This document shows positions 1 through 61,153 of a stretch of DNA of 61,153 nt, piece by piece (position 1 is the first letter of the stretch; each line of letters opens with the position of its first letter). Origin of the DNA: a virus; IMG/VR virus record IMGVR_UViG_3300033553_000801, positions 1 to 61,153 of that record; one strand, given 5' to 3'. The translations under genes and the position numbers were made by a program. The notes below the pieces were generated by a model. The model did no database searches. It was not told where the DNA came from and saw nothing but the letters and a program-made list of their open reading frames with translations.

Positions 1-1197
1 ATGCGCAACAAGCTGACCGCGATTGCAATCAAGAAGGCGCCTGACGGCAAGCTGGGTGACGGCGGCGGCCTGTCGCTCATCAAGAGCGGCAGCGCGGGCA
101 AGTGGGTCTATCGCTATACCCACCTGGGGCGGCGGCGCGACATGGGGCTCGGATCGTGGCCGGATCTTCCGTTGGCGGAAGCGCGGCGCCAGCGCGATCA
201 TTGGGCGTCTGTCGTTTCGGCCGGGAGTGATCCCATCGCGGCGCGGGAAGCGGAGCGTGCAGCACAGAAGGCCGAACAGGACCGCGCCGACCCCACATTC
301 GCGGATATGGTTCAGATCGTGTTCGAGGCCAAGCAGGCCGGCCTGCGTGGCGGCGGCACCCGCGGCCGCTGGCTGAGCCCCCTCGAACACCACGTTATCC
401 CGAAGATCGGGCGCAAGCGCATGTCTGAGATTACCAGAGGGGACGTCTACGACGCGATCAAGCCCATCTGGCGGGACAAGCACCCCACGGCCATGAAGGC
501 GGTGCAGCGCACGCGCATTGTGTTCACCGAGGCGCGCTACATGGGAATCGACTGCGACCCCTTCACCGTCGATGCTGCGAACCGGATGCTGGGCGAGGTC
601 AGGCACCAAACGAAGCACATAGCAGCGACGCCCTGGCAGGATATCCCGGCCCTATGGGATCGCCTCAATCCCGAATCGGCGGCCGGGCTGTGCCTGCGGT
701 GGATGATGCTGACGCTTGTGCGGTTCGACGGGTGCCGCGCTGCTCGCGTATCCGAGGTGGATGGCGATATCTGGATCGTGCCCGCCGATCGGGTGAAGGG
801 GCGCGAAGGCAAGGCCAGGGAATTCCGCGTGCCATTGTCGGGGCCCGCCCTTGAAATTGTCGAGGAAGCGCGCGCGGCCGGGCATGACCTGCTGTTTGCC
901 GGACATCGCGGTCAGCCCATCACGTCACGCGCGGCTGAGAAGCATCTGGATCGCTTGGGCGAGCCGGGGCGGCCCCATGGGTTTCGCACCAGCTTTCGCA
1001 CATGGGTCCAGGATACGGACGCCTGCCCCTGGGAGGTGTCGGAAACGATCCTCAATCACAGCATTGGCTCGACCGTCGAGCGCAGCTATGCGCGATCAGA
1101 CCTGCTTGAGCGCCGGCGGCCTGTCATGGAGGCGTGGGCCGGGCACATCGTCGGCGGCGAGCGCGGGGTTGTCGATCTCGATTCCATGCGCAACTGA
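1..1197 (+). CDS. int: Tyrosine site-specific integrase (P4/DUF4102 type)
   Basis: A 398-residue tyrosine recombinase expected to integrate and excise the phage at an att site. The N-terminal ~90 residues carry the KLGDGGGLSL-type arm-binding domain (DUF4102). The C-terminal catalytic set is visible: R241, K266, H326-x-x-R329 (HGFR), H353 and nucleophile Y363. Length is normal for the family. The ATG is base 1 of the window, so the promoter, ribosome site and any upstream att site are missing. It converges on the reverse transcriptase: its stop (1195-1197) and the RT stop (1198-1200) abut and form TGATCA. Confidence 0.93.
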   Translation: MRNKLTAIAIKKAPDGKLGDGGGLSLIKSGSAGKWVYRYTHLGRRRDMGLGSWPDLPLAEARRQRDHWASVVSAGSDPIAAREAERAAQKAEQDRADPTFADMVQIVFEAKQAGLRGGGTRGRWLSPLEHHVIPKIGRKRMSEITRGDVYDAIKPIWRDKHPTAMKAVQRTRIVFTEARYMGIDCDPFTVDAANRMLGEVRHQTKHIAATPWQDIPALWDRLNPESAAGLCLRWMMLTLVRFDGCRAARVSEVDGDIWIVPADRVKGREGKAREFRVPLSGPALEIVEEARAAGHDLLFAGHRGQPITSRAAEKHLDRLGEPGRPHGFRTSFRTWVQDTDACPWEVSETILNHSIGSTVERSYARSDLLERRRPVMEAWAGHIVGGERGVVDLDSMRN

Positions 1198-2274
1198 TCA
1201 CGTCCGGTCTCTCGACCTGCTCAGCGGCGGCGGCACGAAGGCAACGCCCCCGAGCACCTTGCGCCGCAGGTTGTAGGTGTCGGCGTGGCGCGCATGGCCG
1301 ATCCAGCTCATGATGACCGGGTCGATCTCGTCCCAGCTGATCAGGCCGCGATGATACTGCGAGGCCATCCGTTTCATCTTGCGGCGCATCCGGTTGATGC
1401 TGTCTTTTCGCAGGGCGCGGTGCGTTGGCCATATGCGGTAGCCGAGAAAATCCAGGGCGCGGCCGCCCTCTTTCCTGACTGGAAATATCTGCGTTTTGGA
1501 GTTGGTGCGCAGACCGAGTTCTGCCCACAGGAATCCTTCGATATCCCGCCTGGTCTCGTGCAGGTGATCCTTGTCGTGGTGAATGACGACAAAATCATCC
1601 ATGTAGCGCACATAGCGCGGCTCGCGCAGCGTGTGCTTCACGAAGTGATCCATCTCGTTGAGGTAGACGTTTGCGAATAGTTGGCTTGTCAGGTTGCCGA
1701 TCGGGATCCCGCGCGGCATGAGCGCGCCGTCGTCGGCGCTGCTTCCGATCACCTCTTTCAGCAGCCACAACGTGTCCGGGCAGGCGATGCGCCGACCCAG
1801 GATGCGCACGAGCGGGTCGTGGCACACCGATGGAAAGTATTTCGATATGTCGGCCTTGAGTGCAAACGCTTGACCGTGCTCCCTGATCGTCTTTCTGAGG
1901 TAGCCCTGCACGGTATCGGCGCCCTTGTGTGCGCCCTTGCCATGCCGGCAGGCAAACGACTGGTCGATGAACCGCGCTTCGAATATCGGCTCGATGACAC
2001 TGATCAACGCGTGCTGCACGACGCGATCCTTGAGCGGCAGCGATGCTATCTCCCGGCGCTTGGGTTCGTAGACGTGGAATCGGTGATAGGGGCCGGTGCG
2101 ATATGTCTTGTGGATCAGGCTTTCCTGTATTGCGATCAGGTTGGGTTCGAGGTCGGCCTGAAAGGTTGCCACGTCGCGCTGGCGGCGACGCCCTTTCGCC
2201 GTGCGCTCCCATGCGCGCACAAGCGTCTCGAAGCTGATGATGTCGGGCCACAGATTTCGGAAGGTCTTAGCCAT
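1198..2274 (-). CDS. Diversity-generating retroelement reverse transcriptase
   Basis: A 358-residue group-II-like reverse transcriptase that should copy the template-repeat RNA with adenine-specific errors. Visible motifs are the RT1 block (SLPLKDRVVQHAL), RT3 (ADISKYFPSV), the DGR-typical RT4 (GIPIGNLTSQLFAN), the catalytic YMDD at residues 224-227 and RT7 (LDFLGYRIW). Length matches DGR RTs, and no maturase or endonuclease domain follows. It is last in the minus-strand order target, avd, TR, RT. The ATG at 2274 lies 150 bp past the template repeat. Being next to avd and a TR/VR pair separates it from group II intron or retron RTs. Confidence 0.95.
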   Translation of the reverse strand: MAKTFRNLWPDIISFETLVRAWERTAKGRRRQRDVATFQADLEPNLIAIQESLIHKTYRTGPYHRFHVYEPKRREIASLPLKDRVVQHALISVIEPIFEARFIDQSFACRHGKGAHKGADTVQGYLRKTIREHGQAFALKADISKYFPSVCHDPLVRILGRRIACPDTLWLLKEVIGSSADDGALMPRGIPIGNLTSQLFANVYLNEMDHFVKHTLREPRYVRYMDDFVVIHHDKDHLHETRRDIEGFLWAELGLRTNSKTQIFPVRKEGGRALDFLGYRIWPTHRALRKDSINRMRRKMKRMASQYHRGLISWDEIDPVIMSWIGHARHADTYNLRRKVLGGVAFVPPPLSRSRDRT

Positions 2275-2424
2275 GATGGGGCGGCCGGGACGAGGGGTCG
2301 CCTGCGTGGCTACTGCGACGCCCCGGCCTGTTCATGTTTTTCGGCACTTGGCCGAGGATTGCGGGTCCTTTCGAGGGTGTTCTGAGCCGCCGCCCTTGAG
2401 CGACGGTTTTCTGACGGTCCCCGG

Positions 2425-2542
2425 AAGCGGGGCGAAAGCCGATGTTCGAGTTCGAGTTCGACCGGGCATTGTTCAGGTTCAGGGCAAAGACCCCGGCACT
2501 GGCGCCATTGTTCCAGTTGCCACCGCGGATCGGCAAACGCTC
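2425..2542 (-). repeat. DGR template repeat (TR)
   Basis: A 118-bp segment matching 2967-3084 at 107 of 118 positions. All 11 mismatches fall at plus-strand T, that is adenine in the coding sense, out of 22 such positions. In sense orientation it is rich in AAC codons (GGNWNNGASAGVFALNLNNA), the classic DGR template design. Its 5' end overlaps the avd stop codon (2541-2543). The 3' end holds the G/C-rich GGCTTTCGCCCCGCTT shared with VR, the expected initiation-of-mutagenic-homing segment. The open frame across it (2267-2557) is not a gene. Confidence 0.96.
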
Positions 2543-2918
2543 ATGCATGGCCCGCACCCCTTACCAGCGACTTGAACCAGCCGCCGATCATGCGTCCGAC
2601 CTCGTCTATGTGACGAGACCAGGTCTCATATTTCTTGATGTCGATATACCGCAGCGTGAAGGACGTTCTGACCTGTGAGCGCAGCAGGTCCAGCTCGGCG
2701 TCCAGATCCTGCATCGTCGTCTTTTTGTGATACCGCTTGTTGCAGATCACGATCAGGCGCAGCACACCCCACATCGCCTCGCGAATCTCCGCCGCCAGAA
2801 CATGTCGCTCGAACTTCGGAAACTGCCGCAGGGCCACATAGCCGTAGGCGATCATTTCCTCGCACTTCTGTCGGATTTTCAGGTCTTCCAATTTCAGCCT
2901 ATCACGGTATGGGCCCAC
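2541..2918 (-). CDS. avd: DGR accessory variability determinant (Avd, four-helix bundle)
   Basis: A 125-residue basic, helical protein of the bAvd family (EDLKIRQKCEEMIAYGY, FPKFERHVLAAEIREAM, then FTLRYIDIKKYETWSRHIDEV). Avd pentamers bind the RT and template RNA and are needed for mutagenic cDNA synthesis. The start is uncertain: GTG at 2918 is the longest reading, and TTG at 2891 is also possible because the family core begins near residue 10. The GTG lies inside a strong hairpin (2912-2933), which may limit translation. Its stop overlaps the start of TR. Confidence 0.9.
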   Translation of the reverse strand: MGPYRDRLKLEDLKIRQKCEEMIAYGYVALRQFPKFERHVLAAEIREAMWGVLRLIVICNKRYHKKTTMQDLDAELDLLRSQVRTSFTLRYIDIKKYETWSRHIDEVGRMIGGWFKSLVRGAGHA

Positions 2919-2933
2919 GCTATCGCGCGGGCC
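2912..2933 (-). other. Hairpin downstream of the DGR variable repeat
   Basis: The minus strand reads GGCCCGCGC-GATA-GCGUGGGCC: a 9-bp stem (one G-U) with a GATA tetraloop, 33 nt past the end of VR. DGRs such as Bordetella BPP-1 carry a short-stem, tetraloop hairpin or cruciform just after VR that promotes homing, so the position fits. It also covers the GTG proposed for avd. Confidence 0.6.
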
Positions 2934-2955
2934 TCAGATTTCAGGGGGTCGGATT

Positions 2956-3999
2956 TCAGATTACGAAAGCGGGGCGAAAGCCGATGCCCGAGATCGAGTA
3001 CGACCGGGCAATGTTCAGGTACAGGGCAAAGACCCCGGCACCGGCGCCATAGCTCCAGTCGCCACCGCGGACCGGCAAACGCTCCCCGGCCACGTTGATG
3101 TAGAAGCGGTCGCTCTCGATCGGTGCACCCGGCTGTATCAGCCCGTATTGCTTGAGAATCTGAAGCGCGGCCGTGGACACCGAGTTCGCCGTCATCGTGG
3201 AAAACGCCGCGCCGGAGCTGCACACCAGCGTGCCGGCCGCCGTGCCGGACGTGGCGTAGTGAACGGTGCCTGCGGTGCCGGGGGCGACCAGCGCGCCCGT
3301 GGCGGCATCCACCGCCTTCCAGGGTCCGCTGGCGCTCAGGTCGGTCGCTGACAGGACGGCATCGTTGTCCGCGATGATCTGGATTTCTCCGTCGACGATG
3401 CGCATGCCGGGCGCCCATTCCCACACATTGCCGTTGAGAAGCTGCACGCCCCACGGGGTTGGCGGGTAATTCCAGGTCACCGGGCCGCTGCCTGCGCGGA
3501 TCACCGTCGTCGTGCTGCCGTCGCCGGGGTCGCCGTTGTCGTCGACGCCGAACTCGGTGTCGTCGTTGTAGGCCCTGCCAGAATCATTATTCCCGCGCGG
3601 GAACCGGAAATCCGCACGCGCTTTCAGCGCGAGCGCCGCATACATCGGATTTGTCGCCACGCAGAAGCCCGCGCCGCTGTTGCGTGCCAGCGTTACGGCT
3701 TCGTCGTGGTCGATGCTGGTGCGCGGCACGAGGCCCGCCTGCGACACCATCTCGCCGCTCACCTCTGCCGCCGGGTGTACGCCGACCAAGATTTCATCCT
3801 TCGTCACGCCGTCAACGACGAAAGCCGGGTGCACGCCGGATCCTAGGCTCGCGTCAAGATCCTCGACGAGGAACTTCCGCAGCCGGTAGAAGTAGCTGGG
3901 CTGGCCTTTCGTCGTGAAGCGCACGGTCATGTCGCCGCCCGACATGGTTTCGACCTGCTTGCGCAGATCGGCTTGAATATCGACGCTGACGCTCATCAT
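2956..3999 (-). CDS. DGR target protein, C-type-lectin/FGE-sulfatase fold, probable tail-tip receptor binder
   Basis: A 347-residue protein whose C-terminal half has the formylglycine-generating-enzyme/C-type lectin signature GNVWEW (about residues 189-194) and ends in the variable repeat (about residues 306-345). Relative to the template, ten residues in VR differ, mostly at asparagines (to D, S, Y, I or G), plus S to G and I to V. This scaffold is the standard DGR display fold. Residues 1-110 resemble a virion-attachment part. It is the last tail gene, overlapping the upstream gene by ATGA at 3996-3999, so it most likely displays the variable surface at the fibre tip. The ligand cannot be told. 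Confidence 0.92.
   Translation of the reverse strand: MMSVSVDIQADLRKQVETMSGGDMTVRFTTKGQPSYFYRLRKFLVEDLDASLGSGVHPAFVVDGVTKDEILVGVHPAAEVSGEMVSQAGLVPRTSIDHDEAVTLARNSGAGFCVATNPMYAALALKARADFRFPRGNNDSGRAYNDDTEFGVDDNGDPGDGSTTTVIRAGSGPVTWNYPPTPWGVQLLNGNVWEWAPGMRIVDGEIQIIADNDAVLSATDLSASGPWKAVDAATGALVAPGTAGTVHYATSGTAAGTLVCSSGAAFSTMTANSVSTAALQILKQYGLIQPGAPIESDRFYINVAGERLPVRGGDWSYGAGAGVFALYLNIARSYSISGIGFRPAFVI
2967..3084 (-). repeat. DGR variable repeat (VR)
   Basis: The 3' end of the target gene, 118 bp paired with TR at a constant offset of 542 bp and no gaps. Differences lie at TR positions 2445, 2446, 2451, 2458, 2469, 2479, 2500, 2509, 2511, 2518 and 2530, all template adenines in sense. The first bases after the repeat diverge on both sides, which fixes its limits. 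Confidence 0.96.
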
Positions 4000-4325
4000 A
4001 CTTCTCCTGCTGTCGGATCAATCGGCGGATTTGCTGTGGCGAGATACGCGGAATAGACCAGCGCGTAGATTTCGCCCTGCGTTGTGGTCTGGCCCGTGTC
4101 GGCGCCGGTTTCCGGGTCGATGATCGGAATGACGGCGGCCGGATCGAATGCCAGTGGCAGCGGGGATGCAGGCATGTGCATGACTTGCCCCCCGTCCGTG
4201 CCGATGATCGTCTCCTGATGGAACGTCACTCGTGGCGTCTTGCCAAGCTGGTTGTCGATGATCACCTGCGGGCAGCGGGTGAAGCTTTCTCCCGCGATCG
4301 GTGTTTGGTTCAACTTGTAGGACAT
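3996..4325 (-). CDS. Small tail-region protein, unknown function
   Basis: A 109-residue soluble protein starting MSYKLNQTPIAGESFTRCPQ. The text resembles small proteins found beside tail-fibre genes in proteobacterial phages (reported query-like residues near VRFTFHQET/VTFHQE and a final PPIDPTAGE), but no domain is identified. It overlaps the DGR target start by 4 nt and follows the fibre gene at 4339 by 13 nt, so it is translationally coupled to the target. A role as tail-fibre chaperone or connector is possible but unproven. Confidence 0.75.
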   Translation of the reverse strand: MSYKLNQTPIAGESFTRCPQVIIDNQLGKTPRVTFHQETIIGTDGGQVMHMPASPLPLAFDPAAVIPIIDPETGADTGQTTTQGEIYALVYSAYLATANPPIDPTAGEV

Positions 4326-4338
4326 GATGATCTCCTGA

Positions 4339-4998
4339 TCAGGCTTGTGTTACGGTGCCGTAGACGGTGAGACCGGCGGATGTGAAGCGGACCACCTCTG
4401 TCCCGCCGATCGCAATGGACAGGGTGTCGGCGGCGGATGAATAGATACCGACCGTCCCGATGCGCAGCGCCGGGGCGTCAAGCGATCCGCCGGTCAGTTC
4501 GGTGCGACCGCCGTTGACTTGATCCGATACTTGGCCCAAGGCGGCCGCGAGGTTGAACAGGGCCAGCGTGGTGATCGTGTTCGCTTCCTGTGAGCCCGAC
4601 AGGCGCTCGATTTCGCGGTATGCTTGCCCGAACGCCGCGGAGAGTGTGCCGAGACCACCGTCAAGTTCTGGCAGGCCGGGAGCTGCAATGCTGCCAGTCA
4701 CCTTGACTGTGTCAAACACTGGATCAGTGCCGTAGGCAACTTGTTGGGCGTCCAGCAACGCCTGCTCGGCGCCGTCCTCGTGTTGCGATGCCAGCAACGC
4801 ATCCGCAGAAGTGCTGCTTGCATGACCCTGGGCGGCGTCACGGTAGGTCAGCGCGGTGTCACGGGCGGCCTGGGATGCATCACGGGCTGCTTGGCTGTCG
4901 GTTACCGAGGTGTCCAGCGTGGCTTTCTTCACGTTCACAGCAGCCGTCAGGCTGTCGACCGAAGTGGTCAGATTGGCAACTTCTTGTTCAACGGTCAT
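4339..4998 (-). CDS. Putative tail-fibre protein with N-terminal coiled coil
   Basis: A 219-residue protein. Residues 1-80 are a heptad-like, alanine-rich coil (EQEVANLTTSVDSLTAAV, then RDASQAARDTALTYRDAAQG), followed by a Gly/Ser/Thr-rich region ending in a short beta-rich part (SIAIGGTEVVRFTSAGLTVYG) typical of trimeric fibre tips. It sits between the larger alanine-rich fibre protein and the DGR target. Probably a trimeric fibre segment; assignment rests on composition. Confidence 0.7.
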   Translation of the reverse strand: MTVEQEVANLTTSVDSLTAAVNVKKATLDTSVTDSQAARDASQAARDTALTYRDAAQGHASSTSADALLASQHEDGAEQALLDAQQVAYGTDPVFDTVKVTGSIAAPGLPELDGGLGTLSAAFGQAYREIERLSGSQEANTITTLALFNLAAALGQVSDQVNGGRTELTGGSLDAPALRIGTVGIYSSAADTLSIAIGGTEVVRFTSAGLTVYGTVTQA

Positions 4999-5010
4999 GA
5001 TCGGGTCTCC

Positions 5011-6198
5011 TTACGAGAAAGCGTGCGCGTCGATGTAGCGGGTCTGGCTGTTGGTGAAGGCTGTGGCCATCTGGACGAGTTGGGGAGCGATGCTGTCATG
5101 GATCGCCTGCGTATCGTCCCGGTAGCCAAGGGCGGCCGTCTCGCTGGCCGCGGCATTGGTCTCGGATGTGGCAGCGCCGGTCTCAGCGGATTCCGCCGCG
5201 GTTTGCGCTGCCGCAGAAGCGGTCTGCGCTGCCTGGGCTGCATCTTTTGCCGCAACTGCGCCCGTCTCGGCAGTCTCCGCCCCGGTTCGCGCTATCTGCG
5301 CATTGGTCAAGGCGGTCTCGCTGGCAACCCGCGCAGTCTCCGCGTCGGTGGCTCTCTGGTCTGCCGTGATCGCGCTTGTATTCGCAGCGCTGGCATCTGC
5401 GGCAACACCAGACTCTGACGCTGCCGCTGCTGTAGCGCTGGCCGATGCCTCCCCGGCCTTGGTTGTGGCGGTGGCTTCCGCGGCCTCTGCGGCGGTTTGC
5501 GCATTCTGGGCGTTGAGCCTGTGGCCCGACGCCGAGTCCCGCGCGGCCTCCGATGCAGCCTGAGCCGTCTGGGCCCCCGTCTGAGCGGCCTCCGCTCCGG
5601 CCTGCGCGTCAACGGCGGCCACTTTTGCGGCGCTTGCTGCGCTCTTGTGCGCGTCAGCCGTCGTGGAGTGGGTGAAGGCATTGGACTCGGACTTCTCCGC
5701 CTCGCTCGCCGCCGTTTCGGCCCGCGTCGCGTCCGTGGCCGCCGATTGCTCGGACAGCGCAGCGTTGGCGGCGGCCGTCTCGGATGCGGTCTTTGCGGCC
5801 TCGGCATCACCCTTGTAGATGTTGGTCGTATCTCGCGCCGCGCGGGCGTCGATAACCGCCTGCTCGGCTGCATTGACGCTGGGCGGTGGCGGCAGATCCA
5901 TGGATTGCGACAGATAGGCGGTCGCGCTTTCAGGGACGGTTGCGAAGATCGACTGGCTGAACCCGCCCGCCTGCCACACGACCAACACGCGATAGCGTCC
6001 GGGCGTCAGGTCGATCGAGAAATCACCGTTGTCGTCCGATGTGACCGTGTGCCCGCCGGTCTGGTTCGCGCTCGGCAGGACAATCGCATCGCCGTCGGCG
6101 CCGATCTTCTGCGGATGCGGTGTGAAGGTCAGCGTTACCCCGGATTGCGCGCCGAGGCCGACGTCAACGGTGCTGCCCGTGATGGTGCATACGCTCAT
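5011..6198 (-). CDS. Alanine-rich tail-fibre protein
   Basis: 395 residues from the ATG at 6198, chosen because it overlaps the holin stop as ATGA; a start at 6219 would overlap it further. Residues 1-110 form a beta-rich domain that looks like a carboxypeptidase-regulatory/transthyretin-type fold (DDNGDFSIDLTPGRYRVLVV). The rest is a long Ala/Glu/Thr/Ser-rich heptad repeat (AAxxA, ETAAxxA), a trimeric coiled-coil shaft as in side-tail fibres. It lies between lysis genes and the DGR target, so it probably forms the fibre shaft. Confidence 0.8.
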   Translation of the reverse strand: MSVCTITGSTVDVGLGAQSGVTLTFTPHPQKIGADGDAIVLPSANQTGGHTVTSDDNGDFSIDLTPGRYRVLVVWQAGGFSQSIFATVPESATAYLSQSMDLPPPPSVNAAEQAVIDARAARDTTNIYKGDAEAAKTASETAAANAALSEQSAATDATRAETAASEAEKSESNAFTHSTTADAHKSAASAAKVAAVDAQAGAEAAQTGAQTAQAASEAARDSASGHRLNAQNAQTAAEAAEATATTKAGEASASATAAAASESGVAADASAANTSAITADQRATDAETARVASETALTNAQIARTGAETAETGAVAAKDAAQAAQTASAAAQTAAESAETGAATSETNAAASETAALGYRDDTQAIHDSIAPQLVQMATAFTNSQTRYIDAHAFS

Positions 6199-6776
6199 CG
6201 GCCGGACTCCCTGCGCCAATCTCGAACTGCCGGGTTATCACTCGCGGCGCTTTCTACGGTTTCCAGGGTTACCTTGGCGTCAGATCCGGTATCGGCGGCG
6301 CCCGGCGTGTCGCTGTTCAGGGATCGCAGCGCCTCAATATCCTCGACCACCTGCGGGGTTCGCGCGGCGACGGCCGCCATCGCCTTCCCGGCCTGTAGGT
6401 GCTTGGCAGAATACCTCGCGCCGAAGTAAAAGGTGATGATCGCGCCCAACAGGAGCCACAACTGGTCAGGCACGAGCGCAAGGCCGCGCATCCGTGACGA
6501 AAACCACACGGGATCGACCATCGCCGCAACGAACAGACCGATCGTCCCAAGCGCCATTGCGGGACGCGGGATACGGTTGATGCCGTCGATCAGGCTGTTG
6601 AACCACCCGCCGGAGTTGTCGAACTCGGCCGCCATCTGTTCGAGCGCGGCGCGCTGTGCGCCTGCCTCGCGCTGATCTGCGGCCTCCGCGTTCGGCCGAA
6701 AGGTCTCGACCGTTTCGGTGATGACGTTGCGCCCGCCGCCGAACAGCGCGCCGATAAGTTTTCCAATCAGCCCCAT
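6195..6776 (-). CDS. Holin of the 3-TM GTA type
   Basis: A 193-residue membrane protein beginning MGLIGKLIGALFGGG and carrying FRPNAEAA, an INRIPRPAMALGTIGLFV segment and a second hydrophobic stretch (LWLLLGAIITFYFGARY). This pattern matches the three-transmembrane holin known from Rhodobacterales gene transfer agents. It should permeabilise the inner membrane for the endolysin. It overlaps the endolysin gene by 10 nt and the fibre gene by 4 nt. The charged, disordered C-terminal tail (about 60 residues) is longer than the membrane part. Confidence 0.85.
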   Translation of the reverse strand: MGLIGKLIGALFGGGRNVITETVETFRPNAEAADQREAGAQRAALEQMAAEFDNSGGWFNSLIDGINRIPRPAMALGTIGLFVAAMVDPVWFSSRMRGLALVPDQLWLLLGAIITFYFGARYSAKHLQAGKAMAAVAARTPQVVEDIEALRSLNSDTPGAADTGSDAKVTLETVESAASDNPAVRDWRRESGR

Positions 6777-7399
6777 GCCTTTACCCTTTCCTCAAACTCC
6801 GCGGTGCTCAGGTGAAAGCGCGGACTGATGAAACTCTCCGCCCGCCTGATCCAGCCGCCTTTGCCGCCGACGCGGGTGCGGGCGTACTTGCGCGACGCCG
6901 GCCGGCGGTCGGCCAGCCGCAGGTAATAGTTGCGCCGGGCGATGCCGTAGGCGTCTACCAGGCGGTCACCGGCCTTCTCGAACGCCCGCGCAACAGCGGC
7001 GGCCGTGTTGGGCCCCAGCGCGCCGTCCACCGTGACCGGCTCATCAAATTCCGCCAGAAGCCGCTGGAGGATGCGCACGGCGTTGCCGCCCGCGTTGACC
7101 TGCATGTCGAACACCGTCGCCTGCAACGGCTCGGGCAGCAGGTTGATCCGCGGCGCCTCGAAGTAGTGTTTGATGAAGATGTCGACGGCCTGTTGGCGCG
7201 TCAGGGCGCGCACGTCGGCCACGTCCACGTCGCCGTCGCGATCCAGGTCAAGCCCCAGCCTGCGCATGGTGTGGATAGTCACGCCATAGTTGGTCGCGCC
7301 GCCCGGATCGTCGGGGTCGTTCACAAACCCGCCCTCGCGCGAGACGATCTCGCGGGCTATCTCGGTGACGCTGGGTGAGGATCGGACATGCGAACCCAT
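6767..7399 (-). CDS. Endolysin, glycoside hydrolase 108-type muramidase with peptidoglycan-binding domain
   Basis: 210 residues from the ATG at 7399, preceded by GAGG with good spacing; a longer GTG reading from 7429 lacks a site. The catalytic Glu lies in the SREGGFVNDPDDPGGATNYG block typical of GH108 N-acetylmuramidases. The C-terminal part (GGNAVRILQRLLAE, VDGALGPNTAAAV) is the usual peptidoglycan-binding domain of these lysozymes. No signal peptide, so export depends on the adjacent holin. It is first in the lysis/tail/DGR unit behind the promoter at 7426-7482. Confidence 0.88.
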   Translation of the reverse strand: MGSHVRSSPSVTEIAREIVSREGGFVNDPDDPGGATNYGVTIHTMRRLGLDLDRDGDVDVADVRALTRQQAVDIFIKHYFEAPRINLLPEPLQATVFDMQVNAGGNAVRILQRLLAEFDEPVTVDGALGPNTAAAVARAFEKAGDRLVDAYGIARRNYYLRLADRRPASRKYARTRVGGKGGWIRRAESFISPRFHLSTAEFEERVKAWG

Positions 7400-7425
7400 T
7401 GAAAACCTCGTTTTCTCTGCGGGTC

Positions 7426-7482
7426 GCACATCATGCGCGGTGTTGTGGAGCCACCATTACCACATCTTGCGGCAATGGTGAA
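7426..7482 (-). promoter_or_regulatory. Late-type promoter and dyad upstream of endolysin
   Basis: Minus-strand -35 TTCACC (7477-7482), 17-bp spacer, -10 TAATGG (7454-7459, preceded by TG), then the dyad GCGCATGATGTGC (7426-7438). The spacer contains a second related dyad (CCACATCTTGCGG on the plus strand). Same layout as at 21342, 26745 and 33546. Start of transcription and the binding protein are inferred. Confidence 0.55.
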
Positions 7483-7486
7483 GCCG

Positions 7487-10400
7487 TCAATCGTAGATCG
7501 GATCGCGCGTCGTGCTGCGGATCGTGTAATCGAGGCGCGGGTTAAGTTGGGCACCCTGCACATTGCGCTGGCTCGCGCGCATACCGCCCCGGATCGACTG
7601 CTTGAGCGTTTGCACCGTGATCGGATAGGTCGGGTGCTTGCTGTTGAAGTCGACGATCAGATCGACAATGGCCGGCGTAAGCCCGTCGCCTTCGCGGCGC
7701 GACTTGCGCACAGCGGCCAGGATATCGCCCCGCTCGTCCATGATCCGCCTTTCTCGCGACTTCATGCGCGAGTTCAGGTCGTAACGCTCGGACAAGCGCG
7801 CCGGGGTGAAGCCCACTGCCTGTGCCAGAAGCTCGCCGACCCTGAACTCGTCAATGATTGGATCGCCCCGGTAGGTCTCCGCGCCCTCGACCCAATAGCG
7901 TCCCGTCTGCATGATGTCGTTGATGAACTTGGGCGTCATCTTCTCGACGCCTCTCCAAACCTCGCCGTCCTTAACCATGCTGACGCCGCGCCAGATGTTT
8001 TCCCCGATGCCCGGCACTGCGCCCAGCATCTGCCGAATCCAGTAGTTGTATTCTTCTTCGCCTTCCAACTCGCGCCAGGGCTTGCGGAACCACAGTTCCG
8101 GCATGCCGATCCGGTTGGTCAGGTCAATTCCGGCCCAATAGCCGGGGGCGCCGTTCAGAATCATGCCGGCCGCATCCTTGGGAAGGTAGTTGAGAAGCGC
8201 CGTCTCCATCGCTTCCTCGACATCGTCGGACCCGCCCGAGAAAAACAGCCCCAGAAGCCCCGTGATCAGCGCATAGCCCCAGGTGCCCTTGACGCCGGCG
8301 TGGAACATCATCGAACCCGTGATCCCGGCCAGTTGCGCCATCGCTTCCTGCCGCTCGGACTTCGTCTTGCCTCGCATCATCTGATGCGTGTCGCGGAAAA
8401 GGCGCCACAGCATGTTGATCTGGAAGTTTCTGAAAACCATCGCGACGCGCATGTAGTCGTTCTGCAAAAGGCGTGGCCTGGCGGTATTTTGGTAGTCGAA
8501 ATGCGTCTTCCAGGTCAGGTCACCGGCCTTCTGAATTGCGGCCTCCCGGTCCAGTCCCTTATCTTTGGCCATGCGGTATGCGGCGAGGAATGTCACCTCG
8601 CGGTTCATACGCTCAGCGTGGTGGAAGAACCAACTGACCTTCTCCATGATCATCGTGCGCGTGGCGCTATACTCCACCCCCGTCTCGCCGACACCGGCCA
8701 GATCGTGCGACTGGCTCTTGTCCACCACGCCGCGGCTATATGCATCGTGCATGGCAGCGCGCTCGTCGTCGGTCAGGCGCGAACTGTCAGCCGCATGCCC
8801 CTTGCCGGTGGTGAAGTCGGCCATGGCGCGCGTCAGTTCCCTGGCGGCCTTCCTGATCCCGCCCTTGCCATAGAACGCGCCGAGTATCGGCGTGCCCACA
8901 ACGCTGGTCTGGGACACGTTCACAAGAGCGGCAGCCGGCGTCATGCCGAGGTAGTAGACAAACGCCGCCGAGGTCGCGCCCTGCGCCCACGCGGCGCCCT
9001 GCGGGTTCATCACATACTCGTGCCGGCGATCCATTTCACGCACGACAAGCCCGTCGCGCACCGGATCATCGGAGCGGCGCGCCTCGTCTGCGGCGACTTC
9101 CAGCGCCTCACTCATGTCGAGGCTGTATTTCAGGCGTGCAAGCTGGTGCGCGCCGTGAAACATCTGGGTGCCGAAGGCGCGGAATGCGTCACCGGAATAG
9201 CCTGGCGTGCCCTTCCGGTGCATGCGGTTCTTGCGCAGCGACATGTCGGGCAAGGTTTCCAGCCACCGCTGCCAGATCGCGTCCATCACTGTGTTGTCGG
9301 CGCTGATTTCCGACAGCAGCCCCTCGACATCTGCGACAAAGCCGGGGTCGACCATGTCGCGCATGTTCGTCTCGCTCATCACCCCGACTTCGACGTCGTA
9401 GCCCTCGCGCCGCATGCGCGCGGCTTCTTCCTGCTGATCTGCGACCTTCTCGAACTTCGAGAAACTCACGATCTTCCCGCTCTCGTCGCGCGAGGTCACA
9501 TAGAGATCACCGAACCTGGACAGCGGGAAGTACGGCCCCTCGATCCTGTTGCTTTCGAACTTCTTGCGCAGCTGGGCGATGCGCGCTTGCTTTGAAAGGC
9601 GCGTCCTCAACTTGGCCTTGCTCAAGGCGGCGTTGGCTTCCTCGATGGCTTGATCCTTCTCCGCCCCATCGAGCCCGTCGTCCTTGATGCGCTCGATTTC
9701 GCGTTCGTGGGCGCGTTCTGCGCGACGCACAGCCACGGTCATGGCCTTTGCCGCCTGTTCCTCGATCGCCTTCTCGAACTGCTCGGCCAGTTTGCGATAT
9801 TCATCGCGGACAGTCCTGAACATGGCCTGGAATTCCTGCGGCAGGCTGTCAAACGCCTCCCGAAGTCTCGCGTAGTCAGCCTTTCGCCTGATTTCGCGGT
9901 TCTGGCGCGCCTTGGCGGCCTTGTAGGCGACGCTGTTCGGGTTGTGCGTCTCCAGAATCTCGCTGTCGCGCGCCTCGACGACGCTCATGTAGGGCTTGGA
10001 TGGATCTTGCCCGGCAATCGTCGAGTCGTGCATCAGGTCCATCATGCGCGCGTTGTTCGGCCTGTCTCCGCGCTTCCAAATCTTGTCGCCGGATATCAGG
10101 CGCCGCCATTTCTGCGCGATCTCGTCCGTATCGCCGTGGCGCTCGTTGCGCAGTGTGTCCATGGCTTCTTTCAGACGCAGGTATTTCTGCGCCGAAGGCA
10201 GGTTCTTGCCGAGTTCGGTGAACAGGGGGCGGCCGGGAACAAGCGCCAGGGCATTTGCGCTGTCGCCGGTCTTCATCCCGGCCATCGCCTGCGTCATGAT
10301 GTTGCCGAGAAGTTTCTTGCGACCGCGTTCCGCGTTTGCGTCATAGACGGGTTCGACGTTTGCCGGATGCGCCGGATCGCGCCGACTGGCTCGCATGCCG

Positions 10401-13400
10401 CCACCCCCGCCGGGTCCGTCCGGACCGCGCCCGCCGACCTCGCCGCCGTTGATGCGCCCGAACACGTCCGCGGCCGTGTCCGCCCCGCTCAGCCGCAGCG
10501 CCTTGGTGATGGCTTGGATCACGTCGCCCAGCTTGGCCAGCGCGCGCCCGACCGGGGTTGCCGTGTCGCGCTTTGCGCCCCACTCGCGGAACATTTCGGC
10601 GACGACTTCCTCGATCTGCGCGGTTGCGTTCAAATCCGGATAGAGCCGCTTGATCTTGTCGCGCAGGTGCTTGTTCGCAGGGCTGCGCGCCGCGCGCACC
10701 AGCGTTTGCCATTCCGCCTTCGTGAACAGGCCATGCGAACCACCCCACAGGCTGGAGTCGCGCAGGGCGTGGATGATTTCGTGACGCAGCGCGCCAATGG
10801 CGCCGCCGACCCCGGTTGCGTCCGAGGCCACGCCGATCGTCTCGTCGAGGAAATACCCGTCGAGCGCAGACATGCCCGGATAGTCCGCGTCGATCGGCCC
10901 ATCCGACACTCGCAGCTTGATCCGCGACGACAGGCCGACGCGCTTCAATTCAGCCCGCAGGCGCCCCTTGAGCCCGCGCACCTCGGCGGGTTCCACCACC
11001 GTGCGCTTGACCGGTTCGGGCGCGATGGCTACGTTGAGGGTGTCGGGGCTGACTTCCAATACCGGGTCGATGTGCGTCTCACCACGCCTCGCCGTCGATT
11101 TCTTCGAAAATCGGGCCCCGACACTCATATCCTTTGAGAGATCGTAGTGCATGCGGCCGTTGGAATCCTCGCGCACCGTAACCACAACGTCCTTGGGCTG
11201 ACCTGCCAGCATCACCCGCGCGGCAAACTTGTGTACTGCTTTCATCTGCTGGCGGCCGTAGATGTCTGGCATGGTGGACACCAGTGTGCCGTGTGTCATG
11301 ACTTGCTCCAGCGCCGGAATCAGTCGCACAAGATCCTCGCCCTTCGCGTTGACGCTCTTGGCCGCACCCCGCCGGGTAAAGCCGATCTCCCAGCCCGTCT
11401 CACGGTTGGTGATGCGCTTGCCGACCAGGTTGTCGCGATACCATCTGATGCCAGCGGCGCGCAGCGCGCGCATGCCGTCGCCCTTCGGCTCGATCTCCTT
11501 GCCGGTCAGGGATGTGACGGGCTCGCGCCGCGATGCCTTCGGCGCGGGCTTGTCGGCGTCGATGATTGCCTGAGCTTCATTCTTGTGGGCATCGGCAATG
11601 AACTCCGACCCAAGGCTCATTTCGTATTCAGACAGAACCTTGCCCAGCACATCGCGCGACTCGATGGACTTCTTGAACGGCCCGGAGCGGGTGGAAAAGT
11701 CGCCCAGGATTTCGCGCACCGTCGGGTTGAAGATGTACGGTTTGTGGCCGCGCTTCTTGTCGATCCTGATTTCAAACTCGCCGCGCGAGCCGGGCGTGCG
11801 CTGCACCGTCATGACCTCGTCAGCCGTTTTCAGCAGCGCCGGCGCGTTCGACGTGCCCGCCTCGCTCACGAACTTGATGGCCTGATCGACGCTCGTGAAC
11901 GAACGCGGCGCATCGGCCATCGCCTGCTCGGCAGAAAAGTCCTTGGGAAGCATCAGACCTTGATCGAGAGACCCGTCGTCTCGGCGGAACATCACGATCT
12001 GGCCGCGCCCCTTGAACTTGGAGAAGGCGTTGATGACGTTGCCGGTCACGACCTCACGCTTTTCGCGCGCCTCGGCCTGGCCATTTTCGAACGCTTTGCG
12101 CACTGTTTCTTCGCGGGCTCCGGTGATCGAGTAGTCATCTGCGTCAGCGTCGGTGAGGCGCGACATGGATACCGTGATCTGCCGCCCCGGCGATGCAAGC
12201 GCGATCCTGACGCTGATCTTCGACGCCGCTGTCGGGTTGTCGGATACCCTTGAGAGGTCGGCGCCAAGTGCCATGGCGTAGACGGTATCCTGCGTCTGAC
12301 CGTTTTGCAGGAACGACACCATCATAGGGCGACCGGGCGCAAACTGACTGATGGCGCTCTTGATGGCGCGGAACTTGTCTTGCTGGGTGGCGGTCGCCGC
12401 GTCGTGTCGGTTTATCAGGTCGGCCACCTTGTCCTTCTGCTTTTCGGTCTTGGCTTGTTTTTGCCGCTCGACAAGTTCCTCCCGGCGCTTCTTGTTGGCG
12501 TCGATCATGTCGGAATAGAGCCGGTCCATCTTTTCAATCTGATCGTCGACATGTGCGTCGATGCTCTTTCCGGCGCGCGCTTCGGCTATCAGTTCATCCA
12601 GCTTTTCGGGCGTGTAGGGCTTGCCCAGAATCTTGGCGTCGACCGCCTCCAGAATGGTGTCCCGGCCGAACGCGCTTTCCGGTGCGACGCCTTCTTCGAT
12701 CACCTGTGACGACTCGGTTTTCGCGTCGATTTCCACGACCTTCGCTTCCAGGTCGTTCGCGCCGATGCTGTCGAGTTCGTCGATGTAGTTCTTGTATGCC
12801 TGCTCGATATCGACGTAGATTTCTTCCGTCCGCTTGGGCCCCAGGACAATCAGCTTGCCCGTCAATTTGGCCGCGATACCACCTGATGCGCCGGCGGTCT
12901 TCGGCGCCGCAACGCCCGTGGCGACGCTGACGTCGGGGTTATCGAGAAGATATTGGCGAACAACCTTGTCGCCATGCTTGTTCATGAAGTCCGGCGCATC
13001 CTCCATCGTCACGGCGGATTTCTTGTTGGCCGTGGTCGAGGCGTTCAGGCTCGCCAGCTTTTTCATCAGCAGCGCGGCCGGTCGCTTTTCGACTGCCAGA
13101 TCAGAGACCGAAATGTAATACTCTGGCAGCTTGGTCTGGCCGGTCCTGTTGATCCGGCCCAGCATCTGCATGAACACGTCAATGTTGTTGTCGGGCTGCA
13201 AGATCAGCATGGCGCGCACCTTGCCGTCGTTATCCGCCGCATCGGTCGCATGCATGGAAAAGCCAGTTGCGCCCGACCTGTTGATGATCAGGCCATCATA
13301 CTCGCCGCTGTTGTAGCCGTTCATGGTCCGCTTTTTCGACGCCTGGTCGTTCTTGCGCGTCTCCAGAACACCGTTGCGGATTTGCTTGCTTCGCCCCGTG

Positions 13401-16400
13401 ATTTCACCGACGTTGATGCCGGCCGCCTCCATCTTGTCGCGGATCGCGTCGATGGGTGAGCCGGGAAGGTCGCCCAGGTCGATTTCCGCGATCATCTTTT
13501 CGGCGGCGCGAACCTCGTCGAGGGCAATTCTCCCGCCAAGCCGCTCGATATCGCCATCGGTCAGGAAGTAGTACGACTTGTTCTGGTCCTCATCCTTGAT
13601 CGTGATCCGGCGCAGCCTGTCGAGATATCTGCGCAGAATCTCGTTGAACGGAACGTCAAGGCTGTCACCGACCGACAGGTCGCGATCATTGATGTAATCC
13701 TCGACGATCGAGGCGTTCGTGTTCGACAGCGCGATGATCGGTTTCTTGCCCTGCTTGAACAGGTCGATTGCACGATCGGCAACCTCACCGGTCTTTACGG
13801 ACAAAAGGAGTTGGGCAACCACGTTGTGCATGGTCGATGCGAAGTTGGTCGACGACGCGCCGGCTTCGCCTATGGCTGCATCACGCGCAGCGCCGGAGCC
13901 CTCGGCCATGAGTTCCTCGGCATAGGCTTCGCGAATTCCCTCCATGAAGCCGCTGTCGAGTTTGAAAATCTCGCGCACAGCCTTGGCGCCGTTTTCAGCG
14001 GCAATGGGATCGCTGGACAGGACGTCCATTTCCATGCTGATGCCTTCATAGGTCCGCTCACGGCGAACATACTGACCGTCCTGCACCAGCGCCGCGCTGA
14101 TGACCTGCTGCATGGGGACGCCGCCCTGCTCGACAGCCTGCTCAAGCTTCTCCGCGCTTGGCAGCGCATTGCGCAGGTTCGTCGACGTGTAGAGCGACAT
14201 GACGGCCGAGTTTTTCGCGAAGGTCGCCGACGAGAACATCTTTCCATTCGGAGACGCCGCCAGAAGCTTTCGAATGAACACGGATCGAGGCTCCGGGTCT
14301 CCTTCCTTCTTCGGCTGTGCATTTGCGGTCCCGCCGGCTTCATGGCTTTCGTCCAGGATGAACATCGCGTTCGGCGCGATCGACTGCATGGCGCGCATGC
14401 GGTTCGTCACATTGCCTTTGTCCGTGGTCATCTGGTCGTAGGTCGTGAACAGGACGCGCTTACCCTCCGGCAAAGATCCTTCGCGCAGCATGGCGCGAAT
14501 CCATGCGTCCTGCTCCGCGCTCGTTCCCGAAGAAATGGTATCGCCCGACTTGGAACTGACCGGCACCGCCTTGCCGGCGCGCAGACTGTTGTTCGTGACC
14601 ATCACCTCGGACTGGATGTCGCCCATGCCGATATCGCGCAGATCGCGCATCATGTCCCCGTAGAGGCCGGGGTTGACCGTGAAAAACACCGGCGTCTTGC
14701 CCTGACGCAGCGCGTAGCGGATCATGCCGGCCACGATCCGGCCCTTGCCGACTCCCGTCTGGTCGCCGATGATGAAACCGAGTCCGTCCCCCACATTGTC
14801 GATTGCGAGCGCAATGGCGTCGACCTGCTCGGCCGAGAAATAGCCGCGCTTTTCGGGCGTTCCCAGCATATCGTCGACGTCATAGTCGAGTTCGCGCGCG
14901 ACGAACTGGTCGATATCGCCCACCCGCGCTTCAAGCGACCCAAGCGCCCGCCCGACCGAGTCGGCAACATTCTTCGGGACAAGGGTGCCGACCGCGAATT
15001 GAGCGTTCGACCGCGGCGTGTATTGGACCTGGAAGTCGGTTTCGGCTTCGGTATTGTTGCGCTCGACCTTTGCCCGAGTGTCCTTGGGCTTTACGGCGTC
15101 GGGTAGATCGCCGCGAGAAGGTCGTTGAACTGCATCAGGCTGAGCGGTTCCCGCGTCTCCGGTTCTTCCTTGATTTTCTCCGGGTTGATCGGGAACAGAT
15201 GAAGGTTCAGCCCCTGCGTCCTGAGCGTTTCGGACCGCCTCGCCAGCATTTCCGGTATCTCCCGGTCGCTGCTGGGCGTCAGGCCGTCCCATTTGGACAT
15301 CCGCTCCTGCGCCATCGCCCACGGGTCTCCGCCCATTTCCTTGGTCTCGCGCACCATCCGGGCGAACCGACGCCTCAGATGATCCAGATACTGTTCCTCG
15401 GTCAGTGGTTTGCTGGGGGGGGGCATCAGAACCCCCGCTATCCGCGGATCGCTGTCCCCTGGGGTCCAGGCTATCTTGCTGTCCATCAATCCGACCTTTC
15501 AGCTGATCCCACGCATTATACAGCACAGGCGCCTCTTTCATAGGCAGAGATTTTCCGCTCTTGCCGCGCCCCTCGATCACGACGACGTCGACAGGCCACC
15601 CCGCGCCTTGCCGCGAATACATGTCGCCGTCGAGCGTGAAGTGCTCGGTCACGTTGTAGTTGTCGTATAGCTTCTTCCAGAAGGCGCGGCGCTTGGGCGC
15701 CCGGTAGCCGGTCTTGCGCGCGTCAGCGTCGCCCTGGTGGCCGCCGACGATCAACACGGCGCGGCCATCGTCCTTCATCGCGGACAGGGCACGCATCGAA
15801 ATGGCGTGGTCAATCTCTCCGGTCGTGCCGGTGCTACCCTCGAACGCCCACTCCTTGTTGCGGCCGTCCTCGCCCTTCACTTTGCCGAACGGCGGGTTGG
15901 CAATGACAGCATCCTGACCGTTCGGCGGAGTGTCCTCCATCGCATCGGTCTGGCGAATGTCGCCCTCGCTGTAGAGGCGTTGCAGCAGGTCGGATCGGCT
16001 GCCCTGCAATTCATTGGCCGTGACGTTGGCAGGCGTGGCTTCGATCAGCAACATGCCGGTGCCCGCGCTCGGCTCATAAACGCTGGACTGCGCGTCGATC
16101 CCCGCGAGGCGGGAGGCCAGATAGGCCATCGGGGCCGGTGTCGAATAGGCTTGATACTGGATCGACGACGATGTGCGCTGCGCAAGCTTGGGCTGGCGCT
16201 TGTAGAGCGCGACCAGTTCATCGAACTTCTGCGCCTCGGTCTTGCCGGTGCGCACGATATCGCGCGCCGCCTGCACAACGCCACTCTCCATGGCTTCCTC
16301 GACCATCTTCAAGTCGGCTTCGCTCAGGTCGCGGCCAAGAAACTCGGACGCCTCTTTGCGCGCGGCAACGATGGTCGAGTATTCAGCGCCATCGCCAAGC

Positions 16401-19400
16401 CGCTTCTGGAAGTGCTCGGCCAGCCGCACGCTTTCAGGGCGGGTGGCCGCTGCCGGCTCCGGTCTGGCTCCGGTCTGGCTCCGGTCTGGCTCCGGCTCCG
16501 CCGCCTGCTTGTCGCGCATGTCGCGCACGATCTGCATCACCTCTGCCGACGATTGCATGTCACCGACGTCCTGGCCGTCGAGATCCATGTCGTCGCGCAG
16601 TTGGTTGTAGGCGTTGCGCGCCACCGGCTGGGCCTGCTCGAAGGTCAGCCCGGCGCGATCCATCAGCGCCTTGATGAAGTCGGAGAACTGCCGGCGACCG
16701 GCGCGGATGTAGAGACGCCCGATCTTGTAAGCGAGTTCGACAAGCTTCGGGTCAAGCCCGCTGCTCGTCTGGTTCTTCATGATGCCAGACAGTTCCGCTT
16801 CAAGCGCGGCCAGTTCCGCGTTTTCCTCGGCGGTAAGGCCGCTCATCCCCTCGGGGGCGGCGCTTCCCTGACTCGGCGCTGGGTCTCCCGTATTCTTCTT
16901 CGTCGCAAGGTCGCGGGCGCGCTTTATTGCTGCGGCCTCTCCATCCGACCCTACAGCATAGGCAATGCCACTGAACCCGGCGCGCCCCACGCTGTCACGG
17001 ACCCCCCAAACAATGCCGGCAACTGGAATTTTACGGCCGCCTACAGTGACGGTCCTGGCAAAGTCTTGTGCGGGCGGCGGCGTTTCGCGCCATACCCTGA
17101 ACTCGCCCATCTCAAAATCCTGGAAGGATGCGCCATCCAAAATGCCGGACGCATCGTCAATCGCAAGACCTCGCCGCGTTGCAAATTCCACATGTGACGA
17201 ATTGGCTTCCTGTTGCGTCACCGCCTCACCCTGCCCCGCCTCGGGCTCAGTGGTGGGTGTGGGGGCGTCACGCTCCGCGTCCTCCTGCTGGGGCGCGGCG
17301 TCGGGCCGGGCGCTCTTTTGCTGCGGCTCGCCGCGCTCCGCGGCCTTCTTCCCGTCGCTCCCGACCAAGTTCACCATCACGCGCGGGACGGTAGGCTGAT
17401 CCGGCGCTGTCGCAGCGGCCTTGCTGCCCTCGTCATATCCGGCCAGCCAATCCTTCGCGTTTTTGCCACGTTCATTTGTGAAATATGACGGTAGTTCACG
17501 GGCTTCCCCGCTTTCCCCAGCCTTGCGCCCCGCAGCGTAATGAGGCCCCCGGTCGTCAGTTGTGGTGATGCGCCCTGTTGCGGCCTCCTTGTCCTGCCGC
17601 TTGGCCTTGGGCGTGATCGGCTTTTTCGTGTCGCTCTCCAGCCACGCATCGAACTCTGGAACGCTCATCTTGCGAATGCCGCCCAGGCGCTGCTGTCCCT
17701 TGCCGTCGCTGAACCCGGCCTTGTAGGTCTCGGCCGCCTGCGTCGCGTCATTGAAGCCCAGCATCACCTTGTGCTCATCGAAGCGCCCGGTATCCGCGTC
17801 CATCTGATCCACCACCCAGACCGATTCAGAGTCCGGGTTGTCGCCCATGTAGAAATCGACGTGATCGCCATCCGCGCCCTCGGTGCGAAGGATGCGGCCG
17901 TAGTGGGCGGGCATTTCAACTTCCCACGCGGTTTTCCCATCGGGGCCGACCTTGCTGCGTGTCGATCCCTTGCGGTTCTCGATGGACAGGGTTCGACCTT
18001 GCCATTCGGTCTTTCCGGTCTTGTAGTTTTCGGCCTCGGCCTGTGCCGGCGTCGGGTTGGGGTCGGTTTTCGCGGCCGCCGCCTCGATCTCGCCCTCCTG
18101 CCCTTCGCCACGCTCTTTTTCTTTCGCCTCATTGCGGCGACGCTTGCGGTCCTTGCGGATCGCGGCGCGCACCTTCTCCTGATCGACGTCGGGCTCGCCT
18201 TGGAAGATCACCCGGCCATCGGGATCGCGCACCGTGGTCATGTCCGCGTCGCGTGTGTCCTGGTAGCCGTCCTTGGTGGTGTGGATTTTGCCCGTCGGCT
18301 TGGCCGTCTGCTCTGGAGCGAACATGTCGTCCTGCGCGCGGGCGCCGTCGTCGAACAGCCCGCCCTCCGGGGGCGCCTCCTGACCGCCGCGCATGGGGCG
18401 CTGTGTGCCAGCCTGCGCGCGGTCGCCATCCGTCACCGGAGTAACGCCGGGGATCAGAGATTGATCGCCTTCGGGGGTGCGCTCCGTGGCTGAGGCACTC
18501 TGGTCGTCCGCGGTTACTTCAGATCGAGCAGCGGCTTCTTGCTCTCCAAGTGCGCCAACATCTTCAACTGACGCTCGGCCTCCGCCTTCTCGGCCTTGCT
18601 GGCCTGCGGATTGTCCAGCGTTGCCTGCGCCTTCTGCCGCGTCTTGCTGCTGACGCGCTCGCGGAATGTCTTGCTCGCCGAACGGGGGAGCGGAATCCGG
18701 GTCTTGCCGGGTGTCTGCGGTCGCTGGGCCATCTTCAACCTCTCGTTCGAGTATTCTCCATAGCACATCTTCGACGATGCCGCCATCGCGCTCAAGCGTG
18801 TCGAACGCCTCCGCCCGCTCGGCGTCGGTCAGAGAAAATCCGCCTTCAACCTCTGTCTGGCGAAGGCTGGCACCAATGGTGTCGACGCGCTCGTCCGGCG
18901 TTGCGAAGTCGTGTTCCGGGTGCGGGATGATCAGGCCGAAGTCATTTATTTGGTTCTGGTCCGCCTCGATCAGTCCGGTCTCGTCGACGTCGATGCCTTG
19001 CGCGCGCGCCTCGTCGGACCACTGGCGCGCTTCTTTCTCCTGTTGCAGGTCGCGCTGCGTCTGGTCCTGCACCGGCTCGCCGGCGGCCTCCCTGGCGATC
19101 GCGTCAATCACGCCCTGGCGGGACAGGTATTCGCCGTCGCGGCCAACGATATCGGCATATTCGCCCCAATCGCCGGCCACCAGGTTGTCGACCTCTTTCG
19201 CGCCGCCATGGCGGAACAGACCCGGCATGCTTTGCGGCGTTACGCCGATGTGGTTCAGTTCGCGAGCGAACTCCGAGTCCGGGTCGATCCCGCCCAGGCG
19301 GCTATTGATCAGGTTGGTAAATGGCCGCTTTTGAAGCCGCACGGGGCCGCTGGGCGCCCTGCCGGCCATCGTGCTGGCGTTCCCGCCGGCCGATGTCCCG

Positions 19401-21310
19401 GTGTCGGCAAAGAGGGGCGTCGTATCCAGCGGCGGGCGCTGCGCAGCGCCTTTCATGCGTTCTTGCAGGATTTCCGCCGCCATGGCCTCGGCCTGGTCGC
19501 GGGGGGTGTCCTGCTCAGCCATTATATCCGACGCCAGCCCTTCCATCTCATCCGGGTCGATGCCATCAGGAACCGCAGCCGCCTGCATTTCCTCACGGCG
19601 CTCCTGGATCGGATCGCGTGCCGTGATTTCGATCTCGCCGGACGCAATCTGGTCCGGGGATACCAGAAGCGGGCCGTCCTCGCTGTTGAGCATCAGCCCG
19701 TCGGCCGTTTCCTCGACGAACTCGGCGTCCATCGTGATCCCGTCCGGCGTGGTGATGCGCACGCGCGCGCCATCTGTCAGCCCGCTGGAAAGGGACGGCC
19801 CGGCGCGCTCCGCGGCGCGGCTCAGGGGGCCGGCCGGCGGGGCTTCTGGTGCGGAGGGGAATTCCGGCAGTGCGTCGCCGTCCAAGTCATCGTTGGGCGC
19901 CGGCTCAGGCGCAGGTGCAGGGGGTTCGCCGCCGGGTGCGGGTTCATCGTTGGGCCCGGCGTTGCGCGGCGCAGTGGGGGCGGGCTTCGGATTAACCGGG
20001 CCGCCATCGCGCCCGCCTTCCATGTCGCCGCCGTCCGCGTCGCCTCCACGCATGGAGCCGACGGCGCCAGCGCCGCCGCCAAGAACCGCGCCGACAAGGG
20101 CGCCCTCGGTCGCGTTTTCGGTCCAGCCGCGATCCGGGTCATAAAGCTTCTGCGCCACCACGTTGTTCGCAACGGTCGCAAGGTATTCCTGCGCCGCTTC
20201 CTCACCTGACCCCTTGGCAATGTGGATCAGGCGCTTCATCACGCCGTTGGTGATCTTTTTGCGAAACGACGGCGGCAATATCTTGAGCGCGCGCGCCAGC
20301 GGGATCATTTCGGTCGCGCCGATCGTCATGCCAATCTTGGATGCCTGCTCCGCAACTGCCTCGTCGGCGCCGGCCTCTTTCGCTTCCTCATAGAGTTGCC
20401 GGGCGTTCATCCCCATGCCGGAAACCGCCGCGCCGGCGCCGGCTGTCGGCAGGCCGGCGACGCCCATACCGGTCATGTTGCCCGCGCCGCGCGCCACCTG
20501 GCCCCAGAATGACTGATCGCGCTCGTCAGGCGCGCCGAGCGTGCTTTCGGTCGCATCAAGGACGGCTTGGCCGCGCTGGAAGCCCGCGGTCTCGGGAAGC
20601 GTTTCCGCGCCCATCGTTTCGGTTGCCTGGTTCTGGCGGATTTGCGCCTCAAGCTGCCCGATCTGTTCCTGGACGTAGGCGCGTTCCTCGTCCGACGGCA
20701 GGTTTGGCAACTCTGCCTTGAGCGCCTCGACCTGCTGCCTCGCATTGTCGATGCGCTGGCCGGCCTGCTCGCGCATGTTGCGCGCGCCCTCCAGCTGCGA
20801 CCTGCCGGCTGCGTCCTGCGTGCCAGCCACGGCGTCGGCCGCGCCTGCGGCGAACTGCTGCCCCCGGCGCTTCATCAGGGATCCCGCGCCCTCGCCTTCG
20901 AAGACGTCGCCATCATCGCCGGGCTGCGCGCCGCCCTGCCCATTCAACGCCAGCGCCCGGTCCACGATCGCATCGCCATCATCGCCAAGAAGCGACGACA
21001 TGGCCTCGCGCATGGGGGCGCCCTGCTGCAACTGCTGGCCCAGCTTGGTTGAAAATTCCTGCGACACGCGCGCGGCGGCAGTGGGGTCTTCCACCTGCGC
21101 GCTCACGGCTTCCTGGAACGCGGCGACGATGTTCGGCGGAACCTGCGTGGCGGCGGCGATTTCGGTGGGCTTGAGAAGGTCTTGCCGGGGCGCGGTGGCG
21201 GGCTTTTTCTCTTTTTCGCGCTGCTGGGTCGAGAAGATCGACTTCGGCTTGCGGCGCTCAAGGGTTGCTTCAACGGGGGAATAGGCAAAGACGTTATCGG
21301 CCACGGGCAT
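7487..21310 (-). CDS. Giant 4607-residue polyvalent (DarB-like) protein: methylase, helicase, zincin, LPD domains
   Basis: One uninterrupted frame of 13.8 kb. Regions in order: Ala/Gly- and Pro-rich N-terminal virion-type segment (1 to ~900); a conserved domain at ~1110-1210 with DGDHVDFYMGDN, resembling the InPase-like domain of phage polyvalent proteins; an N6-adenine methylase with EPSAGTG (~1745) and NPPFG (~1805); a strawberry-notch/DarB-type SF2 helicase with Walker A GDQTGVGKGR (~2182), DESH (~2317) and QMLGRINRTGQ (~2715); an LPD-type domain (~3250-3400); a zincin motif HEIIH (~3510); and a C-terminal LPD38-like domain (FVYYLGMTPAAALVN). Such proteins are typically packaged and injected to protect incoming DNA. 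It lies just after the internal virion genes, which fits. Family names are from motif memory; the combined role is inferred. Confidence 0.9.
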   Translation of the reverse strand: MPVADNVFAYSPVEATLERRKPKSIFSTQQREKEKKPATAPRQDLLKPTEIAAATQVPPNIVAAFQEAVSAQVEDPTAAARVSQEFSTKLGQQLQQGAPMREAMSSLLGDDGDAIVDRALALNGQGGAQPGDDGDVFEGEGAGSLMKRRGQQFAAGAADAVAGTQDAAGRSQLEGARNMREQAGQRIDNARQQVEALKAELPNLPSDEERAYVQEQIGQLEAQIRQNQATETMGAETLPETAGFQRGQAVLDATESTLGAPDERDQSFWGQVARGAGNMTGMGVAGLPTAGAGAAVSGMGMNARQLYEEAKEAGADEAVAEQASKIGMTIGATEMIPLARALKILPPSFRKKITNGVMKRLIHIAKGSGEEAAQEYLATVANNVVAQKLYDPDRGWTENATEGALVGAVLGGGAGAVGSMRGGDADGGDMEGGRDGGPVNPKPAPTAPRNAGPNDEPAPGGEPPAPAPEPAPNDDLDGDALPEFPSAPEAPPAGPLSRAAERAGPSLSSGLTDGARVRITTPDGITMDAEFVEETADGLMLNSEDGPLLVSPDQIASGEIEITARDPIQERREEMQAAAVPDGIDPDEMEGLASDIMAEQDTPRDQAEAMAAEILQERMKGAAQRPPLDTTPLFADTGTSAGGNASTMAGRAPSGPVRLQKRPFTNLINSRLGGIDPDSEFARELNHIGVTPQSMPGLFRHGGAKEVDNLVAGDWGEYADIVGRDGEYLSRQGVIDAIAREAAGEPVQDQTQRDLQQEKEARQWSDEARAQGIDVDETGLIEADQNQINDFGLIIPHPEHDFATPDERVDTIGASLRQTEVEGGFSLTDAERAEAFDTLERDGGIVEDVLWRILEREVEDGPATADTRQDPDSAPPFGEQDIPRARQQQDAAEGAGNAGQSAGQQGREGGGRASVEDVGALGEQEAAARSEVTADDQSASATERTPEGDQSLIPGVTPVTDGDRAQAGTQRPMRGGQEAPPEGGLFDDGARAQDDMFAPEQTAKPTGKIHTTKDGYQDTRDADMTTVRDPDGRVIFQGEPDVDQEKVRAAIRKDRKRRRNEAKEKERGEGQEGEIEAAAAKTDPNPTPAQAEAENYKTGKTEWQGRTLSIENRKGSTRSKVGPDGKTAWEVEMPAHYGRILRTEGADGDHVDFYMGDNPDSESVWVVDQMDADTGRFDEHKVMLGFNDATQAAETYKAGFSDGKGQQRLGGIRKMSVPEFDAWLESDTKKPITPKAKRQDKEAATGRITTTDDRGPHYAAGRKAGESGEARELPSYFTNERGKNAKDWLAGYDEGSKAAATAPDQPTVPRVMVNLVGSDGKKAAERGEPQQKSARPDAAPQQEDAERDAPTPTTEPEAGQGEAVTQQEANSSHVEFATRRGLAIDDASGILDGASFQDFEMGEFRVWRETPPPAQDFARTVTVGGRKIPVAGIVWGVRDSVGRAGFSGIAYAVGSDGEAAAIKRARDLATKKNTGDPAPSQGSAAPEGMSGLTAEENAELAALEAELSGIMKNQTSSGLDPKLVELAYKIGRLYIRAGRRQFSDFIKALMDRAGLTFEQAQPVARNAYNQLRDDMDLDGQDVGDMQSSAEVMQIVRDMRDKQAAEPEPDRSQTGARPEPAAATRPESVRLAEHFQKRLGDGAEYSTIVAARKEASEFLGRDLSEADLKMVEEAMESGVVQAARDIVRTGKTEAQKFDELVALYKRQPKLAQRTSSSIQYQAYSTPAPMAYLASRLAGIDAQSSVYEPSAGTGMLLIEATPANVTANELQGSRSDLLQRLYSEGDIRQTDAMEDTPPNGQDAVIANPPFGKVKGEDGRNKEWAFEGSTGTTGEIDHAISMRALSAMKDDGRAVLIVGGHQGDADARKTGYRAPKRRAFWKKLYDNYNVTEHFTLDGDMYSRQGAGWPVDVVVIEGRGKSGKSLPMKEAPVLYNAWDQLKGRIDGQQDSLDPRGQRSADSGGSDAPPQQTTDRGTVSGSSEASVRPDGARDQGNGRRPVGDGAGADVQMGRPDAQQRPGDTGNAGEAVRNAQDAGAEPSSVPDQPGENQGRTGDAGTAQPDAVQRPSRGDLPDAVKPKDTRAKVERNNTEAETDFQVQYTPRSNAQFAVGTLVPKNVADSVGRALGSLEARVGDIDQFVARELDYDVDDMLGTPEKRGYFSAEQVDAIALAIDNVGDGLGFIIGDQTGVGKGRIVAGMIRYALRQGKTPVFFTVNPGLYGDMMRDLRDIGMGDIQSEVMVTNNSLRAGKAVPVSSKSGDTISSGTSAEQDAWIRAMLREGSLPEGKRVLFTTYDQMTTDKGNVTNRMRAMQSIAPNAMFILDESHEAGGTANAQPKKEGDPEPRSVFIRKLLAASPNGKMFSSATFAKNSAVMSLYTSTNLRNALPSAEKLEQAVEQGGVPMQQVISAALVQDGQYVRRERTYEGISMEMDVLSSDPIAAENGAKAVREIFKLDSGFMEGIREAYAEELMAEGSGAARDAAIGEAGASSTNFASTMHNVVAQLLLSVKTGEVADRAIDLFKQGKKPIIALSNTNASIVEDYINDRDLSVGDSLDVPFNEILRRYLDRLRRITIKDEDQNKSYYFLTDGDIERLGGRIALDEVRAAEKMIAEIDLGDLPGSPIDAIRDKMEAAGINVGEITGRSKQIRNGVLETRKNDQASKKRTMNGYNSGEYDGLIINRSGATGFSMHATDAADNDGKVRAMLILQPDNNIDVFMQMLGRINRTGQTKLPEYYISVSDLAVEKRPAALLMKKLASLNASTTANKKSAVTMEDAPDFMNKHGDKVVRQYLLDNPDVSVATGVAAPKTAGASGGIAAKLTGKLIVLGPKRTEEIYVDIEQAYKNYIDELDSIGANDLEAKVVEIDAKTESSQVIEEGVAPESAFGRDTILEAVDAKILGKPYTPEKLDELIAEARAGKSIDAHVDDQIEKMDRLYSDMIDANKKRREELVERQKQAKTEKQKDKVADLINRHDAATATQQDKFRAIKSAISQFAPGRPMMVSFLQNGQTQDTVYAMALGADLSRVSDNPTAASKISVRIALASPGRQITVSMSRLTDADADDYSITGAREETVRKAFENGQAEAREKREVVTGNVINAFSKFKGRGQIVMFRRDDGSLDQGLMLPKDFSAEQAMADAPRSFTSVDQAIKFVSEAGTSNAPALLKTADEVMTVQRTPGSRGEFEIRIDKKRGHKPYIFNPTVREILGDFSTRSGPFKKSIESRDVLGKVLSEYEMSLGSEFIADAHKNEAQAIIDADKPAPKASRREPVTSLTGKEIEPKGDGMRALRAAGIRWYRDNLVGKRITNRETGWEIGFTRRGAAKSVNAKGEDLVRLIPALEQVMTHGTLVSTMPDIYGRQQMKAVHKFAARVMLAGQPKDVVVTVREDSNGRMHYDLSKDMSVGARFSKKSTARRGETHIDPVLEVSPDTLNVAIAPEPVKRTVVEPAEVRGLKGRLRAELKRVGLSSRIKLRVSDGPIDADYPGMSALDGYFLDETIGVASDATGVGGAIGALRHEIIHALRDSSLWGGSHGLFTKAEWQTLVRAARSPANKHLRDKIKRLYPDLNATAQIEEVVAEMFREWGAKRDTATPVGRALAKLGDVIQAITKALRLSGADTAADVFGRINGGEVGGRGPDGPGGGGGMRASRRDPAHPANVEPVYDANAERGRKKLLGNIMTQAMAGMKTGDSANALALVPGRPLFTELGKNLPSAQKYLRLKEAMDTLRNERHGDTDEIAQKWRRLISGDKIWKRGDRPNNARMMDLMHDSTIAGQDPSKPYMSVVEARDSEILETHNPNSVAYKAAKARQNREIRRKADYARLREAFDSLPQEFQAMFRTVRDEYRKLAEQFEKAIEEQAAKAMTVAVRRAERAHEREIERIKDDGLDGAEKDQAIEEANAALSKAKLRTRLSKQARIAQLRKKFESNRIEGPYFPLSRFGDLYVTSRDESGKIVSFSKFEKVADQQEEAARMRREGYDVEVGVMSETNMRDMVDPGFVADVEGLLSEISADNTVMDAIWQRWLETLPDMSLRKNRMHRKGTPGYSGDAFRAFGTQMFHGAHQLARLKYSLDMSEALEVAADEARRSDDPVRDGLVVREMDRRHEYVMNPQGAAWAQGATSAAFVYYLGMTPAAALVNVSQTSVVGTPILGAFYGKGGIRKAARELTRAMADFTTGKGHAADSSRLTDDERAAMHDAYSRGVVDKSQSHDLAGVGETGVEYSATRTMIMEKVSWFFHHAERMNREVTFLAAYRMAKDKGLDREAAIQKAGDLTWKTHFDYQNTARPRLLQNDYMRVAMVFRNFQINMLWRLFRDTHQMMRGKTKSERQEAMAQLAGITGSMMFHAGVKGTWGYALITGLLGLFFSGGSDDVEEAMETALLNYLPKDAAGMILNGAPGYWAGIDLTNRIGMPELWFRKPWRELEGEEEYNYWIRQMLGAVPGIGENIWRGVSMVKDGEVWRGVEKMTPKFINDIMQTGRYWVEGAETYRGDPIIDEFRVGELLAQAVGFTPARLSERYDLNSRMKSRERRIMDERGDILAAVRKSRREGDGLTPAIVDLIVDFNSKHPTYPITVQTLKQSIRGGMRASQRNVQGAQLNPRLDYTIRSTTRDPIYD
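16455..16500. repeat. 11-bp tandem repeat inside the giant gene
   Basis: Three full units of GGCTCCGGTCT (16455, 16466, 16477) and a partial fourth. The unit is not a multiple of three, so each copy is read in a different frame (EPEPDRSQTGARPEP). Gain or loss of one unit would frameshift the protein just before its methylase domain. Confidence 0.9.
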
Positions 21311-21341
21311 ACCTCATCGGGACAGGGTAGCGAAGGTGGCC

Positions 21342-21397
21342 GCACGTCATGCGCGGTATCACAGGGGTATGCTAGCAGAAGGTCGGGTCGGATGGAA
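21342..21397 (-). promoter_or_regulatory. Late-type promoter and dyad upstream of the giant gene
   Basis: Minus-strand -35 TTCCAT (21392-21397), 17-bp spacer, extended -10 TGC-TAGCAT (-10 at 21369-21374), then dyad GCGCATGACGTGC (21342-21354) 14 nt downstream. The giant gene starts at 21310. Same layout as three other sites in the window. Confidence 0.55.
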
Positions 21398-21405
21398 GCG
21401 GCGCG

Positions 21406-21672
21406 TTAGCGGGCGCGCTTGCCGGAAGCCTCGCGCTTTGCTGCCATTTCATCACGCATCTTGTTGCGCCGATCACGTTCGCGGCCAATCTGGCTATTGA
21501 TCCAGAGGCCAACGCAAAGCGTGCCGATGACCGCGACGATGACACCCACCGCGATGCTGTCGGTCGCGATTAGGACCATGAAGCCGAAAAGGCTGCCGAT
21601 GGACAGACCAGACGCCAGCATGGCGATCCAACCGTAAATCTGGGCGCGGTCATGATAATCAGGGAAGCGCAT
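21406..21672 (-). CDS. Small two-TM membrane protein, unknown
   Basis: 88 residues from ATG 21672 (a GTG two codons upstream is possible). Two hydrophobic spans (IYGWIAMLASGLSIGSLFGF and a second, SIAVGVIVAVIGTLCVGLWI) are followed by a very basic tail (RERDRRNKMRDEMAAKREAS). Topology resembles small phage membrane or lysis-accessory proteins, but no family is recognised. It has its own promoter-like signal, and the start codon lies inside a perfect 9-bp inverted repeat. Confidence 0.65.
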   Translation of the reverse strand: MRFPDYHDRAQIYGWIAMLASGLSIGSLFGFMVLIATDSIAVGVIVAVIGTLCVGLWINSQIGRERDRRNKMRDEMAAKREASGKRAR

Positions 21673-21707
21673 GCTCACAATATAAGCATGCGCCCCGCTG
21701 TTGTGAA
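21667..21707 (-). promoter_or_regulatory. Promoter with flanking 9-bp inverted repeat
   Basis: Minus-strand -35 TTCACA (21702-21707), 17-bp spacer, -10 TATATT (21679-21684). A perfect inverted repeat GCGCATGCT / AGCATGCGC (21667-21675 and 21685-21693, 9-nt gap) brackets the -10. The half-site GCGCAT recalls the dyads at the other late promoters. The ATG at 21672 lies in the downstream arm, so a hairpin could also affect translation. Confidence 0.5.
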
Positions 21708-21759
21708 GCCCTGTGCTAGCGCATTGGCGTCACGGTCGGTTTTATCTCAACACATCGTG

Positions 21760-21885
21760 TCAATGGCAATGATAGGGCTTGGAGCCCGCGTGGCACCCTG
21801 CGGAGTTGGTCCCGCCCGAATGCGCCAGGGCGCCAGAGGCTGCCGTTGCTGCGACAAGTGCAGCCATAGCTAAGGCTCTAATCAT
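21760..21885 (-). CDS. Small secreted Cys/His protein (YHCH motif)
   Basis: 41 residues from ATG 21885, chosen because a signal peptide begins there (MIRALAMAALVAATAASGALA) and AGGA lies upstream. The mature part is only about 20 residues, with HSGGTNSAGCHAG and a terminal YHCH, recalling YHYH-type metal-binding motifs in small exported proteins. Predicted location is the periplasm. Function unknown; it is the only clearly exported peptide in the window and may be a lysogenic-conversion or superinfection factor (inference). Confidence 0.6.
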   Translation of the reverse strand: MIRALAMAALVAATAASGALAHSGGTNSAGCHAGSKPYHCH

Positions 21886-21933
21886 AGAATCATTCCTTTT
21901 TTGTTGCGGTGAGTCGACGCTAGCAGTCGACGC

Positions 21934-21949
21934 AAAGTTGCGCAACTTT
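21934..21949. promoter_or_regulatory. Perfect 16-bp palindrome AAAGTTGCGCAACTTT
   Basis: Lies between the gene ending at 21990 and the secreted-peptide gene. On the minus strand a -35-like TTGCGC overlaps it, followed after 17 bp by TAGCGT, then the gene start 21885. A flanking GCGTCGAC direct repeat (21912-21933 region) is also present. Probable operator/promoter; binding factor unknown. Confidence 0.4.
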
Positions 21950-21989
21950 TCCGCGATTTTCCTGTTTGTTTCGCCGCCCCCGCCCTGCC

Positions 21990-23714
21990 TCACTCGGTAT
22001 AGTTCGGGGGCGGCTCCTGCCGAGGTGGTGCGTAGCCCTGCGCCGCCAACCCCATCGCCCGGGCCACGTTGTCGCGTGCCTCCTGCGTGATCTGCGCATT
22101 GGACGGCATTCCCTCAGCGGTGACAAGGCTCTGATCCGTGTACTGCTTCCGCAACCGGGCCGCCTCGGCGATGATCTTCTTGGCGATATCCTCTTGCTGC
22201 CCTGACGCCTTCTTGGCTTGCTCGGCCTCAAGCTTCTGCGCCGCCTGCATTTGCTCCCAAAGCATTTCGAAGACGTTTTCGGGCGCCAGAGCGTAGAGCC
22301 CCTCCTGTATCAGATCGCCCTGGTCCTCATAGTCGCGCGTGAAGGTTTCCCCGGTTTCGCGATTGCGGAATGTCAGGCGGGCGCCGGTAATCTCCCCGTT
22401 CTCGCCGCGCTGGAATCCGCTTTGCTCGCGCACCACGTCGAACCCGTCGTCGAAAGCGTTGTAGGTGTCAGACAGGTGATCCATGAGGCCATCTTCATCG
22501 CCGATCGTGGCGGCATGCACGGCCTTGCTCCAACTTTCCAACTGACCCTTGGTCTCGCGTGCCTGCGACCATTCTTCGAACGCCTGCGCTTTCTCGATAT
22601 CGCCGCGCTGGAGGTACAGGTCCACGATCTTCGGCACGGCCTTCTTGGCGTAGAAGTCCATGAAACTGTCCGTCGCGCGCTTCTGCTGCGCCGGGGTGAA
22701 CTTCGGCGCTCCGCTGCGCTCCTTGCCCTTGGCTCTGTTCGGGTCCGGCGCACTGGCGGCGGCGGCCTGAACGGACGGCGGATCTTGCGGCGACACCGGC
22801 GGGCGCTGGCTCTCGCCGGGCGTGGATGCTTGCGGCGCGTCCGGTGCTGCGCGCCCCCGCGGCGAAGGATCATTGCGCCCGGCGACACCGCGCGCCAGAA
22901 CCCCGCGCTCCGGCGGCGTGCTGGGCATATCGGGCCGTGACGGGGCTGCCGGCTGGGCGGGTTGTTGCGGTGTTTGGCTTCCCTGCGGGTTATCCGCGGC
23001 GAGAAACCTGCTGCGCCCCTGTGGCACCATGGCCGCCCAAAGATCGCTCGGCTTCATGTTGGCGCTTTGCGCCGCCTCCTGGACGCTCGGGTTTTGCGCG
23101 AAGCTGGCGGGCATCGGTGCGCTTGCGGGATCGGACGTGCCGCCGCCTGCCGCCTGGGGCGCGTCGTTCATGATAGTGCGGGGCGCGGGGCGCGCTGGCG
23201 CCTGCGGTGTGGTCCGGTCAACCTGCGGTCGCTGCGGCATTGCCATATTCTGCGGCTGGGGCATCTGCTGCGGTGCCATTTGCTGGCCGACACCCGGTGG
23301 CGTGGGGTTGATGCTGCGCGGGCGTCGTGCGGGCGCCTCCTGCTGCGGCGCCTGCGGCTGCGGCGTGTTGATGTCGCCGCTCAGAACGTCCGAATTCGGG
23401 TCGGGCTGGGTGATGATGCTGCGCCCGGGGTTGGGCGCGCCCTGCGTCTCGTATTCCTCGCGAGCGCCGTCGTAGGCATCGGTCATACGTTGGCGCTCGG
23501 CCTCGGCGCGCTGCCGGGCGCGTTGCTGGGCGGCGCGCTTGCGCTCGCGTTCGCTCTTGGTCCACTCGCGGTCCTCGCGCGCCCAATCGAACCGCTCCGC
23601 TTCGCGCGCGAGCTGCTCGTCCTCGATCTTCTGCCGGCGTTTCTGGTTCTTGATCCCGGTGCCGAGTTGATAGCCCGACATTGCGCCTTCGATGAATGAT
23701 CCCAAGCCTGCCAT
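21990..23714 (-). CDS. Internal virion-type protein, Pro/Gln-rich
   Basis: A 574-residue protein starting MAGLGSFIEGAMSGYQLG, a start shared in style with the next gene (MAGAGSFLQGLAGG). Residues 30-90 are a highly charged helix (EREREDREW/ERERKRAAQQRAR type), then about 250 residues of Pro/Gln/Ala low complexity, then a helical C-terminal region (about 370-574). Its place among lysozyme-like, S74 and giant proteins suggests an ejected internal or core protein. No enzyme motif is seen. Confidence 0.7.
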   Translation of the reverse strand: MAGLGSFIEGAMSGYQLGTGIKNQKRRQKIEDEQLAREAERFDWAREDREWTKSERERKRAAQQRARQRAEAERQRMTDAYDGAREEYETQGAPNPGRSIITQPDPNSDVLSGDINTPQPQAPQQEAPARRPRSINPTPPGVGQQMAPQQMPQPQNMAMPQRPQVDRTTPQAPARPAPRTIMNDAPQAAGGGTSDPASAPMPASFAQNPSVQEAAQSANMKPSDLWAAMVPQGRSRFLAADNPQGSQTPQQPAQPAAPSRPDMPSTPPERGVLARGVAGRNDPSPRGRAAPDAPQASTPGESQRPPVSPQDPPSVQAAAASAPDPNRAKGKERSGAPKFTPAQQKRATDSFMDFYAKKAVPKIVDLYLQRGDIEKAQAFEEWSQARETKGQLESWSKAVHAATIGDEDGLMDHLSDTYNAFDDGFDVVREQSGFQRGENGEITGARLTFRNRETGETFTRDYEDQGDLIQEGLYALAPENVFEMLWEQMQAAQKLEAEQAKKASGQQEDIAKKIIAEAARLRKQYTDQSLVTAEGMPSNAQITQEARDNVARAMGLAAQGYAPPRQEPPPNYTE

Positions 23715-23716
23715 GG

Positions 23717-24526
23717 TTACGAATCCTCTTTGCGATAGAACATGCGCACGAGCCTCTGTGCGGGCGACTCGTCGCCGAATATGCTGCGCGCCACGCGCTC
23801 GGCCGCCGGGGTGTTGTCACCCTTCGGCTTGGGCGTCCCCGACCCGCGCGATGGCGCCCCGGCGTGCGTCTTTGCATAGTCGAGCAGCGACGTCTTGTTG
23901 GAGTCAGCGGGGTTGTACTTTCCGCCAGATGTCAAAAGCTTGCGCATTCCGTTCTTGCCGCCCAGATGAGCCATGGCGCGCATGCCGTTGCGGGTCATAC
24001 GGACGCCGCCGACTTCCTGACCGAGATACTTGTCCAGCCCGTTGCTTTCGATGAAGCCGTCGATATCCCGCACATGCCAGTCCTGAACGCGCTCTTGCAG
24101 TTTGCGGCTTTCTTCCTTGGGAAGGCTCACGAAATCATTCGTCGTGACCTTGCTGCCGGTGGCGCGGTTGAAGTCGTCGAGACGTTCCTGTCCGAACTGA
24201 TATTTCCCGGTGTAGCCCTCGTCGTTCACAACGTCATATCGCCCACCGCTTTCCGTGCGCGACAGGCTGGCGTCGAATTCTGAGGCATAGTCACCGCGCC
24301 CGCTTCCGTGTCGCTGGCCTTCGCTGACCACGCTGCGACCCGCCGCCGTGTTTTCGGGGATGAATGATGGCGTGCCGCCGGATGCGCCGCCGCCGCTGTT
24401 GGTGGCGCCATCCCCGCTGCCATTCAGCCGATCCAGCGCATCGGTGATCGACCGCTGGCGCCTCATGCCGCGGCCTGTGCTGATACCGCCGGCCAGCCCT
24501 TGAAGGAACGAACCCGCGCCCGCCAT
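23717..24526 (-). CDS. Virion lysozyme-like/transglycosylase internal protein
   Basis: 269 residues. A flexible N-terminus (1-80) precedes a lysozyme-fold core with SRTESGGRYDVVN and GYTGKYQFGQERLDDF, where the Glu of TESGG is the likely catalytic acid, plus a later helix region (GMRAMAHLGGKNGMRKLL) typical of phage internal transglycosylase-like domains. It would open a local hole in peptidoglycan during DNA entry. Start overlaps the previous stop by 1 nt (TGATG). Probably ejected with the neighbouring internal proteins. Confidence 0.78.
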   Translation of the reverse strand: MAGAGSFLQGLAGGISTGRGMRRQRSITDALDRLNGSGDGATNSGGGASGGTPSFIPENTAAGRSVVSEGQRHGSGRGDYASEFDASLSRTESGGRYDVVNDEGYTGKYQFGQERLDDFNRATGSKVTTNDFVSLPKEESRKLQERVQDWHVRDIDGFIESNGLDKYLGQEVGGVRMTRNGMRAMAHLGGKNGMRKLLTSGGKYNPADSNKTSLLDYAKTHAGAPSRGSGTPKPKGDNTPAAERVARSIFGDESPAQRLVRMFYRKEDS

Positions 24527-25512
24527 CAGGCCGCCACCCCTGCTATGCTACGCGACTTCGGCTTGCGGCGCGTCTTGCCGTTGCCGATCTTGTCGACCTT
24601 CTGCGACAACTCCTGGACCGCGCCCATGGTCACGCCAAGCGCATCGACGACGTTGATGCTGCGCCCATCGCCCTTGCCGGTCGCTGCCTTGAAGTCCTCG
24701 GCATAGGCGCCGACATGGCTGCCGCCGTCGCCCTCGCCCGGCTTGTAGTCCCATTCCTCGACGGGCATTTTCTCGACCGCCTTGAGAAGGCTGCGCTCGA
24801 CCGGTTTCTTGTTCGTCTTGGCGTCCTTCGAGGACGTAAGCGCAAGCCCGGCCAGGCTACCCAGGCCACCCCACAGGCTCGACGACTGCGACATCTGCGC
24901 GTTGTATTGCTGCATCTGCTGTTGATACTGCGTGTTGAGCAGGCTGCCCTTCTGGCGCTGCCCCTGCATGGCGCCCTGAAAGCCTGCACCGCTGGCCGCG
25001 TTCGACAGCCCCATCGAGGTGCCGGGGTTGACCGCCATGCCCGACCCCATGTTGATGGCGTTCGCCTTCATGGTGTCGGACTTGTTCTCGGCCATGGCGC
25101 GGGATTTGAGCCGCGTGTCATTCGCGGCCCCGGCGGTGGCGGCGGCCTCTGCCAGTTCACTGCTGCGCGTGGCAGAGCCAAAGCGCCCGGATCGCGGGTC
25201 AACGCCCATGGACGCCAGCCTGCGCTCCTGCTGGCCCTGTGCTGCGTTAAACTGGTGCGCGGCCGTTGCCTTGGCGCGGCGCGCATCGCCGGCGACCTTT
25301 CCGTAATCTGGCCCGCCTTGCGAGTCAGCGATGTACTCATCCTGCAAGGGCTGGAAGACGGAACGATACCGGGACCGATCCTCTGCGGCCCAATCGTTCG
25401 TGATTGCCGCCTGATCCTTCATGAAGGCGAGGTAGTCTTCCCCGATCGCGGCAGACTTCAATGCAGCTTCGCCGATGCGCTTGTCGGGCTTCGGGGGGCT
25501 TGGCTTACCCAT
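24526..25512 (-). CDS. Internal/tail protein with C-terminal S74 auto-processing chaperone
   Basis: 328 residues. Residues 1-215 are helical with Gln/Met/Ala-rich stretches (QYQQQMQQYNAQM), like podovirus core proteins. The C-terminus (about 220-328) is an intramolecular chaperone: SSKDAKTNKKPV (candidate Ser-Lys dyad), GAYAEDFKAATGKG and a final VVDALGVTMGAVQELSQKV helix. Such domains trimerise and cleave themselves off. Found here in a probable internal protein rather than a fibre. Confidence 0.72.
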   Translation of the reverse strand: MGKPSPPKPDKRIGEAALKSAAIGEDYLAFMKDQAAITNDWAAEDRSRYRSVFQPLQDEYIADSQGGPDYGKVAGDARRAKATAAHQFNAAQGQQERRLASMGVDPRSGRFGSATRSSELAEAAATAGAANDTRLKSRAMAENKSDTMKANAINMGSGMAVNPGTSMGLSNAASGAGFQGAMQGQRQKGSLLNTQYQQQMQQYNAQMSQSSSLWGGLGSLAGLALTSSKDAKTNKKPVERSLLKAVEKMPVEEWDYKPGEGDGGSHVGAYAEDFKAATGKGDGRSINVVDALGVTMGAVQELSQKVDKIGNGKTRRKPKSRSIAGVAA

Positions 25513-25513
25513 G

Positions 25514-25948
25514 TCAGTTCTCCTTGATCCACGCGCACCGGTCGCGATGCATGGTGAACAGAATGCCGTCTTCGTTGTCGTCCATGACGCCGCGAAGGCG
25601 CGCCTCGATCTCGAAGCCCAGCTTGATGTTCATGGCCTGGCACGCGATGTTGTCGGCGCCGACGATGGCGTGGGCCTGTGGCACCTTGCGTACCAGAAAA
25701 ACGTATCCGAACAGGCCGCCAAGAATGTTGCGTGTCGCCCAGCCGCGCGAGCCGTCCGAGGCAAAGTGCAGATCGCAGGTCGTGGAATAGGTCTGGACCA
25801 TGATCATCACGGCCCGGATCTTGCCTGTGTCGCTGTCAATCACGCCGATCGCTTCCGCCGATTCCGGCCACGCCGCATGCAGATCGCAGCGCGGCGCCGC
25901 CCATGCCTTGAGCGCGTCCTGGTCCTCGAATGTCAGCGCCAGCGTCAC
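25514..25948 (-). CDS. GNAT-like acetyltransferase-fold protein
   Basis: 144 residues from a GTG at 25948, chosen because GTGA overlaps the preceding stop at 25945. The pattern DTGKIRAVMIMVQTYSTTCDLHFASDG, then an Ile/Leu-rich helix and ANIACQAMNIKLGFEIEARLRG (the classic GNAT 'N-x-A-x-x-x-x-x-x-GF-x-x-E' end), fits small phage acetyltransferase-like proteins found among virion genes. The substrate is unknown and catalysis unproven; it may be structural. Confidence 0.65.
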   Translation of the reverse strand: MTLALTFEDQDALKAWAAPRCDLHAAWPESAEAIGVIDSDTGKIRAVMIMVQTYSTTCDLHFASDGSRGWATRNILGGLFGYVFLVRKVPQAHAIVGADNIACQAMNIKLGFEIEARLRGVMDDNEDGILFTMHRDRCAWIKEN

Positions 25949-26394
25949 CCTCGGCCTCCATACGATTTGATTACACGGTGGGACAGCCTTGCCGGCCCGA
26001 CTTCGAAATTTCCTATGTGCCACGTCCAGACCGACGACCAGACGTATCCGGTTGGATCGGAAAGGCAGTCACCGGCCCAATCCGTGATGCGCCACCGGCC
26101 GACCTTCTGAGCCCGTGAGTAACGAAAGGGCCCACCCCTATCAGCGCACGGATGGCCGTTGTTGTGGGTCTGTGTGATCGGTCTGACCGTTTCGACATAG
26201 GACAGGCGGGGGCGTGGAAGGCCGAAAACATCACCGGGAAATGTGCGCTGCATCACCACCTCGTCGCCGCGCACCTGGACCGCTACGGGGTTGAATGCGA
26301 TCCGCGTGACTGGCAGAATTTGCAGCAGCATCCACACAAGTGCGACGATACCGATCCAGCGATATGTCTTGCTGTCCATCGCGCGCTTCATCAT
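25945..26394 (-). CDS. Membrane-anchored hypothetical protein
   Basis: 149 residues from ATG 26394, which overlaps the preceding stop as ATGA. An N-terminal hydrophobic anchor (WIGIVALVWMLLQILPV) is followed by an outside domain with two cysteines, several tryptophans and charged loops. No family recognised. Lying between two membrane-type proteins and virion proteins, it could be a spanin-like, entry or superinfection protein (inference only). Confidence 0.6.
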   Translation of the reverse strand: MMKRAMDSKTYRWIGIVALVWMLLQILPVTRIAFNPVAVQVRGDEVVMQRTFPGDVFGLPRPRLSYVETVRPITQTHNNGHPCADRGGPFRYSRAQKVGRWRITDWAGDCLSDPTGYVWSSVWTWHIGNFEVGPARLSHRVIKSYGGRG

Positions 26395-26636
26395 TGCGCC
26401 ATCCATTCTGCAAGACCGCGCCAACCCTCTTCCCCCAGCCACCAGACGACCGCGATGATCGGGGCGACCTTGATGCAAAAACCTCCAAGCCATGCTGTCA
26501 TCTCCACGCTGCGTGCGACCTTGCGCAGCAGCCGATCGAGACGTTGGTCCTCCGGGTCTTTCGTGTGCACGGCGATTGCTTCCAGGGCGTCGATGCGCCG
26601 CACAAGCCTTTCGTAAAGATCCTCATTGCTCGACAC
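26391..26636 (-). CDS. Small single-TM protein, unknown
   Basis: 81 residues: an N-terminal charged helical half (DLYERLVRRIDALEAI) and a C-terminal hydrophobic span (TAWLGGFCIKVAPIIAVVWWLG). Resembles small holin/XhlA-type proteins in layout but lacks a clear signature. First gene behind the late-type promoter at 26745-26798 and translationally coupled to the next. Confidence 0.6.
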   Translation of the reverse strand: MSSNEDLYERLVRRIDALEAIAVHTKDPEDQRLDRLLRKVARSVEMTAWLGGFCIKVAPIIAVVWWLGEEGWRGLAEWMAQ

Positions 26637-26744
26637 AGTTCACACTCCCGCTCCAGAAGGCGAAAGGGTCGATGGGGCGTTTCTTGCAGGTCATTCGGGC
26701 ACTCGCAGATAGTGGTTGGCCAACCGGTTGTCGTGGTGGTGGCC

Positions 26745-26798
26745 GCACATCTTGCGCGGTGTCGCGTGGAAGTTAGCACATATGGTGCGCGCGGGGAA
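26745..26798 (-). promoter_or_regulatory. Late-type promoter and dyad upstream of internal-virion genes
   Basis: Minus-strand -35 TTCCCC (26793-26798), 17-bp spacer, extended -10 TGC-TAACTT (-10 at 26770-26775), then dyad GCGCAAGATGTGC (26745-26757). The spacer holds another dyad (GCACATATGGTGC on the plus strand). It lies in the 175-bp gap between the tail-fibre gene and the 26636 gene, which holds no other gene. Confidence 0.55.
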
Positions 26799-26811
26799 GG
26801 GCCGCGGCGCC

Positions 26812-28134
26812 CTACCTGCGCAGTTCGATTACGACCAACTCGATATCATCGACCGTTGGCGATCCATTTGCGTTAGCGTCGTTTGCTATAAGCTGAACAG
26901 ATTGCCCACCACTAACCGATGTCGTCGTGCTAATGAAATGGCTGCCGTTAGTTTTCCACAGCTCTACACCATCGACTTCACATGATATGTAGACGTTGGA
27001 CGATCCACCTGGGGTGGACACGTTTTTGATAGTGTAGTTTGCCAATATCAAAAGAGGGTAGCCACCCAGACCGGTAATCCAGACTGTGATCAGCCCACCC
27101 ATCCCGCTTTCAGGCTCAGTTCCTGACTCTGATTTTGTCGCTGCGTTGGTCGTCAGGATTTGTGACGTCACGCCGCCAGCCTTGAGCGTCAGATTGCCAT
27201 TTACATCGGTATCGAGCGTGGAATTGTCGATGACAAGCTTATCGACCGTCACCTCTCCTGCCCCGATCTTGTCGGCGGTGATCTCCCCGGCCCCGATCTT
27301 GTCGGCCGTAATGGCGCCGGCGGCGATATTATTAGCTTTAACCTCACCAGCACCAATTTTGGCAGCTGTGATGGCGCCTGCACTAAGGTGTTGTGTGTAG
27401 ACGGTCCCGTCCAAAAGAATGCGATCGGCTGTCATTCTGACGGCGCTGGCGGCGCCATTTATCGGATCATCAGCCGCTACCAGTTCCAGCTCTGCTGTGG
27501 CGGAGCCCGCAACAGTTCGAAGCGTATAGGTGGCCGCCTGGTAGCCCTCGATCGTGGCGATCGCGTTTTTGCTTTCGGTGACCTGCGCCTCAGCCGATGA
27601 CAGGTTTGCAGAAACCGTCGATATGTCTTGAGAAAGCGCGGTGTCCGCGTCTGCACGCGCTATGCTCTCATTTGTAATATCCGCTTCGGCCTGATCGACG
27701 CGCGCGGTGACGGCCGTCACATCGGATGCGATGGCTGTGTCGCCATCTGTGCGGGCTATGGTTTCGGCCGTAATGTCCGCTTCGGCCTGATCGACGCGCA
27801 CGTTGACATTGGCAATCTCACCTTCACGCACGGTTGTTTCGGCGTCCAGGGCGCCATCAAGCCTATCTGCCTCGTTATTGATGAACGTATTGACGCTGTC
27901 GATAAGCTGGTTGATATCGCGGATGGTGTCGGTATTGCCGACAGCGCCATCCAGGTCGCGCCCGCTCGCACTCCCGACAAGCTTGTCGGCCAGCTTGGTG
28001 CCAATGAGTTTCTGCGCGATCTTCTCGGCCAGGCCGTCGAGTTCCTTCCACAGCACGGCCCGGTCGCCGGGACTGCCCCGCTGGCCGCCGAGGGTCTCGA
28101 CATCCCTCTGTGTTCTGTCGCGCCGAATAGCCAT
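26812..28134 (-). CDS. Putative tail-fibre/tip protein with repeats
   Basis: 440 residues. An N-terminal helical part is followed by repeats: VDQAEADIT (two near-identical blocks), then five or more copies of an AGAITADKIGAGE-type repeat (about residues 250-300), common in tail-fibre and tail-tip C-termini. The end is a beta-rich domain (ITVWITGLGGYPLLIL, NVYISCEVDGVELWK). Position after the tail tubular genes suggests a fibre or tip attached to the tail. Confidence 0.75.
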   Translation of the reverse strand: MAIRRDRTQRDVETLGGQRGSPGDRAVLWKELDGLAEKIAQKLIGTKLADKLVGSASGRDLDGAVGNTDTIRDINQLIDSVNTFINNEADRLDGALDAETTVREGEIANVNVRVDQAEADITAETIARTDGDTAIASDVTAVTARVDQAEADITNESIARADADTALSQDISTVSANLSSAEAQVTESKNAIATIEGYQAATYTLRTVAGSATAELELVAADDPINGAASAVRMTADRILLDGTVYTQHLSAGAITAAKIGAGEVKANNIAAGAITADKIGAGEITADKIGAGEVTVDKLVIDNSTLDTDVNGNLTLKAGGVTSQILTTNAATKSESGTEPESGMGGLITVWITGLGGYPLLILANYTIKNVSTPGGSSNVYISCEVDGVELWKTNGSHFISTTTSVSGGQSVQLIANDANANGSPTVDDIELVVIELRR

Positions 28135-28140
28135 CCGTGA

Positions 28141-29916
28141 TCAGCTCCAGATTTCAGCGATATCGCCGGCAAGGGTGATGCGCTCTATTCGGGCGGTGCC
28201 CTCCACCTCGACCTCCCATCGACGCCCGAGCCCCGGCGGCACACGCATTGGCTCGCTGATCGTCGTGATGCTCGCATGCTCAACGCCATCGCGGTAAATC
28301 TTGGCGATAAAGCCGCTTGGGTCTGACAGTTTTTCACCGTCGATCAGGATGGCACCAAAGCTTGTCAGGGTTGGCAGGTGATACTGCGCCGACTTCCACC
28401 GCATGGCGCTGTAACCGGCGTCCACGCTGGCGAACTCCCGAATGCTGGTGTCGCCTTTGATGTAGTGCAGGCTCCCGGTGTAGACGTCATCGCGCAGGTG
28501 GGTTGCCTCCAGCGTGGAGCGGATCAAAAACGGCGTCTGACCGGTCAGGTCAATAATGGCCGCCTCTCGGCTACCCGCTCCGGCGCGCTGATAGCTGAAC
28601 ACATATTTCCCGGTCACCTGACCTGCGCTGATCGTTTCCGGCGCCAGCGCAGCCCATTGCTCGCGGCTGAACAGCGGCTTGGTAACGATCTGGGCCCCGC
28701 TCTGCGAAAGTGTGACCAGGCCATCAGGGGACGGGTATGCGGCGGCATAGCCCATGTCGACTACGCCATCGGCGCTGACGCACGGCATGTTCTGCTCGAT
28801 GCGCTCCATGACCATGCTTTCCGGCGAATTGCCTTGCGCGATATACGGCGTTCCGGTGGTCAGGATGGCAAGGATCGGGCCGAAGGCAACAAGCGCGACC
28901 ACGTCGTAGTCCGTGATCAGTTCGTATTTTCCAGGCCACGCATGCGGCCGGTAGGGCTCGCAAAACTGGACGCTTTTGCCCTTGAAACCCGCGATCACAC
29001 CGCCTTGCAGAGCCGTGAAGCCCTGTAGACCCGTGACCGGCGGATCATAGTATGTTGAGGGCAAGACCTCCTGGGGCTGATCGACCGAGACATCATGCAC
29101 ATAGGCCGTCGTGGCGGAGTTCAGTTCCTTCACGAACTGAAACTCGGTCGACCCGACATTCGACGATTGCGTGCGGTAGACGCGCAACCTGTCGATCCGC
29201 GATCCCGTGGGGGGCTGGTCGATGAACGTGATCCTGACCGTGCTGCCTTCCGGCACCTCAAGCGCGGTGCTGGGCGGGCTCGGCAGGCTTTCTTCATCGA
29301 AGATCGAAACCCAGGTGTAGACGAACACCTCGTCCTCGATACGAGGCGGCAGGATGTTTTCCGAACTACGCTCAACTTCGTCGATGAACTCCGCTCGTGT
29401 CACGTTCGCCGCGTCGAGGTGACCCACCCAGAATGTAAGCCCGGCCGGGTCCGGGTCGCGCCCGAGTATGTCGTTATAGACCGCGGTGACAAACTCCGTG
29501 TTGGTCAGCGCGGCATCATATGGCTCCTGCGACGCACCGGCAAAACTGGTATCAGTTTCCAGTGATGTGGTCGGTGGCGCCGACGGCGTCGGGATTGCCA
29601 GCGGATACTCGGTCCCGGCCGGCATTACCTTGAGATATGGATCAGCGCCGGCCTTCGAGATATACAGCCGGTCCGCGACGGTTGGCCCGGGCACGACATC
29701 AACGCTTGCGGTGAAGGTCAGCCAATCGGTTCCCTTGTGCAGGTAGAAATCGGCCGGCACTGTTGCTGCGGTATGAGCGGTCACATTCTTCCGGATCGGC
29801 TCGATTGCCCCGGACGAATGATCGGCATCGACAGACGCCTGTGCATGCCCGTCTGGCAGCAGGGTCTTGTTGACCCTCGGTATCTCGCCTTTGAAGGTGT
29901 TGAGGCGCAGTCGCAT
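28141..29916 (-). CDS. Tail tube/nozzle protein with an inserted DUF4214 domain
   Basis: 591 residues, beta-rich, in the position and length of podovirus tail nozzle (tubular B-like) proteins. The N-terminus (RLRLNTFKGEIPRVNKTLLPDGHAQ) and central beta repeats fit. About residues 140-190 carry TEFVTAVYNDILGRDPDPAGL and FIDEVERSSE, the DUF4214 signature of some secreted and surface proteins, apparently inserted into the tail protein. It follows the 29927 gene by 10 nt. Confidence 0.75.
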   Translation of the reverse strand: MRLRLNTFKGEIPRVNKTLLPDGHAQASVDADHSSGAIEPIRKNVTAHTAATVPADFYLHKGTDWLTFTASVDVVPGPTVADRLYISKAGADPYLKVMPAGTEYPLAIPTPSAPPTTSLETDTSFAGASQEPYDAALTNTEFVTAVYNDILGRDPDPAGLTFWVGHLDAANVTRAEFIDEVERSSENILPPRIEDEVFVYTWVSIFDEESLPSPPSTALEVPEGSTVRITFIDQPPTGSRIDRLRVYRTQSSNVGSTEFQFVKELNSATTAYVHDVSVDQPQEVLPSTYYDPPVTGLQGFTALQGGVIAGFKGKSVQFCEPYRPHAWPGKYELITDYDVVALVAFGPILAILTTGTPYIAQGNSPESMVMERIEQNMPCVSADGVVDMGYAAAYPSPDGLVTLSQSGAQIVTKPLFSREQWAALAPETISAGQVTGKYVFSYQRAGAGSREAAIIDLTGQTPFLIRSTLEATHLRDDVYTGSLHYIKGDTSIREFASVDAGYSAMRWKSAQYHLPTLTSFGAILIDGEKLSDPSGFIAKIYRDGVEHASITTISEPMRVPPGLGRRWEVEVEGTARIERITLAGDIAEIWS

Positions 29917-29926
29917 TGTGTCTCCC

Positions 29927-30580
29927 TCAGACGTAGTGCCCGCGGGTGCGAACCGGCGCGCGCTGCTGTCCTCGGATGCTGTGCCCGAAGTGGCTGTTGC
30001 ATGCCGACTCGAACCGCTCGTTGAACATCGTGGCGAGTTGCGGGTTCGTGAAATCCTGACCGGGCATGGTGAGGATGCGCACGAGCGCGCCGGCGGCGAT
30101 GGTTTCAGCGTGGTTGGTGTAGAGGAAGCGCGGCACCTGGTCGTAATCGTCGGCCGGGTATTCGCCGGACTCCGAGTAGATCGCGTGCCCCTCGACGGGC
30201 TTCAGGAACAGGGTCAGGTCCAGTTTCCCGGCTGCGAACGGCAGCAATCGCACGGTGTTGGGGGCTTTCTGGGTGATGTAGCGCGGCGGCGCGCCGGTCT
30301 CGTCCATCATGCCCTGCCCGTCAGTGAATTGCAGCGGCGTCAGCGGTTCGCCGTCGAACTCCGCAGTCTCGAACTCATGGATGGCGGCATAGAACGGCGC
30401 CACGACGATGCTGTCCTGATCGGTGATCGGCATCGACACGACATGGCGCCAGCACCGGGTGCGCTCACAGAACTCGATCGCGGCACGGCGCAGTTGCGCC
30501 ATCATGCTGGGCCACGGTGCGCTGGCAGCGTAGACCTGCACCAGGGAGGCGAATTCGGACAGGTTGACCGTTCGCGTCAT
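29927..30580 (-). CDS. Tail tubular/adaptor-like protein
   Basis: 217 residues: SAPWPSMMAQLRRAAIEFCERTRCWRH, then beta-rich LRLLPFAAGKLDLTLFLKPVEG and a C-terminal helical part (FNERFESACNSHFGHSIRG). Resembles the tubular-A/gp11-type adaptor found before the nozzle protein in podovirus-like gene orders. Expected to ring the portal's distal end. Small gap to neighbours indicates one transcript. Confidence 0.65.
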   Translation of the reverse strand: MTRTVNLSEFASLVQVYAASAPWPSMMAQLRRAAIEFCERTRCWRHVVSMPITDQDSIVVAPFYAAIHEFETAEFDGEPLTPLQFTDGQGMMDETGAPPRYITQKAPNTVRLLPFAAGKLDLTLFLKPVEGHAIYSESGEYPADDYDQVPRFLYTNHAETIAAGALVRILTMPGQDFTNPQLATMFNERFESACNSHFGHSIRGQQRAPVRTRGHYV

Positions 30581-30606
30581 AATGGGCTCTCCCTTTTCTG
30601 GTCAGA

Positions 30607-31320
30607 TCACGAATCCGGCTGCGATTGGGTCGTGTTGACGTTGGCGCCCGCTTCGATCTGCTGGCGCAGGTTGAGCGCGTTCATGAAGTTCTGGTAATGC
30701 GCGACGCTTCGCTGCGCGCTGCCAGCCATCTGCATGTCCTTCGAGAAGGCGCGATACAGGATGAAGTCCAAAAGCGGGTCCATGTAGATGGGGCTGATCG
30801 GCAGAGCGATGTTGTAGGATGCGATGTCGTTGACGTCGTCGCCGCCTTCCACGGCAATGGTGGTCGGTTCCCTCGAGACTGTGGCCTCGATTTTGCCGGT
30901 GCCGTCGTTGCCCGGGTAGACGTAGAAGATCCTCGGGTCCATGATGTCGGACATGATGTGCCGTACCGTGGCGCTGAACGGCACGGCCGTCGTGTCGTGC
31001 CAGTTGGGCTGCTGGGCGTCGAGGATTTCACGCGCGATCGGGGTGATTACCGGGCCACCAACGCGCGGCGTGGCCGCGACAAGGCTGGTGATATTGCGGG
31101 TGGCCCGCAGGAGTTGCTGGCCTTCGGCCAGTTCCTGGTAGGTGCCCTCCGCCAACTCAAGCACCTTGGTCTCGGAGATTGCCGATGGCTTGTAGAGCGC
31201 GACGCTGCGCAAGCCATCGTTGAGCCAGTCCAGGAGTTCAGGCAACAGCCAGCGAGTGGACCCCGCGTCCTGCAAGACGACGCGGGCGCGGGAAAGTACG
31301 TCCTTCGCGGTGAGTGCCAT
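30607..31320 (-). CDS. Head-tail adaptor-like protein (DUF6682-type)
   Basis: 237 residues starting MALTAKDVLSRARVVLQDAGSTRWLLPELLDWLNDG, typical of phage adaptor proteins with an N-terminal helical bundle followed by a beta part (YVYPGNDGTGKIEATVSREP) and a final helix (DPLLDFILYRAFSKDMQMAG). Lies between head and tail genes, as expected for a connector below the portal. Confidence 0.68.
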   Translation of the reverse strand: MALTAKDVLSRARVVLQDAGSTRWLLPELLDWLNDGLRSVALYKPSAISETKVLELAEGTYQELAEGQQLLRATRNITSLVAATPRVGGPVITPIAREILDAQQPNWHDTTAVPFSATVRHIMSDIMDPRIFYVYPGNDGTGKIEATVSREPTTIAVEGGDDVNDIASYNIALPISPIYMDPLLDFILYRAFSKDMQMAGSAQRSVAHYQNFMNALNLRQQIEAGANVNTTQSQPDS

Positions 31321-31344
31321 GTGATCTACTCCTGACAGTCCGGG

Positions 31345-31797
31345 TTACTTGCCTTTGGCGGGTTTCGCCTTCGGGGCGGCGGGCACTGGCTCGGGCACTG
31401 GCTCGGGCGCGGCGCCGTTTTCGGCGCGTTTCTCGCGGATTTTCGCGATCACGGCCTCATTGGTGGCGCGCGAGTTGGGCTTGCGATCAAACAGATCCTT
31501 GAACTCGGCGTCGAGTTGCGCCCGCGTCGCGACTTCCAGCCCGTCAGCGTCGGCTGCGTCCTCGGCGTCCTGCGCCTCCTTCTCGGCGGCCTTGGCCTCG
31601 GCTTTCTGCTCGGCGGTCTTCTGCGTGTGAATGCAGAACCCGTCCTTGATCGACAGAAGGCGCGCGCGGTGCGCGGCGTTCTTGACGTCGCAGATATGAG
31701 CCTCGGGCTCGTCGGCCTCGGGCTTGAAGTGGTATTCCGTGTCGTCGAGCACGACCTTGGTGCCACCCTCACGGAGAATTTTCGACCGGATGAGCAT
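31345..31797 (-). CDS. Small virion-region protein with charged coil, unknown
   Basis: 150 residues from ATG 31797, with GAGGAAC upstream; a further-upstream start lacks one. A short beta-rich N-terminus is followed by an Ala/Glu/Lys coil (QKAEAKAAEKEAQDAED) and a PEPVPEPVPAAPKAKPAKGK tail. The last part comes from a 12-bp DNA repeat (two tandem GGCTCGGGCACT units near 31380-31405). No domain recognised. Confidence 0.6.
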   Translation of the reverse strand: MLIRSKILREGGTKVVLDDTEYHFKPEADEPEAHICDVKNAAHRARLLSIKDGFCIHTQKTAEQKAEAKAAEKEAQDAEDAADADGLEVATRAQLDAEFKDLFDRKPNSRATNEAVIAKIREKRAENGAAPEPVPEPVPAAPKAKPAKGK

Positions 31798-31831
31798 ATC
31801 ACTGTTCCTCGTTGATGGTCGCAAGATGGGC

Positions 31832-31868
31832 GTCCGCCGCGCTGCCAGAAATCAGGCGCGCGGCGGAC
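31832..31868. other. GC-rich inverted repeat in the intergenic gap
   Basis: Perfect 11-bp stem GTCCGCCGCGC (31832-31842) with GCGCGGCGGAC (31858-31868), 15-nt loop, in the 84-bp gap between the 31882 and 31345 genes. No U-tract follows on either strand, so an ordinary terminator is not supported; an RNA processing or attenuation element is possible. Confidence 0.5.
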
Positions 31869-31881
31869 ACGGTGAGTGTCG

Positions 31882-32322
31882 TCAGTAGACGTATTCGATC
31901 ACCAGCGTGATCTTCTTGCCGGCGCCGGCGACGACGTTTGCCGACAGGACAACGCCAATGCCGCGGTGCTTTTGCTCCGGCGTCAGCGCCAGGCAGGTCT
32001 TGACCGAGGCGGCGGCCTCGTTGTCGTTGACGCTCACGTCGTCGAACAGTTCGATCCCGGACGTGCGGGTCTCGTCGTTCTCGCCGGCGTCGCCGGTCAT
32101 GATGCCGATATCGGCGGTGGTGGCGCCAAGGCTTTCGCCGATGACGGTGGCGCCAAGAACCTGCGCCCCGGCCGGCAGCATCCCGATTTCGAGGATGTCG
32201 TCGGCGGCGGTGAAGTCCTTGTTGAAGGCGTAGGTGAAAACGGCCGCAGCCTTGACCCCGGCCTGCTGGGGCACTGGCGGCGTGTGGCGGCGTTTGGCGG
32301 TGGCGGATTGAAAGAGTGCCAT
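31882..32322 (-). CDS. Putative capsid decoration/head protein
   Basis: 146 residues immediately after the capsid gene: a short tail (SATAKRRHTPPVPQQAG), then a beta-sandwich-like body (DILEIGMLPAGAQVLGATVIGE, ADIGIMTGDAGENDETRTSG) ending AGKKITLVIEYVY. The position directly downstream of a major capsid gene and the all-beta pattern suggest a decoration or head-stabilising protein; no family is certain. Confidence 0.6.
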   Translation of the reverse strand: MALFQSATAKRRHTPPVPQQAGVKAAAVFTYAFNKDFTAADDILEIGMLPAGAQVLGATVIGESLGATTADIGIMTGDAGENDETRTSGIELFDDVSVNDNEAAASVKTCLALTPEQKHRGIGVVLSANVVAGAGKKITLVIEYVY

Positions 32323-32362
32323 TTGTGGAACCTCGTTGTTGCGCGTGCTGTTTGCTCAGGCT

Positions 32363-32392
32363 CGGCGGGGCGACATGTCAGCCGCCCCGCCG
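32363..32392. other. Strong hairpin after the capsid gene
   Basis: 10-bp GC stem CGGCGGGGCG (32363-32372) with CGCCCCGCCG (32383-32392), 10-nt loop, just past the capsid stop at 32403. No U-run follows, so it is not a clear terminator; it could stabilise the capsid mRNA or reduce read-through. Confidence 0.5.
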
Positions 32393-32402
32393 GGTGTTAA
32401 GA

Positions 32403-33506
32403 TCAGGCCGCCTTGGGCGACTTGGCGTAGGTGTCGAGCGCCATCACCCCGAAGTCGCGGCTGTTGAACCGGGTCTTCTTGTGGCCGACGATGGTGCCGG
32501 CGATGACGATGGGCTCGTTATCGCCGTCGACGCGCTTCTCGAACCAGGAGAACTTGGCGCCGCCGGGCACGCCGTAGGCGCACACTGCGGCCTGCCGGCC
32601 CATGAACATCGCGCGCGACGCGGGCAGGTCGGTCCCGGCCCCGTAGTCGTTGAACCGGATCGTCGACTTGTGGCTGTGCAGGATCACGTTGTTGACCATG
32701 CCCATGCCGCCCTTGAAGATCTTGTTCTTGTTGCCTTCGGCGCCGGATGCGGCTTTCTGGAGTTCCAGCCAGCCGGTGGCGCCGACAGCGGTGCGCAGGT
32801 CGTGCTCCTGGAACGGCGACATGACGGTAACGTAGTGTTCCTCGCCGTCGACAGTGACCGGCATCATGTTCGCGGTTTCCGGATCTGTCGCGCGCATCAT
32901 GCTGGCCTCGGTGGCCGCCTTTTCGATCAGTTCGCGATTCATCTTGTCGCTGGAGGTGATGGTCGCCTTGGACGTGGCGCTGCCACCGTACAGGATGTGG
33001 TTGCTGTCCGGGGCTTGAAGGGCGTTGCCGGCATGGCCGGTGTAGCCCTCGGGCTCCAGGAAGTCCTCGTTCATGCCGCGCGCTCCGCCGATATACATGA
33101 ACATCAGCTGGTCGAGGTATTCGGACCAGTAGTCGCCGAGACGGTCGCGAGCCACCTTGCGCAGATCGTGCGCGGTGCGCTTGCGCGTCATGCGACCGCC
33201 GGCCGAGACGCCCTTGCGGGTCTGATCGACGATTACCTCATCGGTATAGAACCGCAGGTTTTCCTCGTTGCCCTCGACACGGTTGTCGCCGGTCGTGGGC
33301 TGGCCGCGAAGCTGCACCGACAGGTCGAACGACACGCGGTCGCCCTGATCGGATTCGACGTCCGTTTTCATTTCGATGACATTGTTGGGACCGACGCCGA
33401 CGAACTTCTTGGAGAAGTAGGATTTCGTCAGAACGTCGACCGCGAGGTTGGCGGACCACTTCTTCTGGGCTTTCGGGTCGCCAAAGGGGATCTGAGTCTG
33501 AGCCAT
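32403..33506 (-). CDS. Major capsid protein (N4-gp56 family)
   Basis: 367 residues: MAQTQIPFGDPKAQKKWSANL, VLTKSYFSKKFVG, GDRVSFDLSVQLRGQPTTGD, GGRMTRKRTAHDLRKVARDR, ending with FNSRDFGVMALDTYAKSP. This is the N4 gp56-like major capsid family (HK97 fold). No separate protease or maturation gene is seen. Its own promoter lies at 33546-33600 and a strong hairpin follows it, both consistent with very high expression. Confidence 0.93.
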   Translation of the reverse strand: MAQTQIPFGDPKAQKKWSANLAVDVLTKSYFSKKFVGVGPNNVIEMKTDVESDQGDRVSFDLSVQLRGQPTTGDNRVEGNEENLRFYTDEVIVDQTRKGVSAGGRMTRKRTAHDLRKVARDRLGDYWSEYLDQLMFMYIGGARGMNEDFLEPEGYTGHAGNALQAPDSNHILYGGSATSKATITSSDKMNRELIEKAATEASMMRATDPETANMMPVTVDGEEHYVTVMSPFQEHDLRTAVGATGWLELQKAASGAEGNKNKIFKGGMGMVNNVILHSHKSTIRFNDYGAGTDLPASRAMFMGRQAAVCAYGVPGGAKFSWFEKRVDGDNEPIVIAGTIVGHKKTRFNSRDFGVMALDTYAKSPKAA

Positions 33507-33545
33507 GATGTTTCCTCATGATGGTCGGATTGATAACCAGCATAA

Positions 33546-33600
33546 GCACATCATGCGCTTCACTATCGCTCGGTATACCACATGTGGTCAGGCATGGGAA
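33546..33600 (-). promoter_or_regulatory. Late-type promoter and dyad upstream of the capsid gene
   Basis: Minus-strand -35 TTCCCA (33595-33600, inside the end of the CsrA-like gene), 17-bp spacer containing the palindrome ACCACATGTGGT, extended -10 TGG-TATACC (-10 at 33572-33577), then dyad GCGCATGATGTGC (33546-33558). Best-preserved member of the late promoter family. Confidence 0.6.
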
Positions 33601-33806
33601 GCCCCGGACGAGTAGCCCGGCGCCTCCCCTTGTTGTTCTGCATCATCGACCACTGTACCGGCGCGGGCGTGGGTGATTTCGTGGTCATCTGGCGCAGCGA
33701 TGGCAAGGCGCAGCGCGGCTTCTGTCGCCTGCTTCACGGTCAAAACCGTGCCGTCTCCGATCGTCACACAGTCGCCGGCCTTCAATCTCAGGACTAGCAC
33801 GGTCAT
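33588..33806 (-). CDS. CsrA-like RNA-binding protein
   Basis: 72 residues. The first ~48 (VLVLRLKAGDCVTIGDG, then VLTVKQATEAALRLAIAAPDDHEITHA) follow the CsrA/RsmA strand order, including the G-x-x-x-x-IGD turn and the I-AP-D-x-x-I-H segment. CsrA dimers bind GGA sites in mRNA leaders. R7 and R49 are candidate contact residues. The acidic C-terminal extension is unlike host CsrA. It sits between scaffold and capsid genes; AAGGAG lies 2 nt before the ATG. A virion role or mRNA control are both possible. Confidence 0.6.
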   Translation of the reverse strand: MTVLVLRLKAGDCVTIGDGTVLTVKQATEAALRLAIAAPDDHEITHARAGTVVDDAEQQGEAPGYSSGASHA

Positions 33807-33826
33807 TTCTCCTTCGGTCCTGCCGC

Positions 33827-34852
33827 TCAGGCCATGGACGAATACTGGTCGCGCTCGTCCGGCGACAGCCGGGCAACCGCGGCCTCGTATTCGTCGGGCG
33901 TTGCGTTCTTCTCCATCTGGCGCAATGCAGCGAACTTGTCATCGCTGCCGCCGGTGATCTCGCTCGCAGGAGCCCTGGCCAGCGTTTGCGGCGCATCGCC
34001 CAGCCCGTCGTTGGTGGGCGCTTCATCAGCGGCGCGCTGCTGTGGCTTCGGGTCCGGCTTCGGGTCCGGCTTCTTCTGCGCCTGTTCGGCTTTCTTCTTC
34101 GGCGCCACCTTCACGTCGGGCACACCCTCGACGCCCAGAGCCTGCGCTTTGACGGCCCACTGTGCGTGGGCGTGGGCAAGCTGTTGCGCATAGGTGAGGT
34201 GCGCAAAATCAGGGTCGGCCGTGACTTGGCGAACGTGCTGATCAAAGCGTTGCAGCAGTTCCTGGTTGCCCTTGATGTCGGGGTATTGGTCCAGATAGGC
34301 GCCAACTGCCGAATTCCACCGTGCTTCTTCCTTGCGCTGCTGATCCTCGACCATGCGCTTGTTGACGGTGGCCTCGACACGCTCGTCATCCAGCGCCGTC
34401 ATCTGGCTCTGGAATTCCTCGCGGGTCATTTCGCCGTCGTCGAACTTGTCGAGGATTCCCTTGCGCTTGTCCTCGTAAGCGCCAAGCACATTCTCGACCT
34501 GCTCCATGTCGACATCCGGCGCCGGGGGTGCCGCGGCTTCCTGCGGTGCCGGTTTGGGTTCAGGATCGGGTTCGGGCTGGGCGCTCGCTTCCTCGCCCTC
34601 CGCCGCGGCCGGCTGGGTATCGTCGCCAGCGGGGGTCGTGTCCTCCCCGTTGGCGCCGGCCGCATCGTCGTCAGGCGTGGTGTCGTCGCCGGTGGCGACC
34701 GCATCATCAGCGTCGGTGGTGGCATCGGCGGCGGTGGCGTCGCTCTGCCCCTCGCCGCCAGCATTTGCTGCGCCTGCGGTGTCGCTGCCTTCGTCTTCTG
34801 CGAAAGCGGCGCGTTCTTCTTCGGTCAGGAGCTCTTCTTCATAGGCTGCCAT
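33827..34852 (-). CDS. Scaffolding-type protein
   Basis: 341 residues, strongly acidic N-terminus (EEELLTEEERAAFAEDEGSD), long Ala/Asp/Glu/Pro low-complexity stretch (to about residue 120), then a charged helical middle (VEATVNKRMVEDQQRKEEARW) and a Lys/Pro-rich part. Layout and position directly before the capsid gene are those of podovirus scaffolds. No protease motif seen. Confidence 0.78.
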   Translation of the reverse strand: MAAYEEELLTEEERAAFAEDEGSDTAGAANAGGEGQSDATAADATTDADDAVATGDDTTPDDDAAGANGEDTTPAGDDTQPAAAEGEEASAQPEPDPEPKPAPQEAAAPPAPDVDMEQVENVLGAYEDKRKGILDKFDDGEMTREEFQSQMTALDDERVEATVNKRMVEDQQRKEEARWNSAVGAYLDQYPDIKGNQELLQRFDQHVRQVTADPDFAHLTYAQQLAHAHAQWAVKAQALGVEGVPDVKVAPKKKAEQAQKKPDPKPDPKPQQRAADEAPTNDGLGDAPQTLARAPASEITGGSDDKFAALRQMEKNATPDEYEAAVARLSPDERDQYSSMA

Positions 34853-34874
34853 TGGTCTGGTCCTCTTGGGTCAG

Positions 34875-34899
34875 GTGTGGTGGGTGTGGTGGGTGTGGT
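34875..34899. repeat. 9-bp tandem repeat in scaffold leader
   Basis: GTGTGGTGG repeated at 34875 and 34884 with a partial third copy at 34893, 23 bp upstream of the scaffold start on the minus strand. Being in the leader, copy number would alter spacing rather than protein. Confidence 0.75.
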
Positions 34900-34912
34900 C
34901 AGAGGGTGCGCG

Positions 34913-35164
34913 TCACCAATTCGTGCAATCACGCTTCATGGCATAGCCTTCGAGCTGCCATATCTTGGCAAAAGCGTCCTTGTAGGCCATCTCGCGACCG
35001 ATCTTGGCGTCATAGTTGTTCGGGTCGATCACGTTGCTCTCGCCCGTTACCATGGCGCCGCTGTTGAGCGTCATCACGCAGATCGTCAGGGTGCCGTAGG
35101 TCAGGTAGTCGTGATGATAGATCAGTGCCTCGATCGCTTCGGGGGTCAATTTCTTACTGGCCAT
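34913..35164 (-). CDS. Gp49/Gp66-like phage protein (N4 gp49 family)
   Basis: 83 residues: ALIYHHDYLTYGTLTICVMTLNSG, VIDPNNYDAKIGREMAYKDA and a final W-x-LEGY motif. This pattern matches the N4 Gp49/Sf6 gene 66 family of small conserved phage proteins of unknown function. Found here between the RyR-domain protein and the scaffold. Confidence 0.8.
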   Translation of the reverse strand: MASKKLTPEAIEALIYHHDYLTYGTLTICVMTLNSGAMVTGESNVIDPNNYDAKIGREMAYKDAFAKIWQLEGYAMKRDCTNW

Positions 35165-35204
35165 TCATGTTCTCCATGGGTTGCTGGGGTTGAGGTTGAC
35201 GTGC

Positions 35205-35732
35205 TCAGTCCCTTGGCGGGTTGTTCAGGCACATGAGGTTGACGATGGTGACGAGCAGGTGGTCCTTGACCTGCTGCGCGATCGGCAGGTTCTCATAAGG
35301 AAGCATGCAAGGGTGTTCCTTGCGGGCGGCGTCCTTGACCGGGCCCAGCTTCCAGCCGGCGGCCTTCTTGTCGGCCATCCAGTTCTCGTGGGACTGCGCC
35401 GGCGTCATGGCGGGGTTCTTGAGCAACGCGCGAACACCATCCATCGCGCTGTCTTGCTGCCATTCCGGCGCTTTGTCCCACGGCACCTGGCTGTGATCAC
35501 CGATCGCCTCGCAGTAGGCGCGGTTGATCTCGTGCGCATAGCGGGCGGTTCTGCGCAAAAGCCCCTCGTGCTTGCGCTCGTCCTCGATCTTTCCGATTTC
35601 AGCCACGGTGGCGCTCAGCTGGCTGTCGGAAAGCCGGTAGATAGCTTGCTCGAACAGTATATCGCGCAAAGCCGGGGCCTTGTCGGCGATCTGGGCCATT
35701 ATGGCCGTGTGTGAAGGGGTGGCGTTGTACAT
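35205..35732 (-). CDS. RyR-domain protein
   Basis: 175 residues. The C-terminal half carries SHENWMADKKAAGWKLGPVKD, then KEHPCMLPYENLP, the RyR (ryanodine-receptor repeat) domain that also occurs in phage and bacterial proteins near virion genes. The N-terminal half is helical (residues 15-80). In these proteins RyR domains are thought to bind ligands such as ADP-ribose derivatives or nucleotides (inferred from family work), but the phage role is unknown. Confidence 0.75.
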   Translation of the reverse strand: MYNATPSHTAIMAQIADKAPALRDILFEQAIYRLSDSQLSATVAEIGKIEDERKHEGLLRRTARYAHEINRAYCEAIGDHSQVPWDKAPEWQQDSAMDGVRALLKNPAMTPAQSHENWMADKKAAGWKLGPVKDAARKEHPCMLPYENLPIAQQVKDHLLVTIVNLMCLNNPPRD

Positions 35733-35735
35733 GGC

Positions 35736-38078
35736 CTAGAATCCTTCTGTTGCCATTTCAGCGGGTTGTTGGTTCGGCGCCTGCTCTTGCGGCATGGGCT
35801 CGGGCGGCAGTGCTTGCTGCTGCTCGGGCGGCAGTGCTTCGGGCTGGGCGGCCGTGGGCGGCGCGGCGGCGGGCGCCTGGGCGCGGTCCTGATACCCACT
35901 CTCGGCAAGAACGGTGTCGGCAACGCCGGCAAGCCCGGGCGCCCCGCGAACGATCGACGCGGCCGCTTCCAGCGCGCGCACCTGCGTATCGACGTTGCTG
36001 CCGGCGGTTTCGGCCAGGATGCGGCTGATCTCGGCGGCCAGCTTTTCGGCCTCGATCTGGGCCTTCTGCGCCTTGGCTTGCTTCTCGGCAGCGGTGGCCT
36101 CCTTGTCGGCCAGTTCCGCCTCTGCCCCGCGCATCTGCATCTGCTGCTGGATTTCCTGCATCTTCTTGCGCTGCTGGGTCTCCGGGTCCGGGTTTTCCGG
36201 GTCGGCGTCCGGATCTTCGGCGCCGGTGATTTGGCGAATGCGCTTCACCAGTTCTTCCTGCATCGGCACATCCATCGTCTCGACCACCAGATCGAGCGTC
36301 GCCATAACGATTTCCGGGCTCGTAGCGCCGAACTGCGTCATGAACTCCATGAGTTGCTCGACCTGCGCCTGCCGGTGGCTGGCGTGGAAGTCGTCCTCGC
36401 TGATGATGAAATCGGCCTTGGTCTTGACGATATCGTTCTCGGGCGTGCCGTCGTTGACGGTCAGGTATTCCGGGTTGCCGCGCATGTTGGTGACGCGGAA
36501 CTCCTTCGCATCCGAGACGAACTGCTCGATGAGGCTCAGCTTCTTTTCGCCGTGTATCTGGCGGGCGAAGCGCAGGGCGTCGAAAACGCCGGCCGTAGCC
36601 AGTGCGCCCTGATCCTGCCGGGCGATGATGGCCTTGCCGGACGTGGCATTGGTGGTGCGGCCCATACTTTCGTCGGTGATGCCGCTGATCTGCTGGATCA
36701 TGCTGATAGAGCGCGACATGAGATCGAGGTGACCGGCGGCCAGTTCGCGGTCGGCATCCATGGTCAGTTCGAGGCCGCGCTTCTTGACGATCACGGCGTC
36801 GGGACGCGCCGCTTCCTCGCGGAATTCCTCAAGGTCGCTTACCGCGCCCTCGTCCATAATGGTCTTGGACGTCGACAGGATGTGCAGGGCCTTGGAGGCG
36901 CGCTTGTTGAGGTCGCTCTGCGGATCGCGCATGTTGCGAATAATGCCGTATGGCATGTTGTCGTTGTCGCGGCGGTAGCACCAGATCGGCGTAAACGGAA
37001 AGCGGTTGTGCCGGTATGGGCTCTTTGACAGGTGCACCAGCCCCTGTTCGGTGAAGATCGCCACATGGACGCGCATGCGCACCTTGGTGATGATCTCCGC
37101 GTTGCCCATGGCCACGTCTTCCATGTGGCCGCGGCTTTTCTTGTCGAACAACTCGCCGGCGAACTGCCCGCCTTTAAGGTAGTGATCCTCAGTCGGCACG
37201 CGAAACCATGCCTCGATCATGCGGATGCGGTTGCGCACGCCGATGTGATTTTCGGGGTCGGACAGGTAGGAGCCCTCATAGGCCATTTCCGTGCTGTCCA
37301 TGGCCTCGTCGCCGGTGTGGCCCATAGATTGCTGGAGGTCGTAGCCCACGGCCGTTGATGTCTCCAGGACGCCGGTGCGCTTGGGAAACATCTTGGCGGC
37401 GATATCCTCGTCCATCCATTTGGTGCGGAAGACGTAGCGCGCATCGGACAGGTCGAGTTCCTGCGCCATGCTGTCCCAGAGCATGTTGCGCCAGCTTTCC
37501 CGGCGCTCATAGAGCGGCTCGCCCTCGTCGTCGTCTTGCACGCCCGATTCCAGCCAGCCCACGCCTGTCTTGACCGCGTCCGCAAAAGCCTGGCTGACGT
37601 GGAATTCCGCCCGGTTCACGTCGGACATGTACTTCATGATCTTGGTCTTGCTCTCGGCCGCCTGCGCGCCGTCCTTCTTGCGTGGCAGGATGCGGTGATC
37701 CGTGCGGCCGCGCTTTTCGGTGCCGAGAAGCCAGTTGATCGCAGTAGCGATGACGTTGAAGACCAGCGCCTGCTGGCCGCGCCCCTCAACTACGGCCTTG
37801 TCGGCCGCGTCCCACTGGATGCTGTCGTAGAAATCGGCGTCGCGCGACTGTTCCTCGCGGTTTTCCTGCTGGCGCTGCAACTCGATCCGGTAATAGCCGA
37901 GGATCTTGCGCCACAGCCCCGTTGCATACTCGCCATCCAGATCGGACGGCTTGCTCACCACCTGCGTATCTATGGCCGGGGCGTGATCCAACCGATCGAC
38001 GGGGTCATTGGGCTTCTTGCGCCCCGTGATCCGCATCTGCCCCGCGTAGGCGGGATCATCCTTGTCGTTCTCAAACAT
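35736..38078 (-). CDS. Portal protein (P22 type)
   Basis: 780 residues, the right size for P22-like portals. Body features: GLWRKILGYYRIELQRQQENREEQ near residue 55, DFYDSIQWDAAD, QALVFNVIATAINWLLGTEK (about residue 100) and a long C-terminal coil (KKMQEIQQQMQMRGAEAEL) with a Pro/Gln-rich barrel tail (from about residue 700). It forms the 12-mer DNA channel. Start overlaps the preceding gene by 8 nt. Confidence 0.9.
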   Translation of the reverse strand: MFENDKDDPAYAGQMRITGRKKPNDPVDRLDHAPAIDTQVVSKPSDLDGEYATGLWRKILGYYRIELQRQQENREEQSRDADFYDSIQWDAADKAVVEGRGQQALVFNVIATAINWLLGTEKRGRTDHRILPRKKDGAQAAESKTKIMKYMSDVNRAEFHVSQAFADAVKTGVGWLESGVQDDDEGEPLYERRESWRNMLWDSMAQELDLSDARYVFRTKWMDEDIAAKMFPKRTGVLETSTAVGYDLQQSMGHTGDEAMDSTEMAYEGSYLSDPENHIGVRNRIRMIEAWFRVPTEDHYLKGGQFAGELFDKKSRGHMEDVAMGNAEIITKVRMRVHVAIFTEQGLVHLSKSPYRHNRFPFTPIWCYRRDNDNMPYGIIRNMRDPQSDLNKRASKALHILSTSKTIMDEGAVSDLEEFREEAARPDAVIVKKRGLELTMDADRELAAGHLDLMSRSISMIQQISGITDESMGRTTNATSGKAIIARQDQGALATAGVFDALRFARQIHGEKKLSLIEQFVSDAKEFRVTNMRGNPEYLTVNDGTPENDIVKTKADFIISEDDFHASHRQAQVEQLMEFMTQFGATSPEIVMATLDLVVETMDVPMQEELVKRIRQITGAEDPDADPENPDPETQQRKKMQEIQQQMQMRGAEAELADKEATAAEKQAKAQKAQIEAEKLAAEISRILAETAGSNVDTQVRALEAAASIVRGAPGLAGVADTVLAESGYQDRAQAPAAAPPTAAQPEALPPEQQQALPPEPMPQEQAPNQQPAEMATEGF

Positions 38079-38511
38079 CGCTGAGGATCTCCGCTTCCTG
38101 GGTTTTGCCGGTGTCGAGGTCGGTCTTGATCACGTCCGCGACGGCGCGCTGCTCGGTCTCCGGCATGGGCGGCATGGTGAGCAAATCGCCCAGATGATCG
38201 CGAATGATCGAGGTCAGGCGGATCAGTTCGCGCGGCGCGTAGGGGTTGAAACCCAGCGCCTGGGCAAACATCACGGTCGTTTCCACGCAGTGCTGCGCAT
38301 CGCCGGTGGTCTCGTCCCACATCCACGCCATATCGAGCGGCACCAGGCAGGGGGTGACGCGATCATGCGTCGGGCGCAGGACGGTCGGCACTAGAGCCAT
38401 GACGGGGCGGCTGGTGGCCAGAGACCATGTGCCGATCACGGTAACGTCGCCATAGGCGTGCTTGAAGTGGTAGCGGCTCAGGTCGATGACGGGATCATGC
38501 TCGGTGCTCAT
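38071..38511 (-). CDS. Hypothetical protein between terminase and portal
   Basis: 146 residues: HFKHAYGDVTVIGTWSLATSRP, WMWDETTGDAQHCVETTVMFAQ, ending in an acidic helix. Overlaps the terminase stop by 4 nt and the portal start by 8 nt, so all three are coupled. No domain recognised; the region after a GYDY-like part is helical. Confidence 0.65.
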   Translation of the reverse strand: MSTEHDPVIDLSRYHFKHAYGDVTVIGTWSLATSRPVMALVPTVLRPTHDRVTPCLVPLDMAWMWDETTGDAQHCVETTVMFAQALGFNPYAPRELIRLTSIIRDHLGDLLTMPPMPETEQRAVADVIKTDLDTGKTQEAEILSDV

Positions 38512-40154
38512 GCGCTCATACCTCCGCGCGGCTGTCTGCTCCGCGCTTTTTTCAGTGCTTCGTAGGGGTTGCGGTAGATGCTCGACGGATCAAAGCCCTG
38601 CGCCCATTGGCGGAGGGCGTCGGCGGCCTCTGAATGGCCGTCCAGCTTCTCGGGTTCCTCGGAATAGGCGCCGACGCGGGCGTTCCATTTCTTGTGGTAG
38701 AGTTCGAGGTGATCCAGTCCAGCGCGACACCCTTGCTCGTCGAAATAGGCTTCGGAGAACTTCGATCGGGTCAGGTTGATTCCGTGAGACAGATCGGGCA
38801 CGCGGTCGACGACATACCAATCCCAATCGGGGGCCAGGTCGTGCAGCATGTCGAGCGGTGATGCGATGGTGGTGGCCATCTGCCGCTGGTGCGTCGCGTC
38901 GTGGGGCAGGTGCATGCGGCCGAACAGCCAGCCGGTGTCGCGCAGGGTCTTGACGTAGTGCTCATATCCACGCGCCCAATCTTCGATATAGGCGATGAAC
39001 CGATGCTGAACGCCGACATACTGCATGCACCAGATGCCGGTGCCATCGCCGGCGCCGATATCCCAGAACGTGTGGACCGGCACGTTGGACACATGGCGCA
39101 CGACGCCGATGCGCCCCTCGACGCGGGCGCGAGACACCTGCGGCGCATAAAAGCTGCCCTCGGTGGATTTCTGCCAGCATTCAGAGGGCGTTGAGGGGTA
39201 CTCCCGCCACATGCTTTCCTGATCGCCAGATTGCTCATACTCGCGCTTGGCGACATACCAGGCACGCTGCGCCAGGCTGAGGCGCACGCCCATGTCGCGC
39301 TCGACGCCATCGAAATACTCGTGATCGGTCGCAGTCATGGGCGGGTGGTCGCGCGGGTCTTGCAGGGCGTATTCCGGCGTCACGAACCACGGGAAGAAAT
39401 GGAAACGATACTCGGCGACACCCAGAGGCGGGCCGTTGACGTTGGCGGCACGCTTCTCGGCCCGCGTTGCAATCTCGAAAAATTCACCAGCCTTGCCTTC
39501 GGCGGTGCTCTCGATGACGGCGATGCCTGTTTGCGGCACGGCGGGCAGCGAGCCGTTGGTTATTTCCTTGGCCTTCTGCGGGTACTTTGCGCCGATCTTG
39601 CCCATTTCGGATATGTGCAGACGGTGGATCGTGCCGGATCGCATGGACGTCGCCACGCGAATGCTGCTGTTATTCCAGAAATGGATTTCGCTCTTGTTCT
39701 TGGTCTTGATCGGGCACAACGCCTGCACCTCGTCGGGCAGGTTTTCATAGGCGAATTTCACCTTGTCGCGGAAGATCACGCCGGCGTCTTCCAGCGAGTG
39801 CGCGATAATGCCGACGCGCTGGTCTGCGGTGAACATGGCGTGATCCAGCCACAGGATCGCGATCAAGGTTGTGAACCCCGCTTGGCGCGCTTTGAGAATC
39901 ACGTTGCGGTAGTGCAAGCGGCTGATGAATTTGCGCTGCGGCCCGTTGGGGATGAACGGAACGACGGAACCCTCCTGGTGCTCGTCGTCCTTGGTCATGA
40001 TCTTGTAGAGGCGCCCGGAGAAGATGCGCCAGCGCCACGATTGCAGCGCCGCTTCCCATTCCTCGGCCGTCTCGGGCGCAAATGTCTCGTCGATCTCCGC
40101 CGGTGCGGGGATCATCCTATCCGAAGGTCCAGCCATGGTGGCTGCTGCTGTCAT
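38508..40154 (-). CDS. Terminase large subunit (ATPase/nuclease)
   Basis: 548 residues from ATG 40154, which overlaps the upstream stop as ATGA; the longer frame is an artefact. Packaging motor: a Walker A-like KARQAGFTT near residue 87, Walker B region ISEMG near 180, then an RNase H-type nuclease with FWDIGAGDG (about 362) and D in KLDGHSEAADAL (about 505). Length is typical. Together with the small subunit it packages DNA into the podovirus head. Confidence 0.9.
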   Translation of the reverse strand: MTAAATMAGPSDRMIPAPAEIDETFAPETAEEWEAALQSWRWRIFSGRLYKIMTKDDEHQEGSVVPFIPNGPQRKFISRLHYRNVILKARQAGFTTLIAILWLDHAMFTADQRVGIIAHSLEDAGVIFRDKVKFAYENLPDEVQALCPIKTKNKSEIHFWNNSSIRVATSMRSGTIHRLHISEMGKIGAKYPQKAKEITNGSLPAVPQTGIAVIESTAEGKAGEFFEIATRAEKRAANVNGPPLGVAEYRFHFFPWFVTPEYALQDPRDHPPMTATDHEYFDGVERDMGVRLSLAQRAWYVAKREYEQSGDQESMWREYPSTPSECWQKSTEGSFYAPQVSRARVEGRIGVVRHVSNVPVHTFWDIGAGDGTGIWCMQYVGVQHRFIAYIEDWARGYEHYVKTLRDTGWLFGRMHLPHDATHQRQMATTIASPLDMLHDLAPDWDWYVVDRVPDLSHGINLTRSKFSEAYFDEQGCRAGLDHLELYHKKWNARVGAYSEEPEKLDGHSEAADALRQWAQGFDPSSIYRNPYEALKKARSRQPRGGMSA

Positions 40155-40615
40155 ACCTCCGCTGTCTGGCCTCCCTCGATCGTGAACACGCCGCGTCCGA
40201 GATAGATCGACATGCGCAGCGCGGCGGCGATGGCCTCGGGTGTCAGGTCGATGGCGGCGCAAAAGCCGGTGGCGATGAATAGCCCGCCCCCGTCCATGTC
40301 GGCCAGATCGAACCGCATGACGGTGCCACCGGCGTACTCGTTCCACTCGATCAGCCAGTCGCTGGGCGCGTCGCCGTCGAGGATACCGATCGCGCGGCGC
40401 TCCAGGTCAGCAATGGACGACTCGCCGTCGTCTTGCGTGATGATCTTTGAAGCTACGATATTGCCGCCGTCGATCAGAGCGGCATCTGTCCAGTCCGCGT
40501 CGATTTCAGGCTCGCCTTCATGATCCGGCGCCGCCTTGAGGTGGTCCCAATCGGTCTGGCTTTCCGTTCTGCGCGCCTCGTCGAGCGACATGATCGTGGT
40601 GTTGTGTTCGCTCAT
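40151..40615 (-). CDS. Hypothetical acidic protein
   Basis: 154 residues from ATG 40615 (overlaps the upstream stop as ATGA). Very acidic, with IGILDGDAPSDWLIEWNEYAG and a C-terminal helix; no domain recognised. Coupled between the 40612 gene and terminase large subunit. Confidence 0.6.
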   Translation of the reverse strand: MSEHNTTIMSLDEARRTESQTDWDHLKAAPDHEGEPEIDADWTDAALIDGGNIVASKIITQDDGESSIADLERRAIGILDGDAPSDWLIEWNEYAGGTVMRFDLADMDGGGLFIATGFCAAIDLTPEAIAAALRMSIYLGRGVFTIEGGQTAEV

Positions 40616-40944
40616 ATCCGCACCTCCGCAGCAGGGACGTCGACGCTGTTGATCGCGGCTTCGGCCAGCTTGCGGGTGCGGAAGAAACCCTTGAAGCGCG
40701 GGTTTTCGTCCTCCCACAGGTGCGCATAGCGGCTGGTGTAGTTGTTGTTGATCTTGACCGGCTCGCCTGCGGTCTTGACGTGGGTTTCCCAACGGATGCG
40801 CTCGATGATGGCCTTGGACGATCCGCGCTTGTGGCCCGCGGCGACCAGCTGCCCGGCGAACAGGTCGAACAGCCGGTAAACCTCCGGGTGCTGGCGATGG
40901 AATTTCAGGAAGTCCCGGTCGATCTGGTTATGGGTCGACGTCAT
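40612..40944 (-). CDS. Small conserved-looking phage protein near terminase
   Basis: 110 residues: FHRQHPEVYRLFDLFAGQLVAAG, WETHVKTAGEPVKINNNYTSRYAH, ENPRFKGFFRTRKL. This compact pattern resembles small phage proteins commonly encoded beside terminase genes, but its function is unknown. It starts 17 nt before the end of the terminase small subunit gene and overlaps the next gene by 4 nt. Confidence 0.65.
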   Translation of the reverse strand: MTSTHNQIDRDFLKFHRQHPEVYRLFDLFAGQLVAAGHKRGSSKAIIERIRWETHVKTAGEPVKINNNYTSRYAHLWEDENPRFKGFFRTRKLAEAAINSVDVPAAEVRI

Positions 40945-41863
40945 CGTGATCGTCCTCCATCTTGTCTGCTGGGATTGCGCCTACTGTGCGGCCCGGCAGT
41001 TCCTCGTCGGGCACGACGGGAACGGTCTGGGCGCCGCTCATGATCCGCGCGGCCAGACGTTGAAGCGGGTTGATCGCGTCATCGTCGTCCTGTTCGCGGA
41101 ACATGCCGATGTGCTTGGCCAGGTTCTCCAGCGCCTTGCCGCGGTCCTGCATCAGGATTTCGATGCCGTGCTGGGTTTGCTTGACACCATCGTAGAGCAG
41201 CCTTGCCTGATCGCTCATGTCGTCAGTGTCAGTGATCTGCATCGTTGGCGCCCCGCCGCGCCCGTCGCACTCGGGGCAGTCAGGGTGCGGCGGCAGGTCG
41301 GCCGAGTAGCCATACCCGCCGGCGTCATCAGGCATGAGCGGGTCGATGATCTCGCCGGCGTCGATCTTCTCGGCCATGGCATTGGCTTGCTTGGCGTCGA
41401 GTCCGGCCAGAATCTTCGCCTTGGCTGCCTCGAATGCGTCGCGGAACTCGCGCTGCGTGCGCCACTGGAATTCGTGGCCTTCGCCGTAGCAGTAGCGGCA
41501 GGGAGGTGTGTGCAGGGCGACGACATCGGCCACGTTCGCCGTGGCGATCTGCCACCAGCGGCGCGCGATATCCTCGTGGGTGATATTCAGCTTTTCGGCG
41601 ATGCGCTGCTCATCGAGGCGCACGATTTCCTGGATCACAGGGGTGCGCATTGCGCGCGATGCCTCGTGCCGTGCGTATTGCGGCTGGCAGCGATAGCCGG
41701 CGCGCCGATAGGCTTCGGCGCCATTGCGGCAGATCAGGTAATGGCGCACCAGCAGTTGCTTTTTCGGTGGCAGATGCTGCATCAGGTCTTCGATGCGCTC
41801 GTCGATTGACCGCGGCGCGCCGATATCCCGCTGTTTGTCGTCTACCTTCTTCCGGCCGCTCAT
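40928..41863 (-). CDS. Terminase small subunit with zinc-ribbon insert
   Basis: 311 residues from ATG 41863; a TTG at 41884 is less likely. Residues 25-90 carry the helix-turn-helix region of small terminases (QLLVRHYLICRNGAEAYRRAGY, ASRAMRTPVIQEIVRLDE), for DNA recognition. The middle contains CRYCYGEGHEFQW and CPECDGRGG, CxxC-xGxG knuckles like those of DnaJ, which could bind zinc. The C-terminus probably contacts the large subunit. First gene of the packaging operon behind the promoter at 41899-41927. Confidence 0.82.
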   Translation of the reverse strand: MSGRKKVDDKQRDIGAPRSIDERIEDLMQHLPPKKQLLVRHYLICRNGAEAYRRAGYRCQPQYARHEASRAMRTPVIQEIVRLDEQRIAEKLNITHEDIARRWWQIATANVADVVALHTPPCRYCYGEGHEFQWRTQREFRDAFEAAKAKILAGLDAKQANAMAEKIDAGEIIDPLMPDDAGGYGYSADLPPHPDCPECDGRGGAPTMQITDTDDMSDQARLLYDGVKQTQHGIEILMQDRGKALENLAKHIGMFREQDDDDAINPLQRLAARIMSGAQTVPVVPDEELPGRTVGAIPADKMEDDHDDVDP

Positions 41864-41898
41864 ACGCGCGCCCCGCGATGCCAATGTGTTCGCGGGGC

Positions 41899-41927
41899 AC
41901 TGTAACGTGTTACTACATGTTCAGCAA
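41899..41927 (-). promoter_or_regulatory. Terminase-operon promoter overlapped by repressor operator
   Basis: Minus-strand -35 TTGCTG (41922-41927), 17-bp spacer, -10 TACAGT (41899-41904). The spacer and -10 contain GTAACACGTTAC and half-site AACATGT, related to the operators near the repressor, so lysogenic repression of packaging genes is expected. Confidence 0.6.
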
Positions 41928-42167
41928 GCCGGGTCGTTGTGGGGCGCCCTTGATCTCGCGCATGTCTGCCTCGGCCTGCCCCCGATGAGGGCACCAGTCG
42001 GGGGTGTCCTCAGCGTTTGGGATATGCCGCGACGGGGTGTGGGCCGTGCACACATTGCCGACAAGGAACGCGCAGCGCAGATCGCTCACAGTGCAGCGGG
42101 TGCACAGGGTGCTGATATCGCCTTCATCGCTTTGCCAGATCACAGGGCCAAAGGTTTTAGTGGTCAT
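41913..42167 (-). CDS. Small Cys-rich protein, unknown
   Basis: 84 residues with six cysteines (CTRCTVSDLRCAF, VCTAH, WCPHRG), possibly a zinc knuckle fold. GGGAG lies 8 nt before the ATG. It ends among operator sequences upstream of terminase. No family recognised. Confidence 0.6.
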   Translation of the reverse strand: MTTKTFGPVIWQSDEGDISTLCTRCTVSDLRCAFLVGNVCTAHTPSRHIPNAEDTPDWCPHRGQAEADMREIKGAPQRPGLLNM

Positions 42168-42222
42168 CGTCGTCTCTCCCTTTATTCGCCGGTTGGCGGT
42201 GGTGCCGAAGCCCCGCCAGTGG

Positions 42223-42429
42223 TCACTCGCGCAGCGCGGCCTGCGCCTGCACCCATTCGACGGCGGCGAGGTCGTTCATCGTGTCAGCGGCGGCGATCTG
42301 CTCTATGGCGCCTGCGATGTGCTCCGCGAAGTCCGGGCAAGGCTTTCTGCTGTCGTTGTTGTCGAACTCCGCGTCTTGCGCGGTCTTGAGCAGCGCGTCG
42401 CGGACGATGGTGAAGGCTTGGTTGGTCAT
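42223..42429 (-). CDS. Small helical protein, unknown
   Basis: 68 residues, mostly helical (IVRDALLKTAQDAEFDNNDSR, AEHIAGAIEQIAAADTMNDL). AAGGAG precedes the ATG by 6 nt. It is divergently arranged from the 42528 gene across an operator-containing region, so it is likely an early or repressible gene. Confidence 0.6.
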   Translation of the reverse strand: MTNQAFTIVRDALLKTAQDAEFDNNDSRKPCPDFAEHIAGAIEQIAAADTMNDLAAVEWVQAQAALRE

Positions 42430-42462
42430 GCCGTTCTCCTTGGTGTTCCCGTGTGTTTCTTT

Positions 42463-42527
42463 ATCTTGACAGATGTTGCTACATGTTGCAACCTGTTATT
42501 GCACACCCGATACCAATGGAGGACACC
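42463..42527. promoter_or_regulatory. Divergent regulatory region with repressor operators
   Basis: Between two divergent genes. TTGCTACATGTTGCAA (42476-42491) closely matches operators near the repressor, with a further half-site (GCAACCTGTTATTGC) beside it. On the minus strand TTGCAA (42486-42491) and CAAGAT (42463-42468) are 17 bp apart. On the plus strand TTGACA (42466-42471) occurs but no good -10 is evident. Confidence 0.55.
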
Positions 42528-43001
42528 ATGGGCAGCACGTCTTACAAAACCCGCGACACTCTGCTTGAGATCGTCGAGGATCAATTCCACGCCGATGGCC
42601 AGGACATCGTCGCGGTCAGCCTGGGCGACGGGCGCACGCAGGGCGTCGCGCTTCGCATCGACCTGAACCGCGCGGCCGGGATCGACCCGCGCCTGGCCGA
42701 CCTTTTGCGCGAAACCTACATCGCTGACGCTACCAGTTGCGTTACGGTGGGGATGGTCGTTCTGGTCGATGGCTGGCGCTCTCCGGTCCCTGAGCGGACG
42801 GTGACGGTGAAGGTGTTGGCCGAATGGATGGGCCCTTACCACCACCCGCGCGGTGATTTCCTGCTGGATCGTCTGTCGCCTGTGCGTGGCGATGCGCACC
42901 CTGCGATTGCGGACTCGATCGCGACGTGGCGCGAGTGCTGCGCGGAGAAGATGCCGCCGATCAAGCCTCTTTCGCCTGAGCCTGCCACGCTGCTGGTGTG
43001 A
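42528..43001 (+). CDS. Unknown protein under repressor-operator control
   Basis: 157 residues from ATG 42528 (GGAGG 4 nt upstream). Starts MGSTSYKTRDTLLEIVEDQ; alpha/beta in layout, with VALRIDLNRAAGIDPRLADLL and YHHPRGDFLLDRLSPVRGD. No domain recognised. It is an isolated plus-strand gene pair with 43077 amid minus-strand genes, ending in a terminator, so it may be a separate accessory unit (immunity or lysogenic function is a guess). Confidence 0.65.
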   Translation: MGSTSYKTRDTLLEIVEDQFHADGQDIVAVSLGDGRTQGVALRIDLNRAAGIDPRLADLLRETYIADATSCVTVGMVVLVDGWRSPVPERTVTVKVLAEWMGPYHHPRGDFLLDRLSPVRGDAHPAIADSIATWRECCAEKMPPIKPLSPEPATLLV

Positions 43002-43076
43002 TGCGCTGCTGCGGCTCGGGTTTCTGCCCGGCCGCGACCCCTTCCCGATTAAATCTATGAACGACAGGAGTTTACC

Positions 43077-43679
43077 ATGGCTACTCGCGCCACCTACAAT
43101 ATCGACGGAGCGACGTTTTACTGCCACTACGACGGGCACAAGGCGGGCGCGGCTGCGCGCTTTGCCGGGATGATCGCGGCGCAGAATGTGCCGATCACTG
43201 GTGGCCGAAATTTCACGGAACTGACCGAGGTGAGACGCGGCGGCTGGCCTTTCGCGTTCATCCGCGGCGCCATGGATGCCGAGGCGAGCGATGGTCACCG
43301 TGCACACGCTGACACCGAATATCGCTACGACATGTTCGAGAACCCCGGCCTTCCGCCTCGCGTTGGCGTCTTGGTTCGGGATGGTCGCGGGGAATGGCGT
43401 CAGGGCTGGCATGGCAAGCTGGCGGATTTCGTCTACGAGTTCGGCGCGCCACTGGGTGCTCCGGTGATCGTGCAGGCGGCCATTCCCCGGGATCGCGGGG
43501 CTTTCCGGTATGAACTGGCGACGCTCAAGCATGCGATTGTGATCGAGGAAATGGCGCGTGACGCGGTCGACCGATTTGACGGCACGAACCCGAACCGGGC
43601 GATCTACCGCGACATTTCGGATGCGTGGGCCGACGGTATCGCGGCGGTGCGCGATCGGCGGGCTCTTGCCATGGCGTGA
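43077..43679 (+). CDS. Unknown protein, second gene of the isolated pair
   Basis: 200 residues from ATG 43077 (AGGAG 7 nt upstream): MATRATYNIDGATFYCHYDGH, GGRNFTELTEVRRGGWPFAF, GVLVRDGRGEWRQGWHGKLADF. Both proteins look globular, with no membrane or DNA-binding motif. Followed directly by a terminator. Function unknown; they share an operator-controlled promoter. Confidence 0.65.
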   Translation: MATRATYNIDGATFYCHYDGHKAGAAARFAGMIAAQNVPITGGRNFTELTEVRRGGWPFAFIRGAMDAEASDGHRAHADTEYRYDMFENPGLPPRVGVLVRDGRGEWRQGWHGKLADFVYEFGAPLGAPVIVQAAIPRDRGAFRYELATLKHAIVIEEMARDAVDRFDGTNPNRAIYRDISDAWADGIAAVRDRRALAMA

Positions 43680-43703
43680 TGTGCTGGCCAACCTCTGTCT
43701 CCA

Positions 43704-43826
43704 TCACTGGCCCGCTGGCGTCTCGCTGGCGGGTTTTTGTTCGTCCGCAATCCTCTTGCGTAATTCGGCCCATGATCCGCAGTTATTGAGCCAAGCGACG
43801 ATCCGTTCGGCGCGCTCATGGCTCAC
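43704..43826 (-). CDS. Very small ORF, 40 residues (or 53 from an upstream TTG)
   Basis: Reads MSHERAERIVAWLNNCGSWA and on to ADEQKPASETPAGQ from GTG 43826, with GGAAGG 7 nt upstream; a TTG at 43865 would give 53 residues. It directly follows the 43878 gene stop. The sequence is coherent (helical, charged), unlike the other frames here. Its 3' end overlaps the plus-strand terminator. Confidence 0.45.
   Translation of the reverse strand: MSHERAERIVAWLNNCGSWAELRKRIADEQKPASETPAGQ
43711..43738 (+). terminator. Rho-independent terminator for the 42528-43679 pair
   Basis: CCCGCTGGCG-TCT-CGCTGGCGGG stem with a two-base internal mismatch, followed by TTTTTG. Ends the two-gene plus-strand unit. Confidence 0.75.
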
Positions 43827-43877
43827 GCCTTCGCCTTCCGCGATGATGGGCGGCGCGCTCGTCAATGTCGTCGAGGG

Positions 43878-44378
43878 TCATTCGGTTGGCGCCTTTGGCA
43901 TGCGCAGTGATGGATAGCCAGCGGCCTCCACAATCGCATTCGCTTCTTCTGGCGTGGGCTTTTTGTCCTGCGCCGCTGTGGGCGGCTCTGACGGCAGGTT
44001 GCGCCGGAACTCTGCGACCCTGCGGGCGCGCTCGGCTTTGATCAGGCGCAAGATGTCGCCCTCTGTCGGCATCTTGCGATTGGCGTTTGCCACCCATTGC
44101 CGGCAGGCTGCCTGAACCTCGTGCAGCGGATAGTCTTGCAGCATGTCCATCCAGTCGGTGATCATCCTGTCGTGTGCCGGCGAGCCCATGTCACGCTCCC
44201 AGCCGAAGCGATCGAACTTCTTAGCCATGACCTCCTGCTCAAGCGCCACCATCGCCCTGTGGCGCTCCAAGTCGCGCCAGTCGAGCAATGTTCTCAAGGG
44301 CGGCGTTAGGCCGGTTCTGGGGTCTGTGGGGTATTGCTGGTTGCTGCCCCTGAACGGTGTAACCTTGTTGTCCGACAT
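43878..44378 (-). CDS. Replication-associated protein overlapping the DUF1376 gene
   Basis: 166 residues from ATG 44378, backed by a strong AAGGAGG 6 nt upstream. Helical (RTLLDWRDLERHRAMVALEQEVM, WANANRKMPTEGDILRLIKAERARR), with a basic C-terminus. The region after the DUF1376-type gene is usual for helicase-loader or primosome-like proteins in temperate phages; no certain family. It overlaps the upstream gene by 140 nt in another frame, unusually long here. Confidence 0.6.
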   Translation of the reverse strand: MSDNKVTPFRGSNQQYPTDPRTGLTPPLRTLLDWRDLERHRAMVALEQEVMAKKFDRFGWERDMGSPAHDRMITDWMDMLQDYPLHEVQAACRQWVANANRKMPTEGDILRLIKAERARRVAEFRRNLPSEPPTAAQDKKPTPEEANAIVEAAGYPSLRMPKAPTE

Positions 44379-45201
44379 CTGTGCCTCCTTCGATCGGCTG
44401 GAGTTTCGGTGCTGCCTTTTGGGCTGCCAGGTCACGCATAGCAGGCGTGTAGTATTTGAAGCTGTTGGGCGGTCCGAGTGTCCGCTTTGCGGCGACCTCG
44501 CGAACCTGTCGCAAGATTTCCATCTTCGTCAGTCCAAGATCGGTTTCCCATTTCCGAGCCTCGAACATGTCGGACTGCGAGCCGGCGATGCGCCCTCCCG
44601 GTGTCAGGCTGGTCGGATCCAGCCTCATGGCCTCACACAGCTTTTCACGCCATGTGTCGGCCTGCGGATCGGGCTGATCGGAGGGCGCCACCTCGCGCGC
44701 GGGCAGGTGTTCGGGCGCGCGCGCGTCATCAGCGTCACTCTTATGTAGGTAGTTGGGTACTTGGGAAGGATGTTCCGCGGCTGTATCTGTGGTTTGTTCC
44801 GTCGGTTTATCCGCGGTTTTACCCTGTTTGTTGTTTTTCAGTGGGTTAGGCCGATTTTTTCCTTTTTTTCTGTCCGATTGTTTTGCGCACAGATTTTCCG
44901 TATACACCGCTTCTTTTTGCAAACGCTCGGAAATCAGAACGCCGTCACGCGCCAGAAGGAACTGCCGAATTGCGGGGCCTATGCGGCGCCGCCACATGTG
45001 CGTGGAGACGCGGCAAATCTTAGCCAGGCGCCGGTCATCGTCCGGCAGATCACAAGAGGGGCGCGTCCACATGGCCATGAGGATCAGCATGTAGGCGCCC
45101 ACCTCGTCGGCTTGCAGATGTTGAGTGTCCCGGTGGAAGGCGTCGACCCACAAGGGCATCGGTCTCTTTCCACGGGCCCTTTTCGGATCGAACTCCCTCA
45201 T
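44239..45201 (-). CDS. DUF1376-type replication protein
   Basis: 320 residues from ATG 45201, which overlaps the preceding stop as ATGA and follows AAAGGA. The N-terminal ~95 residues match DUF1376 (MPLWVDAFHRDTQHLQADEVGAYM, ILMAMWTRP, LAKICRVSTHMWRRRI), a winged-helix-like domain of phage replication initiators. A Lys/Asn-rich linker (KKGKNRPNPLKNNKQGKTAD) follows, then a helical C-terminus. Likely origin-binding or primosomal; no polymerase or primase gene is seen, so host machinery is probably used. Confidence 0.75.
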   Translation of the reverse strand: MREFDPKRARGKRPMPLWVDAFHRDTQHLQADEVGAYMLILMAMWTRPSCDLPDDDRRLAKICRVSTHMWRRRIGPAIRQFLLARDGVLISERLQKEAVYTENLCAKQSDRKKGKNRPNPLKNNKQGKTADKPTEQTTDTAAEHPSQVPNYLHKSDADDARAPEHLPAREVAPSDQPDPQADTWREKLCEAMRLDPTSLTPGGRIAGSQSDMFEARKWETDLGLTKMEILRQVREVAAKRTLGPPNSFKYYTPAMRDLAAQKAAPKLQPIEGGTDVGQQGYTVQGQQPAIPHRPQNRPNAALENIARLARLGAPQGDGGA

Positions 45202-45602
45202 CGCTGTTTCCTTTCGCATTCCGTCCGCCACCTGCGCGCCACCTCGATCTCGCGATACTGCGCCATGGTGATGGTCCGATATCCTCGCGGACGCGGCTCC
45301 AGCCCCATCATGCGGTATCGCTGGTACACGGCAGACGTTCCGGAATATCCAAGCATCACCGCCATATCTCTGGTGTTGACGCCGGCCTCCCAGGCGCGCC
45401 GGAATTCTTCGTCGGAACACTTCTTGGCCGTGGTCCTGTTGTCCTTGCGGCTTGGAAGGCCGAGGCTCTTTGCCTTCCAGGTAAGCGCCTGATGCGTCAC
45501 ACCCAGCCGCTTCGCCGCCGTGGCCAGGCGGATATCGCGCCGCATCCACAGCTTCGTGAAAGCCTCGTCGTCTATGCCGGAAAGGGCGCCGGGCGGTGCC
45601 AT
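45198..45602 (-). CDS. HTH DNA-binding protein (putative regulator)
   Basis: 134 residues from ATG 45602 (GGGAG 7 nt upstream; other ATGs lie just before). Contains a helix-turn-helix pattern RLATAAKRLGVTHQALTWKAKSLGL and a second helical unit around MAVMLGYSGTSAVYQRYRMMG, i.e. two tandem HTH-like modules. Similar early phage proteins regulate or assist replication; specific role unknown. Coupled to the DUF1376 gene by a 4-nt overlap. Confidence 0.6.
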   Translation of the reverse strand: MAPPGALSGIDDEAFTKLWMRRDIRLATAAKRLGVTHQALTWKAKSLGLPSRKDNRTTAKKCSDEEFRRAWEAGVNTRDMAVMLGYSGTSAVYQRYRMMGLEPRPRGYRTITMAQYREIEVARRWRTECERKQR

Positions 45603-45668
45603 GATCATGCTCCCATGTTCAGCCAGGACCGCGGCAGGCATCATGCTCACCACGGCCCTGGTCGTCGC

Positions 45669-45872
45669 TCATTCGTCGCGCACAGCCGCGATCAGCAGTT
45701 CGGTGTAGCGATGGATGTCGGCGAGTTCGGCTCGCACATCTAGGGGCTTGTCTCCTTCACGGAATTGGAACAACGCTGCCTCAACATCGAAAGCCGACGC
45801 CTGAATTTCACCCAGGATTCTGCAGATCAACCGGTCTCCCAAGTCGCGTCCTCCGCCATTTTCTTTCGACAT
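45669..45872 (-). CDS. Small hypothetical protein
   Basis: 67 residues: GDRLICRILGEIQASAFDVEAA, ELADIHRYTELLIAAVRDE. GGGAGAG lies 8 nt before the ATG. All helical, no motif. Part of the minus-strand early operon. Confidence 0.55.
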   Translation of the reverse strand: MSKENGGGRDLGDRLICRILGEIQASAFDVEAALFQFREGDKPLDVRAELADIHRYTELLIAAVRDE

Positions 45873-45937
45873 ATCAATTCTCTCCCTTCAAAGTTGTGGA
45901 ATATCCACGCTTCACACAGAGGTTGTTTTGTCCACCC

Positions 45938-46351
45938 TCACACCTCAACCACCTCGACGCCCTGGGCGCGCAGCATCGCCTTTTTCAGCTTGAACACGCG
46001 GGTGCTGATTCCCTTGGAATCCTCGACAACGCGGCGCCCATCGTCGTCGCGATAGGTGAAGTCGGCCAGGTAATGCAGGACGCGGCCGCTATCGCTTTTC
46101 AGCGGTGCGCCGTCAGCGCCGATCAGGTCGATCCACACCTGCCTTTGGAGGTGGGTGATCACGCCGCCGCGCTCCAGCATCAGCAGCTGGTCGTAGCGGT
46201 CTGCCTCGCGCTTGCTGTCGAACGTGATTCCGCCGCGCGTCACCTTGGTGGCGCCGTACTTGTTGGCCGCCGGCGTGGTCTTTGCCTTCTTGCCGGTCTT
46301 GCCCGCCAGTTCAGCCCGGTAGACGGCGGCGGGAATGCGGTTCTGGGTCAT
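45938..46351 (-). CDS. DUF1064 nuclease-fold protein
   Basis: 137 residues: KYGATKVTRGGITFDSKREADRY, YLADFTYRDDDGRRVVEDSKG and ISTRVFKLKKAMLR. This is the DUF1064 pattern, a restriction-endonuclease-like fold (E-x-D and ED-x-KG elements visible) in many phages, proposed to process DNA junctions or branches. It overlaps the methyltransferase start by 4 nt. Confidence 0.8.
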   Translation of the reverse strand: MTQNRIPAAVYRAELAGKTGKKAKTTPAANKYGATKVTRGGITFDSKREADRYDQLLMLERGGVITHLQRQVWIDLIGADGAPLKSDSGRVLHYLADFTYRDDDGRRVVEDSKGISTRVFKLKKAMLRAQGVEVVEV

Positions 46352-47058
46352 AGGTCAAAACCTCCTTGCCGCTCATCACCGTTGCGATCGAGGAAGCGCA
46401 TGACGGTCTCGCCGGTGTGGTCAGCATCCCACACAAACCATCCGTTGCGCTGTGGCGGCGCGCCTCCGCCGCGGAAGTCACTTTTCCAGCGGCACAGGTA
46501 GGCGCGGCTGATCGGGTGCGCGGCCAGCAACTCGTCGAGGCCGTTCTTGCGCGCCGCCGGCCAATCCCAATTCAGCAGGAACGCGACGTAGCGCACACCC
46601 GGAAGCGATATCGCATGCCTGAGCCAGCGCCCGTGGCCATCTCGCGCGTTGATCTCGCAGTACGGCGGGTTTGTGATGATGATCGGCGACGGCGCCTCGT
46701 CGTAGTCGTAGAAGCCGCGCAGGATCACGTCAGGGCAACCTCGATCCACGATATCGGACGCGACGACGCTGAACCCGTACTCGATCAGCGGGCTCACCAT
46801 GTGGCCACCGCCCGCCGCCGGCTCCCATACCGCGCCGCCGATCTGCCTGATCCGGGGGGCTTCGGCGGCCAGGAATGCGCGCGATGCCTCGGGCGGGGTC
46901 GGGTCATAGTCCAGCGTGTCGCGCTCGGTGCGCCGCGGGGCGCGCAGATCGGGCAGGTCAGCAAATGCCTGCGCCTGCCGGGCGTCCCGCACCGGCTTGG
47001 GCTTGGTGGCCAGAAACAGCGACGTTGCCGATGGCGCCGCCTTGCTGCGGTCAGTCAT
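46348..47058 (-). CDS. DNA adenine methyltransferase-like protein
   Basis: 236 residues: a short variable N-terminus, then YDPTPPEASRAFL, SAM motif VWEPAAGGGHMV (about residue 79) and catalytic NPPY (about 126-130), order as in phage adenine methylases; the GWFVWDADHTGETVMRFLDR end is typical. Probably protects phage DNA against restriction. Overlaps the 47051 gene by 8 nt. Confidence 0.85.
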   Translation of the reverse strand: MTDRSKAAPSATSLFLATKPKPVRDARQAQAFADLPDLRAPRRTERDTLDYDPTPPEASRAFLAAEAPRIRQIGGAVWEPAAGGGHMVSPLIEYGFSVVASDIVDRGCPDVILRGFYDYDEAPSPIIITNPPYCEINARDGHGRWLRHAISLPGVRYVAFLLNWDWPAARKNGLDELLAAHPISRAYLCRWKSDFRGGGAPPQRNGWFVWDADHTGETVMRFLDRNGDERQGGFDL

Positions 47059-47371
47059 GGTAATCGTCCCGCAAAAAGAATGAGTGCTTGCCCTCGGGCT
47101 TGATCTGCCGGCCGGGCACGAGGATCGTGATCGGGTGATTGTTGGCGTGGTCGAACACGAGGAAGTGCCAGCGCCCGCCCAGCCAGAACCGCCACAAGCG
47201 GCGCCCGCCGCGCGTCAGGCGCGCGACGAACCGCAGGTATCGAGGGTCTGGCGCCGCCATCTGCTCGATCAGGATGCTCCACAGTTCCGCGCCGTCGGTC
47301 TTCGGCGACACCCGCTCCCGCACGCGGCGGATGAAGTGGGCGCGGCGGCACATGTTGAATTTTTGGCTCAT
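47051..47371 (-). CDS. Hypothetical small basic protein
   Basis: 106 residues: HFIRRVRERVSPKTDGAELWS, RYLRFVARLTRGGRRLWRFWL, HFLVFDHANNHPITILVPG. The fold resembles small phage BrnT/RelE-like beta proteins but lacks catalytic residues. GGAGG lies before the ATG at 47371, just behind the end of the cytosine methyltransferase gene. Confidence 0.55.
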   Translation of the reverse strand: MSQKFNMCRRAHFIRRVRERVSPKTDGAELWSILIEQMAAPDPRYLRFVARLTRGGRRLWRFWLGGRWHFLVFDHANNHPITILVPGRQIKPEGKHSFFLRDDYHD

Positions 47372-47384
47372 GGGTGCGCCTCCG

Positions 47385-48456
47385 TTACAACAGGCTCATC
47401 TGTTCGGGCTGCGGGCTGTCCTCCGGCGGCTTCCATATCCACGGGCCCGAGGCCGTGGGCAGAAGCGAGAGAGCGCCACGCATATCCTGCTGCCAGCGGG
47501 CAAACTCCGTTCCCGATGATGCGCAAAGCGCGTGGCCGCTGGGCCAGCCCATCAGTTGCTCGACAAACGCGGGATTGAGCCTCCGCTTCCGCCACCCCCC
47601 CCCTGCGCAACCATCTGCGCACAGTGATCGGCGAGACGCTTGACATCGCCGACCGAAAGAGTCGGCGCGAGATCGGGCGCCACTCTGAGGACTCCGGCCC
47701 ATGCGGCGCTGTCTCCGGGTCCGGGCGGGAATAGAGGAAGGCAACCGCGTTCGGCAGTTGATCCGGGCTGTTCTCGCCCTTGTGGTCGCGGGCAGCTGGC
47801 GTCGGCCATGCCTTCACCGCCACTTGCAGAGACGTGATCGCCGTTCGGTTCGCGTTTGTTCCGTCCCGCTCTCCCATCCGCTTCTTCATCGCCAGATGGG
47901 CCTCGGGCGTCTTGTTGTCGTCGTTTGCTACTGCGGTAGGCCACGATGAACACGCGCTGCCTTTCATGCGGCGCGCCTGTTTCGCCCGCCGAGAATATGC
48001 CAGCCGCAGGCGTTCGGCCCATGCCCCATAAGCCTCGCAGCACGGTTTCAAGGCCGAGGCTGACGTGACCTGCGACGTTTTCGAGGAATACCCACTCTGG
48101 ATCGACCTCACGGATGATCCGGGCAACCTCGGGCCATAGGTGGCGCTCGTCGGTGTCGCCGCGGCGCTGTCCGGCTGCGCTGAAAGGCTGGCACGGATAC
48201 CCTGCAAGGATGGTGTCGATCGCGCCCCGGAATGGCCGCCCGTCGAAGGTGGTGACATCATCCCAGATCGGCGCCGGGGTGAAGTATCCAGCCCGTTGTC
48301 CTGCGATGATGGTGTTGCGCGGGTGTTCTTCCCATTCGACCCAGCATCGCGTGTGAAATCCGGGTTCTGCGAGCATGAGTCCAAAATCGAGGCCGCCGGC
48401 CCCGGCGCAGAGGCTGAGCCCGTTTCGCGGTCTGGAAGGTACGCCCACGCCATCAC
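47385..48456 (-). other. Second overlapping frame with methyltransferase target-recognition features
   Basis: The frame opening at 48456 (GTG-ATG) runs parallel to the methyltransferase through CCEAYGAWAERLRLAYSRRA, CSSWPTAVANDDNK, AWPTPAARDHKGEN and WRPISRRLFRSAMSS. With one G removed from the G9 tract it continues as WRKRRLNPAFVEQLMGWPSG to a stop at 47385, followed by GGAGG and the next gene. The WPTP repeats and LNPxFVExLMGWP end are typical of phage cytosine methyltransferase target-recognition and C-terminal regions. Whether it is translated, or an artefact of G+C-rich frames, is open. Confidence 0.45.
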
Positions 48457-48463
48457 CGGCCAT
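47552..48463 (-). pseudogene. DNA cytosine methyltransferase, frame broken at a G9 tract
   Basis: 303 residues as read. Motif I LSLCAGAGGLDFGL, catalytic C91 in GYPCQPFS, the ENV motif VI, QRVFIVA motif VIII and a downstream PLFPPGPGDSAAW block are present, so this is a C5 methyltransferase. As sequenced, the frame ends 18 residues beyond a run of nine G (47595-47603) without motif X. One G fewer moves the frame to RALRIIGNGVCPLAAGYAWR, a normal motif X, ending at 47368 and overlapping the next start as ATGA. The break may be a sequence error or a phase-variable tract. Confidence 0.8.
47595..47603. repeat. Homopolymer G9/C9 tract in the methyltransferase gene
   Basis: Nine C on the plus strand (nine G in the gene). 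With eight G both alternative downstream frames become continuous with upstream conserved frames. Such tracts mutate by slippage and are a usual site of sequencing error. Confidence 0.95.
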
Positions 48464-48758
48464 CGCCGTTCTTCATGCCCTGAACCTCGCGCTCGGCGTC
48501 GTCCTTCCAGCCGGCGCGGCCGGCGATCGCGTCGACGAGGATCTTGCGGATCCGGGTGATATGCCGAACCTTGTTGTCGTGGTGTTTGCTGATCCTGGCG
48601 AGATCGTTGCGCTGGCGCGCCAGCTTGCCCTGCAATGTGGCGTTGGCTTGCTGAAAGACCTCGATGCGGCGCTCGGCGGCCTTGATCTTCGCGGTCAGTC
48701 GGTCGATCCGGGCGAGTAGGTCATTGGTGTCGTGCTTCTGTGGCACCTGCGCCTCCAT
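48453..48758 (-). CDS. Small coiled-coil protein, unknown
   Basis: 101 residues from ATG 48758; the longer frame upstream is unsupported. A long amphipathic coil (LARIDRLTAKIKAAERRIEVFQ, QANATLQGKLARQRNDLARI) ends in a basic helix. Early region, between cro and the methyltransferase gene, and overlaps the latter by 11 nt. Function unknown. Confidence 0.6.
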   Translation of the reverse strand: MEAQVPQKHDTNDLLARIDRLTAKIKAAERRIEVFQQANATLQGKLARQRNDLARISKHHDNKVRHITRIRKILVDAIAGRAGWKDDAEREVQGMKNGDGR

Positions 48759-48891
48759 CTGGTGTCTTGAATGTCTGCCCTGCCGCACATGGCGGCTTAC
48801 GGACGGGCCATCCGAACAGGGCACGCCGCGCATTCCATGGTCATGTTGTATGAGGCCCAACACACCGGGCTATTGCGCGCGACGGCCCCGA

Positions 48892-49146
48892 TCAGGGTTC
48901 GACGTATTCCTGCTCGGTCTCCGGCTCGGGCACGGCCATCGGCGGCGCGTCCGGGGTTTCCTCGAACCACGACTGCGGGGGCACCGCGCCGCCGGTCTTG
49001 TCGCGGATCACCTCCATGAGGCCGTGCGACGGGTTCCGGCGGCCAGCGCACAGGTGGATGAAGTGCGTCCGGCTGATGCCGAACAGGCGCCCCCATTCCT
49101 CCTGCTTGCGGTCAGGAAACTGGCTCACATATTCGACGAGGTGCAT
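48892..49146 (-). CDS. cro: Cro-like HTH regulator
   Basis: 84 residues: YVSQFPDRKQEEWGRLFGISR, THFIHLCAGRRNPS, a helix-turn-helix of the YdaS/Cro kind, with an acidic Pro/Glu tail (ETPDAPPMAVPEPETEQEY). AGGAG lies 8 nt before the ATG. Divergent from the repressor across operator palindromes; first gene of the minus early operon driven by the TTGACA promoter at 49176-49204. Confidence 0.8.
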   Translation of the reverse strand: MHLVEYVSQFPDRKQEEWGRLFGISRTHFIHLCAGRRNPSHGLMEVIRDKTGGAVPPQSWFEETPDAPPMAVPEPETEQEYVEP

Positions 49147-49175
49147 TACCTGCTCTCCTGCTGATTACCCGGCGC

Positions 49176-49204
49176 AGTATGCAACCTGTTGCAACAGGTG
49201 TCAA
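49176..49204 (-). promoter_or_regulatory. PR-type promoter of the cro operon with operator in its spacer
   Basis: Minus-strand -35 TTGACA (49199-49204), 17-bp spacer, -10 CATACT (49176-49181). The perfect palindrome ACCTGTTGCAACAGGT (49184-49199) fills the spacer and the overlapping TGCAACCTGTTGCA extends it, so repressor would exclude polymerase. It is the clearest promoter in the switch. Confidence 0.8.
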
Positions 49205-49289
49205 CGAGACAGGGAGAAACATGAATATTTATTTTTGCGAGACGCGCTGCTACAGTGTGAGACCCGTTCACCAGACAAAAAGGCTGACC

Positions 49290-49589
49290 ATGAAGGTGCT
49301 GATCGCTGATCTGCGGCGGAAAACCCGCATGACGCAGAACGCGCTGGCCGATGCGGTCGGGATCACGCGCCCCTATCTTTCACAGATAGAGCGCGGCGAC
49401 CGACGCATGACGCCGGAACTGAAAGAGCGTATTGCCAAGGCATTGGGCGTTGACGCCAATGACCTGGTCGATGTGTCAGCCCGTGGACGCGAGGACGAGG
49501 AACTCTTGCTGGAGGCGTTCCGACAGCTTTCAGACGAACAGCAGGACGTGTGGATCGACATGGCGCGGGCGGCCCTGCGCCGCGCCTGA
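49290..49589 (+). CDS. CI-like XRE-family repressor
   Basis: 99 residues from ATG 49290 (AAGG 7 nt upstream). An alternative ATG at 49221 has GGGAG, but the HTH fold begins right after 49290: MKVLIADLRRKTRMTQNALA, GITRPYLSQIERGDRRM, KERIAKALGVDANDLVD, with a short helical tail. It lacks a C-terminal protease or dimer domain, so induction is probably not by RecA cleavage. Divergent from cro; operators occur in the switch and at least four other places. A terminator follows. Confidence 0.82.
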   Translation: MKVLIADLRRKTRMTQNALADAVGITRPYLSQIERGDRRMTPELKERIAKALGVDANDLVDVSARGREDEELLLEAFRQLSDEQQDVWIDMARAALRRA

Positions 49590-49611
49590 GTCTGGATCAC
49601 AGGTTTGAAAG

Positions 49612-49634
49612 GCCCGCTTCGGCGGGCTTTTTTT
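49612..49634 (+). terminator. Rho-independent terminator after the repressor
   Basis: GCCCGC-TTCG-GCGGGC stem-loop (49612-49627) followed by seven T (49628-49634), 22 nt past the repressor stop. Confidence 0.9.
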
Positions 49635-49641
49635 ATTTCCA

Positions 49642-49655
49642 TTGCAACATGTTAC
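49642..49655. promoter_or_regulatory. Repressor operator
   Basis: TTGCAACATGTTAC, a 14-bp match to the TTGCAACATGTTGCAA consensus inferred from the switch sites. Lies between the repressor terminator and the early plus-strand promoter. Confidence 0.6.
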
Positions 49656-49687
49656 AGGATTTTCAACCCCGCCCGTGATTTTACCTG

Positions 49688-49716
49688 TTGCCACATGTTG
49701 CAAGAAACCCTAAGCT
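49688..49716 (+). promoter_or_regulatory. Promoter of the plus-strand early operon with operator
   Basis: -35 TTGCCA (49688-49693), 17-bp spacer, -10 TAAGCT (49711-49716). The operator TTGCCACATGTTGCAA (49688-49703) overlaps the -35. It should be repressed in the lysogen and drives the operon starting at 49765. Confidence 0.6.
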
Positions 49717-49764
49717 TCATGTCGTTATCCGTGGTCACGATGACCGCAGAAAACGGGGGTTGGC

Positions 49765-50064
49765 ATGAACATGACTTTGGCCCGTAAGGAATTCACCGTC
49801 GAGTCCGCGACGGGGTCGTGGGTCTATTCCGCATATCGCGAAGACGGCAAGCTTTTCCACCTGGCCCACCGGCCCGGCGCGACAGAGGATTTCGTCGATA
49901 TCGACTACACCTCCAGCCAGTTCATCCCGCTGGACGTGTTTCGGATGTTGGCCGACATGGGCTTTCCCGGCCGCCGCGACGCGCGTTGCGACCTGATACG
50001 GCCGCTGCGCGCGCAGGATGTGCGCATGATGCACGACCTCTGGAAGCTGCGGGGTGCGGCATGA
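49765..50064 (+). CDS. Small protein, unknown, first early gene
   Basis: 99 residues: KEFTVESATGSWVYSAYRED, FHLAHRPGATEDFVDIDYTS, FRMLADMGFPGRRDARCDLIR. GGGGG lies 7 nt before the ATG. A mixed alpha/beta protein without known motif. Overlaps the next ATG by 4 nt. Confidence 0.6.
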   Translation: MNMTLARKEFTVESATGSWVYSAYREDGKLFHLAHRPGATEDFVDIDYTSSQFIPLDVFRMLADMGFPGRRDARCDLIRPLRAQDVRMMHDLWKLRGAA

Positions 50065-50279
50065 GCAAGACCCGCACAAAGATCGAGGATCGACCGGTCA
50101 CCGCTCGCGGTCCCGTGTTCGTGGCTCGCATCGACGGGCTCGCGATGGATTTCATCGGTGAGACGAAGATGCAGGCGATCCGCAAGGCGCGGGAGTTTCA
50201 GGAAATCGAACCGGCGAAAGCGCGTCGGTTCATGGGTAAAGCCGCACCTCAGGAAAATGGAGTTGAAGATGGCGAATGA
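50061..50279 (+). CDS. Small basic protein, unknown
   Basis: 72 residues from ATG 50061 (ATGA overlap with the previous stop): KTRTKIEDRPVTARGPVFVARI, a basic C-terminus. No motif. Coupled early gene. Confidence 0.55.
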   Translation: MSKTRTKIEDRPVTARGPVFVARIDGLAMDFIGETKMQAIRKAREFQEIEPAKARRFMGKAAPQENGVEDGE

Positions 50280-50535
50280 ACGCGCGTGCTACGGCATCGT
50301 TTTGGAGGCGGCGACAGAAGGGCCGATCCTCATGGAGGCCGAAGGGCAGACGACAAGCAGGGAGCAGGCTGTGCGCCGCTTGCGTCAGATGATCGACGGT
50401 CGTCGCTGGTTTCGGGGCTGCGTTGTCCGCTTGATCTACGAGGAAGGCAATCGCGCAACCCTCGACGCCATGGCCGGCATGCAGTCCGGCCCACAGGACC
50501 GCGACGACCGCGAAGAAGGCTTCGGGTCTCTCTGA
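50269..50535 (+). CDS. Small protein, unknown
   Basis: 88 residues from ATG 50269; GGAG lies 6 nt upstream, making it better than ATG 50257. Text: ACYGIVLEAATEGPILMEAEG, VRRLRQMIDGRRWFRGCVVR. Overlaps the previous gene by 11 nt. No motif. Confidence 0.5.
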   Translation: MANERACYGIVLEAATEGPILMEAEGQTTSREQAVRRLRQMIDGRRWFRGCVVRLIYEEGNRATLDAMAGMQSGPQDRDDREEGFGSL

Positions 50536-50906
50536 TGCGACAGCCGACCAGCGAACACGACGCACAGGCATGGTGGCGCGCTGCTCTGCGCGACCCCAAG
50601 ACGCCGCGCCACGATGGCGATCCGAAGTGCGGCTTCTACCGCATGCGCAAGCGCAAGGGTGGGCCGTGGCTTCCGGTCGAAATCACCCTCGACCAGGATG
50701 TCGATTTTCGCACCGGTGAACTGGCGGCCGATGAGCGCGTCGTTGCTCTGGTCGAGGGCATCCCTGACGACGCGGCGCGCATCTGGACGTATCTGACGCC
50801 GATCACCCGCGAGGAATTCGAGCGGCTCTTTGCCGCGCGCGTCGCACAGACAGCCGAGGACCGCGACACCCTCCCAGACCTGACAGAAAGGGCGATATTG
50901 CCATGA
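50535..50906 (+). CDS. Small protein, unknown
   Basis: 123 residues from ATG 50535 (TGATG overlap with the previous stop): HDAQAWWRAALRDPKTPRHDGD, LPVEITLDQDVDFRTGELA, ARIWTYLTPITREEFERLF. A mixed alpha/beta phage-type protein; overlaps the next start by ATGA. Function unknown. Confidence 0.6.
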   Translation: MRQPTSEHDAQAWWRAALRDPKTPRHDGDPKCGFYRMRKRKGGPWLPVEITLDQDVDFRTGELAADERVVALVEGIPDDAARIWTYLTPITREEFERLFAARVAQTAEDRDTLPDLTERAILP

Positions 50907-51676
50907 ATGACGACATGATCGACACAGCCGAAGCGCCGGCCGCGGGGCCGGGGCACAACTTGCCCCCGCTCCCCACACCGGAAAGCGCCGAACCCTGGGG
51001 GCCGAAGGTGCAGGAATTCACCAATGCTGCGCGCGTATGGGCCGAGTTGAAGGTGATCGAGGACGACGAGAAGTCCGAAAAACTGGCCGATTTCATCACC
51101 GGCATTCGCGGCCTGCGCAAGAAAGTCGAGGATGCGCGGAAAGACGCGAAGAAGCCATGGGATGATGGCGCCGCCGCGGTGCAGGGCGCATTCAAGCCGA
51201 TGGTCGATCGTCTCGACGCGGCCGGCAAGCACCTCCAGAAGATGCAGAGCGACTATCTCGTGAAAAAGCAGGCCGAACTGGAGCGCCAGCAGGCCGAGGA
51301 ACGCAAGCGTGCCGAGGAATTGCGCCGCCAGACCGAAGAAGCCGCCAAGGCGACCGAGGACACCTTTGATCCCGACGCCGAGGCCGAAGCGGAGCGCCTC
51401 GCCAAGGAAGCGAAGGCCGCGGAAAAAGCGTCATCCAAACCTGCGCGCGCGCAGTCCAAGAGCGCCAGCGGCGCCGGGCGCACCATGTCGATGCGCACGA
51501 CGTGGGAACCCGAGATCACCAACATCCGCGCTGCCTTCATGGCCTTTCAGGATCATCCCGAAGTAGCGGAAACGCTCACCCGGCTGGCCGCGCAGCGCGC
51601 GCGCTCGGCTGAATTCGACCCGGAAACCGAGACGATCCCGGGTTTCACGCTCCACAAGCGCCAGTTCGCCATCTGA
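50903..51676 (+). CDS. Coiled-coil protein upstream of recT
   Basis: 257 residues: an N-terminal Pro/Ala-rich part, then a long charged coil with an Ala/Glu/Lys bias (AELERQQAEERKRAEELRRQ, EAEAERLAKEAKAAEKASSK) and a conserved-looking C-terminus (TWEPEITNIRAAFMAFQDHP, LHKRQFAI). The place directly before recT suggests a recombination accessory role; no nuclease motif is seen, so it is not a lambda-type exonuclease. Confidence 0.65.
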   Translation: MNDDMIDTAEAPAAGPGHNLPPLPTPESAEPWGPKVQEFTNAARVWAELKVIEDDEKSEKLADFITGIRGLRKKVEDARKDAKKPWDDGAAAVQGAFKPMVDRLDAAGKHLQKMQSDYLVKKQAELERQQAEERKRAEELRRQTEEAAKATEDTFDPDAEAEAERLAKEAKAAEKASSKPARAQSKSASGAGRTMSMRTTWEPEITNIRAAFMAFQDHPEVAETLTRLAAQRARSAEFDPETETIPGFTLHKRQFAI

Positions 51677-51708
51677 GGCGGCGGCAACACATCCAGCGAG
51701 GAAACGCC

Positions 51709-52911
51709 ATGAGTAATGCACTGACCACGAAACCCGCCGCCGGGGGTAATCCTCTTTCGAACATCCCCATGATGAACCCGGATACCTTCGACCACATGTA
51801 TCGCGTCGGCAAGATGATGGGCATGTCGCCGCTCTTTCCCGATCACCTGCGCCGGGGCGGCCAGGAAGCGGCGATCGCCAACGGCATGCTGGTCGTGAAT
51901 ATGGCCATGCGACTGAACGAAGATCCGCTGACGGTCGCGCAGCAAATCTACTTCGTCGGCGGCAAGCCCGGCTGGAACACGACCTACATGATTGCCCGCG
52001 CGAACCAGAGCGGTGTCTTTCAGGACCAGATTGATTGGGAAATCAGCGGCAAAGGCGGCGACAACCTGTCCGTGACCGCGTTTGCCACCCTCTCGGGTAC
52101 CGGGCGCAAGGTGTCGGTCAACTGCGACATGGCCATGGCCAAGGCCGAAGGCTGGACGAGCAACAAGAAGTACCAGACCATTCCTGAACAGATGCTGCGC
52201 TACCGCTCGGCCGCGTTCCTGATCCGGCTCTACGCGCCCGAGGTCATGATTGGCGTGCCCGCGGCGATCGAGGTCGAACTGGCGGAAAGCGAGTTTCGCG
52301 ACGTGACGCCGCCGCAGGAACAGCCCGCAGAACCCGAGCCCGAAAAGGAGCAACCCAAGACCACCAGCAAGCGCGGCGGCGGGGCCCGGAAGGCGCCGGC
52401 AAAGGACGCACAGAAGGCGCCGGATGAGTCGGAGGTGACCGACGCCGCGCCCGAAGACGGCGAGGACGCCGAATACAAGCGCCTCGAAAGCGCGGCCGAA
52501 GACGTGATCAACGACATCCGCGACGCGCCCAGCGTTGATTCTGCGCTGGAGTTCCATGCCGAGGTGCTGGCGCGCATGAAGAAGGTCGCGCCCGATCTGC
52601 ACGCTTGGATCACGAAGGAAGCCAAGACGGCGCGCGAAGCCGAGGCTGAAGGCGACGACGAGGGCGGCGCGCCCCAGCAGACCGGGCGCCCGAAGCAGGA
52701 TTACACACCGGATGAAAAGCCCGCCGACGATAGCTGGGCCAGGCAGATGGTGGCGACGATCAAGACCGATCTTGCCGACTGCGTGGGCGGCGAGGCCGTC
52801 GACGAGGTGCTCGACGTCTACGGCGCCGAGGTCTCGAAGATGAAGGACAAGTTCCCCGAACATCATGCCGAGGTGATGGAAAAGGTCGAGGAACGCCGCG
52901 ACGCCGGCTGA
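51709..52911 (+). CDS. recT: RecT-family single-strand annealing protein
   Basis: 400 residues. The core (residues 20-190) carries IPMMNPDTFDHMYRVGKMMG, SPLFPDHLRRGGQEAAIANG, IYFVGGKPGWNTTYMIARANQ, FATLSGTGRKVSVNCDMAM, TIPEQMLRYRSAAFLIR and PEVMIGVP, the RecT pattern. The last ~180 residues are an acidic Pro/Lys/Glu linker plus a helical domain (EDVINDIRDAPSVDSALEFHA, ADCVGGEAVDEVLDVYGAEV), longer than in many RecT proteins. It promotes homologous recombination or end repair. 33 nt after the preceding gene. Confidence 0.85.
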   Translation: MSNALTTKPAAGGNPLSNIPMMNPDTFDHMYRVGKMMGMSPLFPDHLRRGGQEAAIANGMLVVNMAMRLNEDPLTVAQQIYFVGGKPGWNTTYMIARANQSGVFQDQIDWEISGKGGDNLSVTAFATLSGTGRKVSVNCDMAMAKAEGWTSNKKYQTIPEQMLRYRSAAFLIRLYAPEVMIGVPAAIEVELAESEFRDVTPPQEQPAEPEPEKEQPKTTSKRGGGARKAPAKDAQKAPDESEVTDAAPEDGEDAEYKRLESAAEDVINDIRDAPSVDSALEFHAEVLARMKKVAPDLHAWITKEAKTAREAEAEGDDEGGAPQQTGRPKQDYTPDEKPADDSWARQMVATIKTDLADCVGGEAVDEVLDVYGAEVSKMKDKFPEHHAEVMEKVEERRDAG

Positions 52912-52916
52912 TCCGA

Positions 52917-52959
52917 CCTGCCGAACCGCGCGTCCCGGAATAATCGGGCGCGTGGCAGG
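52917..52959. other. Large stem-loop between recT and the GapR fusion
   Basis: CCTGCC (52917-52922) pairs with GGCAGG (52954-52959), with an inner GCGCG-t-CCCG / CGGG-CGCG stem. No T-run follows. GCGCGTCCCG is also repeated at 52928-52937 and 52988-52997. Perhaps an attenuator or processing element in the 113-bp gap, which has no other gene. Confidence 0.5.
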
Positions 52960-53024
52960 TGGGGCGCGTGCGAGACACCCCCCTCAAGCGCGTCCCGCCA
53001 CTCGATTGAAAACGGAGAGAGACA

Positions 53025-53708
53025 ATGCTGGACGAGAAGGACGATATCCGCTCTGCGCTGGAACAATGGGCCGCGCGCGGCGACTGCGGCGCATCGGCCA
53101 AGGCCATCGCCGCGCACCTGGCAGCCTTCGGCGAGTGCGATGGCAGCTACCCCGGGGACGTGGGCGACTTCGGGCGGTGCGAGGCGCTTCTCGATGCAGT
53201 GCCGCGCCTGCGCGAATATTTGCCTCTGATGGCCGAGGTTAACGCCTATTGGGCGGCGCTGGCCTCGCGCTGGGAGGAAATCCGCGCCGCCAAGGATCGG
53301 CAGGCGCTGATCGAGGAAATCGTGAAGCCCATCCAGCAAGCCGACCCCGGCCATATGCCGCTGGGCAAGGGTGCATCCCTGCGGGTCGGCGCCAACACCT
53401 TCCAAGGGACTACAGCAAAAGGAACGCGGGACATGATGAAACCCGACCCGGAATTCGATCAGGCGCGCGACAACGCCTACCGCGTAACGGCCGACGAGTT
53501 GCGCCAGTTCATCGAGCGGTTCGAGCGCCTTGATGCCGAAAAGAAGGACATCGCCGAACAGCAGAAAGAGGTGATGGCAGAGGCCAAGGGCCGTGGCTAC
53601 GACACCAAGGTGATGCGCAAGGTCATCGCGCTGCGCAAGCGCGACCGCGACGACATCGCCGAAGAAGAAGCGGTGCTGGAGATGTACCGCGAGGCGCTGG
53701 GGATCTGA
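53025..53708 (+). CDS. GapR (DUF2312) domain fused to a phage N-terminal domain
   Basis: 227 residues. The C-terminal ~80 (from about residue 145) are GapR: NAYRVTADELRQFIERFERL, EQQKEVMAEAKGRGYDTKVM, RKVIALRKRDRDD. GapR proteins of alphaproteobacteria bind overtwisted AT-rich DNA ahead of forks. The N-terminal half (RSALEQWAARGDCGASAKAIAAHL, GDFGRCEALLDAVPRLREYL) resembles a small stand-alone phage protein. Such a fusion is unusual. 'MEREEEKK' text is absent; the joint is a linker at residues 125-145. Confidence 0.75.
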   Translation: MLDEKDDIRSALEQWAARGDCGASAKAIAAHLAAFGECDGSYPGDVGDFGRCEALLDAVPRLREYLPLMAEVNAYWAALASRWEEIRAAKDRQALIEEIVKPIQQADPGHMPLGKGASLRVGANTFQGTTAKGTRDMMKPDPEFDQARDNAYRVTADELRQFIERFERLDAEKKDIAEQQKEVMAEAKGRGYDTKVMRKVIALRKRDRDDIAEEEAVLEMYREALGI

Positions 53709-53710
53709 TC

Positions 53711-53902
53711 ATGAAATCCAACGTCACCGATTACGACCTGATCGTGGTTCACAGCACCGACTTCGCCGTTCTGGTCAAGGACGACGAGGATGCCGATCCC
53801 GTCTGGCTACCGAAATCCCAGATCGAACTGGATCACGACGACACCGGCCCGTGCTGCGTCACGATTCCTGACTGGCTGGCAGAAGAAAGGGGGCTGGCAT
53901 GA
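53711..53902 (+). CDS. Small acidic protein, unknown
   Basis: 63 residues: DYDLIVVHSTDFAVLVKDDED, PDWLAEERGLA, 2 nt after the GapR gene. A beta-rich small protein with no motif; overlaps the next ATG by 4 nt. Confidence 0.55.
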   Translation: MKSNVTDYDLIVVHSTDFAVLVKDDEDADPVWLPKSQIELDHDDTGPCCVTIPDWLAEERGLA

Positions 53903-54063
53903 GCAGCATCGAGTTGATTGGATTTCTCGCTGAGATCACCCTTCGCGCTCTGAGCGTCGGGTTCGTATTCGCTGCATGTTGGCAGAACGTGCGCGGGCGT
54001 TCCGACTTGGCACAGACTTCATTGCTATGGGCCATCCTGTTTGGCGTTTGGGTGCAGTCATGA
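53899..54063 (+). CDS. Tiny membrane protein, unknown
   Basis: 54 residues from ATG 53899 (overlaps the previous stop by ATGA) to TGA 54061-54063. Hydrophobic segments LSVGFVFAACW and LLWAILFGVWVQS, with RGRSD between, suggest two short membrane spans. It overlaps the next ATG (54060) by 4 nt. Function unknown. Confidence 0.55.
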   Translation: MSSIELIGFLAEITLRALSVGFVFAACWQNVRGRSDLAQTSLLWAILFGVWVQS

Positions 54064-54296
54064 CCGATGTAATCGACAACGGCGGGCCGGCGTTTCCCGA
54101 CCCAAGAAGATCGGTATCTGATGGGGAAAGGGGCATGTCCCTGCGGGACTGGTTCGCGGGGCAAGCTTTGGTTTCCATGGGTGATCGTCGCTGGAATGGC
54201 GATCATTCCGAAACCGGCACCGAGAAGCAAGCGCGAGCGGCGTATCGGATCGCCGACGCCATGCTCGCGGCCCGCGAGAAAGGCGGTGCATCATGA
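54060..54296 (+). CDS. Small phage protein (MSLRDWFAGQA type), unknown
   Basis: 78 residues from ATG 54060: DNGGPAFPDPRRSV and RGMSLRDWFAGQALVSMG. This sequence is common in small temperate-phage proteins of unknown function. Overlaps neighbours by 4 nt on both sides. Confidence 0.65.
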   Translation: MTDVIDNGGPAFPDPRRSVSDGERGMSLRDWFAGQALVSMGDRRWNGDHSETGTEKQARAAYRIADAMLAAREKGGAS

Positions 54297-54619
54297 CCAA
54301 TGCAAAGCACACGCGCGAACCCTGGCAGGCCATTGGCCTTGCCATCTACACAGATCGCGGGACGCCTGGAATTGAAACATGGGTCGCGAACATAAAGCGC
54401 GGTCGGGCAGACAGTGTTGAAGTCGCCGATGCCCGCCGCATCGTCGCCTGCGTCAACGCCTGCAAAGGCATTCCAACCGATGCGCTGGAAAGCGGCGTGA
54501 TCAGGGATCTGTTGGAGGCGCTGGAAAACCTTGAAAACGACGATGGCAAGGCAATGCCACCGAGTGCATGGGCCTTGGTGCAAACCGCCATCGCCAAGGC
54601 GAAAGGCGGTGCATCATGA
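54293..54619 (+). CDS. Small phage protein, unknown
   Basis: 108 residues: TREPWQAIGLAIYTDRG, ADARRIVACVNACKGIPTDAL, the usual form of small phage proteins with a central NA-RRI-VACVNA pattern. Coupled to neighbours by 4-nt overlaps. No function known. Confidence 0.6.
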   Translation: MTNAKHTREPWQAIGLAIYTDRGTPGIETWVANIKRGRADSVEVADARRIVACVNACKGIPTDALESGVIRDLLEALENLENDDGKAMPPSAWALVQTAIAKAKGGAS

Positions 54620-55092
54620 GCGGGCAACACCCCTGCCCGGCGGGCGAATACACCTGGTGGGCGGCAGCGCACGAAGAAGGGCCTTTCAGCGACACGAACT
54701 GCACCAACAAGGACGAAGCAATCCGCGAAGCCGTCCACATCGGCGCCGTGCAGGAATTGCCGCCACATAAAGACGGTGACCCGTGGGAGTTCGGGGCCTA
54801 CATCGGGTGGGCGCGCCACAATCACGTTAACCTGAGCGGGTATTTCGACGCTGAGGACTGGATAGACCGCCTTGGCGATCACATGGAGGACGAGGACGGC
54901 CCGGACGAAAATGGCTGCAATCACCCTCTTGAGGACGTGAGCGGGGACGATGTCCGCGCGCTTGGCGAAGCTGTCCGCTCTGCAATCTGGCACTGGCAGA
55001 ACCGGCGCGCGATCAAGTGCAAATCGTACTGGCTCGACATGCCCTTCGGGTTGGAATGGGTGAGGGTCGAATATCCGGATGGTGCATCATGA
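54616..55092 (+). CDS. Small phage protein, unknown
   Basis: 158 residues from ATG 54616. Aromatic/acidic (TWWAAAHEEGPFSDTNCTNK, IGWARHNHVNLSGYFDAEDWID, EDVSGDDVRALGEAVRSAIW). Possibly binds nucleotide or DNA, but no motif is recognised. Confidence 0.6.
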   Translation: MSGQHPCPAGEYTWWAAAHEEGPFSDTNCTNKDEAIREAVHIGAVQELPPHKDGDPWEFGAYIGWARHNHVNLSGYFDAEDWIDRLGDHMEDEDGPDENGCNHPLEDVSGDDVRALGEAVRSAIWHWQNRRAIKCKSYWLDMPFGLEWVRVEYPDGAS

Positions 55093-55271
55093 TCGAAGCA
55101 CTCGGATACGCGGCAGTCCTGCTCGGCGGCGGATACCTCGCCTTCATGGCTGGCTTTGTCCTGGCGCTGTGGGTGGGGAGTTTCGCCCTGGAGGACGCCT
55201 TGCCCGCACTGTCGGCGGGCGGTGCCGCGCTGGTGCTGTGGGTGATCGCGTTCATGTGGTGGATCGTATGA
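55089..55271 (+). CDS. Small two-TM membrane protein
   Basis: 60 residues from ATG 55089 (ATGA overlap). Two strongly hydrophobic spans (EALGYAAVLLGGGYLAFMAG, ALSAGGAALVLWVIAFMWWI). Early membrane proteins of this size may affect superinfection or host physiology; no evidence here for either. Confidence 0.6.
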   Translation: MIEALGYAAVLLGGGYLAFMAGFVLALWVGSFALEDALPALSAGGAALVLWVIAFMWWIV

Positions 55272-55654
55272 GCAACACGTCCGAAATCGGCGCCCACCCC
55301 TCGCTTCACGCTCGCAGGATCGCACAAGCGATAGCTTCCGCACGGATCAATCTGACCAGCGAGGCGACGGCCCATCGTGATGTTCTGGCAGTGATCGAAG
55401 CGGCCGACATGGAGTGCCAGACCGAAGCTCGCCTGAGTGCATCAGAACGCATCGACATTCTGTGTGGGAGCGTTGGTGTGGAAGTGAAGGTTGGGCATCC
55501 CCGCCGGGCAATATGGAAGCAGCTGCGCCGCTATGCCGCGCTGCCGGAAATATCCGCGCTGGTCCTGGCGACCGGAACTCCATGGCCGGCGAGCATCAAG
55601 GATGTGGATGGCGTGCCCCTTTTCGTCGCAGACCTTTCGAGGGGGTGGCTATGA
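55268..55654 (+). CDS. PD-(D/E)XK mini-nuclease (VRR-like)
   Basis: 128 residues from ATG 55268 (ATGA overlap). RIDILCGSVGVEVKVG contains the nuclease triad D63, E72, K74, followed by a helix (AIWKQLRRYAALPEISALVL) and a late beta-strand. It resembles compact restriction-fold or VRR-NUC nucleases. It is directly coupled to the helicase at 55651, so the two may act as a nuclease-helicase pair. Confidence 0.65.
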   Translation: MSNTSEIGAHPSLHARRIAQAIASARINLTSEATAHRDVLAVIEAADMECQTEARLSASERIDILCGSVGVEVKVGHPRRAIWKQLRRYAALPEISALVLATGTPWPASIKDVDGVPLFVADLSRGWL

Positions 55655-57330
55655 ACGGCCAACTGCAATTTGCCGGGGACCGGATCGAACCGGGCTGGGT
55701 CGTATCGAATTTGAAGCCCCATGTGTCCATGAGGTTCAAGGACGTATTCAAGGGCATCCCCTTCGGATCGGTTCCGCCGTTCTTCTTGCGCGACCGCCCG
55801 TCCATCGCGGCCGATCTCGACTGGTTCATGCAGAGATACCCGTTGAGCATGGACCGGGAAAGCGAAGGGTGGTTGTCGGTTCAGTTGAAAGCCTATCGCG
55901 ACGCCCAGGCGCGGATCGAAGAAATACACTCTACGGAATACACGCCACCAGTGTTGACCGGGTTTCGTGACGGCGAAGAACCTATGACCTATCAGCGTCG
56001 TGCGGCCGATCTGTTGCGAACGACGGGCCGCTTGCTGCTGCTCGACGATGTGGGCTTGGGCAAGACGGTTTCTGCACTGGCCGCGATCTCGGACGGATGG
56101 GGGCTTCCCGCGGCTGTCGTCGTCCAGCCCCACCTGTCCACGCAATGGGTGGTCCAATACATTGAGCGGTTCACGCATCTGCGAGCGGTTGAAATCAAGG
56201 ACCGCAACGCACGTCAGGTGCAAGTCGCAGATATCTATGTGTTCCGGTACTCAAACATCGCGGCCTGGGTCGACATGATCGAGCCCATGGGTGTTCGCAC
56301 CGTGATCTTCGACGAGATTCAGGAATTGCGCCACGGGCAAGCGACGGAAAAGGGTCGCGCCGCGGCATCCATATGTTCGGTTGTGGAAAACCGCCTCGGG
56401 CTCACTGCCACGCCGATCTACAACTATGGGTCCGAGATATTCAATGTGGTCGAGTACATTGCGCCCGGCGCGCTTGGCACTTGGGGAGAATTCCTCACCA
56501 ACTGGTGCACGTCGCACGGCACCCACTGGATCGTGAAAGAACCCGAGGCGCTGGGCGCATTCCTGCAAGAGGAAGGGGTCACGCTGCGCCGCACCAACGA
56601 GGACGCGGAGGTCGCATCCGTGTTGCCGGGGCTATCCAAGACCGTGATCGAGGTCGATTGGGATGATGGTGCGGTGCAGTCCGACCGCGATCTGCAAGAA
56701 AAGCTGGCCCTGCAAGTCCTGAGCGGATCGTTTCACAACCGGGGTGTCGCGGCCCGCGAACTCAACATGATGCTGCGCCACGAAACTGGCGTCGCAAAGG
56801 CGCGCGCGGTAGCCGCTTACATCCGAACGCTGGTTGAGGGTGGTGAGCCGGTTCTGGTCGGAGCCTGGCATCGCGAGGTCTACGATATCCTGTTGGATCG
56901 CTTGGCTGACCTTCGGCCCGCCATGTTCACGGGCTCGGAAAGCGCAGCAGCCAAGCGGCGAGCCCGCCAAGCGTTCATCGACGGCGACACGAATATAATG
57001 CTCATGTCCCTGCGATCCGGCGCCGGGATCGACGGGCTTCAATCGCGGGCTTCGCATGTGGTTTACGCCGAGCTGGACTGGTCGCCGCAGGTCCACGTCC
57101 AGTTCACCGGGCGCCTGCATCGCCATGGTCAGGAGCGCCCGGTAATCGCGCATTTCCTGCATGTGAACGGCGGCTCTGATCCAGCGATCATGTCCACGCT
57201 CGGCCTCAAGGCGTCGCAAAGCCACGGCATCCTTAACCCCTACGGTGGCCAGGGCGACGCGACACCAGTGGATGAAAGCCGGATCAGGCAGTTGGCCAAA
57301 TCCATCCTGGAGCAGGAGGCGCGCTCATGA
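55651..57330 (+). CDS. SNF2-like (SF2) DNA helicase/ATPase
   Basis: 559 residues from ATG 55651. Residues 10-125 form an N-terminal part; then Q-like motif YQRRAADLL, Walker A LDDVGLGKT (about residue 135), DEIQEL (about 219), TATPIYN (about 252), and a C-terminal half with HETGVAKARAV, LMSLRSGAGIDGLQSR and TGRLHRHGQ (about 490). This is the SNF2/RapA-like order. It may remodel or unwind DNA in replication/recombination. Confidence 0.82.
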   Translation: MNGQLQFAGDRIEPGWVVSNLKPHVSMRFKDVFKGIPFGSVPPFFLRDRPSIAADLDWFMQRYPLSMDRESEGWLSVQLKAYRDAQARIEEIHSTEYTPPVLTGFRDGEEPMTYQRRAADLLRTTGRLLLLDDVGLGKTVSALAAISDGWGLPAAVVVQPHLSTQWVVQYIERFTHLRAVEIKDRNARQVQVADIYVFRYSNIAAWVDMIEPMGVRTVIFDEIQELRHGQATEKGRAAASICSVVENRLGLTATPIYNYGSEIFNVVEYIAPGALGTWGEFLTNWCTSHGTHWIVKEPEALGAFLQEEGVTLRRTNEDAEVASVLPGLSKTVIEVDWDDGAVQSDRDLQEKLALQVLSGSFHNRGVAARELNMMLRHETGVAKARAVAAYIRTLVEGGEPVLVGAWHREVYDILLDRLADLRPAMFTGSESAAAKRRARQAFIDGDTNIMLMSLRSGAGIDGLQSRASHVVYAELDWSPQVHVQFTGRLHRHGQERPVIAHFLHVNGGSDPAIMSTLGLKASQSHGILNPYGGQGDATPVDESRIRQLAKSILEQEARS

Positions 57331-57578
57331 GCCAAGACCATGACCCCATCCATGCCGAGAACCTCGACGCGCCCGCGCCTGCGTCGCTGGGCAAGCTGTC
57401 GATCGAGGGCGACATGGGCGTGATCCGCATCCCGCTGTCCGAGATCCACGCCCTGCGCGTCGCGCTCCAGCCGTGCCCGTGCCGGGCCACAAAATCAACG
57501 TCCACGTCCGAACTGCGCCAGCGCCTGGAAGTGGCGCTCGCCAAGCTGCAATCGAAATCAGGAGCGAGGAACTCATGA
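57327..57578 (+). CDS. Small protein, unknown
   Basis: 83 residues: GKLSIEGDMGVIRIPLSEIHA, then CPCRATKSTS and a helical end. Overlaps neighbours by 4 nt. No motif. Confidence 0.5.
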   Translation: MSQDHDPIHAENLDAPAPASLGKLSIEGDMGVIRIPLSEIHALRVALQPCPCRATKSTSTSELRQRLEVALAKLQSKSGARNS

Positions 57579-57841
57579 GCAATCACTTGTCCGCCGCTGA
57601 TCGTCATCTGATCGAGAACTACATCGCGCGCAATGGCGTGACCGAATGCCCGCGCGGCGCATCTGGCGAGATACCGGAATATGTCTGGAAGCCGTCGCGC
57701 AGTGGCGAAGGCGGCGCGCTGGTCGTGTTGGACGGTCAAGGCGCCTTCGGCAAGGAGCGCATCAACGCGCGCACCCGCGGCATGATCTCCGAACAGGCCC
57801 GGCAGCGGCGCGTGATGAGGGCCGAGGGGCGGCTGCCATGA
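57575..57841 (+). CDS. Small basic protein, unknown
   Basis: 88 residues from ATG 57575: AADRHLIENYIARNGVTECPRG, ERINARTRGMISEQARQRR, with a basic C-terminus. Possible nucleic-acid binder by composition only. Confidence 0.5.
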   Translation: MSNHLSAADRHLIENYIARNGVTECPRGASGEIPEYVWKPSRSGEGGALVVLDGQGAFGKERINARTRGMISEQARQRRVMRAEGRLP

Positions 57842-58101
57842 CCCCCTACTACTCCGAACGCCAAGCCTGGCACGGAGCCTGGCGCCCGCAGGTCACCGAC
57901 GGCCCGCCGCCTGAGCGCACCGCGGACGGCCGGCGCCACACCCTGCGCCGCGTCCAGCCGCTGCCCGTGGAACTGCGCGGCTTGCCGCTGTCCGAAGTCG
58001 CCTGCGAGATCGACGCCCACGAAGCCCACGCGGCGCGGCTCGCTGTTGAGGCGGAGACCGAAGCGGATGGTTTCGTGACCGTGTGGCCGGAGGGGCTGTG
58101 A
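57838..58101 (+). CDS. Small protein, unknown
   Basis: 87 residues from ATG 57838: YSERQAWHGAWRPQVTDG, LRGLPLSEVACEIDAHEAHAA. No motif; coupled at both ends. Confidence 0.5.
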   Translation: MTPYYSERQAWHGAWRPQVTDGPPPERTADGRRHTLRRVQPLPVELRGLPLSEVACEIDAHEAHAARLAVEAETEADGFVTVWPEGL

Positions 58102-58451
58102 TGGCCAGGTTGATAGATGCGATTGGCCCTCCTGAGCTGCTATCCGTTACCATCGTTCGGAACAAGAGCCTGGACGACGGGACACCAAGGCAAGAGAAAG
58201 GCTATCGCGCGATTTTTGAGTTTCGCGGGCCGGGGTCGCATCCAGTCTTTGCCAGGCCGTGTTTTGCCGCAGACGAACGAGTCACTCAGAAACGCTATCA
58301 ATGGTCGCCTCTTTTCAAAACCGAGGCTGAGGCTCGCAATTGGCTGGCGCCTGCGCACCCCCAAGGCGTCGTCATTGATAAACCCAACTCACCGGCGGCC
58401 GCTGGGGTGCGATCAAGCGCCGGTCCACCTAACCCGCAGGAGGGGCCATGA
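58101..58451 (+). CDS. Small protein, unknown
   Basis: 116 residues from ATG 58101 (TGATG overlap): PPELLSVTIVRNKSLDDGTPRQ, ARPCFAADERVTQKRYQWS, SPLFKTEAEARNWLAPA. A basic C-terminal part. Function unknown. Confidence 0.5.
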   Translation: MARLIDAIGPPELLSVTIVRNKSLDDGTPRQEKGYRAIFEFRGPGSHPVFARPCFAADERVTQKRYQWSPLFKTEAEARNWLAPAHPQGVVIDKPNSPAAAGVRSSAGPPNPQEGP

Positions 58452-58741
58452 AACCCGAACAGATCATTTCCGATGAAAGTGTCGAGGAGGTCCACGCCAA
58501 CGCGAACTTCGAATCCATGACGAAGCGCGAAGTGGTGAACGTCGGCGTCGTTCAGTCAGTGCTGGGCTTCTCGATGGGTCATACCATGCACCAGATCATC
58601 CTCGAACACGGCCTGGTGAAAAAATCGAGCGGCGTTTGCCCTAAGCTCACGGCGAAGGGGCAGCGATACCTACACGCGATCATCGGAAACCGCGCCTCGG
58701 AGATCATCAGCTACATCGCCGAAGGCGACCAATCCACCTAA
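58448..58741 (+). CDS. Small winged-helix-like protein, unknown
   Basis: 97 residues, ATGA overlap with the previous stop: MTKREVVNVGVVQSVLGFSM, HQIILEHGLVKKSSGVCPK, LTAKGQRYLHAIIGNRAS. The helix-turn-helix-wing layout (short helices, GLVKK..CPKLTAKGQRYL) suggests DNA binding. Confidence 0.5.
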   Translation: MKPEQIISDESVEEVHANANFESMTKREVVNVGVVQSVLGFSMGHTMHQIILEHGLVKKSSGVCPKLTAKGQRYLHAIIGNRASEIISYIAEGDQST

Positions 58742-58755
58742 CCCCGGAGGCCAGC

Positions 58756-58902
58756 ATGGCTGACATTGAAGACGATCACTTTCCCGGCGATTGGGACGAT
58801 GAAGACGACGATGGTTTTGACGAGTGCGGGCTGCAAGATGACGGCACATGCTTACTCGCCGGGACCGAACACTGCGATTGGGATTGCCCCCACTCGCGAT
58901 GA
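58756..58902 (+). CDS. Tiny acidic Cys-rich protein
   Basis: 48 residues from ATG 58756, GGAGG 6 nt upstream. Very acidic (FPGDWDDEDDDGFDECG) with cysteines and a C-terminal CDWDCPHSR, possibly metal-binding. Length and composition recall small DNA-mimic or inhibitor proteins, but this is speculation. Confidence 0.55.
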   Translation: MADIEDDHFPGDWDDEDDDGFDECGLQDDGTCLLAGTEHCDWDCPHSR

Positions 58903-58919
58903 ATCCAGAAGGAGGCCCC

Positions 58920-59126
58920 ATGACCACCCTATCCAAAATCTCAGCCGAAGCCGCTGCCTCCACTCACGACGCGGCGCTGTCCGACGCCCGCGCGGTCCTT
59001 GCCGACATGCCCCACCACGCCGACGAGCGGATCCTGACCGCATGCGACGTGCTGGAGACCTATGGCGAGCTGCCGGAGCGCCGCCGCATCTGCGACATTC
59101 GGCAGATGATCGAGAGGACGAGGTGA
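58920..59126 (+). CDS. Small protein, unknown
   Basis: 68 residues from ATG 58920: KISAEAAASTHDAALSDARAV, HADERILTACDVLETYGELP. Mostly helical; GGAGG upstream. No motif. Confidence 0.5.
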   Translation: MTTLSKISAEAAASTHDAALSDARAVLADMPHHADERILTACDVLETYGELPERRRICDIRQMIERTR

Positions 59127-59162
59127 TGCCAAGAGTGCAATCAATCCAAATAGGAGCGTGTG

Positions 59163-59354
59163 ATGGCGAGGACAACGGTCGACAGCAAGACGTATGAGAC
59201 GACGCACCGACGCGGACTCCCTGCGATCAGGCAAGTGAACAAGAGCGGAGGCACGGTGCGGTGGATCGCCTTGCAGTCAGAAATCGGCCTCAAGGTGATG
59301 CGCGCTCTGGATTTGGAGCCGGCGATGGCTCCGGGGTTCAGCGAGTCCAGATAG
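59163..59354 (+). CDS. Small basic protein, unknown
   Basis: 63 residues from ATG 59163 (AGGAG 7 nt upstream): TVDSKTYETTHRRGLPAIRQV, GTVRWIALQSEIGLKVMRAL. Basic N-terminus, possible nucleic-acid binder by charge only. Confidence 0.5.
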   Translation: MARTTVDSKTYETTHRRGLPAIRQVNKSGGTVRWIALQSEIGLKVMRALDLEPAMAPGFSESR

Positions 59355-59364
59355 GAGATTGACC

Positions 59365-59661
59365 ATGCCCGACATGAAAACCGAAATCGAACGACTGACT
59401 GCCGAAAACGAGCACCTAGGAAAAGCCTGCGCCAGATGGGCAGAGGTTTCCCAAAACAACCGCCAGCGGGCGAAGACGGCAGAGGCCGAGCGGGACAGGC
59501 TGCAAAAGGCTGGCGACAGGCTGTCATTCTGCGCGCAGGCCAGTGGTGGGAGCGCAGGGCAGGACGCTGATCTGGTAGACGCCATCAACGGCTGGGCCGA
59601 AGCCCGATCCGCCCTACAGACCGACACGGACACGGAAGGGAAGGCCGATGATTGTGACTGA
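59365..59661 (+). CDS. Ead/Ea22-like coiled-coil protein
   Basis: 98 residues from ATG 59365 (AGGAG 7 nt upstream): KTEIERLTAENEHLGKACAR, SQNNRQRAKTAEAERDRLQK, then a loop and a helix. The alternating charged coil recalls small Ead/Ea22-type early phage proteins of unknown function. Confidence 0.55.
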   Translation: MPDMKTEIERLTAENEHLGKACARWAEVSQNNRQRAKTAEAERDRLQKAGDRLSFCAQASGGSAGQDADLVDAINGWAEARSALQTDTDTEGKADDCD

Positions 59662-59857
59662 ATTCACAAAGCAAGCGCTGAGGAAAAGGCGGGACAGGCG
59701 CGACCGTCTTGCTGACGGGTGGGAATACGTTGGCGAAAATGGCGGCAATCTATGGGAACTGGAGCGTGGAACACGATGGAGGGAGCGGATAGCCGAAGTC
59801 GCCATATCGGCCTGCGGAAAAGGTGTTTGGGTCAAGACGACGGACACGGGAGGCTGA
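59648..59857 (+). CDS. Small basic protein, unknown
   Basis: 69 residues: TEFTKQALRKRRDRRDRLADG, GNLWELERGTRWRERIAEVA. Basic. Overlaps the preceding gene by 14 nt. Confidence 0.5.
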   Translation: MIVTEFTKQALRKRRDRRDRLADGWEYVGENGGNLWELERGTRWRERIAEVAISACGKGVWVKTTDTGG

Positions 59858-59859
59858 CC

Positions 59860-60063
59860 ATGTTGACGAAAACCTACCCCCAAGACCGCCCCAAAGACTT
59901 TCTCAAAGAAAACCCGTCGGAAAAGTGGCGGTGCGATATTTGGGTAGGTGACGGCAGTGATCATCATGGGGTCGGAGCCACAGAAGCTGAGGCGCAATAT
60001 AACGCCAAACTTGCGTACATGAAGTACCGGCGCACTCCTAACGCTTCGAGTATGGGAGACTGA
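59860..60063 (+). CDS. Small protein, unknown
   Basis: 67 residues from ATG 59860: PQDRPKDFLKENPSEKWRCDI, SDHHGVGATEAEAQYNAKL. Small globular fold suggested, no motif. Confidence 0.5.
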   Translation: MLTKTYPQDRPKDFLKENPSEKWRCDIWVGDGSDHHGVGATEAEAQYNAKLAYMKYRRTPNASSMGD

Positions 60064-60065
60064 CC

Positions 60066-60497
60066 ATGCCGATCCGGCCTGAAAACCGTGACCGCTATCC
60101 GCCCGACTGGCCGAAAATCAGCGCCCGCGTGCGCGAGGAAGCGGGGCAACGGTGCGAGTGGTGCAGCGTGCCAAATGGCGAGTGGATCAGGCGTGGTACT
60201 TGCGACGGGCTAGATGTTTGGTCGTTCTCTGCATCGGCGCATTGCGACGTGTTCTGCGCTTCCACTGGCGACAAGCTGGACGGAGAAAGTCATGACACAT
60301 GCGACCTTGGCAAGCCCGTCCGTGTGGTCCTGACTACCGCACACCTCGACCACACCCCCGAGAACTGCGCCCGCGACAATCTCGTGGCCCTCTGCCAAAA
60401 ATGTCACAACCGCTATGACGCGCCGATGCGTCGTGCTGGATTGGCTGCGCGTCGTCGCGCCGAAATGGCTGACGGCGATCTTTTCGAGAAGGACTGA
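60066..60497 (+). CDS. HNH endonuclease
   Basis: 143 residues. GQRCEWC (about residues 27-32) and AHLDHTPENCARDNLVALCQ with CHNRYD form the HNH/zinc-finger nuclease core, where HLDH and HNR supply the catalytic histidines. A stretch with several extra cysteines lies between (CDGLDVWSF, HCDVFCA). Free-standing HNH enzymes in phages act in packaging or as homing/anti-competitor nucleases; here it is far from terminase, so its role is open. Confidence 0.82.
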   Translation: MPIRPENRDRYPPDWPKISARVREEAGQRCEWCSVPNGEWIRRGTCDGLDVWSFSASAHCDVFCASTGDKLDGESHDTCDLGKPVRVVLTTAHLDHTPENCARDNLVALCQKCHNRYDAPMRRAGLAARRRAEMADGDLFEKD

Positions 60498-60499
60498 CC

Positions 60500-61153
60500 A
60501 TGCCGATCCGCCGTCTGCCCCCGATCTTTGCCAAGGTCCGATTCCGGCTGAGGCCCGCCGATGTTCCGCCAGTCGTTTTCCGCTTTTCGAAGCAGCACAT
60601 CAACGATGCGCGTGAGACAATCCAACGTATGTGGGATGAGGTCCCGCTTTATACTTATTCGCATTGCTGGATGGAAACGCCCTATCTCGGCATCATGGCC
60701 TACTGCCCCGACGAGGAATGCGTGCACGTCAGGGCATGGAACAAGAATGGCAAGCACGCGACGAAATTTCAGTTTCGGTCCTTCGATGAGGGCGGCTTGT
60801 CAGATATGGAAAAGGTCGTGAAGGCTCAGTATTTTCAGGCGGCCTACGCCTTACACCTATATACCGAGCGTGCCGCAGAAGTGTCGGTCAACACCTTGTC
60901 CCGCAATTCGCCATCCGCGCACCGCAGGGAAGGCGACACGCTGCGATATGCCCAGCTTGACGATCTTGCCAGCGCAGCGGGGCAGTCTCGCCAGCGCGGG
61001 TATGCGCGGCCGTGCGAAGTATCAGGGATCAAGATGCGGGAGCACGATGTTCGCGGACACTGGCGGACGTATCCGAGTGGCGTTCGGGTCTGGGTAAAAC
61101 CGCACAAGCGAGGTGATGTAGGGTTAGGCCGCGTGCAAAGGGTGATGCAATGA
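60500..61153 (+). CDS. Hypothetical protein at the end of the window
   Basis: 217 residues: QHINDARETIQRMWDEVPLY, KFQFRSFDEGGLSDMEKVV, then a basic region and REHDVRGHWRTYPSGVRVWV-KPHKRGD, a phage/prophage C-terminal motif common near the end of early operons. The stop codon is the last base of the window, so the next gene is not visible. The aligned HWR-Y-SG-R-WV-PH-RGD region resembles conserved small domains; function unknown. Confidence 0.65.
   Translation: MPIRRLPPIFAKVRFRLRPADVPPVVFRFSKQHINDARETIQRMWDEVPLYTYSHCWMETPYLGIMAYCPDEECVHVRAWNKNGKHATKFQFRSFDEGGLSDMEKVVKAQYFQAAYALHLYTERAAEVSVNTLSRNSPSAHRREGDTLRYAQLDDLASAAGQSRQRGYARPCEVSGIKMREHDVRGHWRTYPSGVRVWVKPHKRGDVGLGRVQRVMQ

Follow-up and report, generated by a model that had tools for sequence, protein, structure and literature searches.

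The window, by which we mean the whole 61,153-nt stretch of viral DNA analysed here (IMG/VR record IMGVR_UViG_3300033553_000801), carries the components of a diversity-generating retroelement (DGR) close to its first position:

1198-2274, minus strand: DGR reverse transcriptase (RT), 358 aa (PF00078, 3.9e-18)
2387-2406, minus strand: hairpin CCGTCGC-TCAAGG-GCGGCGG in the TR-RT spacer, with a TCAAGG loop
2425-2542, minus strand: template repeat (TR), 118 bp, which starts at the avd stop codon
2541-2918, minus strand: avd, accessory variability determinant, 125 aa (NF033474, PF22296)
2912-2933, minus strand: hairpin/cruciform GGCCCGCGC-GATA-GCGTGGGCC, with a 9-bp stem (one G-T pair) and a GATA loop
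2956-3999, minus strand: target, a 347-aa FGE-type C-type-lectin variable protein, TaqVP-like
2967-3084, minus strand: variable repeat (VR), spanning target codons 306-345
2967-2986, minus strand: unchanged 3' end of VR, the probable initiation of mutagenic homing (IMH) region

TR and VR form a gap-free alignment of 118 bp, and on either side of it their similarity stops abruptly. All 11 differences lie at adenines of the coding (minus) strand, that is, T on the plus strand, exactly as an earlier note on this DNA had claimed; TR has 22 adenines, and the probability that 11 random mismatches would all hit them is 7.4e-10. The changes include A-to-G, A-to-T and A-to-C. Over the last 20 nt of VR there are zero substitutions relative to TR, and directly 3' of this segment the TR sequence departs. 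Ten target codons are altered (6 AAC, 2 AAT, 1 ATC and 1 AGT), so that the description of the changed codons as mostly Asn is accurate for 8 of the 10; the residues at these positions are V310, D314, S316, Y317, G320, Y327, I330, Y334, I336 and G338. About 1e13 protein variants are reachable via adenine-containing codons. The earlier note had placed a complete DGR at 2425-3084: the DGR stands, but that span runs from TR to VR only, the cassette proper occupying 1198-3999 and the functional module extending to about 5 kb. Two scans of viral contigs with degenerate TR/VR patterns gave zero matches and no variant of the window locus.

We assembled relatives (loci L018-L143) from RT and target searches and located their repeats by unsupervised search. 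L145 was left out as independent evidence; it is probably the same as contig C79, described below, because the VR and TR coordinates are nearly equal. Across 118 related adenine-type TR/VR pairs, 1367 of 1474 mismatches lie at TR adenines, adenine being 22% of TR, although this total is somewhat favoured because pairs were retained if at least 60% of their mismatches fell on one common base (only 9 pairs of another kind passed the filter). The substitutions were A-to-G in 686 cases, A-to-T in 375 and A-to-C in 306. Four contigs with different metagenome accessions (L067-L070), whose RT is 73% and whose target is 71-73% identical to those of the window, have one identical TR and four VRs. Pairwise comparison of L067, L068 and L069 gives 4-8 differing sites across 11-12 kb of flanking sequence versus 13-15 in the 119-bp VR, with 12-15 of the latter at TR adenines; for L070 there are about 50 flank differences over 7 kb and 13-15 in VR. 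Taken over the four contigs, 17 of 19 variable VR sites are TR adenines. The population check called for in the earlier note thus came out, in this lineage, as it had anticipated. With four natural VRs over one TR, the activity of the L067-L070 lineage is directly visible. We considered whether TR and VR might simply be duplicated sequences that have since drifted apart through point mutation, or through gene conversion without RT. Such a duplication can yield gapless repeats, but it is contradicted by the restriction of every window difference to adenines, by the presence of all three kinds of substitution, by the repetition of the pattern in the 118 related pairs and by the adjoining DGR RT and Avd, and we regard it as scarcely credible.

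The RT has an intact YMDD active site and IGNLTSQ motif, as read from the translation, and its best solved relative is 8ub7 ('Reverse transcriptase', 3.9e-67). In related loci, too, TR/VR pairs are situated beside the RT. A defence-RT identity was considered with PADLOC models and rejected, since the RT matches there were generic only. Avd matches NF033474 (DivGenRetAVD) at 2.1e-37 and 127.6 bits, with a cut-off of 80, and PF22296 (bAvd) at 5.5e-31. The two genes flank TR, one on either side, in line with the adjacency that had been asserted for them. Of 88 distinct relatives, 34 have a hairpin with a T[CT]ANGG loop, like that in the TR-RT spacer, no more than 150 nt beyond the 3' end of TR and mostly about 22-30 nt from it; such a hairpin turns up in 0.2% of shuffles and never 3' of VR. 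It probably belongs to the TR RNA, the molecule that recruits RT-Avd. An Rfam search of the window gave no match.

A different hairpin follows VR. Retrohoming in BPP-1 requires a hairpin with a 7-10-bp GC-rich stem and a GRNA loop, located 4-34 bp from VR (Guo et al. 2011, PMC3240598). The GATA-loop hairpin of the window, with its 9-bp stem, lies 33 bp 3' of VR (z -2.2 as ssDNA) and so is within the known ranges. GRNA hairpins with at least 6 Watson-Crick pairs were found in 58 of 90 distinct VR downstream sequences from relatives, but in only 0.08% of shuffles and in 2 cases downstream of TR. In an alignment of 33 hairpins, 92.6% of cells pair, a percentage biased upwards because the rows were selected for possessing the hairpin; the informative part is the stem diversity, with 71 cells that change on both sides and a stem covariation of 0.704 versus 0.200 in shuffles and at most 0.17 when the alignment is slid. 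Between VR and the hairpin (2934-2966, minus strand), the window and many relatives contain a repeated short motif, CTGAAATC / CCTGAAATCTGA.

The target is closest to the Thermus aquaticus variable protein TaqVP (PDB 5VF4), not to Bordetella Mtd. It matches 5vf4 by sequence at 9.4e-72, and an AlphaFold2 model built with 40 window and locus sequences (pLDDT 94.9) matches it in Foldseek with E 8e-40 and a TM-score of 0.90. Hence, the C-type-lectin fold claimed for this protein is well founded. The model fits single-domain TaqVP over its whole length and fits Mtd weakly (TM about 0.30). In the sequence alignment, codon 310 (ATC), one of the variable ones, falls opposite variable residue I344 of TaqVP. 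The target had no Pfam match; it matches phrog_2889 at 9.5e-111, a family annotated as 'unknown function', and beside this its C-terminus has a weaker match to a tail protein. The target was sought in 297 further genomes from the host's family and found in none, which leaves no sister prophage for direct population comparison.

Three genes of the same strand adjoin the target:

3996-4325, minus strand: p109, a small protein adjoining the target (37-64% identity in L018 and L064-L071)
4339-4998, minus strand: p219, a fibre protein with a conserved C-terminal cap at about residues 111-219 (cap 55-66% in L064-L066)
5011-6219, minus strand: p402, an Ala-rich fibre/shaft protein with an N-terminal CarboxypepD_reg-like domain

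For p402 the match to PF13620 (3.4e-5) is below the Pfam cut-off, and that to phrog_8780, a minor tail protein, is 7.9e-5. In L064 and L065 the counterparts of p402 and p219 form one fibre gene of 430-471 aa with the same C-terminal cap (about 105 residues), and the N-terminal part of p402 matches the N-terminus of the fused gene in L065. The cap, p109, target, Avd, TR and RT remain together across L064-L071. Two of these records (L064 and L071) encode a Mu-type transposase, and L065 is a Bcep22-like phage. Podoviral phages carry this cassette and so do Mu-like ones, which suggests that it is mobile as a unit; its presence in L065, a second Bcep22-like contig, indicates that it is not a one-off. 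The simplest reading of this conservation and synteny is that unrelated phages have exchanged the tip module in its entirety. Whether the unit of exchange is larger than the DGR we judge evenly balanced: podoviral and Mu-like phages may pass an entire fibre tip to one another by recombination inside the fibre gene, a self-diversifying and portable unit made up of cap, p109, target, Avd, TR and RT. If so, unrelated virions would have one evolvable receptor-binding plug-in in common. The locus is a clear case of a single cassette common to unrelated phage types.

Judged by its sequence, the phage that carries the DGR is a complete podoviral prophage of Bcep22-like type, which has a tRNA-Thr gene as its integration site. 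The features that place it are:

1-1197, plus strand: tyrosine integrase (PF13356, PF22022, PF00589)
7487-21310, minus strand: giant protein of 4607 aa in a single open frame, DarB-like by position and size
32403-33506, minus strand: major capsid protein, Bcep22-like (phrog_334, 7.8e-120)

The integrase lies 149 bp from the tRNA-Thr gene, which contains attL; a tRNA search inside the window found none. The 3' end of the tRNA-Thr gene holds one copy of a 19-bp direct repeat, CTCTCCAGCAGCACCATAC; the other copy is at window position 61403, slightly beyond the end of the window. Between these att repeats, which are 61.57 kb apart, lie integrase, DGR, lysis, structural and helicase genes. Just inside attR is a small helix-turn-helix gene, excisionase-like by sequence (L017:219-412). 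The capsid protein is 60.5% identical to that of BcepIL02 and 66.9% to that of Itty13, and the portal, also of the Bcep22-like group, shows 50.6% identity, in support of the probable podoviral carrier of the earlier note. Bcep22-like phages have genomes of about 60-64 kb and a giant DarB-like protein of about 4500 aa (4515 aa in the JC1/Bcep22 homologue; PMC9144972); the prophage has 61.57 kb and 4607 aa. The structural genes include a tail-fibre-like gene (phrog_892; 26812-28134, minus strand), and because this gene is separate, the phage may have two kinds of fibre. We found no earlier report of a DGR in Bcep22-like podoviruses in the literature searched, where the one paper to name both DGRs and Bcep22 was on P2-like phages; hence, a full DGR is here added to a group for which no earlier report was found. 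Four findings go beyond the earlier note: the hairpin with a GRNA loop, the ends of the complete prophage, the VR variation among relatives and the second DGR, described below.

A DGR that formerly worked could now be silent in the prophage, for example through lack of expression or damage to the prophage, and the source is indeed a draft genome of 98 contigs that is 88% complete. Nevertheless, every one of RT, Avd, target, TR, IMH and hairpin is intact, the prophage has both att repeats, an integrase and late genes, and relatives diversify in nature. We therefore consider silence unlikely.

The same genome contains a second DGR, on contig C79 (G000:C79), in a Mu-like prophage with MuA, sheath and baseplate genes:

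L011:9301-12184: second DGR, local part
L012:17379-18620: second DGR, remote target

Its RT is 64%, its Avd 70% and its TR 83% identical to those of the window. The TR differs from the local VR at 15 positions, 14 of them at A, and from the remote VR at 11 positions over 105 bp; the remote target, a protein of up to 413 aa, is encoded close to MuA near the transposase end, at a distance of about 26 kb. The remote VR is followed by a hairpin, CTGCCGG-TCCG-CCGGCAG, just downstream (minus strand) of L012:17379, with a loop of TCCG rather than GRNA; the same hairpin occurs in a separate contig, L146, downstream of position 3228. One host thus carries podoviral and Mu-like versions of the DGR. Two homologous DGRs in one genome provide a natural test of whether a DGR acts on another phage's target. 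At discriminating non-A sites, VR1 agrees with TR1 at 21 of 21 and VR2 with TR2 at 18 of 19, the last base being the one mismatch. Each VR therefore goes with its own TR, and nothing points to cross-homing.

The remote target of the Mu-like prophage, situated beside the transposase end and not in the tail genes, bears on another alternative, namely that the window DGR works but that its target is not receptor-binding, being for instance a lysogenic surface protein or an FGE-type enzyme. The FGE-type lectin fold also occurs in enzymes, and phrog_2889 is without assigned function. Against this, the window target lies just downstream of a fibre gene with a cassette-conserved C-terminal cap, many of its viral fold matches are tail collar or fibre proteins, and Mtd provides a precedent. 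We consider a target of this other kind improbable, slightly more so than a silent DGR.

We conclude that the locus is best explained, with a probability of about 95%, as a complete, apparently functional phage-borne DGR diversifying a TaqVP-like target, which is probably at the fibre end. The TR/VR signature, an RT and Avd of DGR families and a lectin-fold target with VR at its 3' end substantiate the DGR identity first proposed. VR diversification of the kind expected from RT-dependent homing, with differences nearly all at TR adenines, is seen between the close relatives L067-L070, a lineage other than that of the window copy; for the window copy itself we infer current activity, the timing of transcription, display on the tail and an effect on host range. 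Transcription of the late operon of the prophage would run across target, avd, TR and RT. Aided by Avd, RT would then copy the TR RNA into cDNA, misincorporating opposite template adenines, and the cDNA would replace VR at the target 3' end, guided by the common 3' end (IMH) and assisted by the hairpin with the GATA loop, 33 bp beyond VR. TR would be left untouched, so that diversification could be repeated. The variable residues of the target, ten of which are changed here, would form a binding surface. Gene context and homology suggest a tail-tip location for the target, probably at the end of the p402/p219 tail fibre, where it probably recognises host bacteria and where its variation would alter the host surface bound.

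Comparison with the BPP-1 DGR (mtd-avd-TR-brt) supports the earlier description of the locus as BPP-1-like with another target architecture. The order of target with VR, avd, TR and RT is the same, as are the adenine-only TR/VR differences, Avd, the RT (41% identical to BPP-1 Brt), the GRNA-loop hairpin 3' of VR and the position of the cassette close to the attachment site of a podovirus. The target differs, being trimeric multi-domain Mtd in BPP-1 and a TaqVP-type single-domain protein in the window, with 12-13% identity in the structure match. In addition, the BPP-1 hairpin is adjacent to VR whereas that of the window is 33 bp off, and the backbone of the window phage is Bcep22-like, Bordetella phages not being among the groups named for the capsid and portal matches. 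The Thermus aquaticus TaqVP DGR (PMC6328139) has the same target fold, a related target sequence (39-40% identity in the fold alignment) and VR at the C-terminus, in a different phage and host.

The Bcep22-like L065 (IMG/VR contig 3300038696_000641) is also close and has the same cassette, with 61% identity in the capsid, 50% in the giant protein (its C-terminal part) and 77% in RT; it differs in that fibre and cap are in one gene and in that holin and muramidase were not found between the giant protein and the fibre. DGRs of Mu-like phages include those of the IMG/VR contig L064 and of Pseudoalteromonas ACA1 and BalMu-1. L064 is 81% identical to the window in RT, 90% in Avd, 68% in the target, 57% in p109 and 66% in the fibre cap, and its MuA transposase is 59% identical to that of the second prophage. 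The carrier of the L064-type Mu-like cassette is a transposable phage, in contrast to the tRNA-integrating podovirus of the window.
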